DNA from: Neobacillus nitrireducens
Lineage (GTDB): Bacteria; Bacillota; Bacilli; Bacillales; Cytobacillaceae
Reading direction: 5' to 3'
DNA: 64,000 nt
Assembly (NCBI RefSeq): GCF_030915405.1
Contig: NZ_CP133262.1
Span: forward strand, 1,240,001 to 1,304,000
The notes beneath the pieces were generated by a model. The model saw only the letters and a program-made list of their open reading frames with translations, was not told the DNA's origin and ran no database searches. The position numbers and the translations under genes were made by a program. Of this stretch, positions 1-64,000 are shown in pieces; the first letter of the stretch is position 1; every line of letters begins with the position of its first letter.

Positions 1-1431
1 TTCCATGAGAGGCTGCAACATAAGGATTGGCAAACAGATTTCGGTATTCCTCAATTTTTTCCGAACGAGTCGACGCCGGATCACTGCTTAGGTTAATTTC
101 TTTTGCAAAGATAATATTTGCTGCTCCCTCAGGACCCATAACGGCAATTTCCGCATTAGGCCAAGCAAATACGATATCCGCACCAATTGCTTTTGAATTC
201 ATAGCGACATAGGCCCCGCCAAATGCTTTTCTTAATATGACAGTAATTTTTGGAACAGTTGCTTCTGAATAGGCATAGAGAATTTTTGCACCATGACGAA
301 TGATTCCTCCGTGCTCTTGATTTACCCCGGGAAAAAACCTGTAACATCCTCAAAGGTTATGATGGGGATGTTAAAAGAGTCACAGAATCGAATGAATCTG
401 GAAGTCTTATCCGAAGAATTAATATCCAGACCGCCGGCCATTACTTTAGGCTGATTAGCAACAATCCCCACACTTTTTCCGTCTATTTGTCCAAATCCAA
501 CCACGGTATTTCTCGCATAGTCCTTATGAACCTCCATGAAATCACCGTGATCTAGAACTTGTTCTAACACCTTCCGAATGTCATATACCTTGGTTCCATT
601 GAGAGGTACCAGGTTAAGCAAATCTTCGCGCCAATCACTGTCTTCACAATGTGAAAGAGCCTGAGGAGTTTCCATATTATTTTGAGGCAGAAAGGAAATT
701 AATCTTCGTACTTCCTCTAAGACCCCCTGTTCAGAATCACCGGTAAAATGTGCACAGCCACTAATGGAGGAATGAACCTTTGCACCGCCCAGATTCTCTG
801 CAGAAATTTTCTCGCCGGTAACCGTTTCAATGACCTTTGGACCTGTAATAAACATTTGACTGGTATTTTCCACCATAAACACAAAATCAGTTATGGCTGG
901 AGAATAGACTGCCCCACCAGCACAAGGACCCATGATCACCGATATTTGCGGGATTACACCAGAGTAGATGGCATTTCGATAAAAAATTTGACCGTATCCG
1001 TCTAAAGAAACGACGCCTTCTTGTATCCTGGCACCGCCTGAGTCATTTAATCCAATAATGGGTGCTCCATTTTTTGCAGCTAAATCCATAATTTTGCAAA
1101 TTTTAGTTGCATGCATCTCTCCTAGTGCTCCGCCAAAAACAGTAAAATCCTGGGCAAATACGTATACAAGACGCCCATTAATTTTACCGTAACCCGTCAC
1201 AACACCTTCCCCCGGGCTTTCCATTTTATCCATGCCGAAGTTGGTTGCTCGGTGCTTGATGAATGAATTTAATTCCACAAAGGAGTCATTGTCCAGCAAT
1301 AGATCAATTCGTTCCCTTGCAGTAAGCTTCCCGCGATTATGCTGTGTATCAATTCGCTTGTCACCGCCGCCAAGCACGATTTTACTTTTCCGATCCCATA
1401 GATCATAAATCTTCTCATAAACTGTGCTCAT
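1..1431 (-). pseudogene. acyl-CoA carboxylase carboxyltransferase subunit (PccB/MmdA type), frameshifted and cut by window edge
   Basis: Carboxyltransferase subunit that moves the carboxyl group from carboxybiotin to an acyl-CoA (propionyl-, methylcrotonyl- or similar). The first ~369 residues run from an ATG at 1431 and show the family's N-terminal GGGDKRIDTQH-type region and the glycine-rich GGARIQEGV and GPCAGGAVYSP segments. Around position 325-340 the reading frame stops just after DVTGFFPG, where relatives continue with [12 protein letters not shown]. That continuation is present in another frame and stays open to base 1 (through [11 protein letters not shown] and MGPEGAANI), so one base appears to be missing in a T6/C3/G4 stretch. 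Relatives are ~510 aa; the last part lies outside the window. It follows accB by 34 nt in the etf-acc operon. Either a real pseudogene or a sequencing indel. Confidence 0.85.
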
Positions 1432-1465
1432 TGGAAATCTCCACTTCCTCTCTGCTCGAAATATG

Positions 1466-2011
1466 TTATGATGTCTGCTTCACCAAGAAAAGAGGTTGGC
1501 CGTATTCTACGAGCTGACCATTTTCAACTAGTACTTCAACGATTTCTCCATCCATTTCTGCTTCAATTTCATTAAACAATTTCATAGCTTCTAAAATGCA
1601 GACAATTGTTGATTTCTCAACTTTTTCACCAATTTTAACAAATGGTGCGGCATCCTCTCCTGGTGCTCTGTAAAATATGCCTACCATTGGAGAGACAATT
1701 TTTGAAAGGTTATTGATTTCCTCATTTTTTTGTGTATTATGCACCTCCTCTAGATTATCTCTCGTTACAGCTGCTTGAACATGTCCTTCTGATATCTCCT
1801 TAACCGTGGTAGTTGGTAATACGGCTGTATTCTCAATAGCAACCTCATTTGCCTGACTCTTAGCAGTGTTAATCTCCTGGGGAACGACTGCTGCTGCCCC
1901 CAACTTTCTACTAATCAAAATTTTAGAATTACCTTCTTCTATTTCCAAAACCTCTATAGAAGAAGCATCAACTAGTTTAATCATTTCTCTGATTTCTTGG
2001 ATTTTAAACAT
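1466..2011 (-). CDS. accB: biotin carboxyl carrier protein of acyl-CoA carboxylase
   Basis: Carries the biotin arm that shuttles carboxyl groups between the biotin carboxylase and carboxyltransferase of the neighbouring genes. The C-terminal biotinyl domain (about residues 103-178) contains the EAMKL motif with the biotinylated lysine at residue 144. A variable linker (about 40-100) precedes it, as in AccB. Length of 181 aa is slightly above the usual ~160. It lies 32 nt downstream of the biotin carboxylase gene and upstream of a PccB-type carboxyltransferase rather than AccA/AccD, so a dedicated catabolic acyl-CoA carboxylase is more likely than the fatty-acid synthesis enzyme. Confidence 0.9.
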
Positions 2012-2043
2012 TTTCTCTCTCCTTCATAATCGGTAATAAAGAA

Positions 2044-3396
2044 TCATACCTCTAACTTCAATGGATTCGTTTCAAGGAACTTTGTATTAAACTGACCCTT
2101 AACAAAGGATTCATGTTCTAGTAATTTCTGGTGGAACGGGATCGTCGTTTTAATTCCACTTATGACAAATTCATCGAGCGCCCTTTTCATTCGCTCAATC
2201 GCTTCATCACGATCTTTTCCCCAAACGATCACTTTTGCTGCCATCGAATCATAAAAAGGTGAAATTTCATAACCAGGATAGACAGCACTATCCACTCGTA
2301 CACCATACCCCCCTGGAGGATGATACATTTCGACTTTTCCTGGTGAAGGCATAAAATTCTTTGCCGGATTTTCTGCATTTATACGGCATTCAATCGCCCA
2401 CCCATTTATTTTTATATCACTTTGGTTGAAGGAAAGCGGATATCCTGCCGCTACTGAAATTTGTTCTTTTATTAAGTCAATACCAGTAATCATTTCTGTA
2501 ACAGGGTGTTCTACCTGAATACGGGTATTCATTTCCATGAAATAGAAATGGCCGTTTTTATCTAAGAGGAACTCAACAGTACCCGCGCCATGATAATGGA
2601 CAGCCTTTGCAGCCGCGATTGCTGCACAACCCATCTGTTCACGAATCTCTTGCTCAAGGGCTGGTGACGGAGCTTCTTCAACCAGTTTTTGATGTCGTCT
2701 TTGGATGGAACAGTCTCGTTCACCTAAATAAACGATATTTCCAAGCATATCTCCCATGATTTGAATTTCCACATGACGGGGTCCCTCAATGTATTTCTCG
2801 AGATACACACCCGCGTTTCCAAATGCCGTTTCAGCTTCTTTCTGTGCTTGACGGATGGCTTTGCGTAATTCCTCCTCATCCTCTGCAACTCTCATTCCCT
2901 TTCCTCCACCGCCAGCTGTTGCTTTAACAATGACCGGGAATCCAATTTCCTTCGCTATCATAATAGCTTCTTCAAGATCTTCAATTAGACCATCTGTTCC
3001 AGGAACGGTAGGCACGCCTACACTTTTCATGGTTTCTCTCGCGACCGCTTTATCCCCCATTTTATTAATGGCGTCTGCATCTGGCCCAATAAATGAAATG
3101 TTGTAATCCCAGCAAATTTCAGCAAAGGTACCATTTTCCGCCAGAAAACCATAACCAGGGTGGATCGCATCCGCATTCGTAGATTGAGCAACGCAAATTA
3201 TATTTGCAATATTCAAATAGCTTCGCGTGGATGCAGTGGGTCCAATACAATATGCTTCGTCAGCCATTTGCACATGCAGGGCTTCACGGTCTGCCTCAGA
3301 ATAAACTGCAACCGTGGATATCCCCATTTCCTTGCACGCCCTAATTACACGAACAGCAATTTCTCCTCGATTAGCGATAAGAACCTTTTTAAACAT
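2044..3396 (-). CDS. accC: biotin carboxylase subunit of acyl-CoA carboxylase
   Basis: ATP-dependent carboxylation of the biotin on the adjacent carrier protein. The protein starts [20 protein letters not shown], the typical AccC N-terminus, and has the ATP-grasp glycine-rich loop [12 protein letters not shown], the ERDCSIQRR segment and the [15 protein letters not shown] catalytic region. The open frame extends to 3453, but the ATG at 3396 is preferred: an AAAGGAAC ribosome binding site sits about 8 nt upstream and the resulting 450 aa equals the usual length. It is followed by accB and by a carboxyltransferase gene, and preceded by etfA after a 127-nt gap; probably all one operon. Confidence 0.93.
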
Positions 3397-3523
3397 GTAC
3401 ATGTTCCTTTCCAATAGTAATTTTATAGAAGGGTTGCCCATCAATGGATCCATTCATGCAGATTGTTATTGAGAAGAAATTTCCTTTACAAGAGTAATGC
3501 CCTGTTAACTAAACCCATTGATT

Positions 3524-4492
3524 TTAAGAGTTTACTAGTACTTTTTTGAATTCTTCCGCTAGTAGAGGAACCACTTCAAACAAATCACCCACAATACCGT
3601 AGTCCGCTATTTTAAAAATTGGGGCTTCCGGATCTTTGTTAATCGCCACGATCAGTTTTGAGTTAGACATCCCGGCTAAATGCTGAATGGCACCAGAAAT
3701 TCCACAGGCAATATACAAATCAGGGGTTACAACCTTTCCAGTCTGTCCAATTTGCAGGGAATAGTCACAGTAATCAGCATCACATGCACCCCGGGAAGCA
3801 CCGACTGCTCCCCCCAGGACATCCGCCAATTCCTGAAGTTGCTTGAAACCTTCAGGGGATCTAACCCCGCGTCCGCCAGAGATAACAACTTTAGCTTCTG
3901 ATAAATCTACACCGCCAGTTGTTTTACGTATTACTTCCTTAACAATCGTCCGTAAGTCTTTGATCTCAGCATAAAAATGCACAATCTCAATCGTTCCGCT
4001 GATTTCTGCGACCGGGATATTATTTGGACGCACTGTTGCGAATGGGATGCCAGATACTACTTTCTTTTTCTCAAACGCTTTTCCGGAAAAAACAGGACGT
4101 GTAAAAATAACGTCACCATCCTCTACCTGAACATCAATGACGTCAGATACAAGTCCCAGCCCCAAACAGGCTGCAATGCGCGGCGCAAGATCTCTCCCAA
4201 TTGCCGTATGCGGCATTAAAATAGCATCTGGTTCCACTTCATCAAATACCTGTCTCAAGCTTTGAGAATATGCATCCGTTGTATACACATCGAGTTCTTC
4301 GTTGCCCACAATATATACTTTATTTGCTCCATGTTTCCCTAAAACATTTGCATAATGAGCTGCATTATTGCCGAAAGCCACAGCTATAATTTCTCCGCCT
4401 TCCGCAATGCGCTGCGCAGCTGTCAGGGACTCCAGCGAAACACCTCTTAGGTTCCCAGACTTAGCTTCCGTCACCACCAGTACTTTTCTCAT
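3524..4492 (-). CDS. etfA: electron transfer flavoprotein alpha subunit
   Basis: FAD-binding subunit of the heterodimeric ETF that accepts electrons from acyl-CoA or related dehydrogenases and passes them to the quinone pool. The C-terminal FAD domain is recognisable: SGGRGVRS (about residues 205-212), GASRGACDAD (231-240), QIGQTG (247-252) and ACGISGAIQH (262-271). Length 322 aa is normal. It lies 21 nt after etfB, in the usual etfBA order. No acyl-CoA dehydrogenase gene is seen in the window, so the electron donor is unknown; a partner upstream of base 1 or elsewhere on the chromosome is possible. Confidence 0.95.
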   Translation of the reverse strand: MRKVLVVTEAKSGNLRGVSLESLTAAQRIAEGGEIIAVAFGNNAAHYANVLGKHGANKVYIVGNEELDVYTTDAYSQSLRQVFDEVEPDAILMPHTAIGRDLAPRIAACLGLGLVSDVIDVQVEDGDVIFTRPVFSGKAFEKKKVVSGIPFATVRPNNIPVAEISGTIEIVHFYAEIKDLRTIVKEVIRKTTGGVDLSEAKVVISGGRGVRSPEGFKQLQELADVLGGAVGASRGACDADYCDYSLQIGQTGKVVTPDLYIACGISGAIQHLAGMSNSKLIVAINKDPEAPIFKIADYGIVGDLFEVVPLLAEEFKKVLVNS

Positions 4493-4513
4493 GTTAGTTC
4501 GTCCTCCTGTGTG

Positions 4514-5278
4514 TTAGTTTACCTTCGCTACACTGCGAAGAAGTACAGCCAGTTCAGAAACTTGAGCTTCGATATCCCCCTCCAGGATACGTCCTGTTCC
4601 TTTTTTCGGCGGAAAAAATGTCTTGGTAGTTATTGTCTTTACTTCAAGGATGTCATGGATATTTAAATCATCAATCTCTATTCGCTCAATTGGCTTTTTC
4701 TTCGCTTTCATGATACCGGGCAAGGAAGGATATCGCGGCTCATTTAGTCCCTGTTGGGCTGTAACCAATACTGGAAGAGATACCCAAACAACCTCTTTAT
4801 CTCCTTCAACGTCACGCTCGATCACCGCTTCATTCCCGACAATTTCCAGCTTTGTGATCGACGTCACTTGTGGAATATTGAGTTCCTCTGCAAGGCGCGA
4901 ACCAATTTGTCCACCGCCATAATCCACTCCCACATTACCAGCTAATATGATGTCAAATTCACGATTTTTAATAACGGCCTCAAGAATTTTGACTGTACTG
5001 TATTCATCAAGATTTAAATTTTCACTATTAACCATAATCGCTTTATCCGCACCCATCGCAAGCGCCGTTCGCAGCCCATTCTCTGCACGTTCCGGTCCTA
5101 CCGTGATAACTGTTACCTCTCCACCATGTATAGCTCGCAATTGAAGAGCTTCTTCAATCGCATATTCATCGTAAGGATTGATGATGAAGTTTACCCCTTC
5201 TTCACTAACGGTGCCGAAATGGAACGCAATTTTTTCCTCCGGATCAAACGTTTGTTTCATCAATACTAAAATGTTCAT
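4514..5278 (-). CDS. etfB: electron transfer flavoprotein beta subunit
   Basis: AMP-binding subunit of ETF. It begins MNILVLMKQTFDPEEKIAF, a typical EtfB N-terminus, and has the conserved LAMGADKAIMV and DIILAGNVGVDYGGGQIG segments and the LPVLVTAQQGLNEPRYPSLPG signature towards the middle. Length is 254 aa. This is the first gene of the etfB-etfA-accC-accB-carboxyltransferase run on the minus strand. The ~225 nt upstream (5279-5505) contain no copy of the 66-bp operator block seen before other genes of this island, so this operon may be controlled differently. Confidence 0.95.
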   Translation of the reverse strand: MNILVLMKQTFDPEEKIAFHFGTVSEEGVNFIINPYDEYAIEEALQLRAIHGGEVTVITVGPERAENGLRTALAMGADKAIMVNSENLNLDEYSTVKILEAVIKNREFDIILAGNVGVDYGGGQIGSRLAEELNIPQVTSITKLEIVGNEAVIERDVEGDKEVVWVSLPVLVTAQQGLNEPRYPSLPGIMKAKKKPIERIEIDDLNIHDILEVKTITTKTFFPPKKGTGRILEGDIEAQVSELAVLLRSVAKVN

Positions 5279-5471
5279 TTTTTCGTATCCCCTTCTGATG
5301 TAATATTATTAACGCACCCGTGCTAAACGATTTGTGGGTTCCATACTCAATTTCGGTTTAAACCAAATATAAGTCCCCTCAGCAATTTATTTTGTGCTTC
5401 CTATTTCGCCCATTAGTAATTGAGCGAGCGATTGCTCATTTTTAATCAAAATCGAAGTTAGCTGTAAAAAC

Positions 5472-5492
5472 TCCCACCCTTTAAGGATGGGA
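5472..5492 (-). terminator. rho-independent terminator after SDR gene
   Basis: An 8-bp stem (TCCCATCC/GGGTGGGA on the minus strand, one G-U pair) with a short loop is followed on the minus strand by TTTTTAC. It sits 14 nt beyond the stop of the SDR gene at 5506. Confidence 0.65.
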
Positions 5493-5505
5493 ATTTATTG
5501 GCTAT

Positions 5506-6288
5506 TTACACTTTTTGCTCGATCATCTTTCGGGTATAGATGGTTACCCACTTCCTTGGCAGCAGTCCCACAGATTTTGCCATGAGTTTATTTTTAAAGC
5601 CTGGGATGATCACCGTTTTTTTCTTCATTAACCCTTCAAAGCCGCACTTGGCAACTGCTTCTGGTTCCATCAAGTTCTTAATAAAAATTTTTGTTCCTGT
5701 TGCGGCCAGGCCTTCCGTGAGCGGCGTTTTGGTTGAAGGGGGACATAATACACTAACTTGAACTCCGGTTCCTTTTAGTTCTTCCGCAATCGCTTCTGAA
5801 AAGGTTAAGACGTACGATTTGCTCGCCCCATACATCGACATCCCTGGAGTTGGCTGAAAGGCCGCTGTTGAAGCCACGTTTAAAATTTTACCTTGTTTTC
5901 GTTTTACCATTTCATCCGCTATAAGTTTGGTTAAATACGTGAGCGAAATCATGTTGAGCTGCAGATATTCCAATTCTTTTTTAATATCCAATTCCGTCAT
6001 TAACCCTAATCCGCCAGCCCCGGCATTATTAATCAAAATATCGATGTTGATTCCTTCGCTTTTCAATTGCCGATGCAAGCTCTCTACTGTTGCATGGCTG
6101 CTTAAGTCACCTGCAAAAGTATTTACTTGCACTCCATAATTATTTTTTAAATTCTCGGCTTGTTGTTCCAACAATGTTACATCTCTGGCAACTAGTACCA
6201 AGTTATATCGATGGACTGCGAAAACTTTTGCGAATTCCAAACCGATCCCTTTAGTAGCGCCTGTAATCAAAACTGTTTCTGTTGGCAT
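5506..6288 (-). CDS. SDR family NAD(P)-dependent oxidoreductase (DltE/YqjQ-like)
   Basis: Short-chain dehydrogenase/reductase of the classical type. The cofactor motif TGATKGIG is at residues 9-16, the NNAG motif near 87-90, the catalytic serine near 140 and the YxxxK pair at Tyr153/Lys157. Its sequence is closest in style to the DltE/YqjQ group, which does not fix the substrate. Length 260 aa. It is transcribed alone from a promoter carrying copy A of the 66-bp operator block (6351-6416), which ties it to the LysR regulon of this island, and it ends at a hairpin terminator. Confidence 0.85.
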   Translation of the reverse strand: MPTETVLITGATKGIGLEFAKVFAVHRYNLVLVARDVTLLEQQAENLKNNYGVQVNTFAGDLSSHATVESLHRQLKSEGINIDILINNAGAGGLGLMTELDIKKELEYLQLNMISLTYLTKLIADEMVKRKQGKILNVASTAAFQPTPGMSMYGASKSYVLTFSEAIAEELKGTGVQVSVLCPPSTKTPLTEGLAATGTKIFIKNLMEPEAVAKCGFEGLMKKKTVIIPGFKNKLMAKSVGLLPRKWVTIYTRKMIEQKV

Positions 6289-6350
6289 ATGTTTTTTAGT
6301 CCCCTAACGTTTGGAATATTCTAAAATTTATAAATACTATTATGTTATTG

Positions 6351-6416
6351 ATTATACTCATTAGTAATAATTAAATAAAATTAAAGATTTTAATATATAA
6401 GTAAGTATTACTAATA
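6351..6416 (-). promoter_or_regulatory. 66-bp operator/promoter block, copy A
   Basis: Copy A of a 66-bp AT-rich block repeated six times in the first 20 kb. Read on the minus strand it starts with the dyad TATTAGTAAT, has the central dyad ATTAAAATCTTTAAT and ends in a TATAAT -10 hexamer (6351-6356). A second ATTAGTAAT-type dyad lies near 6360. It ends 63 nt upstream of the SDR start at 6288. Size and layout fit a LysR-type site. Confidence 0.75.
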
Positions 6417-6433
6417 TTCATATAGTGAAAATA

Positions 6434-6490
6434 GTGAAAAATATCAATTTTTCAAATTTCCTGGAATTAGTAAGAGTTGCGCATAAAAAA
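6434..6490 (+). pseudogene. possible relic of a LysR-type regulator N-terminus
   Basis: Downstream of operator copy A on the plus strand, a GTG-started frame reads KNINFSNFLELVRVAHK. It resembles the first residues of LysR regulators (compare NIEQLLYIVEVAKY of the LysR at 8144, which lies in the same position next to operator copy B). The similarity ends at the A-run of the terminator of the convergent cupin gene. The match is short, so this may be chance. Confidence 0.3.
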
Positions 6491-6526
6491 AAGAAGCCTC
6501 TTCGTCACTTAGACACCGGGCTTCTC
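6485..6526 (-). terminator. rho-independent terminator after cupin gene
   Basis: The minus strand forms AGAAGCC/GGGCTTCT arms around a ~20-nt loop followed by eight Ts. It lies 22 nt beyond the cupin stop codon. Confidence 0.7.
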
Positions 6527-6547
6527 TATTTATTACAGATTTATTTA

Positions 6548-7042
6548 TTAAAACGCAGTTACATTAGCGGGTTCAATTCCTTCAGCCTCGCAATAGTCAA
6601 GGTATCTTTTCAGGAATGATTCCCAATTATCTCGTGCAAGAATTTCTCCATTTTCACCGATATAGTCTAATGTTCCTTCCACAATATTGAAGGTAATAAC
6701 GTCTTCATCCCCTACAGCCGTAGGTGTATGTGTGGAGCCGGCAGGTTCAAAAACCATGTCGCCAGGTTTGGAGATCCAATCCTCCTCGAGATATCTCCAA
6801 GACCCTTGTACGGTATAAACAATAACTTGTCCAGGATGAAAATGGGCCGGTAGCTGCATTTTCGCAGGTACATATAATAAGGTAATATTCTGTCCTGTCA
6901 CAGGGTTGGCTTTAAGCAATTTAAATTTCGCATCTCCGAAATAAGGAACCCAAGGCAATTCATCTACATTAACATTACCAGCATGATATGCTACTGCTTG
7001 TTGGACATTTTTTACGTTACTCACTAAAATCCCCTCTTCCAA
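6548..7042 (-). CDS. cupin-domain protein (2,4'-dihydroxyacetophenone dioxygenase-like family)
   Basis: A 164-aa protein with one cupin beta-barrel. The first cupin motif reads LPAHFHPGQVIVYTVQGSW, with the metal-binding histidines and the usual spacing; the second motif region is PGDMVFEPAGSTHTP. This arrangement is found in small cupin dioxygenases and in ChrR-like anti-sigma cupins; the sequence is closest in style to the DAD-like group, but the substrate cannot be read from it. It is transcribed from a promoter with operator copy F. Co-regulation with dioxygenases and SDRs suggests a catabolic role (inference). Confidence 0.75.
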   Translation of the reverse strand: MEEGILVSNVKNVQQAVAYHAGNVNVDELPWVPYFGDAKFKLLKANPVTGQNITLLYVPAKMQLPAHFHPGQVIVYTVQGSWRYLEEDWISKPGDMVFEPAGSTHTPTAVGDEDVITFNIVEGTLDYIGENGEILARDNWESFLKRYLDYCEAEGIEPANVTAF

Positions 7043-7118
7043 TGTTTGTTTTTTAAATTCGCACGCTGTTAACGCTTACATTAGCCAGCTAATTAACTTT
7101 TTCGAATTTATTAATTTC

Positions 7119-7184
7119 AGTATATTTGTAATTTTCAGCTAAGTAAAATTGTTATTTTTAACTTGCAGTTAGGTATAATTAATT
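7119..7184 (-). promoter_or_regulatory. 66-bp operator/promoter block, copy F (most divergent)
   Basis: Same length and layout as copies A-E, with a TATACT -10 hexamer at 7119-7124 on the minus strand. It most resembles copy D. It lies 77 nt upstream of the cupin start at 7042 and downstream of the SDR stop at 7212, so it gives the cupin gene its own promoter. Confidence 0.55.
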
Positions 7185-7211
7185 TACACAGTACAGTTAT
7201 TTGGATGAAAT

Positions 7212-8000
7212 TTACTTAGCCCCAAGTCCCCCATCAAGGACCAAAATTTGTCCCGTACAATAATTAGAAGCTGCTGAAGCAAAGTAAAGGAGAGCACCTA
7301 CTAAATCATTGTCACTGCCTAACCTTCTAACTGGAACTTGGGAAGCAATGAAAGGTCCTGCTTTGTGTACAAGTGTTCCCGGTATGTCTGGGTTATTCAT
7401 TCCAGTAGTGAAAACTCCAGGAGCAATTGAATTTACATACACTCCATGGCGGCCCCACTTAACTGCTAGATCCTTCGTTAAAGTCATAACTGCACCCTTA
7501 CTTGTTGTATATCCCACAGAATCTACTGCTTCTGGGTCAACACCTTTAAAACCTATACTTGAAGAAATGTTAATGATTTTCCCGTATTCGTTATTGATCA
7601 TATGTTTTCCAACTGCCTGACACATTAAGAATGTTCCTGTTACATTTGTATCAAGCATAGCTTGCCATTGTTCTAAAGGCATTTCCGCTGCAGGCGTTTC
7701 AAAAACCGTTCCGCTGCTGTTGACTAAAATATCAATTTTCCCAAAACGAGAAACCGCTTTCTCCACACCTTGAACAACAGATTCAGGATTTGTTACATCC
7801 AAGGCTAGGGCAAGTGCTTGTCCTTTTAACGCCTCGATTTCTTTCACTACTTCTTCACAAACCTCTAAACGGCGCGAACATACTACAACGTTTGCTCCGG
7901 CTTCTGCCAACGCCAGTGCCATTACACGCCCTAACCCGCTGCCGCCTCCGGTAACGATGGCTGTCTGTCCTGTTAAATCAAACAATTGATTTACTGTCAT
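7212..8000 (-). CDS. SDR family oxidoreductase (FabG/gluconate 5-dehydrogenase-like)
   Basis: Classical SDR of 262 aa. It has the cofactor motif TGGGSGLG (residues 17-24), NSSG (94-97, in place of NNAG), catalytic serine in NISSS (144-148), the YxxxK pair at Tyr164/Lys168 and the C-terminal GQILVLDGG found in FabG-like enzymes. It probably oxidises or reduces a hydroxy/keto intermediate of the island's pathway; the substrate is not identifiable. It is divergent from the lysR gene at 8144, with operator copy B between them. Confidence 0.87.
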   Translation of the reverse strand: MTVNQLFDLTGQTAIVTGGGSGLGRVMALALAEAGANVVVCSRRLEVCEEVVKEIEALKGQALALALDVTNPESVVQGVEKAVSRFGKIDILVNSSGTVFETPAAEMPLEQWQAMLDTNVTGTFLMCQAVGKHMINNEYGKIINISSSIGFKGVDPEAVDSVGYTTSKGAVMTLTKDLAVKWGRHGVYVNSIAPGVFTTGMNNPDIPGTLVHKAGPFIASQVPVRRLGSDNDLVGALLYFASAASNYCTGQILVLDGGLGAK

Positions 8001-8057
8001 TCTAATTTTCCCCCTAAATTAAGAATATTCAAAGATTTTAAAATCTTATTGATATTA

Positions 8058-8123
8058 AGTATACTTATAAATTATAATTAAATAAAATTAAAGATTTTAA
8101 TGTGTAAGTAAGTATTACTAATA
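8058..8123. promoter_or_regulatory. 66-bp operator/promoter block, copy B, between SDR and lysR
   Basis: Copy B lies in the divergent intergenic region of the SDR (7212-8000) and the LysR regulator (8144). The minus-strand TATACT -10 is at 8058-8063 and the distal dyad ATTACTAATA at 8114-8123 sits 20 nt from the lysR start. This is the classical place for a LysR regulator that activates its neighbour and represses itself. Confidence 0.75.
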
Positions 8124-8143
8124 TTCAAAAAAGGGGTACAGCC

Positions 8144-9049
8144 ATGAACATTGAACAATTACTATATATTGTTGAAGTTGCAAAATATAGTTCTCTATCT
8201 ATAGCAGCACAGAATCTTCATGTGACTCAATCAACCATAAGCCAGTCCATTACTAACTTTGAAAAGGAGCTAGGGATTAAAGTTCTTAAACGATCACGTG
8301 GACACGGAGCTGTACCAACTGATGAAGGCAGAATCATATTAAAGCTTGCCTACGAAGTACAGAAAAAACTGGAGGAAATAAAAGAAGCAGCCAACCTATT
8401 GAATTCCACTGAAGTAGGAGAACTAAAAATATCTTCTTTACCCGGCTTGATGACATTTCTGGTAAAAGCTATAGCCGGATTTAGACAGGATCATCCTCAC
8501 GTAAATTTAGAGATTGCCGATAAAAGTGGATCTGCTGTTATTGAAGATGTTCGACAGCATAACACTGATTTCGGACTGATTACTTATTCAAGTGACTTGA
8601 ATATAAACATGGAAGGAATTGCTTTTGAAGCTCTTATTGAAGGGAAGCAGAAAGTATATGTTTCTAAGCATTCTCCAGTAGCGTTTCTAGGTACCGTATC
8701 ACCGAATGATATTCTTGATCAAACTCTCGTTACATATAAAGGTGAATTAATGCAGTATTTTGTTCAAGATTTCTTTAACAAATATAAGCCTATGAAAATC
8801 CTATTTACTTCAAATAATATGGATGGAGTTCTTCAAGCCATAAGTGAAAATTTGGCGATTACATTTGCTCCTGATTTCGTAATGAAAAACTATCCCCCTG
8901 TCATCAATGGTGATATCATCCCAATTGATTTGATGAATCATCCCACGGTTAATATTTCTTTAGGGTTAGTTCGATCAGAGAATAAACATTTATCTACTTT
9001 TGCCCACAAATACATACATTATCTAAAATCAGAAATACTTAATAGTTAA
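8144..9049 (+). CDS. LysR family transcriptional regulator, probable regulator of the catabolic island
   Basis: 301-aa LysR-type regulator. The winged HTH occupies residues 1-60 (MNIEQLLYIVEVAKYSSLSI, then AAQNLHVTQSTISQSI) and a periplasmic-binding-like effector domain follows from about 90. The ATG at 8144 has an AGGGGT ribosome binding site. It sits inside the island, divergent from an SDR gene, next to operator copy B; the other five copies of that block lie before genes of the island. From this position it is the best candidate for binding the block, with a pathway intermediate as inducer (inference). It ends at a strong hairpin terminator. Confidence 0.9.
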   Translation: MNIEQLLYIVEVAKYSSLSIAAQNLHVTQSTISQSITNFEKELGIKVLKRSRGHGAVPTDEGRIILKLAYEVQKKLEEIKEAANLLNSTEVGELKISSLPGLMTFLVKAIAGFRQDHPHVNLEIADKSGSAVIEDVRQHNTDFGLITYSSDLNINMEGIAFEALIEGKQKVYVSKHSPVAFLGTVSPNDILDQTLVTYKGELMQYFVQDFFNKYKPMKILFTSNNMDGVLQAISENLAITFAPDFVMKNYPPVINGDIIPIDLMNHPTVNISLGLVRSENKHLSTFAHKYIHYLKSEILNS

Positions 9050-9056
9050 GACAGAA

Positions 9057-9102
9057 AAAAGAGAAGCAACTTCGCGTAAGTGAACGAAAAGCTTCTCTTT
9101 TT
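9057..9102. terminator. bidirectional terminator between lysR and CoA-transferase genes
   Basis: AAAAGAGAAGC and GCTTCTCTTTT form an 11-bp stem around a ~23-nt loop, with T runs on both strands, between the convergent lysR (ends 9049) and CoA-transferase B (ends 9149) genes. Confidence 0.8.
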
Positions 9103-9148
9103 TACGAATCTATTTATACCCCCAACAGGGATTAGCAGTTTATTCCTT

Positions 9149-9829
9149 TTACGTGGTGATAGGAGCTTTTTGAACATACCCATTATCGGAAGTCAGATTT
9201 ACGCTGATCGTAAACGAAGCCTCCGTCTTCTCTATTACTTCATCAATTGTAACACCTTCTTGAGTTTCTAGAAGAATCATTCCCACGGGTGTAAAATCAA
9301 ACACAGCCAAATCAGTAATCAGGCGATGTACAACCTTTTGACCTGTCAATGGAAGGGTACAGCTTTTTTTGATCTTGGATTCATTGTACTTATTTGTGTG
9401 CTCCATAATGACCACAATTCTTTTGGCTCCATGGACAAGATCCATTGCTCCTCCCATACCTTTGATCATTTTTCCAGGGATCATCCAGTTTGCCAAGTCA
9501 CCTTGTTCGGAAACCTCCATGCCGCCCAGGATGGCTAGGTCGATGTGTCCTCCTCGAATCATGGCAAAGGACTCCGCACTATCAAAGAAAGATCCACCGA
9601 TCACCGCTGTAACCGTTTCTTTCCCAGCGTTTATAAGATCAGGATCCTCCATCCCTTCAACAGGATATGGCCCGATGCCAAGCAACCCATTTTCTGATTG
9701 CAATAATACATGAAATTCCCTCGGAATTTCGTTAGCGATCAGGGTTGGCATTCCAATTCCGAGATTTACGTTCATTCCATTTTGAATCTCTTGAACCGCA
9801 CGATTAATGATTTTTGTCCTGGTATCCAT
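9149..9829 (-). CDS. 3-oxoacid CoA-transferase, subunit B
   Basis: Beta subunit of a class I CoA-transferase (SCOT/AtoA type), which swaps CoA between succinyl-CoA or acetyl-CoA and a free organic acid. The catalytic glutamate is in LLQSENGLLG (Glu46), and the GIGMPTL and GGHIDLAILGGMEV segments are typical. Length 226 aa. The gene follows subunit A after ~60 nt. In the island it would activate or deactivate an acid intermediate; whether the substrate is acetoacetate, 3-oxoadipate or another acid cannot be told from sequence. Confidence 0.9.
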   Translation of the reverse strand: MDTRTKIINRAVQEIQNGMNVNLGIGMPTLIANEIPREFHVLLQSENGLLGIGPYPVEGMEDPDLINAGKETVTAVIGGSFFDSAESFAMIRGGHIDLAILGGMEVSEQGDLANWMIPGKMIKGMGGAMDLVHGAKRIVVIMEHTNKYNESKIKKSCTLPLTGQKVVHRLITDLAVFDFTPVGMILLETQEGVTIDEVIEKTEASFTISVNLTSDNGYVQKAPITT

Positions 9830-9890
9830 CCTTTTATCCTCCTGAAAAATTGCCTAGTAATTTTTTGATATGTTACTATTCAAAGGTATA

Positions 9891-10604
9891 TTAAGTCCGC
9901 ATGACGGTACGGCGTTCAATTCTTTTCACATAATTCTTTCCTTCCAATATCCTTTGGACATAGATCCCAGGTGTATGGATCTCATCCGGATCAAGAGACC
10001 CCACCTCAACCATGTGCTCCACCTCGGCAATCGTAATCCTGCCGGCCGTTGCAGCGAGTGGATTAAAATTTCGCGCCGTCTTCCGGAAAACAAGATTTCC
10101 TAACGGGTCACCTTTCCATGCCTTTACGAAGGCAAAATCCCCAACAATTCCTTCTTCAAGAATATGCGGTCTACCATTAAATAATCGATGTTCTTTGCCC
10201 TCTGCAATCGGGGTACCTACGCCAGTGGGCGTATAGAATCCAGGGATCCCAGCTCCGCCTGCCCGAATTCTTTCTGCCAAAGTACCCTGGGGAACAAGCT
10301 CTACTTCCAATTCTCCACTTAAAAATTGTTTTTCAAAGATTTTGTTCTCACCCACATAGCTTGCCACCATTTTCTTAATCTGCTTATTGGCAAGAAGAAG
10401 ACCCAGACCCCAATCATCCACTCCACAATTGTTACTTACAATCGTTAAGTCTTTAGTTCCCTTTTCCCGTAACGCCAGAATCAGATACTCAGGTATTCCC
10501 GATAAACCAAACCCACCAACAATGATGGTCGCACCATCTTGAATATCTTGAATCGCTTCATTAAAATCTGTGATTATCTTTTCTTGTCCAGCCAATATTG
10601 TCAC
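9891..10604 (-). CDS. 3-oxoacid CoA-transferase, subunit A
   Basis: Alpha subunit of the same class I CoA-transferase (ScoA/AtoD type). It shows the CoA-binding glycine-rich [13 protein letters not shown] near residues 30-44, the [11 protein letters not shown] segment and the [15 protein letters not shown] motif. Length 237 aa is normal. It is the first gene of a two-gene operon and is preceded by operator copy C with a TATAAT -10 about 45 nt upstream of its start, placing it in the same regulon as the SDR and dioxygenase genes. Confidence 0.92.
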
Positions 10605-10649
10605 TCCTTGCGTATTAACTTAATTTTTAGAATTTTTATTATGTTATCG

Positions 10650-10715
10650 ATTATACTCATAAGTATTAGTTAAATAAAATTAAACATTTTAATTTATAAG
10701 TAAATATTACTTATA
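10650..10715 (-). promoter_or_regulatory. 66-bp operator/promoter block, copy C
   Basis: Copy C has its minus-strand TATAAT at 10650-10655 and distal dyad at 10706-10715, and drives the CoA-transferase operon. It shares an extra ~20 bp with copy A downstream of the -10 (TCRATAACATAAT on the minus strand), so the two promoters are the most closely related pair. Confidence 0.72.
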
Positions 10716-10746
10716 TAAAAAAACCAAGGATCTAAAAAATAATTAA

Positions 10747-10768
10747 GGACCTCCAGAATTGGAGGCCC
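10747..10768 (-). terminator. rho-independent terminator of dioxygenase-MFS-small protein operon
   Basis: The minus strand forms an 8-bp stem (GGGCCTCC/GGAGGTCC, one G-U pair) with a 6-nt loop, followed by a T-rich stretch. It lies 52 nt after the stop of the small CxxC gene. Confidence 0.65.
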
Positions 10769-10820
10769 TTTTACAACTCAATTCATGTAGTCATTTTGCA
10801 AAGAGGCTTAATCCGTTGTA

Positions 10821-10973
10821 TCATTCCACTTCAACATGGTCATCAGCGTAAGTCTCCGATATCTTATCCAGACAATTCCAGCACTTACTGCGATTTCGTT
10901 CCATAATGGCTAATTCATCATGACAATCTACACAGCGATCAATTTCAGTAACGGCGTTTAAATCTTTACACAT
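10821..10973 (-). CDS. 50-aa protein with two CxxC motifs (small zinc-ribbon-like), function unknown
   Basis: A short gene with a textbook AGGAGGG ribosome binding site 8 nt before its ATG and a TGA stop at 10821. The product starts MCKDLNAVTEIDRCVDCHDE and has a second pair in KCWNCLDK; the two CxxC pairs, 16 residues apart, would suit one Zn(II) or Fe-S site. The C-terminus is acidic. It begins 36 nt after the MFS transporter gene and is followed by a terminator, so it is the last gene of the TauD-MFS operon. I do not recognise the family. It could be a metallochaperone-like or regulatory partner of the Fe(II) dioxygenases, but that is speculation. Confidence 0.75.
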   Translation of the reverse strand: MCKDLNAVTEIDRCVDCHDELAIMERNRSKCWNCLDKISETYADDHVEVE

Positions 10974-11008
10974 ATTTTTTTCCCTCCTGGTTCATGTAGA
11001 AATGTTTG

Positions 11009-12298
11009 TTAAATTATCACTTGTTCCTCTGCTTTTATCGTAGTGTCAGTCTGCTTCGCGGGACGTACCATTGTCCAAAACAGTAATCCGAAAACAAACA
11101 TTACCAAAGAAGTTACTTGAAAACCATATCCATACCCAATGGCCTCAGTTCCTGCATATTGGATAAGATACCCGAAAACAAGCGGTGCGATGATACTTGT
11201 TGAACTTGAAAGAGCAACGTATGTCCCTTGTGCTTTTCCAATGTTTTTAGTTGAAAAGAAATCCATCAACATCGCGGGTGCGAGTGTAAGAATAACAATT
11301 CCAAAACCTGGAGCAAGTATAAAGAACACTATGGAGATAGCACTTGAGCTCATGCTATTGGCAAGATATAAACAAATAGATGATAGCACCATCGTAATAC
11401 CAGCAACATTTATTCGGGCTTTACGAATATCTCCTGTTTTGCGATAAAGCCGGTCTGAAATCAAGGCAAATACAATTTGGCAAATAGCAGCGAAAAGAAA
11501 CGGTAAAGACACGGCCAGTTTTAATGTTTTTCCATCAAAATGTTGAATTTTGGTAAAGTAAGCAGGAAACCATACGGCTTGAACTGACAATAACCAATAG
11601 GCACAACCTGCACATAAAACAGTAAAAATGAAATTTTTAGAAAAAAGGTGCGGAAGAAATTGACGCCAAGAAACCTTTGATTGGATTACTGAGTCCTTAT
11701 CCTCTTGCTCAATTGTAGGCAACCCTATTTCTTTTGGATTTTCTTTTCCGAAAATCAGCCATAAAACCAGCACAATGAGTCCAACAATTCCCATTGCTAT
11801 AAAAGCAGATCTCCATCCATATCGACTGATCAAGGTGATTAATAATGGAGAAGCAATTGCAGGCCCAATTGTTGCCCCAAAGAGTACAGCGCCAAAGCCT
11901 ATTCCGTGTCTGTGTTTAGGGAACCATTTTCCTATTAATGAAGTTGATATAGCAACGGCAGGTCCTTCACCTGCTCCCAAGATCATTCTTGTCATCACTA
12001 ACAAAGACAAACTGGAAATAAAAGGTGTGGTAAATTGAACCACCAACCATATAAACGAGATCCAGGTAAACATTTTTTTCGTGTTTTTGGAATCGGCCAT
12101 GCCTCCAATAATGAAAGAGGAAAAGGTAAAGAACCAAAAGAAGGAACTTCCAACCACTCCCCATTGTGAAGGACTTAAATGTAACTCATTCATTAAAGGA
12201 ACGGAAACCAAACCAATGATAATTTTGTCAACTTGGTTAACCATACCGGAAGCAACTAGAATTAATAATATAATCCAAGAATATTTTGGTGTCTTCAA
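11009..12298 (-). CDS. MFS transporter, anion:cation symporter (ACS)-like
   Basis: 429-aa major facilitator with about 12 predicted membrane helices. The N-terminus (SWIILLILVASGMVNQVDK) and the loop-2 stretch GGMADSKNTKK, followed by RMILGAGEGPAVAIS in helix 4 and GKWFPKHRHGIGFG after it, match the ACS family of organic-acid/H+ symporters (hexuronate, phthalate, tartrate and related). It probably imports the island's acidic growth substrate. It is co-transcribed with the upstream TauD-like dioxygenase (64-nt gap) and the downstream CxxC protein. Confidence 0.88.
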   Translation of the reverse strand: MKTPKYSWIILLILVASGMVNQVDKIIIGLVSVPLMNELHLSPSQWGVVGSSFFWFFTFSSFIIGGMADSKNTKKMFTWISFIWLVVQFTTPFISSLSLLVMTRMILGAGEGPAVAISTSLIGKWFPKHRHGIGFGAVLFGATIGPAIASPLLITLISRYGWRSAFIAMGIVGLIVLVLWLIFGKENPKEIGLPTIEQEDKDSVIQSKVSWRQFLPHLFSKNFIFTVLCAGCAYWLLSVQAVWFPAYFTKIQHFDGKTLKLAVSLPFLFAAICQIVFALISDRLYRKTGDIRKARINVAGITMVLSSICLYLANSMSSSAISIVFFILAPGFGIVILTLAPAMLMDFFSTKNIGKAQGTYVALSSSTSIIAPLVFGYLIQYAGTEAIGYGYGFQVTSLVMFVFGLLFWTMVRPAKQTDTTIKAEEQVII

Positions 12299-12362
12299 TT
12301 TAATAATCTCCCCTTCACATGAAACAATTGGTGATTTTTTCGAAACGTTTTATAAAAGGAAA

Positions 12363-13466
12363 TCATACTTGGTTATTATCACAACTACACTCCCGATCAT
12401 TCATAAACCAATAACTCATTTTTTCAGCAATACCGCTAGCTGTTTTTTCACGTACGGGAATACCACCGCGCCCAGGTTTACCGGTTTTCTCATCAATAAA
12501 CATAGCAAAATCGGGCGCGATTTCTCTTCCATTTGGCATCGTAAGCCACAATCTTAATAAATGACGTTTGCGTTCCGGTTCTTTGTAATCTTCATAGACA
12601 GTACGAGAATGAAGAACGGTATAATTATTTACAAATTGCATATCACCCGGTTCCAACATCATATCGATATGCATGTTTTCATCATGAAGGAGAGAATCCA
12701 TTAAGTCATATGCTTCTATTTCAACCTTTGACAAATGGATACCTGTTTTAGCTTGGGCTGATTCGACATATCCGCGATTATATCGGCAGCTTAGTTTACC
12801 TTTGTAATAACTAAAGACTGGTGATGAATATACTGGAGATTCACCAGGAGATTCCTCACCGCGGCGATCTAAGAAGTATGGTCGATAGAGAATTCCAAGA
12901 TACTCTGGGTACCTCTCGAGAATTTCATTATAAACAGCAATCGAACTCACGATACTGCTGAACCCACCTGATTTAGCTTTTTGAAGACTTAATAATCCGA
13001 CTACGTCAGATCCATCCGGATGAAAGGGAAGATGTGCGTTCGTTTGGTAACCGCGTACATTTGAATCATTAATGTCGAGACCTTGGTCAATGACATGCCC
13101 TAAAAGATCACCTTTTGCATTTTGCGTCACGGGGAAACCCATATGTACTCCGAGGCCCCAATATATGATGCTCGCTTCTTCATCTGTATACCTATCCATT
13201 GGTAATCCACGAATGAGTAGAAAACCTCTTCCATTTTCCAACTCTTCAACGAAGTAAGCGATTTCATTTGAAAGATCAGGAATTGGGAAGTCGTCCTTGT
13301 TAAAATCAGGTGCCTTTAACCCCTTTTGTTTTACATGAAATAGTGCATTCTCAAGAGCTGAAATTGTTTGCTCTGACAAATAATAAATCCATGTATCATC
13401 TTTAGCTAGATCAATACCTTTCCAAGCTACTGGTCCTTGAATTTTTTCCTTTAATATGGACGGCAT
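12363..13466 (-). CDS. TauD/TfdA-family Fe(II)-dependent dioxygenase, paralogue 1
   Basis: Probable Fe(II)-dependent oxygenase of the TauD/TfdA superfamily. The iron-binding triad is HPD (His149, Asp151) and a distal His286 in TVLHSR; Arg residues in RHLLRLWL (about 301-308) are placed to bind 2-oxoglutarate. The 367-aa length exceeds TauD (~280) because of a conserved N-terminal extension shared with two paralogues at 15854 and 16987. This copy alone has a C-terminal tail with two cysteines (ECSCDNNQV). It leads an operon with the MFS transporter and the CxxC protein. The substrate is unknown; hydroxylation of the imported acid is a reasonable inference. Confidence 0.85.
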   Translation of the reverse strand: MPSILKEKIQGPVAWKGIDLAKDDTWIYYLSEQTISALENALFHVKQKGLKAPDFNKDDFPIPDLSNEIAYFVEELENGRGFLLIRGLPMDRYTDEEASIIYWGLGVHMGFPVTQNAKGDLLGHVIDQGLDINDSNVRGYQTNAHLPFHPDGSDVVGLLSLQKAKSGGFSSIVSSIAVYNEILERYPEYLGILYRPYFLDRRGEESPGESPVYSSPVFSYYKGKLSCRYNRGYVESAQAKTGIHLSKVEIEAYDLMDSLLHDENMHIDMMLEPGDMQFVNNYTVLHSRTVYEDYKEPERKRHLLRLWLTMPNGREIAPDFAMFIDEKTGKPGRGGIPVREKTASGIAEKMSYWFMNDRECSCDNNQV

Positions 13467-13848
13467 AGATACTCTCCTTTTTTTTTATTGCAATCCCTTT
13501 TTCAGACAATTATTACTTATTAAATGATGTCCCCCCTTTATTTACCTAGAATCGATTAAATAACATTGTGACAGTACTAATAGTAATTACGTTAATTATA
13601 TTCATAATTTTCAGTGAAATAAAGTTAAAATATTTAATTTGAAAGTAAATATTACTAATATACAAGAAATAGTACTACCATGTACATTAGAAAATAACGT
13701 TAATACAGTATATTAGTACAACTTAATTACAGATTAATATCTTTAATTTTATATAATTATTATTTATAGGTAGAATCAAGTATAGAAATGAGTTAATATT
13801 CAAAAAAATCATTGTTTGAGTGATGAAATAGAAACAGGAGGAAGTATT
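13467..13848. promoter_or_regulatory. divergent intergenic region with 66-bp operator block copy D
   Basis: 382 nt of AT-rich DNA between the divergent TauD-like gene (13466) and SDR (13849). Copy D of the 66-bp block spans 13595-13660, with the minus-strand TATAAT at 13595-13600 and dyad ATTACTAATA at 13651-13660. A weaker AT-rich resemblance to the block lies near 13700-13766, but I could not align it convincingly. No other gene is visible. Confidence 0.65.
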
Positions 13849-14622
13849 ATGGACTTAAAGTTATCTGGAAAAAAAGCGCTAATAATTGGAGGAAGCCGGG
13901 GGATTGGTAAAGCCGTTGCCCGCCAGTTGGCTCTGGAAGGTGTAGATTGTACGATTTGTTCTAGAAACGAATCATCACTAAAAATCACTGCAGCGGAATT
14001 AGCCCAAGAAACAAAAAGAAATATCTATCCGATCGTGGCAGATACCACTGATCTTGACTCTATCCTAAATTTAGTTGAAAAATCAGCGGCAGCGATGGGA
14101 AGCATTGATATTTTAATCAACAGTGGAGCCCGTGTTGGCGGCCATGAGCCAGAGGATTTTCATAGTATTAAAGATGAACTTATTTTGAAAGATTTTGAAG
14201 AAAAGTATATGGGCTATTTTCGTTGTATCCGAGCTGTTGCACCATATATGATTGAAAATAATTGGGGGCGTATCATCAATATAAGTGGTCTGGCTGCCAG
14301 AATTGGCGGTAATTATTTTAGTTCCGGTCCGCGTAATGCATCTGTTGTCCATATGACAAAATCCGCGTCATTGGAATTAGGAAAGCATGGAATTAACGTT
14401 AATGCTCTTTACCCAGGGATTGTAGATACGGAAACGTTTCGAGGCCGTGTCACTAGTGAGGAGGCTATACGCCAGGTAGAATCACTAAATTCCCTCGGCC
14501 GCTTGATTACAGCAGAGGAAATTGCCAATGTCGTTACCTTTCTAGCCTCACCTTTGGCGGCATCGATTACTGGGGATGTCATTTCAGTAACTGGAGGTAT
14601 TGGAAATACAGTTTATTACTAA
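13849..14622 (+). CDS. SDR family protein lacking the canonical YxxxK catalytic pair
   Basis: 257-aa SDR-fold protein. The start chosen is the ATG at 13849, 7 nt after an AGGAGG site; an upstream TTG at 13816 is less likely. The cofactor motif GGSRGIG (residues 14-20) and the INSG and RIINISG segments are present. Where relatives read YxxSKAAVVH, this protein reads SGPRNASVVHM, so both the catalytic tyrosine and lysine positions appear replaced (Ser and Asn). It may be a non-reducing SDR, a dehydratase-like enzyme or use another residue. It is divergent from TauD paralogue 1, sharing the intergenic operator copy D. Confidence 0.8.
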   Translation: MDLKLSGKKALIIGGSRGIGKAVARQLALEGVDCTICSRNESSLKITAAELAQETKRNIYPIVADTTDLDSILNLVEKSAAAMGSIDILINSGARVGGHEPEDFHSIKDELILKDFEEKYMGYFRCIRAVAPYMIENNWGRIINISGLAARIGGNYFSSGPRNASVVHMTKSASLELGKHGINVNALYPGIVDTETFRGRVTSEEAIRQVESLNSLGRLITAEEIANVVTFLASPLAASITGDVISVTGGIGNTVYY

Positions 14623-14689
14623 AATGCCAGATTAATATTATACCTTAATAGTAGATTACAAAAAAATAAAAAGGGTTATATTAATAACA

Positions 14690-14711
14690 AGCCTCACTAA
14701 AATGTGAGGCT
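14690..14711. terminator. terminator hairpin between convergent SDR and esterase genes
   Basis: AGCCTCAC/GTGAGGCT form an 8-bp perfect stem with a 6-nt loop between the stop codons of the convergent genes at 14622 and 14736. T-rich sequence follows on both strands. Confidence 0.6.
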
Positions 14712-14735
14712 CGTTTAATTTAGCATGGTTTAATT

Positions 14736-15683
14736 TTAATCTGTCCCTACTGTATATTTAGCGGTACTCAAGAACTTATCGATCCTAGATACAGTTGATT
14801 CAATGTTCTTAGAGAAAATAGCCATGTGTGCAAAAAAACCGTGTACCATACCCGGTTCACATGCATATTCCACGTTTACACCAAATTTCTCCAGAAGTTC
14901 AGCATAAGCCCTTCCTTCATCCCGAAGCACATCATTTTCCGCAGTAATCACAATTGCTGGCGGAAGACCACTTAAATCTTTAGCAACCAAGGGGGAAGCG
15001 TACACATTACACCTGTCCTCCTCATTCCTCAAATAGTGATCACGGAACCAAACCAGCTGTTCGCGATCCAAACCAAATCCTTTTGCAAATATTTGATGGG
15101 ATTCCGTATTGAATAGAAGGTTTGTAGGAGGATAGATCAAGACCTGTGCAGTAATGTTGGGACCTTTTCTATCTCTTGCCATCATGGTAACCACTGTCGC
15201 TAGATTTCCACCTACGCTATCCCCTCCAACTGCCAACCTAGAAACATCTCCGTTAAAGGTGGTCCCTTTTTCATTAACCCATATCAATGCAGCATATGCG
15301 TCTTCCACTGGAGTCGGGAATTTATACTCTGGAGCAAGACGATAGTTTACGGAGACAACAATACTATCCGTTCTATTAGCGATCATTCGGCAACTGGCAT
15401 CCGTCGATTCAATGTCTCCCAAGACCCATCCTCCACCATGATAGTATATAAATAGAGGGAAGGGACCCTCTCCTTCAGGGATGTATACCCTGCATTTTAT
15501 TTCTTCATTTTGGCTTATCGGGATCATAATATCCTCGACCTTTGAAAGCGGATCCAATTTTACAACAGGACGTGGGGCATTTGAAAGCATTTCCCGTACT
15601 TTCATAGGATCCATTTTATTAATAGGAGGCAACTGATTAAATACCTGTAAATATTTTTCTGCTTGCGAATCTAAATTTGCCAA
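14736..15683 (-). CDS. alpha/beta hydrolase, hormone-sensitive lipase-type esterase
   Basis: 315-aa carboxylesterase. The oxyanion-hole motif YHGGGW lies near residues 79-84 and the nucleophile motif GDSVGG near 157-162. The acidic residue is in ENDVLRDEG and the catalytic histidine in VHGFF near the C-terminus. This is the HSL (family IV) arrangement. It would hydrolyse an ester to acid and alcohol, which could be the first step in using an esterified substrate of the island. It lies downstream of TauD paralogue 2 but behind a strong terminator, and has no copy of the 66-bp block. Confidence 0.88.
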   Translation of the reverse strand: MANLDSQAEKYLQVFNQLPPINKMDPMKVREMLSNAPRPVVKLDPLSKVEDIMIPISQNEEIKCRVYIPEGEGPFPLFIYYHGGGWVLGDIESTDASCRMIANRTDSIVVSVNYRLAPEYKFPTPVEDAYAALIWVNEKGTTFNGDVSRLAVGGDSVGGNLATVVTMMARDRKGPNITAQVLIYPPTNLLFNTESHQIFAKGFGLDREQLVWFRDHYLRNEEDRCNVYASPLVAKDLSGLPPAIVITAENDVLRDEGRAYAELLEKFGVNVEYACEPGMVHGFFAHMAIFSKNIESTVSRIDKFLSTAKYTVGTD

Positions 15684-15765
15684 GAAACATCATCCTCACT
15701 TCAATTAATTTTATATAAACTCCGTTGACACCATCACATTTCCTTCATTATTAAAAAACATAAAA

Positions 15766-15806
15766 TGGTGATTTTATTCACCCTGTCTCGTTGAATAAAA
15801 TCACCA
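15766..15806 (-). terminator. strong terminator after TauD paralogue 2
   Basis: A 15-bp perfect stem (TGGTGATTTTATTCA and its complement) with an 11-nt loop, followed on the minus strand by a T-rich stretch. It lies 48 nt beyond the dioxygenase stop at 15854. Confidence 0.8.
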
Positions 15807-15853
15807 CACTACTCGATATAAGGGAAAATGGTAAAAATAATAACACTAGCTTT

Positions 15854-16852
15854 TTATCTAGTTACAGGTGCTCCTCCAATATAAAACTCGAAATCTGGGG
15901 CAATTTTACGACCATTGGGCATCATGAGCCATAGTCTTAATAGATGGCGTTTCTTGTCATCTTCTTCGTAATCTTCAAAATGAGTCCGTGAATGAAAAAC
16001 GGTATAATTATTAACGAATTGCATATCACCCGGTTCCATCATCATATCAATATGAAAGTTTTTATCATGAGTGAGGGAATCGATAAAATCAAATACTTCG
16101 ATTTCCTCTTTCGACAAATAGCCACCTGTTTTCGTTTGTGCTGATTGGACATATTGGCGAATATATCTGCAGCTTAATTTACCATCGTAATAGCTAAAAA
16201 TCGGTGTTTGAACTACTGGCGATTGACCTTCTGCTTCTTCCCCGCGAAGATCATGGGCGAATGGACGATAGAGAATTTCAAGGTATTCTGGGTGCTTTTC
16301 CAGAATTTCATTATAGATAGCCATCGCACTTGCGATACTGCTTAAACCGCCAGATTTCGCTTTCTGAAGACAAAGTAAACCGACTACATCAGCGAGATCT
16401 GTGTGATAGTCAAGATGTACATTCGTTTGGTAACCACGAACTTTTGTATTATCATTAAAGTCTTTACCAACGTTTTTGATATGCCCTAGGAGCTCCCCGT
16501 TTTTGCTTTGGACTATTGGTAAGCCCAAGTGAAGTCCGAGACCCCAGTAAATAATGCTCGCTTCTTCTTCCGTATATCGTTCCATCGGCAATCCACGAAT
16601 CAATAGAAAACCTCTGCCATTCTCAAGTTCATCAACAAAGTAAGTGATTTCGTCAGCAAGATCAGGAATCGGGAAATCCTGCTTTTGAAAATCAGGCGCT
16701 TTTAACCCCAATTGTTGAACATGTAATATGGCCTTATCAAGAGATGCAATCGTTTTTTCAGACAAATAATAAATCCATGAATCATCTTTTGCTAGATCAG
16801 TACCTTTCCACGCAGAACGCCCTTGGATTTTTTCATTTAAAATGATCGACAT
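15854..16852 (-). CDS. TauD/TfdA-family Fe(II)-dependent dioxygenase, paralogue 2
   Basis: 332-aa paralogue of the dioxygenases at 12363 and 16987, sharing the whole core from the AWKGTDLAKD N-terminus to the RLWLMMPNGR C-terminal region. The metal triad is HTD (His150, Asp152) and the distal histidine in TVFHSR. It differs from the other two around the active-site strand (LDYHTDLAD instead of LPFHxDGSD) and lacks their glycine-rich C-terminal segment (KPGRGG). These are positions where substrate choice could differ. It lies 134 nt downstream of paralogue 3 with a terminator between. Confidence 0.85.
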   Translation of the reverse strand: MSIILNEKIQGRSAWKGTDLAKDDSWIYYLSEKTIASLDKAILHVQQLGLKAPDFQKQDFPIPDLADEITYFVDELENGRGFLLIRGLPMERYTEEEASIIYWGLGLHLGLPIVQSKNGELLGHIKNVGKDFNDNTKVRGYQTNVHLDYHTDLADVVGLLCLQKAKSGGLSSIASAMAIYNEILEKHPEYLEILYRPFAHDLRGEEAEGQSPVVQTPIFSYYDGKLSCRYIRQYVQSAQTKTGGYLSKEEIEVFDFIDSLTHDKNFHIDMMMEPGDMQFVNNYTVFHSRTHFEDYEEDDKKRHLLRLWLMMPNGRKIAPDFEFYIGGAPVTR

Positions 16853-16920
16853 AAATAATCCTCCTTTATTAATTTGATTATTCTATTAATCTGAATGACT
16901 CTCTCACTTTTACTATATAA

Positions 16921-16955
16921 GGAACACCTTTTCCTGAAATCTGAAAAGGTGTTCC
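16921..16955 (-). terminator. terminator between TauD paralogues 3 and 2
   Basis: GGAACACCTTTTC and its exact complement form a 13-bp stem with a 9-nt loop, 32 nt beyond the stop of paralogue 3. The minus-strand T run after it is weak, so read-through into paralogue 2 is possible. Confidence 0.65.
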
Positions 16956-16986
16956 CACTAGTTTTAACAGAACTATTGATGCACAA

Positions 16987-18042
16987 TTACTTTAAGGTTT
17001 CAACAATACCGCCAGCTGTTTTATTACGAGGAGGTACACCTCCGCGACCCGGTTTTCCCGTATTCTCATCAATAAACATCGCAAAATCGGGGGAAATTTC
17101 CCGGCCATTTGGCATCGTGAGCCACAATCTTAATAAATGACGTTTTCGATTCAGTTCTTCATAGTCTTCATATTGAGTACGTGAGTGAAGAACCGTATAA
17201 TTATTAACGAATTGCATATCGCCTTCCTCCAGCAGCATATTATAATGCAACTTTTCATCATGAAGGAGTGTATCCAGTAAATCTAATGCTTCAATTTCAA
17301 CCTTCGACAGATGGATACCTGTTTTCGCTTGTGCTGATTCGATAAATAAACGGACATATCGGCAGCTCAATTTTCCATCATAGTAACTAAAGATTGGTGA
17401 TGTAAATACTGGAGATTCTCCTGGCGCTTCCTCTCCACGACGATCAAAGTTGAATGGACGACAGAGAATTCCTAAATATTCTGGGTTCTTCTCCAAAATT
17501 TCATTATAAACAGCCATCGAGCTTATAATGCTGCTGTAACCTCCGGATTTCCCTTTTCGCAGGCTTAACAATCCAACTACGTCAGATCCATCAGCGTGAA
17601 AAGGAAGATGCAGTTTTGTTTGGTAACCGCGTACATTTGAATTTTCCAAGCTAAGACCTTGATCCCTAACGTGACCTAAAAGATCACCATTAGCATTTTG
17701 CGATACCGGTGTGCCCATATGAAGGCCGAGACCCCAGTAAATGATACTGGCTTCTTCATCTGTATACCTTTCCATTGGTAATCCGCGAATTAATAGGAAC
17801 CCTCTCCCATTCTCAAGCTCTTCAACAAAGTAATCGATTTCATCTAAGAGATCTGAAATCGGGAAGTCCTCCTTGTTAAACTCAGGTGCCTTTAAACCCT
17901 TTTGTTTGACATGTGCTAAAGCGTTCTCAAGTGAAGCAATCGTTTTTTCGGTCAAATAATAAACCCATGATTCATCTTTAGCCAGGTCAGTGCCTTTCCA
18001 AGCTACTGGCCCTTTAACTTTTTCCTTTAAAATGGTTGACAT
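16987..18042 (-). CDS. TauD/TfdA-family Fe(II)-dependent dioxygenase, paralogue 3
   Basis: 351-aa paralogue, closer to paralogue 1 than to paralogue 2 (same LPFHxDGSD active-site strand and KPGRGG C-terminal motif). The metal triad is HAD (His149, Asp151) and the distal histidine in TVLHSR. It follows the acyl-CoA synthetase gene by 33 nt, so the two are co-transcribed from the promoter with operator copy E. Pairing of a dioxygenase with a CoA ligase suggests hydroxylation next to CoA activation of the same acid (inference). Confidence 0.85.
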   Translation of the reverse strand: MSTILKEKVKGPVAWKGTDLAKDESWVYYLTEKTIASLENALAHVKQKGLKAPEFNKEDFPISDLLDEIDYFVEELENGRGFLLIRGLPMERYTDEEASIIYWGLGLHMGTPVSQNANGDLLGHVRDQGLSLENSNVRGYQTKLHLPFHADGSDVVGLLSLRKGKSGGYSSIISSMAVYNEILEKNPEYLGILCRPFNFDRRGEEAPGESPVFTSPIFSYYDGKLSCRYVRLFIESAQAKTGIHLSKVEIEALDLLDTLLHDEKLHYNMLLEEGDMQFVNNYTVLHSRTQYEDYEELNRKRHLLRLWLTMPNGREISPDFAMFIDENTGKPGRGGVPPRNKTAGGIVETLK

Positions 18043-18075
18043 AATTAATCCCCCTTTAATAATTTAGTTAGTTTC

Positions 18076-19590
18076 TTACTTTACTTCAGTCAATTCTCTT
18101 AACTCTCTGCGCAAAATCTTCCCTGTTGAGTTCTTTGGCAGCTCTTTAAAAAATTCTACTTGTTTAGGAAGCTTGTACTTTACCAGTTTATCCTGACAGA
18201 ATTGGATAATGTCATTTATGGTGATCTGCTCATCCCTAACGACAACATAAGCTTTTACGTTTTCCCCGTAGTCTCCATCAGGTACTCCAATTACCGCCGC
18301 CTCGACCACGTCAGGATGCTGGTAAAGGACTTCCTCCACTTCACGAGGATATACATTGTATCCACCAACTAAAATAAGATCCTTCTTGCGGTCAACAATG
18401 AAGATGTATCCATCTTCATCCATTGTTGCTAGATCTCCGGTGTAAAACCACCCATCTTTAAATGCATCTGATGTAGCTTCCGGCAGCCCCAAATATCCCC
18501 TCATTACATTAGGTCCTTGAACAACTAATTCTCCGACTACACCTCTCGGCAATACTTTTCCGTTCTCATCTACCACTTTGCTTCTCACAGCTGGTATGTT
18601 CAGCCCGATAGAGCCTGGTTTACGGATTCCCTTTAAAGGATTGATTGAGACAAGAGGAGCCGTTTCTGAAAGTCCATACCCTTCCAGGATACAAACGTTA
18701 AATTTATTTTCAAACTTATGGAGCAGGTCGACCGGAATCGATGCACCTCCAGAGATACACAAGCGAATGGACTGGAAATCCTCCGCAGTTGCTTCAGGCA
18801 ATTGATTGATAAAGCTGTACATCGTAGGTACCCCAGCAAACATGGTTGCGGCCCTTTCTCGAATGGTGTTGACCACTTCATGAGGGCTGAATTTAGGTTG
18901 GATCAAAACTGTGGCCCCACAAGCAATTGGCGCATTCAGACAAACTGTCATACAGAATACATGGAACATTGGCAAAACAGCTACAACACGATCATTATCA
19001 TTAAGCTCTAGCAATTTTGAAATGGAGTCCGCATTCGAAGCCATGTTCCGATGCGTTAACATCGCACCCTTAGGTTTCCCTGTTGTTCCCGATGTGTATA
19101 GAATGACTGCAAGGTTATCTGCATCAATGTAAGGGCTTCCAAAAACATTAATGCTAGTTTCCATGAGATGCTCCCATGTCCATTCTTGATTCTTAGCATC
19201 GGTATAAATGACTAGCTTTAGATTTTCCAATTGTTTCTTTACTTCTGATAACTTCGGCTCTACAGATACATGAGAAATGACCGCTTTGGCTTGACTATTG
19301 TCCAATATGTAGCTGATTTCCCCTTGGGTAAACAAAGGATTGATCGGAACAACATATGCACCTAGTCGTAAAATACCGTAGTAAGCAATGAGAAATTCAG
19401 GGCTGTTACCTAATATAAGAGCCACTCCATCACCTTTACCAATTCCATGGGCAGTCAAACCAGCAGCCAATCGCTTTACCTGTTGATTAAGTTCTTTGTA
19501 AGTAACACTTGTATCTCTATAGATATAAGCGATACTTTCTGGGAAATTACTACTACTTCTGATCAGATTTTCATTTAAATTGTAACTCAT
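18076..19590 (-). CDS. AMP-dependent acyl-CoA synthetase (long-chain fatty acid CoA ligase-like)
   Basis: ANL-superfamily ligase that activates a carboxylic acid to its CoA thioester via an acyl-adenylate. The P-loop ILYTSGTTGKPKGAM (about residues 162-176), GYGLSETAP, YTGDLATMDEDGY, the hinge VDRKKDLI and the C-terminal lysine motif NSTGKILRREL are all present. The ATG at 19590 is preferred over the GTG at 19602 because GGGGTGG lies 8 nt before it, giving 504 aa. First gene of the operon with TauD paralogue 3. Acid specificity cannot be read from the sequence. Confidence 0.92.
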   Translation of the reverse strand: MSYNLNENLIRSSSNFPESIAYIYRDTSVTYKELNQQVKRLAAGLTAHGIGKGDGVALILGNSPEFLIAYYGILRLGAYVVPINPLFTQGEISYILDNSQAKAVISHVSVEPKLSEVKKQLENLKLVIYTDAKNQEWTWEHLMETSINVFGSPYIDADNLAVILYTSGTTGKPKGAMLTHRNMASNADSISKLLELNDNDRVVAVLPMFHVFCMTVCLNAPIACGATVLIQPKFSPHEVVNTIRERAATMFAGVPTMYSFINQLPEATAEDFQSIRLCISGGASIPVDLLHKFENKFNVCILEGYGLSETAPLVSINPLKGIRKPGSIGLNIPAVRSKVVDENGKVLPRGVVGELVVQGPNVMRGYLGLPEATSDAFKDGWFYTGDLATMDEDGYIFIVDRKKDLILVGGYNVYPREVEEVLYQHPDVVEAAVIGVPDGDYGENVKAYVVVRDEQITINDIIQFCQDKLVKYKLPKQVEFFKELPKNSTGKILRRELRELTEVK

Positions 19591-19672
19591 AATGATTTCC
19601 ACCCCTTTTACTCACATGCAAGCAAGCTTTAGTATGCCTACTATTATGAATTTTTAAAATATTAACAAATTA

Positions 19673-19738
19673 AGTATACTTATAAATAAAAATTAAATAA
19701 AATTAAAATATTTAATTTGTATGTAATTGTTACTAATA
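19673..19738 (-). promoter_or_regulatory. 66-bp operator/promoter block, copy E
   Basis: Copy E has its minus-strand TATACT -10 at 19673-19678 and the distal dyad at 19729-19738. It is 83 nt upstream of the acyl-CoA synthetase start and drives the ligase-dioxygenase operon. It is closest to copy B. Confidence 0.75.
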
Positions 19739-19754
19739 TAAAAAGGAGTTCAAT

Positions 19755-19796
19755 ATGGTATATGGACTTCTTCATCGTCTCCACATCAACGTGTAA
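19755..19796 (+). other. 13-codon open frame with ribosome binding site, possible leader or relic
   Basis: On the plus strand, directly beyond operator copy E, AAAAAGGAGTTCAAT precedes an ATG frame reading MVYGLLHRLHINV and a TAA stop, followed after 2 nt by a hairpin terminator. It occupies the position that the lysR gene has beside operator copy B. It could be a remnant of a lost gene, a small peptide or chance. Confidence 0.3.
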
Positions 19797-19798
19797 AT

Positions 19799-19837
19799 AA
19801 AAAGACAAAGCCCTGATTGAGAGGGCTTTGTCTTTTT
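19799..19837. terminator. strong bidirectional terminator
   Basis: AAAAAGACAAAGCCCT and its complement form a 16-bp stem around GATTGAG, with T runs on both strands. It terminates the LysR gene that ends at 19879 on the minus strand and any transcript from the 13-codon frame on the plus strand. Confidence 0.85.
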
Positions 19838-19878
19838 ATATCTATAATGATTTTATTAGTAAGTTAGAGCTATTCCTG

Positions 19879-20766
19879 CTATTGATTCTTGAGAAAATCT
19901 TCAATTAACTTAATAAATAAGTTCATCGATTTCGTATGCAGTTCAACAGATTCTGTAATAACGGAAAAATTTCTCTTTATCGGTGTCCCTTTAACATTTA
20001 ATATTTGGATGGTACCAAGCAGCCTTTCTTTTTTAACCGTAAGTTCAGATAAATAACTAATACCAAGCCCCGCTTCGACAGCTTCTTTAATTAGTTGTGT
20101 GCTGCCGAATTCCATTAACCTAGTAGGACGTATTTGCAACGTTTCAAATAATTTTTCTGTTGCATCTCTTGTTCCGGAACCCTCTTCACGAACAATCCAA
20201 TTCTCTTGTTCTACCTGGCTTTGTGTAACTTCCTTATTGAAATATATTGGATATTTCCCTCCTGCTACGATAAACATTTGGTCCGTTGAAACTGTTTTAA
20301 TATAGATATTTCGATGAGATATCTCACCCTCTACAATTCCCACATCGATCTCATGACTTAAAATTGCTTTTGCTATATCTCTTGTGTTGCCAATCTGTAC
20401 CGAAGGTGTGATATTAGGAAATTGGCCCTTCATTGTTGCAAGTATATGCGGTAAAACATATTCACCAAAGGTATAGCTGGCCCCAATTTTTAATAGACCT
20501 GTTGGCTCGTTATTTAATTCATTCACTAACATAGACATTCTTTTATATAGACCTGTTATTTCTTTAGCATGTAAATAGACAATTTCACCAGCTTTAGTGA
20601 GCTGTACATTTTTGTTTGTTCTTAAAAGCAGCTTTGTACCTATATATTTTTCTAATTGTTGAATTTGCTGGCTAACAGCAGGTTGAGTCATATGAAGCTC
20701 TTCCGCTGCTCTGGAGAAATTTCTTTTATCTGCTACAGATATAAATACTGATAATAGTTGATCCAT
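19879..20766 (-). CDS. LysR family regulator divergent from yeiH-type transporter
   Basis: 295-aa LysR regulator: HTH at residues 1-60 (MDQLLSVFISVADKRNFSRA, AAEELHMTQPAVSQQI) and an effector domain with the CysB-like cleft (KIGASYTFGEYVLPHIL, VREEGSGTRDATE). The GSGTR stretch is common in LysR proteins of the CysL/CbbR type that sense oxyanions or sulfur compounds. It is divergent from the YeiH-family gene with a 119-nt intergenic region, the usual arrangement for LysR-YeiH pairs, so it probably controls that transporter. Confidence 0.9.
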   Translation of the reverse strand: MDQLLSVFISVADKRNFSRAAEELHMTQPAVSQQIQQLEKYIGTKLLLRTNKNVQLTKAGEIVYLHAKEITGLYKRMSMLVNELNNEPTGLLKIGASYTFGEYVLPHILATMKGQFPNITPSVQIGNTRDIAKAILSHEIDVGIVEGEISHRNIYIKTVSTDQMFIVAGGKYPIYFNKEVTQSQVEQENWIVREEGSGTRDATEKLFETLQIRPTRLMEFGSTQLIKEAVEAGLGISYLSELTVKKERLLGTIQILNVKGTPIKRNFSVITESVELHTKSMNLFIKLIEDFLKNQ

Positions 20767-20885
20767 TGAGTTTACCTACTTTATATCGTTTTTACTTATT
20801 ATAACTATAATAATCATTAATTTCCCTTATTGTAAATCATTCGGTACTATAAATTTAAATAATGCAATTGAGGGGATGAAAAACA

Positions 20886-21926
20886 TTGGAACAAAAAGCA
20901 TTAATACTCACTAGTACAACTAATCATAAAAAATCTAAAAAAATTCTAAATGTATCTTTGATACTTGGAATTGGTTTTACCATAATTATTGCCATTTGTG
21001 GATTTTTATTGGCGACATTGCCAGGTGTAAATCATATTGGAGCACTTGCATGTGCCATTTTACTTGCTATGGGGTATAGACAAGTTTTTGGATACCCAGA
21101 GAAATTACGTACTGGGATACAGTTTTCATCTAAAAAATTATTAAGATTGGCCATCATTCTTTATGGTTTAAAGCTAAATATGATCATCATATTTCATCAG
21201 GGTTTCCCACTATTACTCAGAGGAGCAGTAACAATCATTTTTTCAATTGCAGTTTTGATGATACTTGCAAAATGGCTCAAAGCAGATCTTAATCTTTCTT
21301 TATTATTAAGTGTTGGAACAGGCATATGTGGTGCCGCTGCCATCGCAGCTGTTTCGCCAATTATAAAGGCAAAAGATGAGGATACGGCTATGGGGGTCGG
21401 CATCATCGCATTAGTAGGCACCGTTTTTTCAATTATCTATACGTTAATATATCCCATATTACCTATTAGTCTTGTAGATTACGGAAAGTGGGTTGGAATC
21501 AGTCTTCATGAGATCGGCCATGTTGCTTTAGCAGCTGCACCTGCTGGTCAGGATGCTCTTGCAAACGCTTTACTCGCCAAACTTGCTCGAGTGTTTCTAT
21601 TAATTCCTGTTTGTTTTGTCCTTATGTTTTGGATGAAAAAGAAAGGAAAATTGGAGGGTGAAACAAAATTCGAGTTTCCATGGTTTTTAATCGGTTTTAT
21701 CGTAATGAGTTTTGTGGGGAGTTATATTATCGGAAATGAGTTTGTAGTATCAAAAAAACACATGTCAGATATTGCAACTTTCACATCATTTATTTTAACG
21801 ATGTCTATGACCGGCTTAGGATTAAATATTAGCATAAAAGAATTACGCACGAAAGCAATCCGTCCACTTATTGCTATTATCATTACATCTATTCTTTTAT
21901 CGTTTCTAACGTACGCCTTTTTATAA
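20886..21926 (+). CDS. YeiH/UPF0324 family membrane protein (putative sulfate exporter family)
   Basis: 346-aa integral membrane protein with about 10 hydrophobic segments, each half containing the family's conserved patterns GIQFSSKKLLRLAIILYGLK and LLSVGTGICGAAAIAAVSP, plus SLHEIGHVALAAAPAG. These identify the UPF0324/YeiH family, annotated as putative sulfate exporters on thin experimental evidence. The first 20 residues are soluble and lysine-rich. It is divergent from a LysR gene. The frame may start at the TTG (20886), as GGGGATG lies 9 nt upstream. Confidence 0.88.
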   Translation: MEQKALILTSTTNHKKSKKILNVSLILGIGFTIIIAICGFLLATLPGVNHIGALACAILLAMGYRQVFGYPEKLRTGIQFSSKKLLRLAIILYGLKLNMIIIFHQGFPLLLRGAVTIIFSIAVLMILAKWLKADLNLSLLLSVGTGICGAAAIAAVSPIIKAKDEDTAMGVGIIALVGTVFSIIYTLIYPILPISLVDYGKWVGISLHEIGHVALAAAPAGQDALANALLAKLARVFLLIPVCFVLMFWMKKKGKLEGETKFEFPWFLIGFIVMSFVGSYIIGNEFVVSKKHMSDIATFTSFILTMSMTGLGLNISIKELRTKAIRPLIAIIITSILLSFLTYAFL

Positions 21927-21961
21927 TTAACCAAATAATCTTATTCATAGATTTTTATGGT

Positions 21962-21985
21962 TAGGTGGAGTAAATGCTCCACCTA
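21962..21985. terminator. bidirectional terminator between yeiH-type gene and LysR gene
   Basis: TAGGTGGAG/CTCCACCTA form a 9-bp stem with a 6-nt loop between convergent stop codons at 21926 and 21987. Confidence 0.7.
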
Positions 21986-21986
21986 T

Positions 21987-22874
21987 TTATAAGTTTTTTA
22001 CTAAGTAATTAATAAATTCCTTTGCTACCTTTGTTAAACCTTTTGTTTCTAAATATATAAGCCAGAAATCAATTGGAAAATAATTTTCTTCCCTTAGAGG
22101 GATAATTTTAATTTCTCCATTTTTAACCATTTGGCTATAGTTAATAGAAAAATCATGCAAAAATAAAACGGCCTGACTTTCTTTTATCAACTCAAAAAGT
22201 AGGCTGCTGCTATTCGATCTAATTAAAACTTGATGGGGGTTCAGTTTTATTAATTTTAATATCTTTTTATAATCCGATGAATTATATAAAACAAATTTTG
22301 AATTCTCTAAATCATTAAGAGTTACATAATCAAAAGAATAATAAGGTGAATTTTTACCAACCGCTATACATATGTGACCCTCATGAATATGTTCAAAACA
22401 AATATTTTTTTCTTTTTTTAATTCATCTATAGATGCATGTATTAAAGCCAAGTCATAGTTTTCTTTGTTGAAATTCTGAATAATATCTGTAGGGTTTTGC
22501 TCTACAAATTCGAATGTAATATCAGGATTTCTTGAATTAAACTTAACCATTGTTTCTTGAATTAGATAAGAAAAGGTGGGCGCTGTAATAATTTTCAAAT
22601 GAGTTTGATTACTATTTTTATAATCATAAATTTCTTTGTTCAGTTCTTTAATGGTCTTAAGTAAAGCGATAGCTTTGGAAATAACTATTTTACCTTCAAA
22701 AGTAGGAGTAACTCCTTGTTTTGATCGGTTAAAGACTTTTATACCAAGCTCATTTTCTAGCTGTGTTATTGATTGACTCATCCCGGAAGGAGATATAAAT
22801 AATTTTTCTGCTGCTTTTGTAATTGACATCTCATTTGCAACATTGACAATATACTCCATTTGTTCAAAATTCAT
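21987..22874 (-). CDS. LysR family transcriptional regulator
   Basis: 295-aa LysR regulator with an N-terminal HTH (MNFEQMEYIVNVANEMSITK, AAEKLFISPSGMSQSI) and an effector-binding domain. It is monocistronic, between the yeiH-type gene and the ger operon, with no obvious divergent partner, so no target can be proposed. The codon use is more AT-rich and lysine/asparagine-rich than the LysR at 19879. It starts with ATG after an AGGTGAT site. Confidence 0.88.
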   Translation of the reverse strand: MNFEQMEYIVNVANEMSITKAAEKLFISPSGMSQSITQLENELGIKVFNRSKQGVTPTFEGKIVISKAIALLKTIKELNKEIYDYKNSNQTHLKIITAPTFSYLIQETMVKFNSRNPDITFEFVEQNPTDIIQNFNKENYDLALIHASIDELKKEKNICFEHIHEGHICIAVGKNSPYYSFDYVTLNDLENSKFVLYNSSDYKKILKLIKLNPHQVLIRSNSSSLLFELIKESQAVLFLHDFSINYSQMVKNGEIKIIPLREENYFPIDFWLIYLETKGLTKVAKEFINYLVKNL

Positions 22875-23008
22875 TTTATCACCTCAACTTCAGCTGATCC
22901 GATGCACATTAAGATCTATGAAACCATTTTACATTTGATTCTTCTTCTCCTCCAGACACAGTTATTCTGTAAGGATTTTCTCAAAAAATAAATAATTTTG
23001 GTCATTCA

Positions 23009-23042
23009 TTGGACGCGTTCTCCAATCTGAGTACGCGTCCAA
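23009..23042 (-). terminator. terminator of ger operon
   Basis: TTGGACGCGT/ACGCGTCCAA form a 10-bp GC-rich stem beginning 9 nt beyond the gerC-type stop codon, followed by an AT-rich stretch on the minus strand. Confidence 0.65.
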
Positions 23043-23050
23043 CCAAGCTA

Positions 23051-24160
23051 TTATTCTTCCGAGTTAAGGATCTGCACATCGAAGTTCGGTTCGATCGACA
23101 TATCCGGAAAGTCTTTTCGCCAATTTAATGACTTCCAAATGTTCGGATGATATGCTTTTAATTCCATTCCAATGCCGAGAATGTCGCAATTCGCTTTTTG
23201 CAAAGTCTCTATCATCGCTGCCGCTTTTTCTTCCAGGTGTTTACTCAGTTCTTTTTCCATTCGATTAACGTAATCAGCCTTAAGCATATGAACTGACTTG
23301 CCAAGTCCGAATACATTAATTCGCAATCGGACTCCGATAGTAACTTTCGGCAATCCTCTTGATTCAGGATGTACTGATATCTTTGAATTCCCTTTTTTGA
23401 CGGAAAACCCATATTCGATGTGCCGTCCCTCACCGTTTTCCGACATCTGTCCGGTATATCTTTGCCTCCCTTTGCCCTTCCCTAATAACAGCATAGACAT
23501 CTGGACTTGTTCTTTGCTGAGACTCACCCCTGTATTCTTACCTTGACGGAATAATAGAGCGCCGCTTAATTCCATTCCCGAATTGAACTTTTTCAACACA
23601 GGCAATGCGATACCTTCCAATGGTTCTTCACGGGACAGAATAAAACGCATCATAGAAACGGTGGGCATCATTCCGTTCCTTTCCGAGGATAAAATAAACT
23701 CATTTAGATTTTTCGTAAAATCTTTATTATTTTCCGATTGAGTTTTCAAAAGCTTTGAAACGTTCCCGTCAAATACAATTACGGGGGTGTTGACCGACGA
23801 ATAGGGGGTGTTAAGTAAAAAAGTAAGTGTTGAAACAGGATTTTGCGCAGCAAACCTCTTGCTTATCATATAGATTCTCGTGTTGATCCCTAAGAAAGGA
23901 GAGCGATCGGTGTAGTCTCCTTGACCGACTGCTTCAATTAAACTAGGTTCTCTGATTTCCGTCATTTGCAAATTCGGCTCCCCTTCTCCTTGGCCCGAAT
24001 TTTTGAGCTTGGTGACAATAATAGAGAGTTTTACGTCCCCACTCTCCTTGTCCAAATCCAACCCGGCAATGTCCACCAGTTGAAGATTACGCAGCAGTAA
24101 TCGATCCCAACAACCGGTCAAGAGCAGTAACGACAAAATTCCAATTGCGGCTTTTTTCAT
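23051..24160 (-). CDS. Ger(x)C family spore germination lipoprotein (GerKC/GerAC type)
   Basis: C subunit of a GerA-type nutrient germinant receptor. The signal peptide ends in the lipobox LLTGC (Cys17), so the protein is anchored outside the inner spore membrane. The next residues WDRLLLRN are the usual start of GerAC proteins (CWDxxEL), and the C-terminal Spore_III-like domain is present. 369 aa. It overlaps the B-subunit gene by 4 nt (ATGA) and is the last gene of the A-B-C operon. Confidence 0.93.
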   Translation of the reverse strand: MKKAAIGILSLLLLTGCWDRLLLRNLQLVDIAGLDLDKESGDVKLSIIVTKLKNSGQGEGEPNLQMTEIREPSLIEAVGQGDYTDRSPFLGINTRIYMISKRFAAQNPVSTLTFLLNTPYSSVNTPVIVFDGNVSKLLKTQSENNKDFTKNLNEFILSSERNGMMPTVSMMRFILSREEPLEGIALPVLKKFNSGMELSGALLFRQGKNTGVSLSKEQVQMSMLLLGKGKGRQRYTGQMSENGEGRHIEYGFSVKKGNSKISVHPESRGLPKVTIGVRLRINVFGLGKSVHMLKADYVNRMEKELSKHLEEKAAAMIETLQKANCDILGIGMELKAYHPNIWKSLNWRKDFPDMSIEPNFDVQILNSEE

Positions 24161-25257
24161 ACTCCCGCCGCCTTTCCCCGTGCCAAAGAAATGAGAAGCA
24201 GAATTGTCGGCACAATGGCAATCATAATACCAGTAACAATATTATGATAGTCTAATATTCGGGACTGCAATTGCCGGTCGGAGCACCATAATCCGGCCCC
24301 GAAGCAAACGATTGCAAGAATCCATACCAAAAGAGAATGGTTGCGGATTTCCTTACCTCTGATGAACGCCAAATGACGTGCGGCTATAAACAAATAAACA
24401 TACTGCGTTACCAAAACCACAGATAGCCAAATCGTCATAAATAGAATATCGAGACTATGAACGATTGGCCAATTGAATACACGGAGAATGAACACCATCG
24501 GCTCCGGGATGGACTTCAATTGATTTTCGCTGAAGTTGGACGTAACAAGGACTGTTATCAACAGGTAAAAAAAGGTCGTAAATCCATTGGCAGCCGAAAT
24601 TGCCATTAAGATATCCTTCTTCTTACGGGATCTTACAAATGGGAAAACGTACATGAGATGCTCATATCCCGAGTACAACCAAAACGAAGGGAGAGCACCC
24701 TTAATAATCGGTCCAATCCCGTGAGTGCCTATTGGCAGTATATGACGGAAATCAATTTCTTTTGAAAGTCCACTTATCAATACGATCACAAAACATATCA
24801 GAAACATAAGCATAATCATCTGCGTAATGGTAGCCATTGACCGTAGGGTAGATGAAGCGATATACGCTCCAATTGTGAAAGATACTCCGATTAACACAGA
24901 CCAGGGAGTCTCAAATAACACCCAGCGGTTGATGACATCAGTATACGTGATAATAACCATAAGACCATTTTGTGCGAAGTAGACTGCAAACAAGAAGTTT
25001 AAGACCGATCCTAACGGCTTTCCAACAATTGTAGAAATATACTGGGGCAACGGCCGATCCGCATATCTCTTTCCAAGTTGATAGATGATCAGGATGACCG
25101 CTTGAGCAATCACTCCCCCGATCAATATGGACATCCACGAGTCGTTTCCCGAGTCACGGATTTGTGCATAAGGAACCGTTAAAACACTAACGCCGACTTG
25201 GGTCAGAATAACAAGGCAGATAAGTTGGTTGATAGAGATTTTTTCTAAGTGTATCAT
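24157..25257 (-). CDS. GerAB/GerKB family germinant receptor permease
   Basis: B subunit of the germinant receptor, an amino acid permease-like (APC superfamily) membrane protein that binds the germinant. About ten hydrophobic segments are visible and the N-terminus (ISINQLICLVILTQVGVSVL) matches the family. 366 aa. Start and stop codons overlap those of both neighbours by 4 nt, showing tight translational coupling within the operon. The germinant cannot be inferred from sequence. Confidence 0.94.
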   Translation of the reverse strand: MIHLEKISINQLICLVILTQVGVSVLTVPYAQIRDSGNDSWMSILIGGVIAQAVILIIYQLGKRYADRPLPQYISTIVGKPLGSVLNFLFAVYFAQNGLMVIITYTDVINRWVLFETPWSVLIGVSFTIGAYIASSTLRSMATITQMIMLMFLICFVIVLISGLSKEIDFRHILPIGTHGIGPIIKGALPSFWLYSGYEHLMYVFPFVRSRKKKDILMAISAANGFTTFFYLLITVLVTSNFSENQLKSIPEPMVFILRVFNWPIVHSLDILFMTIWLSVVLVTQYVYLFIAARHLAFIRGKEIRNHSLLVWILAIVCFGAGLWCSDRQLQSRILDYHNIVTGIMIAIVPTILLLISLARGKAAGV

Positions 25258-26693
25258 TTAGTCCCTTCCCTTCGGCCACTAATTCTGATTTCATCCTTTG
25301 CCAAGCTTTCCATCGGGCGTTTTTTCAAACTCCTAATTGGTCCTCTGAACCATGTATCCTTGATGGTATCGCCTCTAATCCCCGAGTAAAAGTACGGTAT
25401 GCCCATCGTGTTTAAACGGGCCAAATGCGTCAGCACCAAGAGTAATGAAAGCTCCAAGCCGATCAGCCCGAAAATCGAGGCCATGACAATGAACGGGTAT
25501 GTCAAAAATCGAGCCGCGGTACTCATTTCGTAGGAAGGAATAATAAATGAAGCAATTCCCGTAAGCGCCACTACGATGACCATCATGTTGGAAATCAAAT
25601 TAGACTCAACCACTGTGGTGCCGATAACGATAGCCCCAACCACGCCGACCGAATTGGCGATTGAGGTTGGGAGACGGACGGTTGCCTCTCGCAAAATTTC
25701 GAGTATGAACAGCATAGTTAGCGCCTCCAGTACTGGTGGCAACGAGATGTATTGCATAGAGCTTTGCAGCGTCAGTGCAACTTCGAACGGGAGAATACGT
25801 GGATCGAAGGTGACAAGGGCAACATAAATGCCAGGCAGGCTGATCGCGAAAAGAAAACTGAAAATCCGAAGAAACCGCAAGGCGCTGCCCCACAGCCAGC
25901 CAATTTGGTAATCGTCGGGGGTTTGGAAGAACGCCCAGAACGAAACCGGAAGTATCAGGCAATTTGGCGAACCGTCAGATAAAATGGCGATTTTCCCATC
26001 CATCAGGTAAGATTTTACCCGGTCCGGTCTTTCAGTAACAAGCATTTTTGGAAACAACGAGAATTTTTTGTCTTCAATCATTTCTTGAATAAACCCGGGC
26101 GCTTCGACGTAATCAATGTCAATGCTTTTTATCCTGCGTTCAAACTCCTTTAAGACATTTTCGTTGGCTAGGGACCGTAGGTAAAGTACGCCAACTTTTG
26201 TATTCGACCTGCGGCCAACCTGATAGTACATTATAACAAGATCGGGCGACGCGATCTGCTTGCGGATCAAATTGAGATTCGTATCCAGGTTTTCGATTAA
26301 CGCTTGGTTGGAACCACGCAGTGTCCGTTCGTTCAACGGAATATTTACCGCACGTTCTTTATTAAGCTCGGTTCCAAGCAAATAGAACTTAGCTTCGCCT
26401 TCAATTTGAACAATCGTCTTCCCCACGACGAGCGCTGTCGACGCTACCGTGATAAGATCGGTCTCTCCATAATCTAGGATAGAAACAGCTTCACGGACGC
26501 CAACGTCCGTTTTACCAAGCAACGGGCGGATAATGTGTTCCTGTACCACAGAAAGTTCGATCATTGTATCCAAATAAAATAGCCGAAAATGTCGGTCGCC
26601 GGCCACGAAATCACTCGATTTGAAATCTGAGCTATGAAATAGCATTTCCTGCAGCGACTTCTCGTTCTTGTCTAGGGATCGATCGGCTTTCAT
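25254..26693 (-). CDS. GerA family germinant receptor subunit A (GerKA/GerAA type)
   Basis: A subunit of the germinant receptor: a soluble N-terminal domain (about 1-245) with the family pattern SSDFxxxDF, then four to six membrane segments and a basic cytoplasmic tail ending in SLKKRPMESLAKDE. The characteristic LPPVLEALTMLFILEILREA and VGAIVIGTTVVES stretches are present. 479 aa, the normal length. First gene of the operon. Expression would be in the forespore under sigma-G; a candidate promoter lies just upstream. Confidence 0.94.
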   Translation of the reverse strand: MKADRSLDKNEKSLQEMLFHSSDFKSSDFVAGDRHFRLFYLDTMIELSVVQEHIIRPLLGKTDVGVREAVSILDYGETDLITVASTALVVGKTIVQIEGEAKFYLLGTELNKERAVNIPLNERTLRGSNQALIENLDTNLNLIRKQIASPDLVIMYYQVGRRSNTKVGVLYLRSLANENVLKEFERRIKSIDIDYVEAPGFIQEMIEDKKFSLFPKMLVTERPDRVKSYLMDGKIAILSDGSPNCLILPVSFWAFFQTPDDYQIGWLWGSALRFLRIFSFLFAISLPGIYVALVTFDPRILPFEVALTLQSSMQYISLPPVLEALTMLFILEILREATVRLPTSIANSVGVVGAIVIGTTVVESNLISNMMVIVVALTGIASFIIPSYEMSTAARFLTYPFIVMASIFGLIGLELSLLLVLTHLARLNTMGIPYFYSGIRGDTIKDTWFRGPIRSLKKRPMESLAKDEIRISGRREGTK

Positions 26694-26731
26694 TAGAGGT
26701 ACCTCATTTCTCCAAATCGGAAATTTTTACA

Positions 26732-26761
26732 TATTTTACCCTGAGCTTCTTTTCCTATTCC
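26732..26761 (-). promoter_or_regulatory. candidate sigma-G promoter of ger operon
   Basis: On the minus strand GGAATA (26756-26761) and TAAAATA (26732-26738) are 17 nt apart, a partial match to the sigma-G pattern, about 40 nt upstream of the gerA-type start. The match is weak and the call rests mainly on location. Confidence 0.3.
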
Positions 26762-26960
26762 GTTTCAAAGCTATTAAAATGAACTTTTCGCTACATCGAG
26801 TGGCACCTTTATTTTTTGGATATTTCACTTGAATGTCTTCTTAAGTATTACTTCACAAGATGATCCATTTTCCTAAATGTACTTAATATTTCGAAGAATA
26901 TAGAATGTTATCTGATAGGTTGTTTCCTTAAGGGCAAATTGGCCAGGGGGGCTTTTAGTT

Positions 26961-27089
26961 ATGTATGAGGGGAAAATCATCAAGTTTTATCGTGAAAAAT
27001 ACAAATTAACTCAAGAGCAATTAGGAAAAGATATATGTTCTATCACATTACTAAGAAAAAGCCATCAAATAGTAGAGGATCGTGCATAA
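26961..27089 (+). pseudogene. truncated XRE-family regulator (N-terminal HTH fragment)
   Basis: A 42-codon frame with a GGGGG-type ribosome binding site reads MYEGKIIKFYREKYKLTQEQ then LGKDICSIT, which is the start of the helix-turn-helix of XRE/PlcR/NprR-like regulators. After CSIT the family pattern (HxSKIERG) degenerates and the frame stops at 27089, before a terminator. The rest of a ~300-400-aa regulator is missing. A remnant rather than a working gene. Confidence 0.6.
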
Positions 27090-27091
27090 AA

Positions 27092-27123
27092 AAAGCAATT
27101 CTCATTATTAGGAGAATCGCTTT
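27092..27123. terminator. bidirectional terminator
   Basis: AGCGATTCTC/GAGAATTGCT (minus strand, one G-U pair) form a 10-bp stem with an 8-nt loop, flanked by T runs on both strands. It serves the VanY-type gene ending at 27128. Confidence 0.8.
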
Positions 27124-27127
27124 TTTG

Positions 27128-27898
27128 TTATTTAGAAACGGATTGAATACCTAAATATTCTTCAAGTGTAATGCCGCGATATTTAATTGGTTTTGAGATA
27201 TGTCCTACGTAACGAAGATGCCACGGTTCATACTTATAACCTGTAATAGGTTCTTTTCCTTTTGGGTAACGAACAATAAACCCAAAATTCGCACTGTTTT
27301 TACTTAACCAGGCCGCTTCTTTTTTGCTTCCAAAACAAGATGAAACTGCGCATATTCCATCTGCTCCGCTGACATCAATCGCTAAACCTGTTTGATGTTC
27401 ACTGGTTCCCGGAATCGCACTATATGTTAGGGCTTTTTTAAATCCATCTTTTTTAACATACTTGTTAAATAATACTTTTTGTGTTGCATAAGAACGATAT
27501 GCAGATACCCCGCTCAAATTAATTCCATCCTTTTTAGCAGCGGCAAACATCTTTTCTAAATCTCTTGCGGCTTCCTGCCTCATTTTACGTTTTTCAATTT
27601 TTTCTTTGAATAGAAAAGGTACTCTCGGATATACTAAATTCTTCGGCACATAAGTAATAGGTAAATAATATTTTTTATTTACTACGGAAGCTAGCGAAGT
27701 TGGATAGGGGGTTAATGTAACAGCACTTATTCTAGTTTTTCGTTTGTTATTAAGGTTCTTATCATAAGGGTTCGATATGTTCATTTGATTAAATTTGTTT
27801 TTCTTAGGTGATGATAATTCATTTGAATTTTTGTTACATCCTGTCAGACTTATTATTAAAAAGAACACCAATAAGAAACTGATGTTTATTTTAATCAT
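27128..27898 (-). CDS. VanY/D-alanyl-D-alanine carboxypeptidase family lipoprotein
   Basis: 256-aa exported zinc peptidase of the M15B (VanY) family, which trims the terminal D-Ala of peptidoglycan stem peptides. The signal peptide ends in lipobox SLTGC (Cys21). The zinc motif SEHQTGLAIDVS and the C-terminal EPWHLRYVG give the His/Asp/His ligands and catalytic Glu. The architecture is that of Bacillus YodJ-like proteins. A clear AGGAGG precedes the ATG. It is monocistronic with its own terminator. Proximity to germination genes may be coincidental. Confidence 0.92.
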   Translation of the reverse strand: MIKINISFLLVFFLIISLTGCNKNSNELSSPKKNKFNQMNISNPYDKNLNNKRKTRISAVTLTPYPTSLASVVNKKYYLPITYVPKNLVYPRVPFLFKEKIEKRKMRQEAARDLEKMFAAAKKDGINLSGVSAYRSYATQKVLFNKYVKKDGFKKALTYSAIPGTSEHQTGLAIDVSGADGICAVSSCFGSKKEAAWLSKNSANFGFIVRYPKGKEPITGYKYEPWHLRYVGHISKPIKYRGITLEEYLGIQSVSK

Positions 27899-28024
27899 GT
27901 ATCTTAGCCTCCTTTACAATTACGCTTATAATGCCTTATAAAAGGAGATTTATTCTTAGAAAGAATATCGTTTTATTAAGGTATCGATATAAAATTTGAA
28001 CTGAATTGAATCAACAATATAAAA

Positions 28025-28066
28025 GAGTCAGTCCCTCAATGCTTTACCACATTGGTGAACTGACTC
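28025..28066 (-). terminator. terminator downstream of CwlJ-like gene
   Basis: GAGTCAGT/ACTGACTC form an outer 8-bp stem with an inner CAATG/CATTG pairing; on the minus strand TTTTATA follows. It lies about 110 nt beyond the stop at 28175. Confidence 0.6.
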
Positions 28067-28174
28067 CTAATAGGTATATAATGAAGAATCTTGGGTGTAT
28101 ATGGACAGAGATAGCACTTTTCTTTGTTTCGACATTAAACATTCATCAAAACAATAATTGAAAAAAGAGTAAGT

Positions 28175-28618
28175 CTACCTTCCGATATAAACACTTTCAC
28201 ATGTTCCAGGTTTTGGTTCATAAAAACAATGTTCTTTAAACTGACCAGCAAAAGGTTGACCATACCATGTTGGAGGACAAGCACCACTTGGATTAAAATA
28301 CCAGAGGGAATATTTGGCTGGATTTTCTCTCCAATAATCTAAATTTTTTTGTGCTAATCTTTTTTCAGCAGTCCTAGCTCTTTGATAAAACACATTACCT
28401 TTTTGAACCGCTTCAAAAGAATAATTTCCACCTTGCACATGAAAAATTGCTTGTTCCACCGTCCTTATATCTTTAAAATCTAAACACTCTGCTTTCACAC
28501 GATTTACAATTACGTTCCCAACATATAACATTCCTTGTTTTCCTTCACCTTCGGCTTCTGCTCTCATCATTCTTGCCATTAAATCGACTTCATGAATTCT
28601 GTAATTAATTCTTGTCAT
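28175..28618 (-). CDS. cell wall hydrolase, CwlJ/SleB C-terminal type
   Basis: 147-aa protein consisting of a single Hydrolase_2 (SleB/CwlJ) domain, the lytic domain that degrades spore cortex peptidoglycan with muramic delta-lactam. The catalytic glutamate is in MMRAEAEGE (about residue 20-22), and VGNVIVNRV, FVQG-like and YFNPSGACPPTWYGQPFAGQ segments match CwlJ. There is no signal peptide, as in CwlJ of Bacillus (142 aa), which is made in the mother cell and lodged in the coat. The usual partner gerQ is not adjacent. It could be CwlJ itself or a paralogue such as YkvT-like. Confidence 0.88.
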   Translation of the reverse strand: MTRINYRIHEVDLMARMMRAEAEGEGKQGMLYVGNVIVNRVKAECLDFKDIRTVEQAIFHVQGGNYSFEAVQKGNVFYQRARTAEKRLAQKNLDYWRENPAKYSLWYFNPSGACPPTWYGQPFAGQFKEHCFYEPKPGTCESVYIGR

Positions 28619-29018
28619 TTTTTCACCCCAAAATATAGTATGAAAAAAAGCCTACATTGATGTTATTGTTTTTAAAATATGAATGTATTATCAAATTAAT
28701 TTTAATTCCTCCGTGAAGGGAGCAATAATAATCATACTCATTAGTTTTACTATAGTAGGTATTCCTACTTTTTTTAAGCTTTACACCAAGCATTTGTTTG
28801 AACCTCTGTCCAATAAGGGTGACCTCTTTATTGCTGAGGTGATAGGTCAATCTAGTTTGTTGCGGTCCGGGGTGGTATGGTATGGGTTTTAACATTATTT
28901 CATTTGATTGAGCTTATAAATTATAAATAATACAAAGAAACAGCTGACCCTTATCTTTTTTTGGTCAACTGTTTGACAATTAATTATTAACCAAAGTCAA
29001 TATAATTCTATAAATAAA
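28619..29018. other. gene-poor 400-bp stretch
   Basis: Two overlapping frames exist here (minus 28623-28895, 90 codons; plus 28683-28892), but neither has a family I recognise and the minus frame lacks a good ribosome binding site. A frame on the minus strand contains a GIPTI...IIIAPFTEEL stretch reminiscent of a decayed CPBP-type membrane protease, too short to call. A terminator-like hairpin AAACAG-x-TGACC/GGTCA-x-CTGTTT lies at 28938-28974. Confidence 0.35.
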
Positions 29019-29046
29019 AATCACCAATATAAATACATTGGTGATT
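29019..29046 (-). terminator. terminator of the nagB operon
   Basis: AATCACCAAT/ATTGGTGATT form a perfect 10-bp stem with an 8-nt loop followed by TTTTTATTT on the minus strand. It lies 17 nt beyond the stop of the 39-codon frame that follows nagB. Confidence 0.8.
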
Positions 29047-29062
29047 ACTTTTGGACTACTAT

Positions 29063-29182
29063 CTAACTTAAGAGTAAGCCTTCTGTCCGAGGGTCCTTGG
29101 CTGTATTCTCTTTATCTAATATAACAGCCCGAATCTGTTCTGCAATATCAATATCCACTATACCTAAGTCTCTAGAACCCAT
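29063..29182 (-). CDS. 39-aa open frame translationally coupled to nagB, unknown
   Basis: The nagB stop TAA overlaps the start ATG of this frame (TAATG), and the frame ends 17 nt before the operon terminator, so it fills the space exactly. The product begins MGSRDLGIVDIDIAEQIRAV and ends TEGLLLS; the middle looks amphipathic. I recognise no family. It may be a real small protein, or the C-terminus of a decayed gene that has become coupled. Confidence 0.4.
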   Translation of the reverse strand: MGSRDLGIVDIDIAEQIRAVILDKENTAKDPRTEGLLLS

Positions 29183-29907
29183 TAAATTTCCGCAATCGTC
29201 CCGCTATCCACAATAACAGTTATATTCGGATGGTTTTTTAGAATAGAAGCTGGAAAATCTTCTGAGATTTCTCCTTCTAGCAGTCGCTTAACCGCTTCAA
29301 TTTTCCCCTCACCCGAAACTAATAAGAGGATTTCTTTGCTAGAAAAAATCGTATCAATCCCCATGGTTATCGCTTGCTGCGGGACTTGGTCTATCGAATC
29401 AAAGAATCGAGAATTAGCCTTCCGAGTGGAGTCATCTAGGTCCACAACATGGGTTTTTGATTGAAACGATGTACCTGGCTCGTTAAAGCCTATATGACCA
29501 TTTCTTCCCAAGCCCAATAGTTGTAGATCAATCCCACCATGGTTAGCAATCAAAGATTCATACTGATGACATTCGGCAGAAAGTTGTTCTGAAATACCGT
29601 TTGGTAGATGAATATTTTCTGGCCATAGATCCATATAGTGAAAAAGGTTTTCCTCCATATAATAATGATAACTGTTCGGATCGTCAGGGGATAAACCTAC
29701 ATATTCATCAAGATTAAAGGTTTTCACATGGTGGTAGGAAGTATGATTTCGAAGATGGTCATCGACTAAATAACAATATAAGCCGATGGGTGTACTTCCC
29801 GTTGCCAAGCCTAAATTTATTTTGTCAGCCATTGCCACTTTTTCGATGATGATCGCGGCAGCTGTTCTACATAATTCTGAGTAGTTATCGACTTTCATGA
29901 TCTTCAT
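29182..29907 (-). CDS. nagB: glucosamine-6-phosphate deaminase
   Basis: Converts glucosamine-6-phosphate to fructose-6-phosphate and ammonia. Motifs GLATGSTPIGLY, FNLDEYVGL and GLGRNGHIGFNEPGT are the NagB signature. 241 aa, the normal length. It is the last recognisable gene of the minus-strand disaccharide operon, 92 nt after the GH4 glycosidase, which argues that the imported sugar contains glucosamine or N-acetylglucosamine. No nagA deacetylase is present in the window. Confidence 0.95.
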   Translation of the reverse strand: MKIMKVDNYSELCRTAAAIIIEKVAMADKINLGLATGSTPIGLYCYLVDDHLRNHTSYHHVKTFNLDEYVGLSPDDPNSYHYYMEENLFHYMDLWPENIHLPNGISEQLSAECHQYESLIANHGGIDLQLLGLGRNGHIGFNEPGTSFQSKTHVVDLDDSTRKANSRFFDSIDQVPQQAITMGIDTIFSSKEILLLVSGEGKIEAVKRLLEGEISEDFPASILKNHPNITVIVDSGTIAEI

Positions 29908-29998
29908 TCAAACAGCTCCTTTATGAAGTACTCATGTAACTTGATACGATTATTTTTTATTATCAAGAAATCAGATGAATATCTGACTATCAGATTTG

Positions 29999-31318
29999 CT
30001 ATTTTTTTAAAAACCTAGGTAAATATTCTTTGTGCGCCTCCAGCATTTCGTCTACAATAGCTATCGCCACTTTATCGTTAGCAACAAGCGGATTAATAGT
30101 CAATGCAACGATTGCTTTTTCACGACTTCCTTCTACCGCCGCCTCAATGGCCACTTGTTCAAAAGATTTAATCGTTTGTATCAATCCACGAACGGGAACC
30201 GGCAATTCTCCCATCGTTAATGGAACCGGACCATCCTTTGTGATGACACAGCTAACCTCAACAGCACTGTTATACGGCAGGCCTGAAATTGCCCCTTTGT
30301 TCATTGTATTTAATGGTTGAATATCTCGCTTATCATTGTAAATAGAGGAGATTAAACGACAAGCCGCGTCGGAGTAGTATGCTCCACCACGTTGTTCTAA
30401 CTCAGGTGGTTTTACATCGAGCGTTACATCTTTATATTTTTCAAATAAAGAGGCTTCAATCCGTTGTACGACTTCTGCACGTGTTTCATTTGACTCAAAT
30501 TCTTTCAATTCTCTTGCCAACATCTCAGACGTTTTATAGTAGTAGTGATGGTATGAACATGGGATGATATTGATACCCTTGAGGAATTCAGGTGCCCACT
30601 CCTCTGCGTCAATATTTTTTACAAAACTTGCATTGGCAGGGTCCATTATCATTTCAAGAACTTTATCTTTTACACAAACCCCGTCCAGATAAACTTCTAA
30701 TCCAAAAACCATATGATTCAGACCTGCAAAATCAATTCGAATACGAGAGTGATCCACGTTTAAAAGGTCTGCAATCCCCATTTCCATTCCAATCGGAATA
30801 TTACATAGGCCAATAAATTTCTTTATATTTGAATATCTTAAGGCTGCCTCTGTCACCATACCTGCAGGGTTTGTGAAGTTAAGTACCCACGCATTTGGAC
30901 AAAGTTCCTCCACTTCCTTGCAAATATCCAAAATGACCGGAATCGTTCGGAGCGCTTTAAACAAACCACCTGCACCATTGGTTTCTTGACCAATGACACC
31001 ATGTCTTAATGGAATTCTTTCATCAAGTGCACGTGCAGCCAATTGCCCAATACGAAGCTGTGTAGTCACGAAATCAGCATCTCTCAAAGCTTCTCTACGA
31101 TCATACGAAAGGTGAATCTCCATTGGAACCCCGGCTTTTTTTACCATACGCTTTGCTAGTGCTCCAACAGTTTCTAACTTTTCGCGGCCCGCTTCGATAT
31201 CCACCAGCCAAAGTTCGGTAACTGGAATTTGATCATATCGCTTGATAATCCCTTCAACTAGTTCCGGCGTATAACTAGAGCCCCCGCCTATTGTCACAAT
31301 TTTAAATTTATCAGGCAT
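29999..31318 (-). CDS. 6-phospho-beta-glucosidase, glycoside hydrolase family 4
   Basis: NAD+- and Mn2+-dependent hydrolase that splits the 6-phosphorylated disaccharide delivered by the PTS. The N-terminal dinucleotide fold KIVTIGGGSSYTPELVEG, QTNGAGGLFKALRTIP, the NFTNPAGMVTEA stretch and the metal-site cysteine in GLCNIPIGM identify GH4 (CelF/LicH/ChbF). The ATG at 31318 is preferred: it overlaps the PTS IIA stop by 8 nt and has AAAGGGG upstream, giving 439 aa. Neighbouring nagB hints at a chitobiose- or GlcNAc-type substrate rather than cellobiose. Confidence 0.93.
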   Translation of the reverse strand: MPDKFKIVTIGGGSSYTPELVEGIIKRYDQIPVTELWLVDIEAGREKLETVGALAKRMVKKAGVPMEIHLSYDRREALRDADFVTTQLRIGQLAARALDERIPLRHGVIGQETNGAGGLFKALRTIPVILDICKEVEELCPNAWVLNFTNPAGMVTEAALRYSNIKKFIGLCNIPIGMEMGIADLLNVDHSRIRIDFAGLNHMVFGLEVYLDGVCVKDKVLEMIMDPANASFVKNIDAEEWAPEFLKGINIIPCSYHHYYYKTSEMLARELKEFESNETRAEVVQRIEASLFEKYKDVTLDVKPPELEQRGGAYYSDAACRLISSIYNDKRDIQPLNTMNKGAISGLPYNSAVEVSCVITKDGPVPLTMGELPVPVRGLIQTIKSFEQVAIEAAVEGSREKAIVALTINPLVANDKVAIAIVDEMLEAHKEYLPRFLKK

Positions 31319-31628
31319 TTTTAAAGCCCCTTTCATACAAGTCAACGATCTCTTTTGCCATATCTTTTACGGTTATAGCATTCATCAAGTGATCTTGTGC
31401 ATGAATCATTAAAAGTGAAATTTCTGTTGGAGTTCCACCAATCTCGGATTGAATTAACGTTGTTTGAATATGATGTGCCTCATTTAAAGAATCACTCGCT
31501 TCTTTTAATTTCTGGCGTGCTAATTCCATATTCTGTTCTTTTGCGGCATGAATGGCTTCCATAGCAGCACTTCGACCATTGCCACCATGTAAAATTAATG
31601 TAAAAATTTCTGTTTCATGTTTTACCAT
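31311..31628 (-). CDS. PTS lactose/cellobiose-family IIA component
   Basis: 105-aa phosphocarrier of the lactose/chitooligosaccharide PTS family. It starts with a typical LILHGGNGRSAAMEAIHAAK helix and has the phosphorylated histidine in IHAQDHLMNA (about His76). It receives phosphate from HPr and passes it to IIB. It overlaps the GH4 gene by 8 nt and follows IIB after about 53 nt. Confidence 0.95.
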   Translation of the reverse strand: MVKHETEIFTLILHGGNGRSAAMEAIHAAKEQNMELARQKLKEASDSLNEAHHIQTTLIQSEIGGTPTEISLLMIHAQDHLMNAITVKDMAKEIVDLYERGFKNA

Positions 31629-31681
31629 AAAACTGACCTCCTCTCTCTTTCAAGCGAAACTTTGAAACTCTGAATTCTATA

Positions 31682-31990
31682 CTATTTATTTTCGATTAGT
31701 TTTATTGCTTGCGCGAGAATTGCTTCACCATTACACATGCCGTAATTCATCATATCAATGACTTCAACTGGAATGTTTTTCTCATCACAAATATTTTTCA
31801 TTTCTTTCAAAAGGAAACGTACTTGCGGCCCTAACAATAACACATCAACCGCGTCGATTTCCGAGCGCACAACTGATTCAGAAACTGCCCAAATGCGGGC
31901 CGAAATCCCTTTTAACTCAGCGGCTTTTTCCATTTTTGTTACGATTAGACTAGTAGACATGCCGGCAGAACAACAAAGTAAAATATTCAT
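31682..31990 (-). CDS. PTS cellobiose-family IIB component
   Basis: 102-aa IIB with the P-loop LLCCSAGMSTS and the phosphorylated cysteine at residue 7 (second of the CC pair; MxxLLCCSAGMS). DVLLLGPQVRFLLKEM and VIDMMNYG match IIB-Lac/Cel. It transfers phosphate to the sugar bound by IIC. It lies 17 nt after the RDD-family gene, which separates it from IIC. Confidence 0.94.
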   Translation of the reverse strand: MNILLCCSAGMSTSLIVTKMEKAAELKGISARIWAVSESVVRSEIDAVDVLLLGPQVRFLLKEMKNICDEKNIPVEVIDMMNYGMCNGEAILAQAIKLIENK

Positions 31991-32007
31991 TATTATTTCC
32001 TCTTTCT

Positions 32008-32544
32008 TTATTCAGCTTTTTTGACGTCGTTTTTATTAACAACGACTAATCGAGCAACTCGATCGTGTGCAGCTAATGACTTGGGATTAGCAAATATACT
32101 TATAATAGATATCAAGAATGGGATGCCTTGAAAAAGAAACATCGTTAAAAATTTAATGAAACTCCTAACAACCACTAATAATGCATAAGCAAGCTTACCT
32201 TTTTTGTTATTGAGGTAGGTTAATTTTAATTGAAAGATCAATTTCCCAATTGTAGCTCCCCTGAATAAAAGCGTTGTTAAGAAATCATAACAAAACCAGA
32301 TAATCAGCGTTTGGAGATAGGCCTCATTAAAAAGAGCCATTACCTGTACAGTAGCATCTTGACTAGCAGCTTCACTCATTATTTTTTGAACTTCAATCAT
32401 CCTTGTTAAGACTCCAGGAAAGTTTGGAAATCCGGTAATTCGGTAAATAATTGAAAGTAGGATAAAGACAATCACCGCATCTATAACAAAAGCAGCCATT
32501 CTTTTTAATCGAAACTTAGTAAATAATTTCTTTTTGGTATCCAT
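32008..32544 (-). CDS. RDD family membrane protein inside the PTS operon
   Basis: 178-aa membrane protein with an RDD domain: RLKRMAAFVIDAVIVFILLS carries the conserved Arg and Asp, and two further hydrophobic segments (about 85-105 and 115-150) follow. GATIGKLIFQLKL fits the family. RDD proteins have no single known function; some affect ion transport. It sits between the IIC and IIB genes of one operon with a 17-nt gap to IIB, unusual for a PTS operon, so a role linked to sugar uptake or membrane stress during it is possible. Confidence 0.85.
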   Translation of the reverse strand: MDTKKKLFTKFRLKRMAAFVIDAVIVFILLSIIYRITGFPNFPGVLTRMIEVQKIMSEAASQDATVQVMALFNEAYLQTLIIWFCYDFLTTLLFRGATIGKLIFQLKLTYLNNKKGKLAYALLVVVRSFIKFLTMFLFQGIPFLISIISIFANPKSLAAHDRVARLVVVNKNDVKKAE

Positions 32545-32582
32545 AATAAGTATTCGCTAAAAATTAAGACGTCTATTTGGAT

Positions 32583-32636
32583 CCATCATGTTCACCACGA
32601 ACATGATGGGTGTCAAACTTGAAAAGATTGACACCC
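32583..32636 (-). promoter_or_regulatory. tandem RNA hairpins between IIC and RDD genes
   Basis: Two adjoining stems: CCATCATGTTC/GAACATGATGG (11 bp, 5-nt loop, 32583-32609) and GGGTGTCAA/TTGACACCC (9 bp, 32608-32636). Neither has a strong T run on the minus strand, so they look like transcript-stability or partial attenuation elements that separate IIC expression from downstream genes. Confidence 0.55.
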
Positions 32637-32656
32637 CTAAAGAAGACACGCCTTAA

Positions 32657-33964
32657 TTAATTATTAGCTTTCTCCATTTCTAAATTTTTCTTATCCCACA
32701 TCTTAATGAATGGGAACCAAATTGTAAAGGCGACTGCAAAGGCAACCAATTGCATGACAACACCCATTAGTTTACCACCAGTCATAAGATAACCACTGAT
32801 GAAATATGGTGTTGTCCAAGGAGGCATTGTTCCGTTTGTATAAGGGAAAATCCCTAAATCTGTTCCAAAATAAGTGATAGTTAAAACGGCGATTGGTGCC
32901 AAAATATAGGGAATCATTAAGAATGGGTTTAATACCACTGGAAGACCAAACATAATTGGTTCATTTACGTTGAAGATAGATGGACCAATTGCTAATTTTC
33001 CGACTTTCTTCAGTAGATTCGATTTTGCAAAGAACAACATGTAGATTGCTACTGGTAGAGTAGCCCCCGATCCGCCCATCCAAATACCATTCTCATAGAA
33101 AGAATAAGTAACAATATGCGGTAGAACTTTTGAACCTTCTTTAACAGCATGTAAGTTTGCGTCTGAATTTTGAATCCAAATTGGCTCCATGAAAGCTGTA
33201 ATGATTGATGAACCATGGATCCCAAATGACCATAAAAAGTGCTCCATGAGACACGCGATAAGCGTACCGATATAAGTTGACCCCGCTAAAGTGAATGGCT
33301 TTGAAACAACTTCTCTAATAAAAGTGGCTAAGTTTTCCCAACTTGTATACGCAAATCCAAGTCTTATGAGTAAAAATAACACAATAATAACAAAACCAGG
33401 AATAAGTGCTGTAAATGAACGCGCTACTGTTGGTGGAACAGTATCTGGTAAAGTGATAATGATCTTCTTCTGCAAGAAGAAACGATATATTTCAGCTGTA
33501 ATGATGGCAACAATTAACCCAACAAATAAATACTGTGCAGTAAATAGATCAGGAGACCATGCGGATACTTGCTCTTTACCTAATTTAAAATTACTTAAAA
33601 AGCTGATAATAAAATAGCCTGATAAAGCTAGAACACCTGCTGGTATACCATCAATGTTTTTATTGTCGACTTTATAGCTTGAAGCTAAAGAATAACCAAC
33701 ACCAAAAACCGCAATTATCGTAAGGATACCTAGTGTAGCATTATATACGACATCACCAAACGCACTCCAATTATCTCCAAAAATACTAGCCATGAAGTTT
33801 TGGTACTTTTCTACTTCTAACCATGCCAATGTGATGAAAATAGAACCAATAATCATAAGCGGCATGGCAAACATAATACCGTCACGTAGGGCAAGCAAAT
33901 GTCTTTGATTACCTATTTTTGAAGCGATCGGTAGAAATTTCTCTTCAAAAAAGTTACTTTTCAT
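32657..33964 (-). CDS. PTS cellobiose-family IIC permease
   Basis: 435-aa membrane component of the lactose/cellobiose/chitobiose PTS family, moving the disaccharide across the membrane. About ten hydrophobic segments; the family signatures GIHGSSIITAFMEPIW, WMGGSGATLPV and NVNEPIMFGLPVVLNP are present. Begins MKSNFFEEKFLPIASKIGNQ with AAAGGAGTG upstream of the ATG. It follows the large secreted protein gene after ~155 nt and leads into RDD, IIB, IIA, GH4 and nagB. Confidence 0.95.
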   Translation of the reverse strand: MKSNFFEEKFLPIASKIGNQRHLLALRDGIMFAMPLMIIGSIFITLAWLEVEKYQNFMASIFGDNWSAFGDVVYNATLGILTIIAVFGVGYSLASSYKVDNKNIDGIPAGVLALSGYFIISFLSNFKLGKEQVSAWSPDLFTAQYLFVGLIVAIITAEIYRFFLQKKIIITLPDTVPPTVARSFTALIPGFVIIVLFLLIRLGFAYTSWENLATFIREVVSKPFTLAGSTYIGTLIACLMEHFLWSFGIHGSSIITAFMEPIWIQNSDANLHAVKEGSKVLPHIVTYSFYENGIWMGGSGATLPVAIYMLFFAKSNLLKKVGKLAIGPSIFNVNEPIMFGLPVVLNPFLMIPYILAPIAVLTITYFGTDLGIFPYTNGTMPPWTTPYFISGYLMTGGKLMGVVMQLVAFAVAFTIWFPFIKMWDKKNLEMEKANN

Positions 33965-33984
33965 TTAATGATTCACTCCTTTAT

Positions 33985-34025
33985 GGATCTTGGTAAATTA
34001 GGAAATTCCCCTTCTACCAAGATCC
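33985..34025 (-). promoter_or_regulatory. hairpin in leader before IIC ribosome binding site
   Basis: GGATCTTGGTA/TACCAAGATCC form an 11-bp stem with a 19-nt loop ending 8-9 nt before the AAAGGAG of the IIC gene. On the plus strand a T run follows but the minus strand has none, so it is either an RNA control element of IIC or a weak terminator for the large gene upstream. Confidence 0.45.
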
Positions 34026-34120
34026 TTTTAAAACATTTTTTATTTAATTTAGGAATAATATTAATGAGCTTTTGCAAATACTAAAGTTTTCTAGGTGCAC
34101 CAGTTCATTTCATTTAATTA

Positions 34121-37100
34121 TTAAAGTTTGAATGGTACAACTGTTGTGTAATTACTGTAAACTTTAACCTTACCAACAACAGTGTAAGCACGAGCTTTAA
34201 AGTAGTAAGTTTTACCTTTAACTAGTCCAGTAGCGGTAAATGTTCCTGTTGTGGTTGTTTTCGTCACTTTGCTTGTGAAATTGCTTGCTGATGCGCGATC
34301 AATTTCATAGCCAGAAACACCATTTACTGCAGTCCAAGTTAACTTAATTGAAGTCGGACTTGCTTTCGACGCTTTTAGACCTGTTGGTGACCCAACTTTC
34401 CATTTTGCGTAAAGTGTTGTATTTGCTGTCACTTTATCAGTTGTAAAGTTCCAAGCTGTTTTAAACGCTGCATCTTTGTACCAACCAACAAAGACAAATC
34501 CTTTTCTCGTAGGATTAGCAGGTTTTGTAATTACAGTATTGTAATTTGCTTTTTTAGTAGTAACGGTAGATCCACCATTACTGTTAAATGCCACGTTATA
34601 ACTATTGATTTTCCAGTGAGCAGTTAACTTAACACTTTCTGTTACCCCTGCACCGAAGTTAAATGGTACAGTTGTTGACACGGCATCATTGAACCAACCA
34701 ATGAACGTGTAACCTGTTTTGCTTGGTGTTGTTGGTGCAACAATAGGGTCCTTATAACTTGCAGTTACTGAATCAACTGTAGAACCGCCATTTGAATCAA
34801 ATGAAACTGTTTGTACCGCATCCCTTGAAACAGTTCTTTCAAAAGTCATGATATGACTATCGTTTGCAAAAGTAGGAGAATCGTCTATTTGTACAGCTGA
34901 GTAAGTTACTGTTGCCATAATAGTAGCTGGCTGGTCAGTTATATAATTAACCGCTCCAGTTTCCGAATCAACTACCACATCAGATGGAGAAGATGACTCA
35001 AAAGTAACCTCCACATGTTGATTTCCATCTGTGTTTAAGTCAGTTGAAGCCATTGCTTTTTTCAACCAAGTTGGGTAAGCAAATGTATCTGTATCTACAG
35101 AAGTTGGTGCAATTAGTTCTGCTGAGTTCTTTGCATCAACTACGTTGATTGTGTATGTTACTTTTTGAGGAGTTCTAAAGAATCCGTCAATAACATATCC
35201 AGTTACAGTAACCGTTCCAGGTTTTAAACCCGTTGCGTAAGCACCATAGTGATCACCGTTAACGCTGATTCCATTTGCGTCTACATTTCCAACTTCTTTA
35301 TAATTTGCTAATGCTCTTAAGTCAATGACATCTGCTTTACTACTGTCTGCAATAATCTTTGTTGGTACTCCGTTAACATATCCTGTTTGAGTCCAAGCAT
35401 CTGTTAACCAAGATACGTTCTTAATATAACCTTTAGCTGTTGCATCAAGTTTAACTGAATCACCTACATTGATGGTAAAAGTATGTGAGTCTGCATCATA
35501 TTTGGCGTTCGGGTTCAATTTTGCAATGTTTGTTGGATAAGTTAAACTTTCTGTTCCATTGTTAACTGGAGCAGTAACTTTTGAACCTAAGTCAGCAATA
35601 TAATTCGCATCTTCTGGGTTCTGTGTGATCCAGTATGGCATAGAAATGACTGTTGAAGATTCCAACGTATTGCTTGTACCAGAATCAACGGTTCTTCTTT
35701 CATGCGTTCCAAAAATATTCGTATTGTATTTAGACATCTTTACTTCATCTCGTGGGATTAGTTGGTCAACCATTAAGTCACCAGCTTCATGAGTCACGTC
35801 GTTTCTGTTTGCAGAAAGGACATCCCAGTTCATGTAGTTGTTTGGAATGCGTTTCATTCCCCATTCTGAACCTGCACGATCAACGGTTGCGTCCCCAATA
35901 TCGAATCCTTTAGCTTTCAATGCACCTAGAGAAGCTGCATAGAATTCTGTCATAAATGGATTTTTCTCACGTTTTTCGTTATACCACCATTGCTTCATCC
36001 CGTATAAGATTGCAGGAGCAGTTGCTTTCTCCGCATGGTGAGATAGCGTGTAGTATGAAAGGGCAGCTTCTTCTTCATCAGAATAGTTCATATACGAGTC
36101 GTAAGAAACACCGCTTACCCCCATATCGTCTCCGTTATGCGCAGAAATACCAAAGTATCTTGAAACGTATTGCTTTGTCATATCTAGAAGCGATGTTGAG
36201 TTATAAGACTTCGGATACCTTTTTTCATAATCGTTATGGGTTGTATCAGTTGTCGAAACTTCCTGGCCTGTCATCACTTTGTATTCGTTTGCGTAATCAA
36301 GTGGTGCAATAACATGGATACCTTGTGCCTCAAGCGCTTCTTTTTCAGCTGGAGTATAATTCCCCATATCTCTTGCAGTGACAAGCATTTGCAATGCTAG
36401 TGTTGCGTTTAGAGGACCGTCTTCATAGTCACCATCTACCCATGCACTTGGAACACCATCAAGGAATTCAGGGTTCATGTTCCCCCATCTTGTTGGCGAA
36501 GAAGTAGCATTCAATCCATTTCCTGGAGCAACTCCATTGTAGCGAGCTTCGAGTGCGTTTTCTCCAGTAATACTCATTTGGTAATAATTGTTCAATATTA
36601 CGCTGTTTGTATGGTTGATTAAATCATTCTTTATAATAGCTGCTAATTCAGGGTCACTATCCTTGAATGCATTATATGCAAGGTCAAGAGCGAAGTAGTG
36701 TCCAACTAATTCATCCGTTGAAGTAGTTGCTTTGTAATAAACTTTATCTGAATCAAGGTCTTTTGTATCTTCATCTAATGATGGATTTTGATCATTTACA
36801 ATTTTCGTTAAACGTGTAGGTATTGCAACGGTATCATAAGCTTTTACATTCGTTGCTTGACCATTTTTAAACTGTCCAGGAACAGAGTAGTTAACCGATT
36901 TTCCTGTAATATCAGTCGTTGTTCCTGCTTTCTTTTTAAGCCAAGCAGTATCAAAACTTTTTGCTTCAGCAATGGTAGCACCATTATTCGAACCATCTAC
37001 TTTATATGTTCTAGCAAAGAAACCAGCAGAAGCAGGTTTTCCTGTATCTGTTAACGTGTACTTACCATTATCATCAACGAAAACTGGTTTCGCTTCATTC

Positions 37101-38407
37101 GTTTTAAGCCATAATTTACCTTGTTCAACCGTTTTCACATTTCCACCCAACGAATTTACCACATAAACCACATCGTTCACGTTATTCTTGGAAGGTACTT
37201 TTAATTGCATACCAGAGATATATCCAAGCGTTACGATCGACTCGACTGCACGAACAGCAGAAGCTTTCGCATCTTTTGTTCTTTCATCGGATTCGCCGAA
37301 TGTTTTTTTCATGTAGTTGTATCTCCAGATTTCACCTGAAGCGTACATGGTAGTCCAAAGACCATCGTTATCCGTGTCATAGTTTCCACGTGCTGCATCT
37401 GTGTCCGCAGTCATCAACGCTTTCATCATTTCAGCTTGATTTGTAAAACTCATATTACCAGATTGGAAGCCATAGCGGTCAGTAAAATTCCTAGAAATTT
37501 CCTCTTGAAGCAATGCCTTACTCATCAATGAAACTTGTTTTCTAGCGATATGTGTTGCATTTCCGGCTGAACCTAACACCCAAAGTCCATTGTCGCCGTC
37601 AGGCATGATGTTAGTGATAACCTCGACTGCATTCGTTCCTGGTTGAGAAGTACCCGTTTGTGGAATATATCTTCCGCCTTGTAAATATTGAATTTGATCG
37701 GCTGAAGAAAGATTTGGGTCGTAAAGTGTAACCGCATCCGACACGATACCAGAAGTAACATTCATAGGGGCACTCGAAGTAAGATCGACTTTGCCACTAG
37801 ACATCATTAAAGTATCTTTGGATACCAACCATTTTACTCCGTCATCACCATCAACATATCCTAAATAGTTTTTAGAAGGAAATGTCTTTCCTTCTGGAGC
37901 CGTGGGAATGTTTGTTGTTTGCAATTGTGAATCTCTAAGTTCTGCAGGGATCGCTGGATCATTCGCAGCATAATAGTAAACAAACTTATCTAAAAACGTT
38001 TTATCTTGTGTTTCTGCTACAGTAACTGTGATCGTCACTGTTTTAGCAGCACCACTAAAATCCACACCAGTACCAGTGATAATTGCTGTACCACCAGTTA
38101 CCCCTAAAATCTTTCCGCTGTGATCACCGTTTGCATTGCCAACCTTATCAACATAGGCAACATAAGGATCAGAAGTTGTCCATTTTACTGGCTTTGATGT
38201 ATCTAAACCAGTAGGTTTTGCGTGAGTGATTTGTGTAGTATTCATATAAATGCTTCTGGCAGTTGAAATACTTTTTACATTAAAAGCTTGAGTTGAAACA
38301 GTAGGAGCAGCTTTAACAACTAAACTACTATAATTACCTGCAACCATTGAAAGAGCTAAAGCAGCAGTCGTAACCGTTTTACTAAAACGCCATTTACTTC
38401 TTTTCAT
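34121..38407 (-). CDS. large secreted multidomain protein (Big-like, central unknown domain, two Listeria-Bacteroides repeats, fibronectin III)
   Basis: 1428-aa exported protein. Residues 1-33 form a signal peptide ending in VKAAP. An Ig-like Big_2-type domain follows (about 40-130). The large central part (about 130-930) contains a possible calcium motif DTDNDGLW near 343-350, rich in Trp/Tyr/Asp like glycan-active enzymes, then DYEDGPLNATLAL and several His-rich stretches; I do not recognise its family. Ig-like segments follow (about 950-1200), then two ~70-residue Flg_new (Listeria-Bacteroides) repeats (about 1202-1338, each with a GYTFIGW/GFVFVGW core), and a fibronectin type III domain (1340-1426). 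No LPxTG or SLH anchor. It lies directly upstream of the PTS genes, suggesting it releases the imported sugar from a polymer (inference). Confidence 0.85.
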   Translation of the reverse strand: MKRSKWRFSKTVTTAALALSMVAGNYSSLVVKAAPTVSTQAFNVKSISTARSIYMNTTQITHAKPTGLDTSKPVKWTTSDPYVAYVDKVGNANGDHSGKILGVTGGTAIITGTGVDFSGAAKTVTITVTVAETQDKTFLDKFVYYYAANDPAIPAELRDSQLQTTNIPTAPEGKTFPSKNYLGYVDGDDGVKWLVSKDTLMMSSGKVDLTSSAPMNVTSGIVSDAVTLYDPNLSSADQIQYLQGGRYIPQTGTSQPGTNAVEVITNIMPDGDNGLWVLGSAGNATHIARKQVSLMSKALLQEEISRNFTDRYGFQSGNMSFTNQAEMMKALMTADTDAARGNYDTDNDGLWTTMYASGEIWRYNYMKKTFGESDERTKDAKASAVRAVESIVTLGYISGMQLKVPSKNNVNDVVYVVNSLGGNVKTVEQGKLWLKTNEAKPVFVDDNGKYTLTDTGKPASAGFFARTYKVDGSNNGATIAEAKSFDTAWLKKKAGTTTDITGKSVNYSVPGQFKNGQATNVKAYDTVAIPTRLTKIVNDQNPSLDEDTKDLDSDKVYYKATTSTDELVGHYFALDLAYNAFKDSDPELAAIIKNDLINHTNSVILNNYYQMSITGENALEARYNGVAPGNGLNATSSPTRWGNMNPEFLDGVPSAWVDGDYEDGPLNATLALQMLVTARDMGNYTPAEKEALEAQGIHVIAPLDYANEYKVMTGQEVSTTDTTHNDYEKRYPKSYNSTSLLDMTKQYVSRYFGISAHNGDDMGVSGVSYDSYMNYSDEEEAALSYYTLSHHAEKATAPAILYGMKQWWYNEKREKNPFMTEFYAASLGALKAKGFDIGDATVDRAGSEWGMKRIPNNYMNWDVLSANRNDVTHEAGDLMVDQLIPRDEVKMSKYNTNIFGTHERRTVDSGTSNTLESSTVISMPYWITQNPEDANYIADLGSKVTAPVNNGTESLTYPTNIAKLNPNAKYDADSHTFTINVGDSVKLDATAKGYIKNVSWLTDAWTQTGYVNGVPTKIIADSSKADVIDLRALANYKEVGNVDANGISVNGDHYGAYATGLKPGTVTVTGYVIDGFFRTPQKVTYTINVVDAKNSAELIAPTSVDTDTFAYPTWLKKAMASTDLNTDGNQHVEVTFESSSPSDVVVDSETGAVNYITDQPATIMATVTYSAVQIDDSPTFANDSHIMTFERTVSRDAVQTVSFDSNGGSTVDSVTASYKDPIVAPTTPSKTGYTFIGWFNDAVSTTVPFNFGAGVTESVKLTAHWKINSYNVAFNSNGGSTVTTKKANYNTVITKPANPTRKGFVFVGWYKDAAFKTAWNFTTDKVTANTTLYAKWKVGSPTGLKASKASPTSIKLTWTAVNGVSGYEIDRASASNFTSKVTKTTTTGTFTATGLVKGKTYYFKARAYTVVGKVKVYSNYTTVVPFKL

Positions 38408-38610
38408 TTATCTTCCTCCAAAGTAATATATTCGAATCAATTTTCTAACTCATAGATTTAACAATACATTCTAAACCCTTCATTCCCCTTCTGCTATCAA
38501 CCCCCTTAAGTAATGGTGTTTCAAAAGTTTTTATATTATTGTTCCTTCTATCGAGCCTCGTTTACAAAACTCTTTTGTTCATTGCGATAAAGGAACAAAT
38601 CATAACAAGT

Positions 38611-40542
38611 CTAGCAAAATAATATTTTAGAAATCTCGTACTGAAAATCATTGAAGTTATTTGACTTCAGAATTCTCTGTTTCGCCTCGGGATGATCCAT
38701 TAACTGTAAAACTAGTCGACTTAACTCCTTGTGTAAAAACAAGTCTCCAGCACGTAGATTAATTAAAAAAAGTATTTGTACTACCTTTCCATCGTAAGTT
38801 GGTGGATTCTTAAATATCACAACACTTACAGAATCTTGAATAGCAACCATTTTTAATGCATGTGGCACTGCAATCCCATTTTGAAGAATCGTCGATATTT
38901 TTTCTTCCCGTTCGACAACCAAATCAGGATAGTCAGGTGTTGCAAAACCCAGTTCAACAACTCTTTTTGCTTTTTCTTTAATGAAAGCTTTATAGTCAAA
39001 AGACTCTCTACTTTCTTCTATATAAAACAATTCTGAATGAAACAGAGATAAGAGTGATGGCACATTTTCCTTAACTTTACTCGCTGGGTACCTTGTGAGC
39101 GTACGACGAATTCTCTGGATATCCGTTTCAGATAATATTGGTCCTACTTGAATATACGGAATAGAACTATTGTCAAAACGAATTGGAATGGATGAAACTA
39201 ATAAATCATATTCTTCTAGATGAACCGTTTGAAGGTCACTATACAGAACGATTTCAATTGTTGCCCCCTGGAAAAGTGTTGCGAGTTTCATTTTTAGTAA
39301 ATCGGCCGATCCTGCTCCTGATCCGTACGATAGTAGAATTTTTTTGTAGGAACTTAATTGTTTTTGCTTCTCCCTTTCCATATGGGCTGCAAAATGCATT
39401 GTAAGATATCCCATTTCATCACTAGAAAGTTCGAATCCCCATATTTCCTTTATCATTTCAGAAAATTTTAATGCAATCATAAAGACATCGGAATATCTAC
39501 TGTATACATCATCTATCAATGGATTTGAAAGCTTTAAATTGAAATATAACCTTCTTAACAAGGGATACATATGCATCAAAAGGTTATCCAAAAGTTGCTG
39601 ATCACCTGTAAACTGTGTCAAGAAAGTTTGATCTAATTTCTCCAAACACTGCTTTAGTTTTTGTTTCAAATCATTCTTTTCTTGTTCCTCAATATCATCC
39701 ACACTCGATTTACCACTTAAATGTGCAGCAAGATAGATAATCTCACTCTCTGGTAGTAAGACATGATATAGTTCAGAAAGGATTTCACAAATTCTCTTGG
39801 CTATATTCATATACGATGGCTTGATCAGGGATACATCTAAATTCTTTTCCTGATTAGGCAATATAAAGTTGTGTTGAGTTACTCGAAACGAGAGTATTTG
39901 AATATGTCCTAAAATGTTCTCAAGTGCAAAATAACTCAATTTCAAATGATTGTTTTGTACCTCTTCACTCAAAACAGTTCTAATTTCTTCAAAAGGAAAC
40001 GCTTTCTCGAAATTTAGATAATTAGATTTCTTTAACAATCCTGTTTCTTTTTGACTTAAGAAATAGGAAAACGCCCTTCTAAAATTTGTTTCGTCACCTA
40101 GTAAACGAACACCGTAACGTGATTTTGTTTCTACTTTTAAATCAAAAATCCTAACTAGTTTTTCAACTTCAACCATGTCGCTCAAAACTGTCGATCTGCT
40201 TATCATTAGGCTTTCAGCAAACATATCAATGGTTTGAAACTCAGTCGTTTGAAGCAGGAGCATAATGATATTGATTACACGAACACGAGGTAAATCCGGG
40301 GCTAAAGCTCCCTTCATTTCTTTCAGATACGATTGAACCATTTCTTGATTTACTACATGAAGTAAAAATCCTTCACCACGTTTTTTCTGAATAACAAATC
40401 CAGACTTTTCACCAATAACGTTTAATTCTTTCAATTCATTTCGTAATGTCCGATTTGAAATGGCGAATTCTGATTCAAGTTCATGTGATGTAAGTGTTTT
40501 GCTTTTTTGATACAAATATTGCAAAATTAGATCTCTTCGCAT
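38611..40542 (-). CDS. PRD-containing transcriptional activator (LicR/BglG family with EIIB and EIIA domains)
   Basis: 643-aa PTS-controlled regulator. Two N-terminal HTH segments (about 1-60 and 85-140), two PRD domains (about 170-390), a IIB-like domain (KILLSYGSGAGSADLLKMKL, about 400-490; no phosphorylatable Cys at the usual place, serine/glycine instead) and a IIA-like domain (about 500-640, His in IAVPHALKM). PRD activators of this kind respond to HPr and to their own PTS: active when sugar flows. Its promoter shares a ~65-75-bp block with that of the kinase-led operon, so it likely controls both and itself. Confidence 0.9.
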   Translation of the reverse strand: MRRDLILQYLYQKSKTLTSHELESEFAISNRTLRNELKELNVIGEKSGFVIQKKRGEGFLLHVVNQEMVQSYLKEMKGALAPDLPRVRVINIIMLLLQTTEFQTIDMFAESLMISRSTVLSDMVEVEKLVRIFDLKVETKSRYGVRLLGDETNFRRAFSYFLSQKETGLLKKSNYLNFEKAFPFEEIRTVLSEEVQNNHLKLSYFALENILGHIQILSFRVTQHNFILPNQEKNLDVSLIKPSYMNIAKRICEILSELYHVLLPESEIIYLAAHLSGKSSVDDIEEQEKNDLKQKLKQCLEKLDQTFLTQFTGDQQLLDNLLMHMYPLLRRLYFNLKLSNPLIDDVYSRYSDVFMIALKFSEMIKEIWGFELSSDEMGYLTMHFAAHMEREKQKQLSSYKKILLSYGSGAGSADLLKMKLATLFQGATIEIVLYSDLQTVHLEEYDLLVSSIPIRFDNSSIPYIQVGPILSETDIQRIRRTLTRYPASKVKENVPSLLSLFHSELFYIEESRESFDYKAFIKEKAKRVVELGFATPDYPDLVVEREEKISTILQNGIAVPHALKMVAIQDSVSVVIFKNPPTYDGKVVQILFLINLRAGDLFLHKELSRLVLQLMDHPEAKQRILKSNNFNDFQYEISKILFC

Positions 40543-40886
40543 ACATTACCTCGTCACTCTAGATGCTACTCTAGTTAATTTAAGTTTACTTTCCACCAAA
40601 TATATTTAACAGTTTGATTTTTTCCAACATACCTAGCAATTTGAAGCTAAATAAGCACTTTCAAGACTTTTAAAGATGACCTGACCGAATCTTATCATAG
40701 ATCTACTTGTTTAAAAATTTAGCGTTTCTTCATACTTGTTAAGTAAAACTTATTTATCCCTTAAAGTTTCCTCTATGCCCAGTACGTGGTAAATTTCGTA
40801 TAAGTCAAAAAAACGTTCCCATGGCCCTGGAACGCTTTTCTCATTAAACTCCTATTCACTATGCTAGTAACAGATATGGGGCTGAA
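40543..40886 (-). promoter_or_regulatory. regulator promoter region with conserved block, copy 1 (40566-40640), plus terminator
   Basis: A block running from CTACTCTAG to AGCAAT (40566-40640) closely matches 45232-45296: shared runs include TTTAAGT, TTACT, CCACC, AACAGTT and GATTTTTTCCAACA. On the minus strand GTTGGAAAAAAT and the A-rich stretch precede a candidate promoter. The remainder up to 40812 shows nothing else recognisable; 40813-40836 is a terminator. Confidence 0.6.
40813..40836 (-). terminator. terminator of SIS-NTP transferase-GH170-kinase operon
   Basis: The minus strand forms AGCGTTCC/GGAACGT with a 9-nt loop followed by seven Ts, 51 nt beyond the SIS gene stop. Confidence 0.75.
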
Positions 40887-41603
40887 TTACACACCATAAT
40901 ACTTCGCAAAAAGTTCTTTATTCCATTCTTCTCCGCCATCAACATTAGAGCTCTTAAACACAGGAGGTTTCAGTCCAGCTTGATGGTATTTTTTTGCTAA
41001 CAAAATAGAAATGGTTTGAGCAACAAAAGCTCCCGCCATCGTAGAAGTTGCCCCCATACCTGTGTTTGCTTCTTCAACATAAAAAGCAGCATCCCCGGGT
41101 CCAGTACAACTATCAATAACTACATTACTAAAGTCACAAAGATATTTTCCGCTACTGTGTCTGGATTTTGAGCCTGCAGGATGAATCGGATTTGTAAATG
41201 CAATGACCTTTGTACCGCATTCCTGTACCATTTTTGCAAGTTCAACCGTCATTCCATTTCTACCTGAATTAGAAGCAATGACAAGTACATCCTTTGAGGT
41301 AATTTTATATAAATCAAAGATAACTTTTGCATAGGCTTCTATCCGTTCAATCACAGTACTTTTTAAAGGATGATCGTGTAAAAAAAACTCATTCGGTAAA
41401 ATAGGCGAGACCTGTGCAAATCCACCCGCTCTTACGTAAAATTCTTCAGCAAACATATGGGAGTGACCTGAACCTGTAACAAGAAAGCGACCTCCATGTT
41501 GGAGTGCTTCAAAAATGCATGTGGCTGCTTCACCCATTTTTTCAATCTGTGTCGTATACAGTTTTTCGAGATTTGCTGTCACATATTGATAATAACTCTC
41601 CAT
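40887..41603 (-). CDS. SIS-domain sugar isomerase-like protein (UPF0309 type)
   Basis: 238-aa protein with one SIS (phosphosugar-binding) domain: FLVTGSGHSHMFAEEF (about 40-55) and VLVIASNSGRNGMTVELAK (about 106-124) are the two phosphosugar-binding serine-rich loops. The family resembles MurQ/GmhA-type enzymes but lacks the MurQ C-terminal helical domain, so its reaction is not certain. With the GH170 and sugar kinase upstream in the same operon, isomerisation or ether cleavage of an amino-sugar phosphate is plausible. Confidence 0.82.
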   Translation of the reverse strand: MESYYQYVTANLEKLYTTQIEKMGEAATCIFEALQHGGRFLVTGSGHSHMFAEEFYVRAGGFAQVSPILPNEFFLHDHPLKSTVIERIEAYAKVIFDLYKITSKDVLVIASNSGRNGMTVELAKMVQECGTKVIAFTNPIHPAGSKSRHSSGKYLCDFSNVVIDSCTGPGDAAFYVEEANTGMGATSTMAGAFVAQTISILLAKKYHQAGLKPPVFKSSNVDGGEEWNKELFAKYYGV

Positions 41604-41631
41604 TATAACTATTACTCCTTATATTGATTTG

Positions 41632-42999
41632 TTACCACCCGTACTTATTTTCGCTCCATTTTTTTATAATTAGATCTTGCTTCACAAAAACAAGACTATT
41701 CTTTTCGATATCTTTATCTATGATTGCACCAGCTCCGAGAACACTATAAGCGCCTATTTTACAACCAGGCATAATAATCGTATTTACGCCCGTTCTGCAA
41801 TAGTCACCAAGGTAAGCAGCATTTGAAAAATGTAACGGTACTTCTTTTCGTCCATTTACAACGTGCTCAGTTTCTCCGTCATCAAACCGTAATGTTCCGC
41901 AAACGGTTGCTGCTCCGATATCCGTATGACTGCCAATTGCACCATAAAACTCGCCATAATGGTAAAGATATACCTTATCCATCACCATTCCACCAAGGAA
42001 CTCTGCACAATGGTCGAATATACAATTCGATCCTATCGATACTCCATCGTAAATGATGCAGTAATTACTAATTTTTGTATGATCACCAATCACAGCATTG
42101 CCATTAAAAATGGCTCCATTATCAATGATTGTATTGTCACCCACAATCAGGTTACCGTAAATGACAACTCGGTCCCCAATTGAGGAGTTCTTGCCCAGTT
42201 TTACATGGCCATGAATGGTTGCATTCGTAGAAATTGTCGCACCTTCTGCTAGTTGGTTCTCTTGTAATGCATTACAAAAATAATCCACCATAAATTGGTT
42301 CGCCTCTAACATATGCCAAGGCTTGTCAATATCAAAGAAATATCCACTACATTCGATAGCAGTCAATTTTACTTGATTAAGCGATTTCAGAAGTCCGGCT
42401 TCAATAAATCTCTCCTTTGGAACACCTACACCTACTTTTACATCAGGAAAATAATCTGGAGTTCTTTTCACATAATCTAAAAGTGTGTCGTCAAAGTGAA
42501 ATCCTGCAAATTGGTGGGTAATGCTGTTCCCACGATAATGGGCACCGATCGACTGAACGAACCCATTCTCAATACTCGCACCAATCCAGTTTCTTGAGGA
42601 TTCCTCTAAATTTTTCAACAATACAGCTGGCTTTGCAGAATTCACTAAGTTCTCTAAATCCTTTTGTTCAACGATGGTATCCCCATAGAGGACTAAAACG
42701 TCCTTCGTATCCGAGAGATTCTCAGTTCCTATTACTAGACTTTCAGCACTTCCGAAATTTGTTGGATCACTTACATATTTAATGTTTTCTATATCTGATA
42801 AAAGATTCTCTATCTCTCTTTGATGTTCTTCATGAACGACAACAACAATTTCTTCTATTCCCATTGCCACAATGGATTCAATGTTATAGCGGATTAATGG
42901 CTTCCCTGCGATTTTTATTGTTGTTTTGGAGCGTACCGCGTTGAAAGGAAACATTTTACTACCTTTGCCTGCCGCAAGAATAATGGCGCTTTTCACCAT
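41632..42999 (-). CDS. sugar nucleotidyltransferase with left-handed beta-helix domain (GlmU-like)
   Basis: 455-aa protein, starting at the ATG at 42999 that follows a perfect GGAGGTGAT site (an ATG at 43023 is less likely). The N-terminal pyrophosphorylase domain (LAAGKGSKMFPFNAVRSKTT, KIAGKPLIRYNIE) runs to about 225 and hexapeptide repeats forming a left-handed beta-helix follow (about 235-450, e.g. GDNTIIDNGAIFNGNAVIGD). The layout matches GlmU, GlcNAc-1-P uridyltransferase/acetyltransferase, but differs enough to be a catabolic-locus paralogue. It presumably makes or recycles a nucleotide-activated amino sugar; the substrate is unproven. Confidence 0.8.
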   Translation of the reverse strand: MVKSAIILAAGKGSKMFPFNAVRSKTTIKIAGKPLIRYNIESIVAMGIEEIVVVVHEEHQREIENLLSDIENIKYVSDPTNFGSAESLVIGTENLSDTKDVLVLYGDTIVEQKDLENLVNSAKPAVLLKNLEESSRNWIGASIENGFVQSIGAHYRGNSITHQFAGFHFDDTLLDYVKRTPDYFPDVKVGVGVPKERFIEAGLLKSLNQVKLTAIECSGYFFDIDKPWHMLEANQFMVDYFCNALQENQLAEGATISTNATIHGHVKLGKNSSIGDRVVIYGNLIVGDNTIIDNGAIFNGNAVIGDHTKISNYCIIYDGVSIGSNCIFDHCAEFLGGMVMDKVYLYHYGEFYGAIGSHTDIGAATVCGTLRFDDGETEHVVNGRKEVPLHFSNAAYLGDYCRTGVNTIIMPGCKIGAYSVLGAGAIIDKDIEKNSLVFVKQDLIIKKWSENKYGW

Positions 43000-43089
43000 T
43001 CCATCACCTCCGGTTTCATTCACGTTTTATAACCTTGTATTAAAAACAACAAAATACAGTCTAAAATCATTTTTTACCATGGAAATTTT

Positions 43090-44217
43090 TCACTTATATT
43101 CTACTAACCGAAATTTATTTTTGCCTGCTAAAATATAAGGTAATAAATCTTTGGCAAACGGATGAACAAATCCAATGACATTGTGCTCCACCGATTGTCC
43201 TAAATCTTTCAATGAGATTTGCACTTCCCCTTCATATTGAGCACTTCTATTATTTAAAACAGAGATTGTATACTTTTCCCTTGGTGCACAGAAGCAAGGA
43301 GGCACTTCCATTCCTCTCGTATCAGTCGCCCGGATTAGATTTGCAGGCTGATCCACTCTTGAAATGAGGACTGAATCTTGAATTTGCATTTTTGTATTTT
43401 GAGAAACAAACGGATGGAATACAACTGGAATCTCTATATAATCTTGTTTGTAACACCTCGACATTTCAATAAGCTCTGAAAGATCGGCAAACGAGTCACC
43501 AATTAGCACATCATCAAAACCATTTGCAAATAACTCTAGCATTGCAATATGGCAAGGCAAAAAGCGGTGTTTTTCAATCGTGCAAACCCCATGACCTAAG
43601 TAGTGCAAATCTTTAGGCGAAAGTTGCGATGCAATAAACCCTCCGACTGGCACACCAAATGAGGCAAACAAGTCGTTAATTGGGCGAATGTCCCCAAGAG
43701 ACAATGCTGTATCTGGTAGTGGGAAAAAATTGTGACAAGCGGTTAGTTGACCAATATTTCCTTCTTTTTCTACCGTTTCTAAAAATTCACGATACTCACG
43801 TAAAGCGCCTCCATTCTGATTATCAGAAGAGGACATCGAAGCGTTTACTTCTATTTGAATCCCCTGTTGATTTTTTGAAAGAAGTGCCATTTCTTGGCTC
43901 GTAAAACCTCCATCAATACGGAGTTTAGTGATGCCCATATTTTGTAACGCTGTAAGATCGTTTAATGTACAGCCCAACTCGTTGAAAACCTCATCATTCA
44001 TATCAGCCGATACAGTCATACCAAGTTCTTTACAGTACCTCAGTATGTCCTTCCAAGTGTTCACACTTACATCGTGAGCACCTTCAAAACCATGATTATT
44101 TAAAATCAGAGAAACAAATACTTTTTTAAAACCAAACGAATTGGCCTTTTCCAAATAATCTTTGATTTGACCTACTGGATAAAAGTTGGGATACACACTA
44201 ATTCCTATTTCACGCAT
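43090..44217 (-). CDS. DUF871/GH170 protein, MupG-like 6-phospho-N-acetylmuramidase candidate
   Basis: 375-aa protein beginning MREIGISVYPNFYPVGQIKD and containing LRIDGGFTSQEMALLSKN, NFFPLPDTALSL and DVLIGDSFADL, the pattern of the DUF871 family. One family member, S. aureus MupG, cleaves 6-phospho-MurNAc-GlcNAc, and the family is GH170 (established knowledge). Whether this copy has the same substrate is not decided by sequence. The gene is between the kinase and nucleotidyltransferase genes of one minus-strand operon, consistent with recycling of a GlcNAc/MurNAc-containing disaccharide. Confidence 0.85.
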   Translation of the reverse strand: MREIGISVYPNFYPVGQIKDYLEKANSFGFKKVFVSLILNNHGFEGAHDVSVNTWKDILRYCKELGMTVSADMNDEVFNELGCTLNDLTALQNMGITKLRIDGGFTSQEMALLSKNQQGIQIEVNASMSSSDNQNGGALREYREFLETVEKEGNIGQLTACHNFFPLPDTALSLGDIRPINDLFASFGVPVGGFIASQLSPKDLHYLGHGVCTIEKHRFLPCHIAMLELFANGFDDVLIGDSFADLSELIEMSRCYKQDYIEIPVVFHPFVSQNTKMQIQDSVLISRVDQPANLIRATDTRGMEVPPCFCAPREKYTISVLNNRSAQYEGEVQISLKDLGQSVEHNVIGFVHPFAKDLLPYILAGKNKFRLVEYK

Positions 44218-44242
44218 ATAAAGTCGTCATTCCTTACTATTA

Positions 44243-45205
44243 TTAATTTGTATTTACTTGTACCCCCGCACCAATTATGATGGCACCAAATACTGGATCA
44301 TAAAGTGGTGCAGAAATCTCTACTTGTGGTAAAACCACACGTAACTTCTCTTTTAACGTACCCAAATAATCTGTTGATTTCGTCAACAAACTGCCTGCAA
44401 CAGAGAGACGGAATTTTTCTGACCCCATTTGTCGACTGATTCCAACGACTAAACGGACTAATTTCTCTAGTTCTGCTTCAACAATCGTACGAGCAGCTTC
44501 GTCTCCTTTTGCCCATGCTTCTAGAATAAATGGTGTACATGAAGCTACCTTGTCAACGGGTAGCGTATCTTCCAAATATAATAAATCCATAAAATCTTCT
44601 GGAGAAGTCAACTGAAAATGAGTGAGCAACTTTTCTGTAAATGATGTAGGTGCAATAACTTTGTCGTACTCTTGCATTACAGCTGCAATCGCATGTCGAC
44701 CAATTTGGAAACCGCTTCCTTCATCACTTATCAATCCACCCCATCCACCAGAGCGTACGATTTTTCCTTTTGAGTCAATTCCCACAACAATGGAACCTGT
44801 TCCAGCAATCATCAAAGCATCTTTTCGATCTCCGTTGCCACCAACAAGGGCAATTTCTGCATCATTCACTACTTCTAGTTGGCAAGTGAATCCGCCTTCT
44901 TTTAATGCAGACAGATAGACTTCAACATCCTTCGGTCGATCGACACCTGCAGAACCTAGTACGAGAATCGCATCTTGCAGTCGCTCTTGAAAACCAGAGA
45001 CCAATGCTTCATAAATTTCGCAAAATACTTGCCTAAGACCTTCTACTCCGATGTTATTATAATTAGACATCCCAAAATTTTGATCAAATAGCGTTTCTCC
45101 ATCTGGTCGTTCTTTGACCATGACTCTTGTTTTCGTTCCTCCGCCGTCCATTCCAATAATCAATCTATTACTCATTATTTGTTTATTCATCCTTTCATTA
45201 CTCAT
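44243..45205 (-). CDS. BadF/BadG/BcrA/BcrD-type ATPase, N-acetylglucosamine/MurNAc kinase-like
   Basis: ~310-aa ASKHA-fold kinase. The phosphate-1 loop GMDGGGTKTR lies about 18-27, VNDAEIAL near 118 and MIAGTGSIVVGID near 140, then GGWGGLISDEGSGFQIG, the typical BadF/NagK sugar-kinase signature. It likely phosphorylates a free amino sugar such as GlcNAc or MurNAc. The start is uncertain: ATGs at 45205, 45190 and 45175 are possible. First gene of the operon, with a conserved upstream block at 45232-45296. Confidence 0.85.
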   Translation of the reverse strand: MSNERMNKQIMSNRLIIGMDGGGTKTRVMVKERPDGETLFDQNFGMSNYNNIGVEGLRQVFCEIYEALVSGFQERLQDAILVLGSAGVDRPKDVEVYLSALKEGGFTCQLEVVNDAEIALVGGNGDRKDALMIAGTGSIVVGIDSKGKIVRSGGWGGLISDEGSGFQIGRHAIAAVMQEYDKVIAPTSFTEKLLTHFQLTSPEDFMDLLYLEDTLPVDKVASCTPFILEAWAKGDEAARTIVEAELEKLVRLVVGISRQMGSEKFRLSVAGSLLTKSTDYLGTLKEKLRVVLPQVEISAPLYDPVFGAIIIGAGVQVNTN

Positions 45206-45231
45206 CGAATCAACCTAGTTACTACTCTAAT

Positions 45232-45296
45232 TTATTTAAGTATACTTACCACCCCAATTATTAAACAGTTGGATTTTTTCCAACAAATTTAGCAAT
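45232..45296 (-). promoter_or_regulatory. conserved promoter block, copy 2, before kinase-led operon
   Basis: Runs from CTACTCTAA to AGCAAT and matches 40566-40640 upstream of the PRD regulator gene. A GTTGGAAAAAATCCAAC inverted repeat (7-bp arms approx.) lies on the minus strand near 45269-45285. Sharing of the block suggests autoregulation and co-regulation by the PRD activator. Confidence 0.6.
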
Positions 45297-45480
45297 ATTA
45301 TTATTCATATTTCCTGTTGACTAAAGGGATACCATGGTAGATTAGGGGACTTTATTGTATCCTGCGAAAAATTGGATGTTATAATGTAGGAATTGCCAGT
45401 TGTCCTTCCAACACAACCTGAAAAACACACGGCACAAGTACTGATAAATCAAGGTTTCTTGTTTTCTAATGTTTCCTTGT
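45297..45480. other. no recognisable gene
   Basis: Between the kinase-operon promoter and the first direct repeat I see no gene. The minus-strand reading from 45480 downwards ends in a stop at about 45440. Confidence 0.4.
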
Positions 45481-45500
45481 GATTTCTAATTTTAAAAATT

Positions 45501-45520
45501 TGGGCACCTAGCATGGCACC
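45501..45520 (-). repeat. imperfect direct repeat, copy 1 (20-bp core)
   Basis: TGGGCACCTAGCATGGCACC at 45501-45520 matches 47126-47145 with one mismatch; the flanks (45478-45524 against 47102-47149) are also alike. On the minus strand the core reads GAMLGAQ in a short open frame ending at 45440 (…NHKETLENKKP), like the C-terminal tail of a phage-type integrase. The repeats flank ~1.6 kb of decayed mobile DNA. Confidence 0.55.
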
Positions 45521-45689
45521 AAAAACACCTACCTATTTTTTTCTGCACTGGCAGCCAATTACTGAGCGGCAGATGATAATAGAAAGATCAGAAAATCATA
45601 TCCGCAATATAATTAGGACTTCTGTCGGCAAAAAACAAAAGGAAACTAGAATCACAAAAAAAAAATCTGCTGTTTTATTGATATCTTTT

Positions 45690-45723
45690 AGGTCATGTAG
45701 GTCAACAAGGACCTATATGACCT
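45690..45723. repeat. 14-bp inverted repeat (hairpin)
   Basis: AGGTCATGTAGGTC at 45690-45703 and GACCTATATGACCT at 45710-45723 are inverted with one G-T pair and a 6-nt loop. No T run follows on either strand, so it is not an obvious terminator; it may be a recombination or protein-binding site of the decayed element. Confidence 0.55.
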
Positions 45724-45859
45724 GATAAAACTAGTTATTAGGAAGTACATCAATCAAAACTTGAGGAATCCTTAAAAAATGCCTTTATCATTTGGGGTAT
45801 TGTAAAAATCCTACTAACAATAATCATCGGAGAAGTTTTTAGCAACAAAATTAAAAAAA

Positions 45860-45880
45860 GGCCCTGATAATATCAGGGTC
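45860..45880 (-). terminator. terminator-like hairpin in decayed region
   Basis: GACCCTGAT/ATCAGGGCC stem with a 3-nt loop, followed by seven Ts on the minus strand. It lies beyond the stop of the serine recombinase relic (45991). Confidence 0.65.
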
Positions 45881-45990
45881 TTAATAACTATGTTCTATGA
45901 AGGGTGAACCTGTGACCACAACCCTGTCAAGGAAGTAAAGTGAATCTGATTATAACAGTTTAGTTATGAAAACGTTGATTTAAAAGGATA

Positions 45991-46575
45991 TTATTTCATC
46001 CATAAATGGTTTAATAAGGTGGAGTTGTGGCATAATGTTAGAGTTTGCCACCAACTTGCCAACATTGTTTCTATATACATATGTGTCGTAAACTGGTCAC
46101 TACTTCCATTGACCAGAAAAGGGTTAGAAAAACCGTAGTGCATAATAAGATGCTTTTTTCCCTTCAGCTTAATTTTATGAATAAGCTTATGAAGTAACTC
46201 CGGGGTTATATCATTTATATTTATTAGCTTCTTTAGTTCATTTTGGGCTTTTCAACCATCTCTGTACTTTTTGTGTATAGTTTTAACATATCCTTCTTTT
46301 CAAGAATTTCTGATTGTAGCTTTTTTATTACATTTCTATTTTCATTAACCGCTTCATCATAATCAACTTTTTCTAATACTTCATTCGCTGACAACTTTAG
46401 AAATTTCTTATTTTCCTTTTTCAGATTGTTTTCCCTGATTCCTATTTCTTGACTGTATCGCTACACTTTGAGTTATGTAAGCTTCAAGCTCACTAATTTT
46501 ATCCAACAATTCCATTACACTATCTGGCGACCCTTTCACTCGGTATATCTTCAAGCTCTTTCCCTCCACCCTGCC
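45991..46575 (-). pseudogene. decayed large serine recombinase, C-terminal part
   Basis: Read on the minus strand, three frames joined by frameshifts near 46430 and 46244 give a recombinase-like C-terminus: KISELEAYITQ, then ENKKFLKLSANEVLEKVDYD, NENRNVIKKLQSEI, then LKKLININDITPELLHKLIH and HYGFSNPF. The NEAV.EN-type coiled coil followed by ITPELLHxLIxKIE...IHYxFSNP is typical of large serine recombinases (with recombinase zinc ribbon and coiled coil). The catalytic N-terminal half is missing. It confirms a former mobile element here. Confidence 0.6.
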
Positions 46576-46670
46576 TTTTTAAATAAGCTTCCATTAAACT
46601 AGTTTATTCAGCATGTAGAAAAGCTGTGAAACTTGAGAAAAAATTGCAACCGTTCATACGAAAAAAGCCA

Positions 46671-46692
46671 GGCCACATTGAAGAAGGCCTGA
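46671..46692 (-). terminator. hairpin terminator in decayed region
   Basis: CAGGCC/GGCCTG form a 6-bp GC stem with a ~10-nt loop, followed on the minus strand by GCTTTTTTCG. It lies just beyond a 65-codon lysine/arginine-rich frame (46699-46896) that I do not recognise. Confidence 0.6.
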
Positions 46693-46956
46693 CGCTAACT
46701 AAGAAGGAATTCTTCCCAAAGAGTAGTAATGCAGATTATCCTCTCGATTACGAATACGACTCCGTGATTTTTTAGTTGCTGTAACACGACCATGTTTTCT
46801 TGTTCCTTTTCTCACGACAAAAAAACCTCCAAATAAGTAGTATTTGAAGGTTCTGAACTCACACAGTTTTGTATTCTCGGACTCACACAGACTCAATAAT
46901 AATTACCAAAAGACTGCGGGTGTTTGAAATTGTTCATTTGACAAGAAAGTCAGTAT

Positions 46957-47020
46957 TGGCTGGACTGCGTGGTAATCGAACCCACCAGACCTGTCACGCA
47001 GGTCTCAAGCAGTTTTGAAG
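46957..47020 (-). pseudogene. 3' half of a tRNA-Sec (selenocysteine) gene
   Basis: On the minus strand the anticodon loop CTTCAAA (anticodon UCA) at 47014-47020 is followed by the 3' anticodon stem, a long variable arm AGACCTG-CGTGA-CAGGTCT (7-bp stem), a T-arm with GTTCGATT, an 8-nt acceptor strand GCAGTCCA, G73 and CCA (46957-46959). The long variable arm, 8-bp acceptor side, UCA anticodon and G73 are tRNA-Sec features. The 5' half is absent: sequence upstream of the loop does not pair with ACTGCT, and one T-stem base is mutated. A cut at the anticodon loop is typical of integrase att sites. Confidence 0.65.
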
Positions 47021-47125
47021 TTTGCTGGCACCTGTTTTTTTAGTATCTTTATATATTCTCAAGTATTGATATATCAAGCTTTTGTACTATGTAGTATTTT
47101 CTAGTGATTTATAATTTAAACATTT

Positions 47126-47145
47126 TGGGCACCAAGCATGGCACC
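47126..47145 (-). repeat. imperfect direct repeat, copy 2 (20-bp core)
   Basis: TGGGCACCAAGCATGGCACC, one mismatch to 45501-45520. Here the minus-strand frame reads GAMLGAQNV then a stop, and the tRNA-Sec 3' fragment follows about 80 nt further, as an integrase gene end next to its attachment site would. Confidence 0.5.
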
Positions 47146-47284
47146 ATTACCGCATGATATAGTATTCGAACAATTAGTCCGATGCAGTTTTTAATAACTA
47201 GGCTGTGCTAAATGTAAATGTGATTATTAATTAAAATTAAGTAAAACCCGAAAATAAAGATTTCCAAATATTTAATAGCTACAT

Positions 47285-48694
47285 TTAATGAAAAACATCA
47301 TACAATCTCTCCACAGCCCCGGCTACATTTTCTTCCCTAAGATTAGCAAATCCCAATATTAAACTAATCCTGTTTTCATAATTAACGCTCTTTTCTAGCA
47401 TAAACCGCCGCATCGAATAGATTTCTAGCTTTAACCGTAACGCGCGCTCTTCTATTTCCTGATACCCTTTCCCCGTATGAAAATGGGCGAGAAAATGAAG
47501 GCCTGCCGAAACATCTTCAATATCGATTTCCTCTTGAAAACGCTGTTGAAGCTCCGCAATTAACAATTTTCTTCGTGTATCATACTGATGGTTCATCCGT
47601 TTTACGTGTCGTGCATATTCACCGCTTTCAATGAAAAGCTTCAACGTGAATAACATAAGTGAGTTACTGTATTGGATGAAGTTTGAATAATACTCCCTGT
47701 ATTCCCCTATGAGCTCAGGTGGCAAAACCATATAACTAATCCGCAAACCTGGCAACACTGTTTTTGAAAAAGTCCCCATGTAGATGACTCTTTGGTTTCG
47801 GTCTAAACTTTGCAAGGATGGAATATTGTCTGTTCCATATTTAAATTCGCTATCATAGTCATCTTCAACAATGTATCTGTTTTCGCGTTGTGCTGCCCAG
47901 TTTAACAGCTCGATTCGTCGGGAAATTGGCATGATTTTTCCTGTAGGGAATTGGTGAGACGGGGTAACAAACACCACATTTGCCTTTACTGACTCAATCT
48001 CGGTCATGTTAATACCTTGATCATCCAATGAAACAGGGTGAACAGTTAAATTCATCTTTTTCAGGAGCTGGTGAAAGCGGACATACCCCGGGTTCTCAAT
48101 AGCAACAACTGTTCCTTTGCTGTTCATTTCCATCAATTGACCTACCAATAACTGTGTTCCTGCCCCAATGATGATTTGCTCCGGCTCACATTCCACTCCC
48201 CGAGTCAAAGCAATCATTCGGCAAATAGTCTCTCTCACCACATAAGGCCCCTGGGAATAAGACATTTCTGAAAGTTCTCTTTTATACGATTTAATTGCTT
48301 TCTCCTGACACTTTAGCCATTCCTTAAAAGGAAATAAAGAAGTATCTGATGCCATATGGGACAGTGAAAGCCACCCATCTTTGTTGACAGGCTCCTCCTT
48401 TAGTTCACTTGGTAGCTTTTGCTTCCAATGCTTTTTTTGTTCAATAAACTCAGTAATATTTTCAACAAAGTATCCACTTCGTTCAATCGTATAGATATAC
48501 CCCTCAGCAAGCAGCTGTTCATAGCCAAAGCTGACGGAATTAATACTGACATTTAATTGTTCGGCTAATGACCTTTTAGAAGGAAGCTTTTCATTTGCTT
48601 TTAACTTTCCTGTTAAAATATTTTCTTTGATCCCTTCGTATATTTGTTGGTAAATATAATTAGAATCCCTCTGTTTATCGATCAGTATGAACAT
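47285..48694 (-). CDS. MocR family (PLP-binding GntR-type) transcriptional regulator
   Basis: 469-aa chimera of an N-terminal GntR winged HTH (about 10-75: YIYQQIYEGIKENILTGKLK, SKRSLAEQLNVSINSVSFGY) and a C-terminal aminotransferase class I-like PLP domain (about 110-469) with the lysine motif GTFSKTVLPGLRISYM. This is the GabR/PdxR architecture. It is divergent from the gabT/gabD-like genes and an inverted repeat ATCTGGTA...TACCAGAT lies between them, so it very likely regulates them in response to the amino substrate with PLP (GABA or 5-aminovalerate). Confidence 0.93.
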   Translation of the reverse strand: MFILIDKQRDSNYIYQQIYEGIKENILTGKLKANEKLPSKRSLAEQLNVSINSVSFGYEQLLAEGYIYTIERSGYFVENITEFIEQKKHWKQKLPSELKEEPVNKDGWLSLSHMASDTSLFPFKEWLKCQEKAIKSYKRELSEMSYSQGPYVVRETICRMIALTRGVECEPEQIIIGAGTQLLVGQLMEMNSKGTVVAIENPGYVRFHQLLKKMNLTVHPVSLDDQGINMTEIESVKANVVFVTPSHQFPTGKIMPISRRIELLNWAAQRENRYIVEDDYDSEFKYGTDNIPSLQSLDRNQRVIYMGTFSKTVLPGLRISYMVLPPELIGEYREYYSNFIQYSNSLMLFTLKLFIESGEYARHVKRMNHQYDTRRKLLIAELQQRFQEEIDIEDVSAGLHFLAHFHTGKGYQEIEERALRLKLEIYSMRRFMLEKSVNYENRISLILGFANLREENVAGAVERLYDVFH

Positions 48695-48708
48695 TCTATT
48701 ACTCCCAA

Positions 48709-48756
48709 TCTGGTACCTATTTTTTTTCGATTTTGGTACTTTTCATTATACCAGAT
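48709..48756. promoter_or_regulatory. candidate MocR/GabR-type operator
   Basis: The arms ATCTGGTA (48709-48716) and TACCAGAT (48749-48756) are perfect inverted repeats with another TGGTAC at 48734-48739, all between the divergent regulator and aminotransferase genes. GabR of B. subtilis recognises ATACCA-type repeats (established). A TATAAT -10 for the plus-strand operon is at 48774-48779. Confidence 0.6.
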
Positions 48757-48807
48757 CCATGGGATACTTTTCCTATAATTCAGAAAATTATTGAAGGAGC
48801 GATCAGA

Positions 48808-50109
48808 ATGCTAGTCTCTTATTCACAAACTGCAGCATTACAGGAAAAAAGAAAAAAATTTGTCCCAAAGGGTGTAAGCAATGGCAATTTAAACTTTGCC
48901 CAGCATGCCTCCGGGGCAACCGTAACAGATATTGATAATAATGAATGGATTGACTTTGCAGGTGCAATTGGAACGTTAAATGTAGGCCACTGTCACCCTA
49001 AAGTATCCGAAGCAGTCAAGATCCAAGTAGATAAGTTTTTACATCCTGGATTCAACGTTATCATGTATGAAAGTTATATCAATCTTGCTGAAAAGTTATG
49101 CCAAATCACCCCTGGGGAATTTGACAAACAAGCGATTTTCTTTAACTCAGGTGCAGAAGCAGTAGAAAATGCGATTAAAATTTCCCGCCGCTACACGAAA
49201 AGACCCGCGGTTGTTTCGTTTGTCCGCGGCTACCATGGACGAACCAACTTAACAATGGGCATGACAAGCAAGGTAAAGCCATATAAATATGGGTTTGGTC
49301 CCTTCGCTCCGGAAATTTACCAAGCACCATTTCCTTATATGTATCATAAACCAGCCGGGATGACAGAAGAAGAATATGTGGATCAGGTCATTTCAGACTT
49401 TGAAGATTTCTTTATCTCCACAGTTGCTCCGGAAATGGTAGCATGTGTGGTAATGGAACCTGTTCAAGGCGAAGGCGGTTTTATTATTCCACCGAAAAAG
49501 TTTATGCAAGCTGTGAGCCGTTTCTGTAAGGAGAATGGAATTGTGTTTGTAGCTGATGAAATTCAAACTGGATTTGGCCGTACTGGCAAATTATTTGCCA
49601 TCGAACATTTTGATGTAATTCCTGATTTAATTACGGTTTCAAAATCGTTAGCGGCTGGTCTGCCGTTAAGTGGTGTTGTCGGGAAAACAGAAATCCTAAA
49701 TGTTGCAGATCCCGGTGAACTTGGCGGTACTTATTCGGGGAGTCCTGTCGCCTGTGCTGCAGCTTTAGCCGTAATTGATATTGTGGAAGAAGAAAATTTA
49801 GTGGGGAAAGCTGAAATCCTTGGGCAAAAAATTGAAGCGAAATTACAAGACCTCAGCATAAAACATGATTTTGTAGGTGATATTCGCCGTTTGGGTGCGA
49901 TGGTTGCTTGTGAGATAGTGGAAGACCGCTTCAGCAAAAAACCAAACAAGACGAAAACATCACAGATTGTCAAATATGCAAACGAAAATGGATTATTACT
50001 CCTTTCAGCCGGCATAAAGAGTAATGTCATTCGTTTCTTAGCCCCATTAGTGATTACAGATGAAGAATTAGCAAAAGGATTTGCGATTTTGGAAAAGGCT
50101 TTTGAATAA
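48808..50109 (+). CDS. class III aminotransferase, GabT-like (4-aminobutyrate/5-aminovalerate)
   Basis: PLP enzyme that moves the amino group of an omega-amino acid to 2-oxoglutarate, giving a semialdehyde. The ATG at 48808 is preferred over an upstream start at 48733 because GAAGGAG lies 8 nt before it (433 aa). Motifs: FNSGAEAVENAIKISRRYT, VMEPVQGEGGFI, ADEIQTGFGRTG and the PLP-lysine stretch TVSKSLAAGLPLSGV. First gene of a MocR-controlled operon with an aldehyde dehydrogenase. Substrate (GABA versus 5-aminovalerate) is open; glutarate genes nearby favour 5-aminovalerate. Confidence 0.92.
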   Translation: MLVSYSQTAALQEKRKKFVPKGVSNGNLNFAQHASGATVTDIDNNEWIDFAGAIGTLNVGHCHPKVSEAVKIQVDKFLHPGFNVIMYESYINLAEKLCQITPGEFDKQAIFFNSGAEAVENAIKISRRYTKRPAVVSFVRGYHGRTNLTMGMTSKVKPYKYGFGPFAPEIYQAPFPYMYHKPAGMTEEEYVDQVISDFEDFFISTVAPEMVACVVMEPVQGEGGFIIPPKKFMQAVSRFCKENGIVFVADEIQTGFGRTGKLFAIEHFDVIPDLITVSKSLAAGLPLSGVVGKTEILNVADPGELGGTYSGSPVACAAALAVIDIVEEENLVGKAEILGQKIEAKLQDLSIKHDFVGDIRRLGAMVACEIVEDRFSKKPNKTKTSQIVKYANENGLLLLSAGIKSNVIRFLAPLVITDEELAKGFAILEKAFE

Positions 50110-50168
50110 GAATTAGAGACACCCGGTCCGATATTGGAAGGATCGGGCTATCTTCATAAAAACATTGG

Positions 50169-51572
50169 ATGGTGTATATAATGGCAGATCTATTACAAGT
50201 GAAGAATCCGGCAACAGGTCAAGTAATTAAAGAAATCCGGATTAATACAGAAGAAGAAATAAAGCAAGCACTAAAAGCTGGGCATGACAACTTTAAAAAA
50301 TGGGCAAAGGTTAATGCCCATGAACGTTCCCGATTATTAAGAAACTGGGCACAAATCATTCAAGAGCATAAAGCAGAAATCGCTGAAATCATGACATTGG
50401 AAAATGGCAAGCCGTTGAGTGAATCACTCGGTGAAGTAGATTATGCCACTAGCTACATTGATTGGTATGCAGAAGAAGCAAAACGCATCTACGGAAGAAC
50501 AGTCCCTGCGTCTTCTGAAACAAAAAGAATCACTGTTACTAAACAGCCGATTGGTTTAGTGGCTGCAATTACGCCGTGGAATTTCCCGGCAGCAATGATG
50601 ACAAGAAAAGCAGCACCTGCTTTGGCGGCTGGCTGCCCATTTATTGTAAAACCTGCAGTCGAAACACCTTTAACAACGATTAGATTAGTTGAACTGGCCC
50701 ACGAAGCTGGAATTCCTACTGATGTCATCCAATACGTAAATGGTTCTGGCTCGATGGTCGGCGACCTTTTTACAAGCAGTGAACACGTCCGTAAAATTAC
50801 GTTTACTGGATCTACTCCTGTCGGAAAGCAATTAATCAAAAACAGCGCTAATACGGTGAAACACGTAACGATGGAATTAGGCGGGCACGCTCCTCTTATC
50901 GTTGCCGAAGATGCGGACCTGGATTTTGCTGTCCAGCAAACGCTCCTCACTAAGTTTCGGAATGCAGGACAAACATGCGTATGTGCAAACCGGATCATTG
51001 TCCATGAAACGATTGTTGAGGCTTTCTCTGCCAAATTAGCAGAAGCAACAAAAAACTTAAAAGTTGGCAATGGACTTGATAAAGATACACAGGTAGGACC
51101 TATTATTAACGAAAAGGGTTTCAACAAAATCGTTGACCAAATTAATGATGCGATTGAAAAAGGGGCAATGGTCCTGGCTGGAAATCAATTCAACGCCGAT
51201 AAGGAACAAGGGTACTTCTTCGTCTCCCCTACTGTCTTATCAAATGTTACGCTTGATATGAACATTATGCAGGAAGAAACGTTTGGTCCGGTCGCTCCGA
51301 TTATTACCTTTAAACATTTAGAGGAAGCAGTAGAGATTGCCAATAGTACTCCATATGGGTTAGCTGCCTATTTCTTCACCAATAACTATAAAACCGGCAC
51401 ATATTTAAGTGAAAATCTGGACTTTGGCATTGTCGGCTGGAATGACGGGGCACCATCCGGAGCTCACATTCCCTTTGGTGGCATGAAGGAAAGTGGAATT
51501 GGCCGCGAAGGCGGGCTCGAAGGGATTGAACCCTACTTGGAAACGAAATATTTATCTATAGGAAATCTATAG
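50169..51572 (+). CDS. succinate/glutarate-semialdehyde dehydrogenase (GabD-like)
   Basis: 463-467-aa NAD(P)+-dependent aldehyde dehydrogenase that oxidises the semialdehyde from the upstream aminotransferase to succinate or glutarate. Conserved parts: [31 protein letters not shown], the catalytic Glu in [11 protein letters not shown] and catalytic Cys in [14 protein letters not shown] at 50181 or 50169; both are plausible. A short hairpin (CCCGGTCC/GGATCGGG) lies in the 59-nt gap after gabT. Confidence 0.92.
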
Positions 51573-51652
51573 AGCCTCTCAACAAAGATATATAATAATT
51601 TTTTTACTTGCCAAATACAGTTTTTTGAAGAAATTTATTACCATAAAATTCA

Positions 51653-51700
51653 AACAAGACTCTTACGTTGGACATATTAACAACGTAAGAGCCTTGTTTT
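51653..51700. terminator. bidirectional terminator between gabD-like and sigma-54 activator genes
   Basis: CTCTTACGTTG/CAACGTAAGAG form an 11-bp stem with a 10-nt loop, extended by AACAAG/CTTGTT, with T-rich tails. It separates the convergent genes ending at 51572 and 51749. Confidence 0.8.
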
Positions 51701-51748
51701 TTCTATATTTCAATTCATTTCATCTCTTTCTTAACAGCTATGGACACC

Positions 51749-53599
51749 CTATAACATATTCCCTAACTTCTTTAACTCGGTTTCGATATATGATCTGCTA
51801 TGATCAAACCCAATAATGGCCAAAACGTTTCCGTTATGGTCCGTTAAGGGAGCAAAGCTGGTTTTCCATTCTCCATAAATATCTTCATATAAAGAAGTGA
51901 CTCCTGCTTTCCCATCCATCGCCTCAAATGCAACTTCCATCATTTCAGGAGGCCCTTCATATATATGCCCAGGTGGAATGACGAAATCTTCACTTGCTAC
52001 AATCGTTAGCATTTTATTATTATCTAAAGCTTTAAAAATATAGACCCACTCAATGATTCCTTCTTGTTCACGTATTTTCGTTAATTTTTTCTGAACATTT
52101 TTATACGTCAGGTTGGATGGCGACATATTATGATTTACTAATTCAAAGATTTCTTCTGGAAGAATGACAGTAGATGTCACAATCGCCATGGATCGTAATT
52201 GTTTATTTAAATGTTCTTCTAGTATCTTCCTTTTATTTAGAGGTGAAAGAGTTTTGTGTTGCATTTTCTCGCGGATTTTTTTATATTTTCTACTCATTGT
52301 AGGTTGACTAATATCCAATACTTTTGCTGCAAGCTTAACTGATTTATATTTATCGATCGCCATTTTTATCAATTGTTCTTCAATCATATCCACCGCTTCT
52401 TGCATCGGGATAATGTGATGAATTATAGGAGGATCCTTTACAGCAGTCTTTTTCGGGATATATTTGTAGACTAAGCTTGAGTCTACATTCAATTCTTTAC
52501 TAGTCACGACGATTCGTTCAATCGTATTCTCTAATTGCCTGACATTTCCCGGCCAATCGTAGATACATAATAAATCAATAGCATCTGGTAGAATATTGAT
52601 GTTTCTATGGTATAACGAATTATATTTTCCTACGAAATGATAGATTAGGTAAGGAATCTCTTCAGTTCTTTCCCTTAATGAAGGAATTTCAATTGGTACT
52701 ACATTTAAACGATAATATAGGTCTTCTCTAAATCGTCCCTCTCTGACCATTTTTTCTAATGATTGATTCGTTGCAGCTATTATTTGGACATCAATATGAA
52801 TCGGTTTTGAACTTCCTAATGGTGTGACTTCTTTTTCCTGTAAAATTCGCAGTAACTTAACTTGCAAGTTCAGTGGCAATTCTGCAATTTCATCGAGGAA
52901 AATAATTCCTTCATTTGCTAATTCAAATTTTCCGGGAGCACCATTTTTGTTTGCACCACTAAATGCCCCGCCCACATAACCGAATAATTCACTCTCTAAT
53001 AAATTTTCCGGAATAGCACCACAATTCACTGCAATAAAAGGTTTAGATCCCCGATTACCTAATTGATGAATGGTTTTAGCAAACATTTCTTTCCCTACAC
53101 CTGATTCTCCTAATAAGAGAACTGTGGTTGAAACTTTTGAAACCATTTCTATTGTATGGAGTACATCTTTCATTTTCTGACTATGGACGACCATTGAAGG
53201 AATGTGTTTTATTTCCGGCTCATCGTTTATTTCAATGGAATTCCTTAAAGGATCGGAGATACTTTTTAATCCCCATACCATTAACTCTTCCATAGTATCC
53301 TTTGATTGGAACACGGTTATGAGAATCGTACTGCCATTCCAAGCCTTTAATTGAAGAGAGTGTGCCTCTTTATTTAATAATTGTAAAATGGGAGCACCAA
53401 AAAATGAAATTTCCTCTAATTCAGTAAATGTTCTACCTATCAATGAGGTTGTGTTTGTTGACCAAAAGTTTTTCAATTTTCCACCTAGAAATAAAATCGT
53501 TCCGTTTACATTGGTGACAATCATTTCATCGTAAATAGATAGAAAACTAGATTGAAAAGCTTGGATTAATTGATCATTAGTCATAATCATGGAAATCAC
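51749..53599 (-). CDS. sigma-54 dependent transcriptional activator with PAS-like N-terminus and C-terminal extension
   Basis: 616-aa enhancer-binding protein. PAS-like N-terminal sensor (about 10-110); AAA+ domain with Walker A GESGVGKE (164-171), a GAFSGA loop (211-216, in place of the usual GAFTGA that contacts sigma-54) and Walker B IIFLDE (232-237); arginine-finger region about 290-310; Fis-like HTH (about 400-446); and then ~165 further residues (450-616) that look like a small sensor domain. GTG start at 53599 with AAGGGG upstream. Divergent from the N-demethylase operon, which has a -24/-12 promoter. Confidence 0.9.
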   Translation of the reverse strand: MISMIMTNDQLIQAFQSSFLSIYDEMIVTNVNGTILFLGGKLKNFWSTNTTSLIGRTFTELEEISFFGAPILQLLNKEAHSLQLKAWNGSTILITVFQSKDTMEELMVWGLKSISDPLRNSIEINDEPEIKHIPSMVVHSQKMKDVLHTIEMVSKVSTTVLLLGESGVGKEMFAKTIHQLGNRGSKPFIAVNCGAIPENLLESELFGYVGGAFSGANKNGAPGKFELANEGIIFLDEIAELPLNLQVKLLRILQEKEVTPLGSSKPIHIDVQIIAATNQSLEKMVREGRFREDLYYRLNVVPIEIPSLRERTEEIPYLIYHFVGKYNSLYHRNINILPDAIDLLCIYDWPGNVRQLENTIERIVVTSKELNVDSSLVYKYIPKKTAVKDPPIIHHIIPMQEAVDMIEEQLIKMAIDKYKSVKLAAKVLDISQPTMSRKYKKIREKMQHKTLSPLNKRKILEEHLNKQLRSMAIVTSTVILPEEIFELVNHNMSPSNLTYKNVQKKLTKIREQEGIIEWVYIFKALDNNKMLTIVASEDFVIPPGHIYEGPPEMMEVAFEAMDGKAGVTSLYEDIYGEWKTSFAPLTDHNGNVLAIIGFDHSRSYIETELKKLGNML

Positions 53600-53913
53600 A
53601 CATTTACCCCTTCATTCGCTAGATTTTTAAATTTTGGGATTATTCAAAATGAATTATTTCATATTTGAATAAAGAATTCAAATTTGAATTTAACAAATAC
53701 TAAAAAATTAAAAGAATATTGAATTGTGGCTATTTTGTGAACACTTTCAATCTGGCATAAAACTTGCAAATGTTTATATTAGAGGATTAGAAAAGAGGCG
53801 GTCTATAGAACTGGAACGATTTATTGCATGAACAGCAAGTAAAATAAGATTATTTTCCATCTATTCAATTTAAAAGTGAGTTTATTGTTCAAAAAATAAA
53901 GGAGGAATTTTTC
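53600..53913 (+). promoter_or_regulatory. intergenic control region with palindromic candidate activator site and sigma-54 promoter
   Basis: 314 nt between divergent genes. The perfect 16-bp palindrome AATTCAAATTTGAATT (53675-53690) overlaps an ATTTGAAT...ATTCAAAT inverted repeat (53663-53683), about 90-110 nt upstream of the predicted start, the usual place for an activator site. TGGCATAAAACTTGCA (53753-53768) matches the -24/-12 consensus. An AAGGAGG lies before the ATG at 53914. Confidence 0.7.
53753..53768 (+). promoter_or_regulatory. sigma-54 (-24/-12) promoter of N-demethylase operon
   Basis: TGGCATAAAACTTGCA has GG and GC dinucleotides with the strict 10-nt spacing of sigma-54 promoters and matches the consensus at TGGCA and TTGCA. 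The predicted start lies near 53779. Confidence 0.85.
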
Positions 53914-54900
53914 ATGTACAAATCTACTAAACTGGATTTATTTCCATATCCTTTTCGAAACATTAAAGAAGGTACCAACTACCGTTATTCAAATGACTTA
54001 AAAAAACTTGAAAAGCATGAACAAAATTGTGTTGTCATAACACCAGAATATGAAAAACAAATAAAAAGAAAAAGGGAATTACTTAATGAACAACCTGAAG
54101 TAAGATTCCAATCCTATCCACATACCATGGAAATGCAATGGGAAGTAGCAGAAATGCTGATTAATATGGCGGTTGAACGCTACCCGGAGCATTTCCAAGT
54201 TGAAAAAAATGGTAATTACTGGACTTTTCATAATTTAATCCTAAATGAAACGGAATCTTTCAAATTTGGTGATGAATCTAGCATCGAGCTAGAGCCGCTT
54301 GATCTAGTTGGCCGTCATTTCGCCACTGACTTTGTATTAATGGTTCTTCGGGATGACAATCTTTATTTGGAAGTTGCTCAAGAATCCTATGCAGCTTTAT
54401 TCTCCCCTCACTGGAATAAAGGAATGTCCTTTGACGAAATTCATGGACCGGTACCATTTGTATCACGCACAGGTGTACCGCTAGTTGAAAGAGTTCGTAA
54501 TTTCTTAATACGCAATGTTTTACCAGGTGAGCCATGGACCAGAATCAATTGGAATTTGATGGCAAACCGTTGGGATGTAAATTATGAAACATATGATATA
54601 TGGGGACCAACACGCTCTCTAGTCACTCCAGAAAATGCCGGTAAACTAGTAAGACTTCGTGTAGAAGAACAATTTTTCTATCGTATGCCTAGAAGTAATG
54701 CGATTTTGTTCGTATTAAATACTCAATTCCTGCCAATGGAAGATTTGACATTAAAACCAGAATGGCTTGAACAAACCTACTCTATCCTCTCGGATATTCC
54801 TAAACCAATGGCTGATTATAAAGGATTTACCCCATTTATCGAACCTACTGTAGAATATTTGAAAAACTTGGTTGAAAAAGTAAAATTACAAACTAACTAG
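53914..54900 (+). CDS. heme-dependent oxidative N-demethylase-type protein (DUF3445)
   Basis: 328-aa protein of the DUF3445 family. Characterised members are the heme subunit of dimethylamine monooxygenase and related oxidative N-demethylases that turn secondary or tertiary N-methyl amines into the demethylated amine and formaldehyde (established for Pseudomonas/marine proteins). The start ALDLFPYPFR-like LDLFPYPFRN, the long family core with LEVAQESYAALFSPHW, FVSRTGVPLVERVRNFLIR, RINWNLMANRWDV and LRVEEQFFYRMPRS are typical. The following two genes encode the DmmA- and DmmB-like partners. Substrate not known from sequence. Confidence 0.87.
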   Translation: MYKSTKLDLFPYPFRNIKEGTNYRYSNDLKKLEKHEQNCVVITPEYEKQIKRKRELLNEQPEVRFQSYPHTMEMQWEVAEMLINMAVERYPEHFQVEKNGNYWTFHNLILNETESFKFGDESSIELEPLDLVGRHFATDFVLMVLRDDNLYLEVAQESYAALFSPHWNKGMSFDEIHGPVPFVSRTGVPLVERVRNFLIRNVLPGEPWTRINWNLMANRWDVNYETYDIWGPTRSLVTPENAGKLVRLRVEEQFFYRMPRSNAILFVLNTQFLPMEDLTLKPEWLEQTYSILSDIPKPMADYKGFTPFIEPTVEYLKNLVEKVKLQTN

Positions 54901-54925
54901 CGTGCAATGATTGGAGGTATGTAAA

Positions 54926-55444
54926 GTGGTATACAACAGCCCAGTATTATTTGATCAATCAGAAACAATTGTAGAAAAATTCACAGTAAGACATGATAGG
55001 AGAAAATTACTTATTATTTCTGCTGAACCAAGAGAAGCAGTAACAATCCAACAATTTACGAACGAAATAAATGACCAAAAAGAATATGAACTTATCGAAA
55101 TCAATGATGAATTACAATTAAAAAATATTAGCGAAGTGTTTGATCGTCAAAAAATGGGGACACAACTTTATATCTCAGCTAAATGGGAGGATGCGGTTCC
55201 TATTTTTTCTTCAGCGATTGAGGCTGGGTTTTCAGAAGATGGAATTCAAACACTTATTTCTGGCGAGAAGAGACGATATGTTTATTGTATGAAATGCTAT
55301 CATCTACAGGAAGTTGAACCTAAAGAATCAGATACAATTTGTTGCCATTGCCAAATCAGCTTAGAAATTGGTCCTTTCTTCTCCATAGAGCGAAAAGGAT
55401 ATATTGGATATCCTTACAACCCAGCTTTCGTAACATCAATTTAA
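54926..55444 (+). CDS. DmmA-like subunit with rubredoxin-like Cys motifs
   Basis: 172-aa protein, start at GTG 54926 after GGAGG (an upstream TTG is less likely). The C-terminal third has CMKC and CCHC pairs (YVYCMKCYHLQEV, TICCHCQISLE), which suit a rubredoxin or zinc site, as in the dimethylamine monooxygenase subunit DmmA family. The N-terminal part is beta/alpha with no obvious motif. It lies 25 nt after the DUF3445 gene and 56 nt before the reductase gene. It probably works in electron delivery to, or assembly of, the demethylase. Confidence 0.82.
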   Translation: MVYNSPVLFDQSETIVEKFTVRHDRRKLLIISAEPREAVTIQQFTNEINDQKEYELIEINDELQLKNISEVFDRQKMGTQLYISAKWEDAVPIFSSAIEAGFSEDGIQTLISGEKRRYVYCMKCYHLQEVEPKESDTICCHCQISLEIGPFFSIERKGYIGYPYNPAFVTSI

Positions 55445-55500
55445 TAGTTACATGAGAAGTAAAAAGTAGAATTAAAGTCATAACGATGGGAGTGATGTTT

Positions 55501-56475
55501 ATGAGAGCATTCGGAAAGATTAAAGTTTACGTAGGAAAAATAGTACAGGAAACAAGAACGGTAAGGCGCTTCCACTTGTATCCGGTTGATGTAGAATTAC
55601 TGCCTGCATTTACAGGTGGTTCCCATATCGCTACATTTGTAAAAAGCGGTAATGGCGTTATTGAAAGAAATTACTCTCTTGTCAGCCATCCAACCGACCG
55701 TACTCAATATGCAATTGCCATTCGGAAGGATGACGCTTCAAGAGGTGGTTCCGTTTATTGGCATGATCAGATCAATGTGGGCGATCATTTAGAAATCAGT
55801 TGGCCTAAAAATCATTTCCCGCTGGCTTTCAAAGGAGCTAAACATCATGTATTTTATGCAGCTGGAATCGGTATTACTCCATTTATGACCATGATGGAGG
55901 ATTTAACAGCAGAAGGAAAATCATTTGAATTACATTATTCTGCAAGAACGAATGAAGATTGTGCTTTTTATGACGAATTGCAGTCAAAATATCCCGGTAA
56001 ATGTCACTTCTATTTTTCAAGAACAGAAAATCCTACTAGAATGACACCTGTAACCATGGCGGAACATCGGATTGGCACACATGTGTATTTCTGTGGACCC
56101 GTTTCAATGGTGAAAGAATACAAGGTAGCAGCGGACTCATACGGTTACCCAAGTCATTCCATTCATTTTGAATTATTTGCCACGACTGATGAAGGAGCGA
56201 AAAATCCTTTTGTTGTAAAATTAGCGAACAGCGGGAATCAGGTGGAAGTTTCTGAAGAAGAAACGTTATTAGAAGCCCTATTAAAAGCTGGGATAGAAGC
56301 TCCCTATTCTTGTAAGGTAGGTGGATGCGGTAGCTGCGAAGTACAAGTAGTTGAAGGTGAGGTTGATCATCGAGATCACTTCTACAAAGATGAAGAAAGA
56401 CGTACGAAGAAAGTTATTTTAACCTGTTGCTCGAGAGCAAAAGAACTTGAAAAAGAGCTCGTTTTAGAACTATAA
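55501..56475 (+). CDS. PDR/VanB-type oxidoreductase (flavin, NAD, C-terminal 2Fe-2S), DmmB-like
   Basis: 324-aa reductase, ATG at 55501 with GGGAGTGAT upstream. Flavin-binding RNYSLVSHP (about 60-68), NAD-binding GIGITPFMTMM (about 122-132), and plant-type [2Fe-2S] ligands in CKVGGCGSC plus a distal Cys (about 275-310). This is the phthalate dioxygenase reductase/VanB arrangement. It transfers electrons from NAD(P)H to an oxygenase, here most likely the heme demethylase encoded two genes upstream. Confidence 0.9.
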   Translation: MRAFGKIKVYVGKIVQETRTVRRFHLYPVDVELLPAFTGGSHIATFVKSGNGVIERNYSLVSHPTDRTQYAIAIRKDDASRGGSVYWHDQINVGDHLEISWPKNHFPLAFKGAKHHVFYAAGIGITPFMTMMEDLTAEGKSFELHYSARTNEDCAFYDELQSKYPGKCHFYFSRTENPTRMTPVTMAEHRIGTHVYFCGPVSMVKEYKVAADSYGYPSHSIHFELFATTDEGAKNPFVVKLANSGNQVEVSEEETLLEALLKAGIEAPYSCKVGGCGSCEVQVVEGEVDHRDHFYKDEERRTKKVILTCCSRAKELEKELVLEL

Positions 56476-56560
56476 TAGTGACTTTTTTCTGTAATAGATT
56501 CATAATTTTCATCTTTGGTATCTAAAAACGCTGAGGCGTATAAAATTGGAGGCAATTCTT

Positions 56561-58057
56561 ATGACAACAACCACTCAAGTATTAGAATTAAAGATGCTTA
56601 TTAATGGTGAATGGAGACTTTCTAGTAATCCAGATTCCAATAAGGTAATTAATCCGGCAAATGGTGAATTAATTGCGATCGCTCCTAGAGCAACAGTTGA
56701 AGAAACCAAAGAAGCCATCAAAGCGGCAAAAGAAACGTTTGAAAGTGGGGTATGGTCTAAGCTAAGTGCACAAGAACGTGCTCATTACCTATTGAAAATT
56801 GCTGATAAAATTGATGAAAAACACGATGAACTAGTAGATCTTGAGGTAAAAGATAATGGAAAAATTAAAGCCGAGGCTGATATTGATATAAGTGATGCTG
56901 CCTCTTGTTTCCGCTATTATGCCGGCCTAATTAGGACTCCAGATGGACAAACATACCATGTTGCCGATCCAATGCAAACGATGGTAGTACGTGAACCAGT
57001 AGGGGTTACAGGGTTAATTGTTCCTTGGAATTTCCCATTCTTAATGAGTGTTTGGAAATTTGCTCCTGCGTTAGCAGCTGGAAATACGATTGTGTATAAG
57101 CCAGCTGAAGTAACTCCGGTAACTGCGACGAAATTAGTTGAAATTATAGAAGAGGTTGGTGTCCCTAAAGGTGTAGTCAATTTGGTATTAGGAAAAGGCT
57201 CTGTAATTGGCGAGGTTATCGCAGCCAGCCTTGATGTAGATATGGTGTCATTTACAGGAAGCACTGAGGTAGGAAGAAGCATTATGCGTAACGCTGCAGG
57301 CAATTTGAAAAAAATCTCCCTTGAATTAGGTGGAAAGTCACCAAATATTATATTTGCTGATGCTGATTTTGAAGCTGCTGTTGATCATGCATTATTAGGT
57401 ATTTTTTATGGCTCTGGTCAAGTATGTTCTGCTGGAAGCCGAATTATTGTTGAAGAAAGCATTTATGATCAATTCGTTGAGGAGTTCGTAAGACGCGCCA
57501 AAAATATCAACGTAGGACCAGGATTAGAAGAAGGTTCTGAAATGGGTGCCATTGTCAGTGAAGCACAGCTTAATACTATTCTAGAATATATCGAAATCGG
57601 TAAAAAAGAAGGCGCAACATTAGCATGTGGTGGAAATCGTCTTACGGAAAATGGTTTAGATAAAGGATTCTTTGTTCAACCAACCGTATTCATTAATGTA
57701 TCTTCAGAGATGAGGATCGTAAAAGAAGAAATCTTCGGACCTGTGGGCGTTATTCAAAAGTTTAAAAATGAAGAAGAAGCAATTAAACTGGCAAATGACA
57801 CAATTTATGGTCTTGCCGGCGGCGTATTTACTTCAGATGGAGCAAAAGCACTGCGAGTAATTAAACAAGTACGTGCTGGGATAACTTGGATTAACGCTTA
57901 TGGACCAACTTACAACGAAGCGCCATGGCATGGATATAAACAAAGTGGCATCGGTTCAAGCCTTGGAACATTTGGATTAGATGAATTCCAAGAAGTGAAA
58001 CAAATTAACATAAATCTTGCTGTAGGACCAACAGGCTGGTTTTCAGACGATAAATAA
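56561..58057 (+). CDS. aldehyde dehydrogenase (betaine aldehyde dehydrogenase-like)
   Basis: 498-aa NAD(P)+ aldehyde dehydrogenase. ATG at 56561 after TTGGAGG. Motifs: GVTGLIVPWNFPFLMSVWK, FTGSTEVGRSIM, catalytic Glu in LELGGKSPNII and catalytic Cys in GSGQVCSAGSR. Sequence style is close to betaine/aminoaldehyde dehydrogenases. In this operon it would oxidise the aldehyde released after amine demethylation/deamination, or formaldehyde; the choice is open. Same operon as the demethylase genes (85 nt downstream of the reductase gene). Confidence 0.88.
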   Translation: MTTTTQVLELKMLINGEWRLSSNPDSNKVINPANGELIAIAPRATVEETKEAIKAAKETFESGVWSKLSAQERAHYLLKIADKIDEKHDELVDLEVKDNGKIKAEADIDISDAASCFRYYAGLIRTPDGQTYHVADPMQTMVVREPVGVTGLIVPWNFPFLMSVWKFAPALAAGNTIVYKPAEVTPVTATKLVEIIEEVGVPKGVVNLVLGKGSVIGEVIAASLDVDMVSFTGSTEVGRSIMRNAAGNLKKISLELGGKSPNIIFADADFEAAVDHALLGIFYGSGQVCSAGSRIIVEESIYDQFVEEFVRRAKNINVGPGLEEGSEMGAIVSEAQLNTILEYIEIGKKEGATLACGGNRLTENGLDKGFFVQPTVFINVSSEMRIVKEEIFGPVGVIQKFKNEEEAIKLANDTIYGLAGGVFTSDGAKALRVIKQVRAGITWINAYGPTYNEAPWHGYKQSGIGSSLGTFGLDEFQEVKQININLAVGPTGWFSDDK

Positions 58058-58120
58058 CGATTAAAATAAATTAACTTTCTAATTAACTAAAGTTTACTGA
58101 ATATTAGCATAACTATACAT

Positions 58121-58136
58121 TGGCACAGTACTGGCA
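58121..58136 (+). promoter_or_regulatory. sigma-54 promoter of APC permease
   Basis: TGGCACAGTACTGGCA preserves the GG and GC positions of the -24/-12 consensus with correct spacing (one mismatch in the -12 TTGC). It lies about 40 nt before the permease start, so the permease can be switched on with the demethylase operon. Confidence 0.7.
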
Positions 58137-58174
58137 AATAGAATTTAATTACTATTTAAAGGAGGCTCAAAAAT

Positions 58175-59710
58175 ATGCAAAAAAATCAGAACAACATAAT
58201 TGATGGATCTGCGACAGAACATCATGATAGTGATGCTGCGCAACTGGCATCGCTTGGATATAAATCTGAATTTCGCCGCGACATGAGTCCATGGGCAAAC
58301 TTTTCGCTTGGGTTCACATATCTATCTCCTGTAGTAGGTGTGTACACACTATTTGCATACGCACTTGCGGTTGGCGGGCCGGCAATGATTTGGAGTTTTG
58401 TTATTGTCGGACTCGGACAATTACTAGTGGCACTTATCTTTAGTGAGATAGTTGCTCAATACCCTGTTTCAGGGGGAGTTTACCCTTGGGCCCGAAGATT
58501 ATGGGGCCGCAAGTGGGCTTGGATGACTGGCTGGGTATACTTGATAGCTTTGCTTGTGACAATTGCCAGTGTTGTATACGGAGCAGGACCTTTTCTAGGA
58601 CAAATTTTAGGGTTTCAAGCATCTGTGGACTCCACGATAATATGTGCTCTAATCATTCTTGTACTTGCGACTATCATTAATTTTCTTGGTACAAAGGTTC
58701 TTGCAACTGCAGCCATAATTGGTTTTGCTGCTGAGATTATTGGTGCGCTTGTTGTTGGTGGCTGGTTGCTTTTAACGGAAAGACATCACGGTCTTAACGT
58801 GCTCTTTGATTCTTTTGGTGCTCAAGGTAGTGGCAGCTATTTTATTGCATTTGCAGCAGCTTCATTAATTGGAATTTTTCAATATTATGGGTTCGAAGCT
58901 TGTGGTGATGTAGCTGAAGAAGTACCGAATCCGGGTGTTCTTATACCGAAGGCCATGCGTCGGACGATTTACATTGGCGGTGCTGCGGCAACTTTTGTTT
59001 GCGTTTCTTTAATCCTTGCCGTTGCTGATATCCCAGCTGTCATCGCTGGTGAGGACGTAAACCCTGTGGATACAATACTAAACGATGCTTTTGGCCCTAT
59101 TGGAGCAAAAATTGTACTGGGTATTGTAGTGATTTCTTTCCTTTCATGTGCAATGAGTTTACAGGCGGCAGCAAGCAGACTTGCTTATTCGTATGGACGT
59201 GATGATATGATTATAGGAAGCCGATTGTTAAAGAAGTTTTCCGCTACTCGCCACATCCCACCATATGCACTTCTCCTTGCGGCTTTTGCGCCTGCCATCA
59301 TTGTGCTTGGATCAAAAGTGTCTGCAGATGCAATCACAAAGATAGTCAGTTTTGCGGCTTTTGGCATTTATCTTGGATTCCAACTGGTTGTCCTTGCTGC
59401 GCTTCGAGCTAGACTTAAAGGATGGAAGCCAAGTGGGAAGTATCAATTAGGCAAGTGGGGACTGCCTATCAATATTGGTGCACTTATTTACGGAATTATC
59501 GCTATGATTAACATGTGCTGGCCAAGAACGCCAGATGCACCGTGGTTTGATAACTATATCGTGCTCATTTCAGGAGTGGTAGTTGTTGTTACTGGACTAG
59601 TGTATATGATGATTCATCGCAGCTATGGACATAGCAGTATGCCGTATAATGATGCAATACCGAAAAAATATATCTCGGAGCAAAACGAGCCCAAAGACAT
59701 ATCAATGTAG
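58175..59710 (+). CDS. APC-superfamily amino acid/amine permease
   Basis: 511-aa permease with about 12 membrane segments; VSGGVYPWARRLWGRKWAWM-like segment and GFEACGDVAEEVPNPG resemble amino acid/GABA/choline-type permeases (UGA4/BAT1 style). AAAGGAGG precedes the ATG at 58175. It probably imports the N-methylated amine or amino acid for the upstream operon. It is followed by a terminator at 59844-59869. Confidence 0.88.
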   Translation: MQKNQNNIIDGSATEHHDSDAAQLASLGYKSEFRRDMSPWANFSLGFTYLSPVVGVYTLFAYALAVGGPAMIWSFVIVGLGQLLVALIFSEIVAQYPVSGGVYPWARRLWGRKWAWMTGWVYLIALLVTIASVVYGAGPFLGQILGFQASVDSTIICALIILVLATIINFLGTKVLATAAIIGFAAEIIGALVVGGWLLLTERHHGLNVLFDSFGAQGSGSYFIAFAAASLIGIFQYYGFEACGDVAEEVPNPGVLIPKAMRRTIYIGGAAATFVCVSLILAVADIPAVIAGEDVNPVDTILNDAFGPIGAKIVLGIVVISFLSCAMSLQAAASRLAYSYGRDDMIIGSRLLKKFSATRHIPPYALLLAAFAPAIIVLGSKVSADAITKIVSFAAFGIYLGFQLVVLAALRARLKGWKPSGKYQLGKWGLPINIGALIYGIIAMINMCWPRTPDAPWFDNYIVLISGVVVVVTGLVYMMIHRSYGHSSMPYNDAIPKKYISEQNEPKDISM

Positions 59711-59843
59711 AATTTATGCTAACTCATATTTGGTGAGTAGGTTACGTCAAGTTCCACAGTGTCCGTGTCACTACAATTCATCTGATTCCATCTTTAATTA
59801 CAAGGCTATGTTAATGAATAATGTTGATTTTTAAATAAAAGTC

Positions 59844-59869
59844 AGGGACTCTAATGTTTACGAGTCCCT
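59844..59869. terminator. terminator between permease and monooxygenase-fold gene
   Basis: AGGGACTC/GAGTCCCT form an 8-bp stem with a 10-nt loop. On the minus strand GACTTTTATTT follows; on the plus strand the tail is weak. Confidence 0.65.
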
Positions 59870-59875
59870 TAATCC

Positions 59876-60187
59876 TTAATAAGAATCCCCTTGTGATAGA
59901 TTTACCTTTTCAAAATGTTCAACTGTCGGAAAAGGGTGATAGAAACGGTGTAATAACGCTTTCCATTCTTGATACTCATTTGATTGTCTGAATCCTACAG
60001 TGTGGTCTTCTAAACTCTCCCACTTAACCAAAAGCAAATATTTACCCTCCACTTCCATACAACGCTGTAATTCGTGTGAAATATAGCCCTTCATTGTTGA
60101 GATAATTTTAGATGCTTTGCGAAATGATTCTTCATATTCCTGTTCCATTCCTGCTTTCACTTGAAGCATAGCGGATTCCAGTATCAT
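59876..60187 (-). CDS. antibiotic biosynthesis monooxygenase (ABM) domain protein
   Basis: 103-aa ferredoxin-like ABM-fold protein. The ATG at 60187 is preferred: AGGGGGAG lies 5 nt upstream. MILESAMLQVKAGMEQEYEE, the WES motif in LLVKWESLEDH and the C-terminal HRFYHPFPTVEHFE fit the family. Many members are heme- or quinone-related, function often unknown. It is monocistronic between the permease terminator and the 60276-60321 terminator. Confidence 0.85.
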   Translation of the reverse strand: MILESAMLQVKAGMEQEYEESFRKASKIISTMKGYISHELQRCMEVEGKYLLLVKWESLEDHTVGFRQSNEYQEWKALLHRFYHPFPTVEHFEKVNLSQGDSY

Positions 60188-60275
60188 TGACTCTCCCCCT
60201 AATAACAATGCTATTTCCTAATGGAAAAATTTGATAGTCTTAGGCTATCATTAGTCACGTTGTTGTAACATAGCC

Positions 60276-60321
60276 AAATACAAAGAAGGCAACTTCATAG
60301 TTAGTTGCCTTCTTTGTATTT
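60276..60321. terminator. very strong bidirectional terminator
   Basis: AAATACAAAGAAGGCAACT and its exact complement form a 19-bp stem with an 8-nt loop. It lies between glaH (ends 60411 on minus) and the ABM gene (starts 60187), and serves glaH. Confidence 0.8.
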
Positions 60322-60410
60322 GAGTTCCGAGATAAATATTCACTTACCCCAAGTATAAGGCATAATGTGGGTAACCGTGTCCAGAAAGTAATACCAGCTG
60401 TAGATAATAA

Positions 60411-61349
60411 TTATTGGTTAAATCGCCCACGTTGGCGAAGTAACTCTCGGTATAGATTCGGATCTTTTTCAAATGCAGCACGCCCATGAAGCCAGAAAAT
60501 ATTATTGATCACGACAAGATTTCCAACTGGTAGTTCCAATTCTATTACATGATTATCATTTTCCAATGATGCAGAAAGATCACGAAGATATTTTGCTTGC
60601 TCAATGGTATCAGGATAAACAAATTGATCGATAAAACATATACCAGGCTTGTTATTATAATTGAAGAAAGTTAATCTTTCAATCTCTTGATCAATGTTTT
60701 TACTTTTTGGCGCTTTATACATAAATTTATGATTTGCTAACGGATGTTTGACATACTTGTCCATTTCATTCCAGTCATCAAGATGCAATAAACGTGATTC
60801 ACCACCGCGGGCATTTTGTTCCACCATCTTCATCATTATCAGCCAATCTGTCGGCTCATCCACAAACGTACCATCTGTATGAAGTGTAAATAACCGATAT
60901 GCTTGACGAAGATACGAGTCGCTGCTATCCGTATCTTTTACAGTGAAGCGTGCATAATACTTTCCCGACATTGCATCATGATTTGGAGCTCCCAATAAAT
61001 GAGAAATAGCGGTTGAAAAAATTACATATTCGTCAGTATTTTCAGTAACACCTTCTAAACCAATAGTAAAACCACCGGATTGTCGATCATGTAAAATGCT
61101 CAGAAGAAGTTCAGCAAACTCTTCCCCGACTTGATTCAATAGATAAGAAGCAACAATATGGCGAGCAAATGGCGTATATTCCAAATGCCGAACGGAAATA
61201 TCGTCCTGTTTTACTGCTTCCAGAAAATTAGAAAGCGCATTTGTTGAAATATTAATGTGATATAATCGGTCACTTTGAGGATGCGGTTCAATTTCATAAG
61301 CTTGTGTTTTTTGAACAAATTTTAATGCTTTCTTTTCGATAACATTCAT
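60411..61349 (-). CDS. glaH: glutarate 2-hydroxylase (GlaH/CsiD)
   Basis: 312-aa Fe(II)/2-oxoglutarate oxygenase that hydroxylates glutarate to L-2-hydroxyglutarate with decarboxylation of 2-oxoglutarate. ATG at 61349 after AGGAGG (TTG at 61352 unlikely). Metal site HTDG (LFTLHTDGTFVDEPTDWL) and distal histidine in FWLHGRAAF; MVEQNARGGESRLLHLDDW is the CsiD signature. In E. coli csiD-lhgO-gabDTP form one operon; here lhgO and gab-like genes are nearby on both sides. Confidence 0.93.
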   Translation of the reverse strand: MNVIEKKALKFVQKTQAYEIEPHPQSDRLYHINISTNALSNFLEAVKQDDISVRHLEYTPFARHIVASYLLNQVGEEFAELLLSILHDRQSGGFTIGLEGVTENTDEYVIFSTAISHLLGAPNHDAMSGKYYARFTVKDTDSSDSYLRQAYRLFTLHTDGTFVDEPTDWLIMMKMVEQNARGGESRLLHLDDWNEMDKYVKHPLANHKFMYKAPKSKNIDQEIERLTFFNYNNKPGICFIDQFVYPDTIEQAKYLRDLSASLENDNHVIELELPVGNLVVINNIFWLHGRAAFEKDPNLYRELLRQRGRFNQ

Positions 61350-61404
61350 CAATAAAACCTCCTGAATAATGATTAAATTATCTGTTATCCACTTGAAAAC
61401 AAAA

Positions 61405-61449
61405 ATAGCCAGTTATTCTGCTCAATAAAGACACAGTATAACTGGCTAT
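61405..61449 (-). terminator. hairpin between DUF3870 gene and glaH
   Basis: ATAGCCAGTTAT/ATAACTGGCTAT form a perfect 12-bp stem with a 21-nt loop and TTTTTG follows on the minus strand. It may end the lhgO-DUF3870 transcript or act as a leader hairpin of glaH, whose start is 56 nt downstream. Confidence 0.6.
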
Positions 61450-61642
61450 TATCTACCTTATTGCCCTACATTAATAGAGTCATAGTAAATTTCACAGTTT
61501 TTTATTAAATTAATTTCCAAGTTTATAACAAACATGATCCACGTTTTTGAAAAGGTGACTATTCAAAAGGCGAATATACATTTTATTATCTATTAAAATA
61601 TTAATCTATTTTTTCAATAGTGTCAATATTAATAATATTGTT

Positions 61643-61978
61643 TCATTTAACTGCTTTAATCTCATTTTTTTGCTGGTGATAGTAGAGAGAAAGGTCTTTT
61701 AGAGCAGCAATCAGCGCATTTATTGCTTTCCCGCGGTAATAATACTGAATATACTCAACATGTTTGTCAATTTCCTCATTCAAACTGATTCCCTTCAGTA
61801 AATTGCCAATGAATTCTCTCCCGTGCTCCGTTGCAAGTGTACAAGATGCTTCTAATATAACTCCATATTTAGTTTCCACTTCTGCCGTAATCGTTAATGT
61901 ATCAAACACACTTTTAGCCGCCATCCCCTGTGGCAATCTTGCATGGCCAGCAATAAACATGACATTTGGATTTATCAT
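61643..61978 (-). CDS. DUF3870 domain protein
   Basis: 111-aa small protein, ATG at 61978 after GAGGGAGA (an upstream TTG at 61993 is less likely). The pattern VMFIAGHARLPQGMAAKSVF, EVETKYGVILEASCTLATEH and YYRGKAINALIAALKDL matches the DUF3870 family. Conserved Cys and His residues may bind metal or a small ligand. No function is established. It sits between lhgO and glaH with a 58-nt gap to lhgO, suggesting a role in glutarate metabolism. Confidence 0.8.
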   Translation of the reverse strand: MINPNVMFIAGHARLPQGMAAKSVFDTLTITAEVETKYGVILEASCTLATEHGREFIGNLLKGISLNEEIDKHVEYIQYYYRGKAINALIAALKDLSLYYHQQKNEIKAVK

Positions 61979-62036
61979 AATTTTCTCCCTCAATTAAGCT
62001 TTATATTTTTATTTTGGTCTTACAAACATCTGTTTA

Positions 62037-63251
62037 TTATAATGCAACAGACATTTTTAAATGACCTTGAACCGGTATTCGATTAACGACTTCCTTTCCG
62101 ATTTCAATCGAAGCTGTTGCTGCAGGAGAAGGAGCATTACATACGTGAACACTGCTCTTCCCCAGAATAATATGGAAGTCATCAACCATGACCCCATCAT
62201 TTTTCAAAGCTTGTGCACGCACTCCCGCTGGAGCAGGAACTAAATCATCTGCTTGAATTTCAGGAATTAATTGCTGAAGGCTTTCAACAAATTTTGCTTT
62301 GCTTACAGAACGAACCATTTCATCAAGGCCCTCTTTCATAAATCCACTTGCAAGCTTCCAAAAGCCTGGATACCCCATTACTTCTGCAAAATCCTTTAGA
62401 TTGAAATCTGTCTTTTTGTAACCTTCGCGTTTAAAACTTAAGACTGCATTCGGCCCTGCATCTATTTCTCCGCTAATCATTCGTGTAAAGTGAACACCAA
62501 GGAATGGAAACTTAGGATTAGGGACCGGATAGATTAAGTGCTTAACAAGGTATCTTTTTTCTGGTTTTAATTTAAAATATTCGCCGCGAAAAGGCACAAT
62601 TTTCATATCTGTTTGGTATCCAGCAGCTTTTGCTACACGATCACTATGTAGACCTGCACAGTTGATAACTAGACGGGCTTTATACGTTTTTATATTCGTT
62701 TCAATCAACACTTCGCCTTTATTCTCATTTATTTTTTCCACTTTCGTTCCTAGCTTGATTTCACCTCCATGTTGCAAAATAATTTCGGAGAATTTTTCGC
62801 TCACTTGACGATAATTAACTATTCCTGCCATCGGGACACGAATCGCCCCCAACCCATTGACATGAGGTTCAATTTCCTTTAATTCTCCTTTGCTGATCTT
62901 TTGAATGGCCAATTCATTTTCAAGACCACGTGAAAATAAGTTCTCAAGATGCGGCAATTCTTCTTGCTTAGTGGCTACAATTACTTTACCGCAGATATCA
63001 TGTTCTATATCATGCTTTCGGCAAAATTCTATCATCGAACGGCTTCCCGCTTTAGCAAAACGCGCTTTAAAACTCCCCGGCTTATAATAAATCCCAGAAT
63101 GGATAACACCGCTGTTATGGCCTGTCTGATGATCCGCTACCACATTTTCCTTCTCTAGCACTAAAACTTTCGCATCCGGATAACGTTCATAAAGTGCCAT
63201 TCCCGTTGACAATCCCACAATTCCCCCACCGATTATCGCAAAATCATACAT
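62037..63251 (-). CDS. lhgO: L-2-hydroxyglutarate oxidase/dehydrogenase
   Basis: 404-aa FAD oxidoreductase that oxidises L-2-hydroxyglutarate to 2-oxoglutarate, passing electrons to quinones or oxygen. FAD Rossmann motif IGGGIVGLSTGM (about 7-18), HNSGVIHSGIYYKPGS, ADxNCAGLHSDRVA-like and the C-terminal GVRAQALKNDGVMVDDF identify LhgO/LhgD. The upstream site GAGGAG precedes the ATG. With glaH it converts glutarate to 2-oxoglutarate. It is the first gene of a DUF3870-containing operon. Confidence 0.94.
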   Translation of the reverse strand: MYDFAIIGGGIVGLSTGMALYERYPDAKVLVLEKENVVADHQTGHNSGVIHSGIYYKPGSFKARFAKAGSRSMIEFCRKHDIEHDICGKVIVATKQEELPHLENLFSRGLENELAIQKISKGELKEIEPHVNGLGAIRVPMAGIVNYRQVSEKFSEIILQHGGEIKLGTKVEKINENKGEVLIETNIKTYKARLVINCAGLHSDRVAKAAGYQTDMKIVPFRGEYFKLKPEKRYLVKHLIYPVPNPKFPFLGVHFTRMISGEIDAGPNAVLSFKREGYKKTDFNLKDFAEVMGYPGFWKLASGFMKEGLDEMVRSVSKAKFVESLQQLIPEIQADDLVPAPAGVRAQALKNDGVMVDDFHIILGKSSVHVCNAPSPAATASIEIGKEVVNRIPVQGHLKMSVAL

Positions 63252-63305
63252 ACTTTTCTCCTCAATTGTTGATTATTTTTTCTCTTTTCAAGACTTTTAA
63301 AAATA

Positions 63306-63340
63306 GCTTTTCCATCTGAGTGTATAGCAGATAGAAAAGC
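63306..63340 (-). terminator. terminator of partial permease gene
   Basis: GCTTTTCTATCTG/CAGATGGAAAAGC (minus strand, one G-U pair) form a 13-bp stem, followed by TATTTTT. It lies about 47 nt beyond the stop at 63387. Confidence 0.7.
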
Positions 63341-63386
63341 CAAATATTCTTCATAACAAATTTAATTAAAATGAACAGGTAATAGG

Positions 63387-64000
63387 CTATTCCCCTGAAG
63401 CTTGAGAAGTTGGTTTCGAGGGAACGGCTGTCTTACCTCTACGCAACATAAAGAAAGTGATAATAACAAATGCTGTAATTGCAAAGGTTGAGATAGTTGC
63501 ATGCGCCAATTCTTTTCCAGCGAAAAACATTGCAACTAATGTGACGATTAAAAGTAAGATGACCGCATAAGATAGATATGGAAATAGCCACATTTTGATC
63601 GGATAGTATTTACCTTTATCACGATTGCGCAAGCGGATATGTGACATGGCAATAATCAAATAGACTAGCAGGCAAATTGCACCTGCAGCATTCGCTATAA
63701 AACCAAATAAATCAATTTTTATATCCAGGAATTTTAAGATTACTGCCAAATACGCAAACAATGTACTAGCCCACACCGCTCGTACTGGTACACCACTTTT
63801 ACTTAATTTCGCAAAATATCTTGGGGCATCTCCTTCTAAGGCAAGAGAAAATAACATCCTTGAATTTGTGTAAAGAGCTGAATTTAAACATGAAAGCACT
63901 GAGGTTAACACAACAATCTGAACGATTGTGCCTGCATAAGGAATGCCAAGCGTGTCAAATATAGATGCGAATGGGTTTTGTAATTTAGCGGCATCAGATG
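63387..64000 (-). CDS. APC-family amino acid permease (partial, N-terminus beyond window)
   Basis: C-terminal ~200 residues of an APC permease; the frame is open to the window edge. TSVLSCLNSALYTNSRMLFSLA and GVPVRAVWASTLFAYLAV match GabP/AnsP-like transporters, and the basic tail RRGKTAVPSKP is cytoplasmic. In E. coli the csiD-lhgO-gabDTP operon ends with gabP, so a GABA/5-aminovalerate permease role is suggested by context. Confidence 0.85.
   Translation of the reverse strand, partial: SDAAKLQNPFASIFDTLGIPYAGTIVQIVVLTSVLSCLNSALYTNSRMLFSLALEGDAPRYFAKLSKSGVPVRAVWASTLFAYLAVILKFLDIKIDLFGFIANAAGAICLLVYLIIAMSHIRLRNRDKGKYYPIKMWLFPYLSYAVILLLIVTLVAMFFAGKELAHATISTFAITAFVIITFFMLRRGKTAVPSKPTSQASGE

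Follow-up and report, generated by a model that had tools for sequence, protein, structure and literature searches.

What does an operon of the heme-dependent oxidative N-demethylase (HODM) kind do in a soil relative of Bacillus, and on which substrate does it act? The question is raised by positions 53914-59710 of the 64-kb stretch of DNA analyzed here (the window), where the genes for a DUF3445 protein, DmmA-like and DmmB-like proteins, an aldehyde dehydrogenase (ALDH), and an APC permease noticed in the first-pass annotation were all confirmed. Its proposal of a HODM-type operon under sigma-54 control in a Bacillaceae genome is likewise supported by the genes, two exact -24/-12 boxes, and an activator. 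In the parts of the literature surveyed, no physiological substrate other than dimethylamine is given for the HODM family, and a search of titles and abstract openings, with most subscription journals outside its scope, found none on such operons in bacilli.

Genes of the operon

The first gene, hodA (53914..54900, + strand), encodes a HODM alpha-like protein (PF11927/DUF3445), the putative heme-binding catalytic subunit, as judged from profile, homology, and fold. It matches PF11927 with an E value of 5.4e-50 (170.7 bits; curated cut-off, 25) and the HODM sequence 5lte with a phmmer E value of 2.1e-56, and its predicted AF2 model (pLDDT 87) has the PAS-related HODM fold of 5lte/5lth (TM 0.86-0.87; E 6e-30 and 1e-29), structures of the alpha subunit of HODM from Pseudomonas mendocina. 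Across the 78 sequences compared, 46 positions are conserved in 75 or more, and H177, R210, N212, W213, R249, and E251 are invariant in all 78. The DmmA-like subunit (54926..55444, +) lies in an ORF spanning 54911-55444, for which the GTG at 54926, with GGAGG ahead of it as a ribosome-binding site, is the better start; its matches to NF041259 (E 6e-15; 55.3 bits versus a cut-off of 60) and PF22289 (26.8 versus 27.4) are both slightly short, and its C-terminal four-cysteine motif (C126, C129, C144, and C147 in the numbering of the 54911 ORF) is kept in 31/31 loci of the clade described below. The DmmB-like protein (55501..56475, +; ORF 55486-56475, ATG at 55501 preferred) is a flavin/2Fe-2S reductase of the phthalate dioxygenase reductase type according to its domain profiles, with Fer2 at 68.1 bits (cut-off, 21), NAD_binding_1 above its cut-off, and FAD_binding_6 (20.2 versus 21.1) and PF22290 “DmmA-like_N” (32.1 versus 33) slightly short; its Fer2 cysteines are kept in 30/31 loci. 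Next come an ALDH of the betaine/omega-aminoaldehyde type (56561..58057, +; ORF 56546-58057, ATG at 56561 preferred), assigned from profiles, tree, and context, and the APC permease (58175..59710, +), assigned from profiles, whose best NCBIfam matches, TIGR03428 and TIGR00907, are both far short of cut-off.

Sigma-54 control

A sigma-54 activator gene (51749..53599, − strand; Sigma54_activat domain, E 4e-70) diverges from hodA just outside the operon range. Its product has a PAS-like N terminus, recognized by eye only, followed by AAA+ and HTH_50 domains and then a C-terminal Cache/PAS-type sensor (51752-52249), whose AF2 model (pLDDT 92) is nearest in fold to CitA (Z 13.9), DcuS (13.5), and PctC with GABA (11.8). 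These matches were rejected as a guide to the ligand because the rows of the VIA-align comparison reflect only the shared Cache/PAS fold. The motif TGGCAYNNNNNTKGCA has exactly two matches in the 64-kb window, both on the + strand, where 0.25 are expected from shuffled sequences and 2/100 shuffles reach two matches; one, TGGCATAAAACTTGCA (53753..53768), is the -24/-12 promoter of hodA, and the other (58121..58136) lies ahead of the APC permease gene. Both a promoter and an enhancer-binding activator are present, and the layout is conserved: the box was found in 31/31 loci of the clade, counted with shortened ORF starts in L035 and L036 (over-long as called), and the divergent activator in 30/31, none being found in the flank of L071. 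A box also precedes the APC gene in 5 of the 11 APC loci checked, in L038 at the ORF start used.

Upstream of the hodA promoter are two candidate activator sites of the TTCA-N4-TGAA type, TTCATATTTGAA (53658..53669) and TTCAAATTTGAA (53677..53688), neither assigned to a strand, and, at 53643-53653, a third copy that is weaker and lacks one base in length. A site of this type occurs in 29/31 loci. It was rejected as proof of a private regulon because a single site plus -24/-12 box precedes other sigma-54 operons too, several with their own activators, and only the tandem pair therefore points to the hodA operon. The genome as a whole has only one such pair, that at 53658 and 53677, and across the clade the pair was found in 11/21 genomes at 12 places, all of which, by coordinates, are at hodA, NCS1, or APC of the same unit. 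Sites upstream of gabT in two genomes (G130 and G132) adjoin another activator and were not counted as regulon members.

A bacillus-specific clade

The hodA operon belongs to a separate, bacillus-specific clade (clade B). Seventy-one loci were compared, 31 of clade B and 40 other Bacillales PF11927 loci; the split was made first by score and then confirmed by a midpoint-rooted hodA tree, in which the 31 loci group with support of 100/100 and the stem of the group measures 1.36 changes per column. Ten loci repeating L032-L041 (L063-L070, L072, and L073) were left out, and nine further clade-B loci (L092 and L096-L103) are outside the 31. The flanks reach no further than about 7 kb on each side at 20/40 comparison loci and about 9 kb at most others, and short loci occur in clade B too (L074, 9.7 kb; L087, 15.5 kb). 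At L079 the ORFs for the activator, NCS1, reductase, and ALDH are split, and the ALDH fragment is outside the ALDH tree, which accordingly has 28 rows, not 29.

Sixteen hodA positions are near-fixed in clade B to a residue that differs from that of an 18-sequence dimethylamine-type group. The gene content differs as well. The operon ALDH is present in 29/31 clade-B loci, and all 31 carry a permease of the NCS1 or APC type, while a divergent activator, a close ALDH, NCS1, and APC were each found at 0/40 comparison loci; a distant ALDH (42%) adjoins hodA at two of the latter, and DmmA-like and DmmB-like ORFs are present at 37/40 and 40/40. The amino-acid-type permease pointed out in the first-pass annotation does exist here as APC, but it is not a fixed type, since 21/31 loci carry NCS1, one of them with APC as well. 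Four C1/amine markers, HPS, PHI, amine oxidase, and amt, were found near 0/31 clade-B loci. Methylotrophy markers (amt, amine oxidase, or RuMP genes) lie near 10/40 comparison loci, which are 10/11 of the dimethylamine-type subgroup, and are also absent at the 29 comparison loci outside that subgroup, so that lacking them does not distinguish clade B.

The probable substrate and known systems

The same annotation had described the fourth subunit of the known enzymes as glutamine amidotransferase-like and had taken its absence as a sign of a different substrate. In the DmmDABC report, DmmD is instead a GcvT (tetrahydrofolate-binding) protein, and dmmABC alone demethylates dimethylamine in Escherichia coli, while growth of Ruegeria on dimethylamine requires dmmD (PMC5520151). 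The argument from absence fails because a DmmD/GcvT-like ORF is missing from the fetched flanks at 31/31 clade-B and 40/40 other Bacillales loci alike, which makes its absence uninformative on substrate; such an ORF is found beside 7/7 plasmid loci of proteobacteria, including the three from which the queries were taken.

For the ALDH, no cut-off is reached among the 25 NCBIfam matches listed; the highest score is for betaine-aldehyde dehydrogenase (BADH; 582.8 versus 668.6), and the aminobutyraldehyde dehydrogenase family gives 464.4 versus 615. Its W170 and an acidic pair presumably have their usual roles. The operon ALDHs form one clade (28/28 rows), and their nearest relatives lie in putrescine-type (diamine-type) operons: of 19 relatives without hod genes, 17 have an ORF of the class-III aminotransferase kind as a neighbor and 16 a sigma-54 activator, and some adjoin potA or agmatinase genes. 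This gene context supports a probable role on an omega-aminoaldehyde. The two operons without the ALDH are in genomes with a 70% paralog. Beside the operon lie gabT (48733..50109, +; GABA aminotransferase, likely a downstream step; NF005376, 761 bits, cut-off 676), a gabD-like gene (50169..51572, +; succinate-semialdehyde dehydrogenase; TIGR01780, 643.6 versus 646.35), glaH (60411..61352, −; glutarate dioxygenase; NF002814, 436.6, cut-off 333), and lhgO (62037..63251, −; L-2-hydroxyglutarate oxidase; NF008726, 602, cut-off 299). A gabT with at least 60% identity lies within 9.5 kb at 8/31 clade-B loci, in about four lineages, versus 0/40. Whole-genome presence was uninformative as a discriminator, both for GabT (17/21 versus 16/20 genomes; 4/21 clade-B genomes have none at the threshold used) and for the formaldehyde-assimilation profile HxlA (above cut-off in 12/21 versus 14/20). 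Close NCS1 relatives occur in 4/249 genomes, three beside hodA and the fourth (G603) at a locus without HODM, where NCS1 stands beside the same type of activator and ALDH, near gabT/gabD, and the oxidase in place of HODM resembles GlcD, a type that usually acts on hydroxyacids. In Bacillus badius (L123), hemA lies inside the operon (TIGR01035, 387 bits; cut-off, 209.55), which points to heme demand; hemA-like ORFs were found near 2/31 clade-B loci (L123 and L071) and 1/40 comparison loci.

Taken together, we somewhat favor an inducible three-part heme monooxygenase of the HODM kind, with its own substrate in this clade, that converts an imported secondary amine via an omega-aminoaldehyde into GABA or 5-aminovalerate. 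The activator would sense the substrate or a product, perhaps by means of the Cache-like domain at its C terminus, bind the TTCA-N4-TGAA sites, and fire the sigma-54 promoters, and the permease, APC here and NCS1 in most relatives, would import a small secondary amine. Electrons from NAD(P)H might pass through the flavin/2Fe-2S reductase to a heme on the PAS-fold alpha subunit with the help of the DmmA-like protein, and the alpha subunit would hydroxylate the carbon adjoining the nitrogen, and cleavage of the C-N bond, or opening of the ring, would then yield an omega-aminoaldehyde, an outcome favored because of the ALDH relatives and the gabT/gabD neighbors. The ALDH would then form GABA or 5-aminovalerate, and GabT/GabD with GlaH/LhgO would feed succinate or 2-oxoglutarate. 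In favor we count the homology and fold of hodA, hemA, the clade, the ALDH kin, gabT, the NCS1 relatives with G603, and the absent methylotrophy markers; against it stand the restriction of gabT to 8/31 loci and its lack in 4/21 genomes, the two operons without ALDH, the BADH-leaning scores, the GlcD-like oxidase of G603, the rarity of hemA, the marker absence shared with other loci, and the HxlA counts. Cyclic secondary amines (pyrrolidine and piperidine) are the best-fitting candidates for a single substrate class. Only tentatively do we suggest the specific version, a PAS-fold heme ring-opening monooxygenase for this class as a non-P450 heme route to GABA/5-aminovalerate in bacilli, whose activator would carry a Cache-type sensor, cytoplasmic and placed after the DNA-binding domain.

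The first-pass annotation had inferred a different N-methyl compound as substrate. Dimethylamine is indeed probably not the substrate, but an N-methyl compound is just one option, and the ALDH kin and gabT/gabD favor C-N or ring cleavage. An oxidative N-demethylase for a compound such as N-methyl-GABA, releasing a primary amino acid and formaldehyde, seems to us rather unlikely; the ALDH would remove formaldehyde or act on the remaining molecule, and GabT/GabD would take GABA. N-Demethylation is the chemistry of the HODM family, and the gabT/gabD neighbors, the distant likeness of APC to amino acid permease families, and HxlA in 12/21 genomes all agree with it, whereas the ALDH relatives in diamine-type operons and the lack of the four C1/amine markers near the clade-B loci, a lack shared by 29/40 comparison loci, do not. 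An ordinary dimethylamine monooxygenase with odd neighbors is improbable: the three subunits and the fold are the same, but the long stem and altered positions set the clade apart, the dedicated permease and ALDH types are missing near 40/40 other loci, and the methylotrophy genes near most dimethylamine-type loci are absent here, so that the context argues against dimethylamine with formaldehyde release. Equally improbable is cleavage of a spermidine-type polyamine at its secondary amine into 4-aminobutanal and a diamine, for although relatives of the ALDH occur in operons of putrescine type, alongside potA and agmatinase, those operons carry an aminotransferase, not an oxygenase, and the permeases here are NCS1 or APC, not a polyamine ABC system.

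If the favored reading, an inducible secondary-amine monooxygenase, is true, clade B would show PAS-fold heme proteins doing more than demethylation, and this small enzyme set for C-N cleavage might find use in N-heterocycle degradation or as a biocatalyst. The protein encoded by hodA resembles the HODM structures 5LTE/5LTH, with 33% identity over the model and the same His, Arg, Asn, and Trp residues at conserved sites, but it differs in its near-fixed substitutions, and its operon has its own permease and ALDH and no nearby DmmD gene. With the DmmDABC systems of Ruegeria and Methylocella (PMC5520151), it shares the alpha, DmmA-like, and DmmB-like subunits, but here the order is alpha-A-B, and sigma-54 control, ALDH, and permease are present without the GcvT protein DmmD. 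The P450 enzymes PipA/MorA of Mycobacterium, which act on piperidine/morpholine and are cited in PMC9477822, parallel the outcome proposed here, in which a cyclic secondary amine is hydroxylated at a heme, but they have the P450 fold and hodA the PAS fold, and no homology is claimed. Finally, the GABA and lysine pathways of Bacillus thuringiensis (GabR/KamR; PMC4428206), with no DUF3445 operon among the table rows covered, likewise combine sigma-54 with an activator of their own that contains a PAS domain.

Layout and control of the hodA unit

The first-pass annotation had described a sigma-54-type hodA operon, and this description was borne out: genes for the HODM alpha-like protein (hodA; PF11927/DUF3445), its DmmA- and DmmB-like partners, an aldehyde dehydrogenase (ALDH) and an APC permease lie at 53914-59710 in the order hodA-dmmA-dmmB-aldh-apc, hodA and the permease gene each have an exact -24/-12 box in front of them (two in the window, 0.25 expected), and a sigma-54 activator is encoded divergently at 51749-53599. 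The likely starts of dmmA, dmmB and aldh, judged from ribosome-binding sites, are slightly inside the listed ORFs, and hodA is the sole PF11927 match in the single-contig, 5.15-Mb genome, of which the window covers positions 1240001-1304000 (G000:C1). The unit is real, conserved and regulated in its layout: when 31 bacillus hodA loci resembling it (clade B) were compared with 40 other Bacillales PF11927 loci, the divergent activator was found in 30/31 versus 0/40, a close ALDH in 29/31 versus 0/40, a close NCS1 permease in 21/31 versus 0/40, a close APC permease in 11/31 versus 0/40 and a -24/-12 box in 31/31 versus 1/40. One locus (L039) holds both permeases; among the comparison loci, L053 has a single activator-like ORF on the same strand, at a distance of 6.7 kb, and L135 and L136 have a distant ALDH (42%) beside hodA. 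An ABM-family small monooxygenase gene on the minus strand (59876-60208) adjoins the operon, as in two other clade-B loci (3/31 in all), one from the same species (L034, 3711-4043) and one on a Bacillus badius plasmid (L123, 3097-3405). Downstream in the window lie glaH, a DUF3870 gene (61643-61993) and lhgO, along with genes for a permease and a further ALDH and one more gabT-like gene.

A candidate upstream activator site, TTCA-N4-TGAA, was found upstream in 29/31 clade-B loci, for a total of 45 sites, where 1000 Markov shuffles gave 1.2 (maximum, 6), in a search that also allowed N3 spacing. Tandem pairs occur at 12 places in 11 of the 21 clade-B genomes, all of them, by coordinates, at hodA or at the NCS1 or APC gene of the hod unit, and the backwards-motif control for such pairs gave 0. 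The single site is common to other sigma-54 operons. It also stands with a -24/-12 box before several unrelated sigma-54 operons of Bacillales (L194-L208), so one site may serve a family of activators. An extra C-terminal domain follows the helix-turn-helix in 29 aligned activators (51752-52249 in the window; predicted pLDDT, 92), and its predicted fold is like that of Cache/extracytoplasmic PAS sensors, with dCache_1 weakly matched by 12/25 members; a Cache-type domain behind the DNA-binding helix-turn-helix would be an unusual position for a sensor.

A separate clade of HODM-like enzymes

PF11927 occurs in 45/193 genomes of the GTDB family, 12 window-like by score and 33 not, and a named scan gave 28 loci, hosted by Bacillus sp., Neobacillus, Niallia, Ammoniphilus, Pseudalkalibacillus, Psychrobacillus, Planococcus, Ureibacillus, Peribacillus, Kurthia and Lysinibacillus. 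In a 78-sequence tree, the 31 clade-B members form one side of a single branch (support 100/100, stem length 1.36), and 11 comparison loci group with seven proteobacterial dimethylamine-type sequences (support 95/94). At sixteen positions, clade B has a near-fixed residue that differs from that in these 18 dimethylamine-type sequences; several of the positions fall around 163-167 and 214-222, and they may line the substrate pocket.

In sequence, the alpha subunit is a match to HODM (E 2e-56), and its predicted fold matches structures 5lte/5lth (TM 0.86-0.87); the alignment of 78 sequences has 46 positions that are conserved in 75 or more of them, and H177, R210, N212, W213, R249 and E251 are invariant (78/78). 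The four cysteines of the DmmA-like protein are kept in 31/31 clade-B loci and the four 2Fe-2S cysteines of the reductase in 30/31, one reductase being a fragment. Heme use by the alpha subunit is putative, with indirect support from hemA (glutamyl-tRNA reductase) inside the operon of L123 (7618-8961) on the 396-kb B. badius plasmid pPM400 and a hemA-like ORF near that of L071; among the comparison loci such an ORF was seen in 1/40, 7.6 kb off.

Substrate of the hod unit

The first-pass annotation had argued for a different substrate from a missing fourth subunit. That argument does not hold because the fourth subunit, DmmD, according to passages in PMC5520151, is a GcvT protein dispensable for activity in E. 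coli, yet required by Ruegeria growing on dimethylamine, and because a DmmD-like ORF, present near 7/7 proteobacterial plasmid loci, was found near 0/40 other Bacillales loci as well as 0/31 clade-B loci. Methylotrophy markers (amt, amine oxidase, HPS, PHI) are near 10/40 comparison loci versus 0/31 clade-B loci, but their absence alone is a weak argument, since amt, amine oxidase or RuMP genes are near 10/11 dimethylamine-type comparison loci and 0/29 of those outside that subgroup. Together with the ALDH kin, gabT, glutarate genes and NCS1 kin, however, their absence points away from dimethylamine.

The hod ALDHs form one clade (28/28), and a close ALDH match (E 1e-195) is found in 27/249 Bacillales genomes. 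Among 19 non-hod ALDH loci (18 regions and L201), a class-III aminotransferase-like ORF lies within 6.5 kb in 17 and an activator in 16; potA (L212) scored over the subfamily cut-off, agmatinase (L213) over its own cut-off and a PotD-like protein (L220) below its own, and L222 also has glaH, lhgO and DUF3870. From gene content, this layout is as expected for putrescine/diamine breakdown. At L201 (genome G911; 1820-6362), a class-III aminotransferase-like ORF and an ALDH-like ORF come before another ALDH (62% to the ALDH of the hod unit) behind an activator site and a -24/-12 box. DUF3870 recurs (window, L035, L036, L214, L222): its neighbors are glaH/lhgO, genes for CoA-transferase and acyl-CoA dehydrogenase, or a nearby ALDH operon of the diamine type, and it is possibly a partner of glutarate use.

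At 60% identity or more and within 9.5 kb, gabT is found in 8/31 clade-B versus 0/40 comparison loci (about four lineages; Fisher p 0.0007, uncorrected for relatedness and flank length); in Kurthia (L083) it begins 33 bases after the ALDH gene. Close NCS1 relatives occur in 4/249 genomes, three beside hodA and one in G603, where a HODM-free locus (L229/L230; G603:C2:66000-98000) holds the NCS1 permease (57%), sigma-54 activator (51%) and ALDH (66%), with gntR-gabT-gabD about 4 kb further on (gabT 81%, gabD 84%). There, an ETF-linked GlcD-like FAD oxidase and Fe-S proteins replace HODM, and this set may oxidize the same compound by another route.

Taken as a whole, the absent methylotrophy markers, ALDH kin, gabT, glutarate genes and NCS1 kin favor an imported nitrogen compound that is oxidized to an omega-aminoaldehyde. 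Small N-heterocycles are known cargo of NCS1 carriers, and a cyclic secondary amine, if hydroxylated next to the nitrogen, would yield an omega-aminoaldehyde; such an amine may be the substrate. Counted against the omega-aminoaldehyde reading are GabT in 17/21 clade-B genomes at the threshold used (gabT is not universal), the hod-unit ALDH scoring nearest betaine-aldehyde dehydrogenase, the GlcD-like oxidase of G603, and two clade-B operons without ALDH, although a 70% paralogue is present in both genomes. In mycobacteria, the oxidation of cyclic amines is attributed to P450s, according to passages in PMC9477822. The hod unit is a variant of the HODM type whose substrate is probably new.
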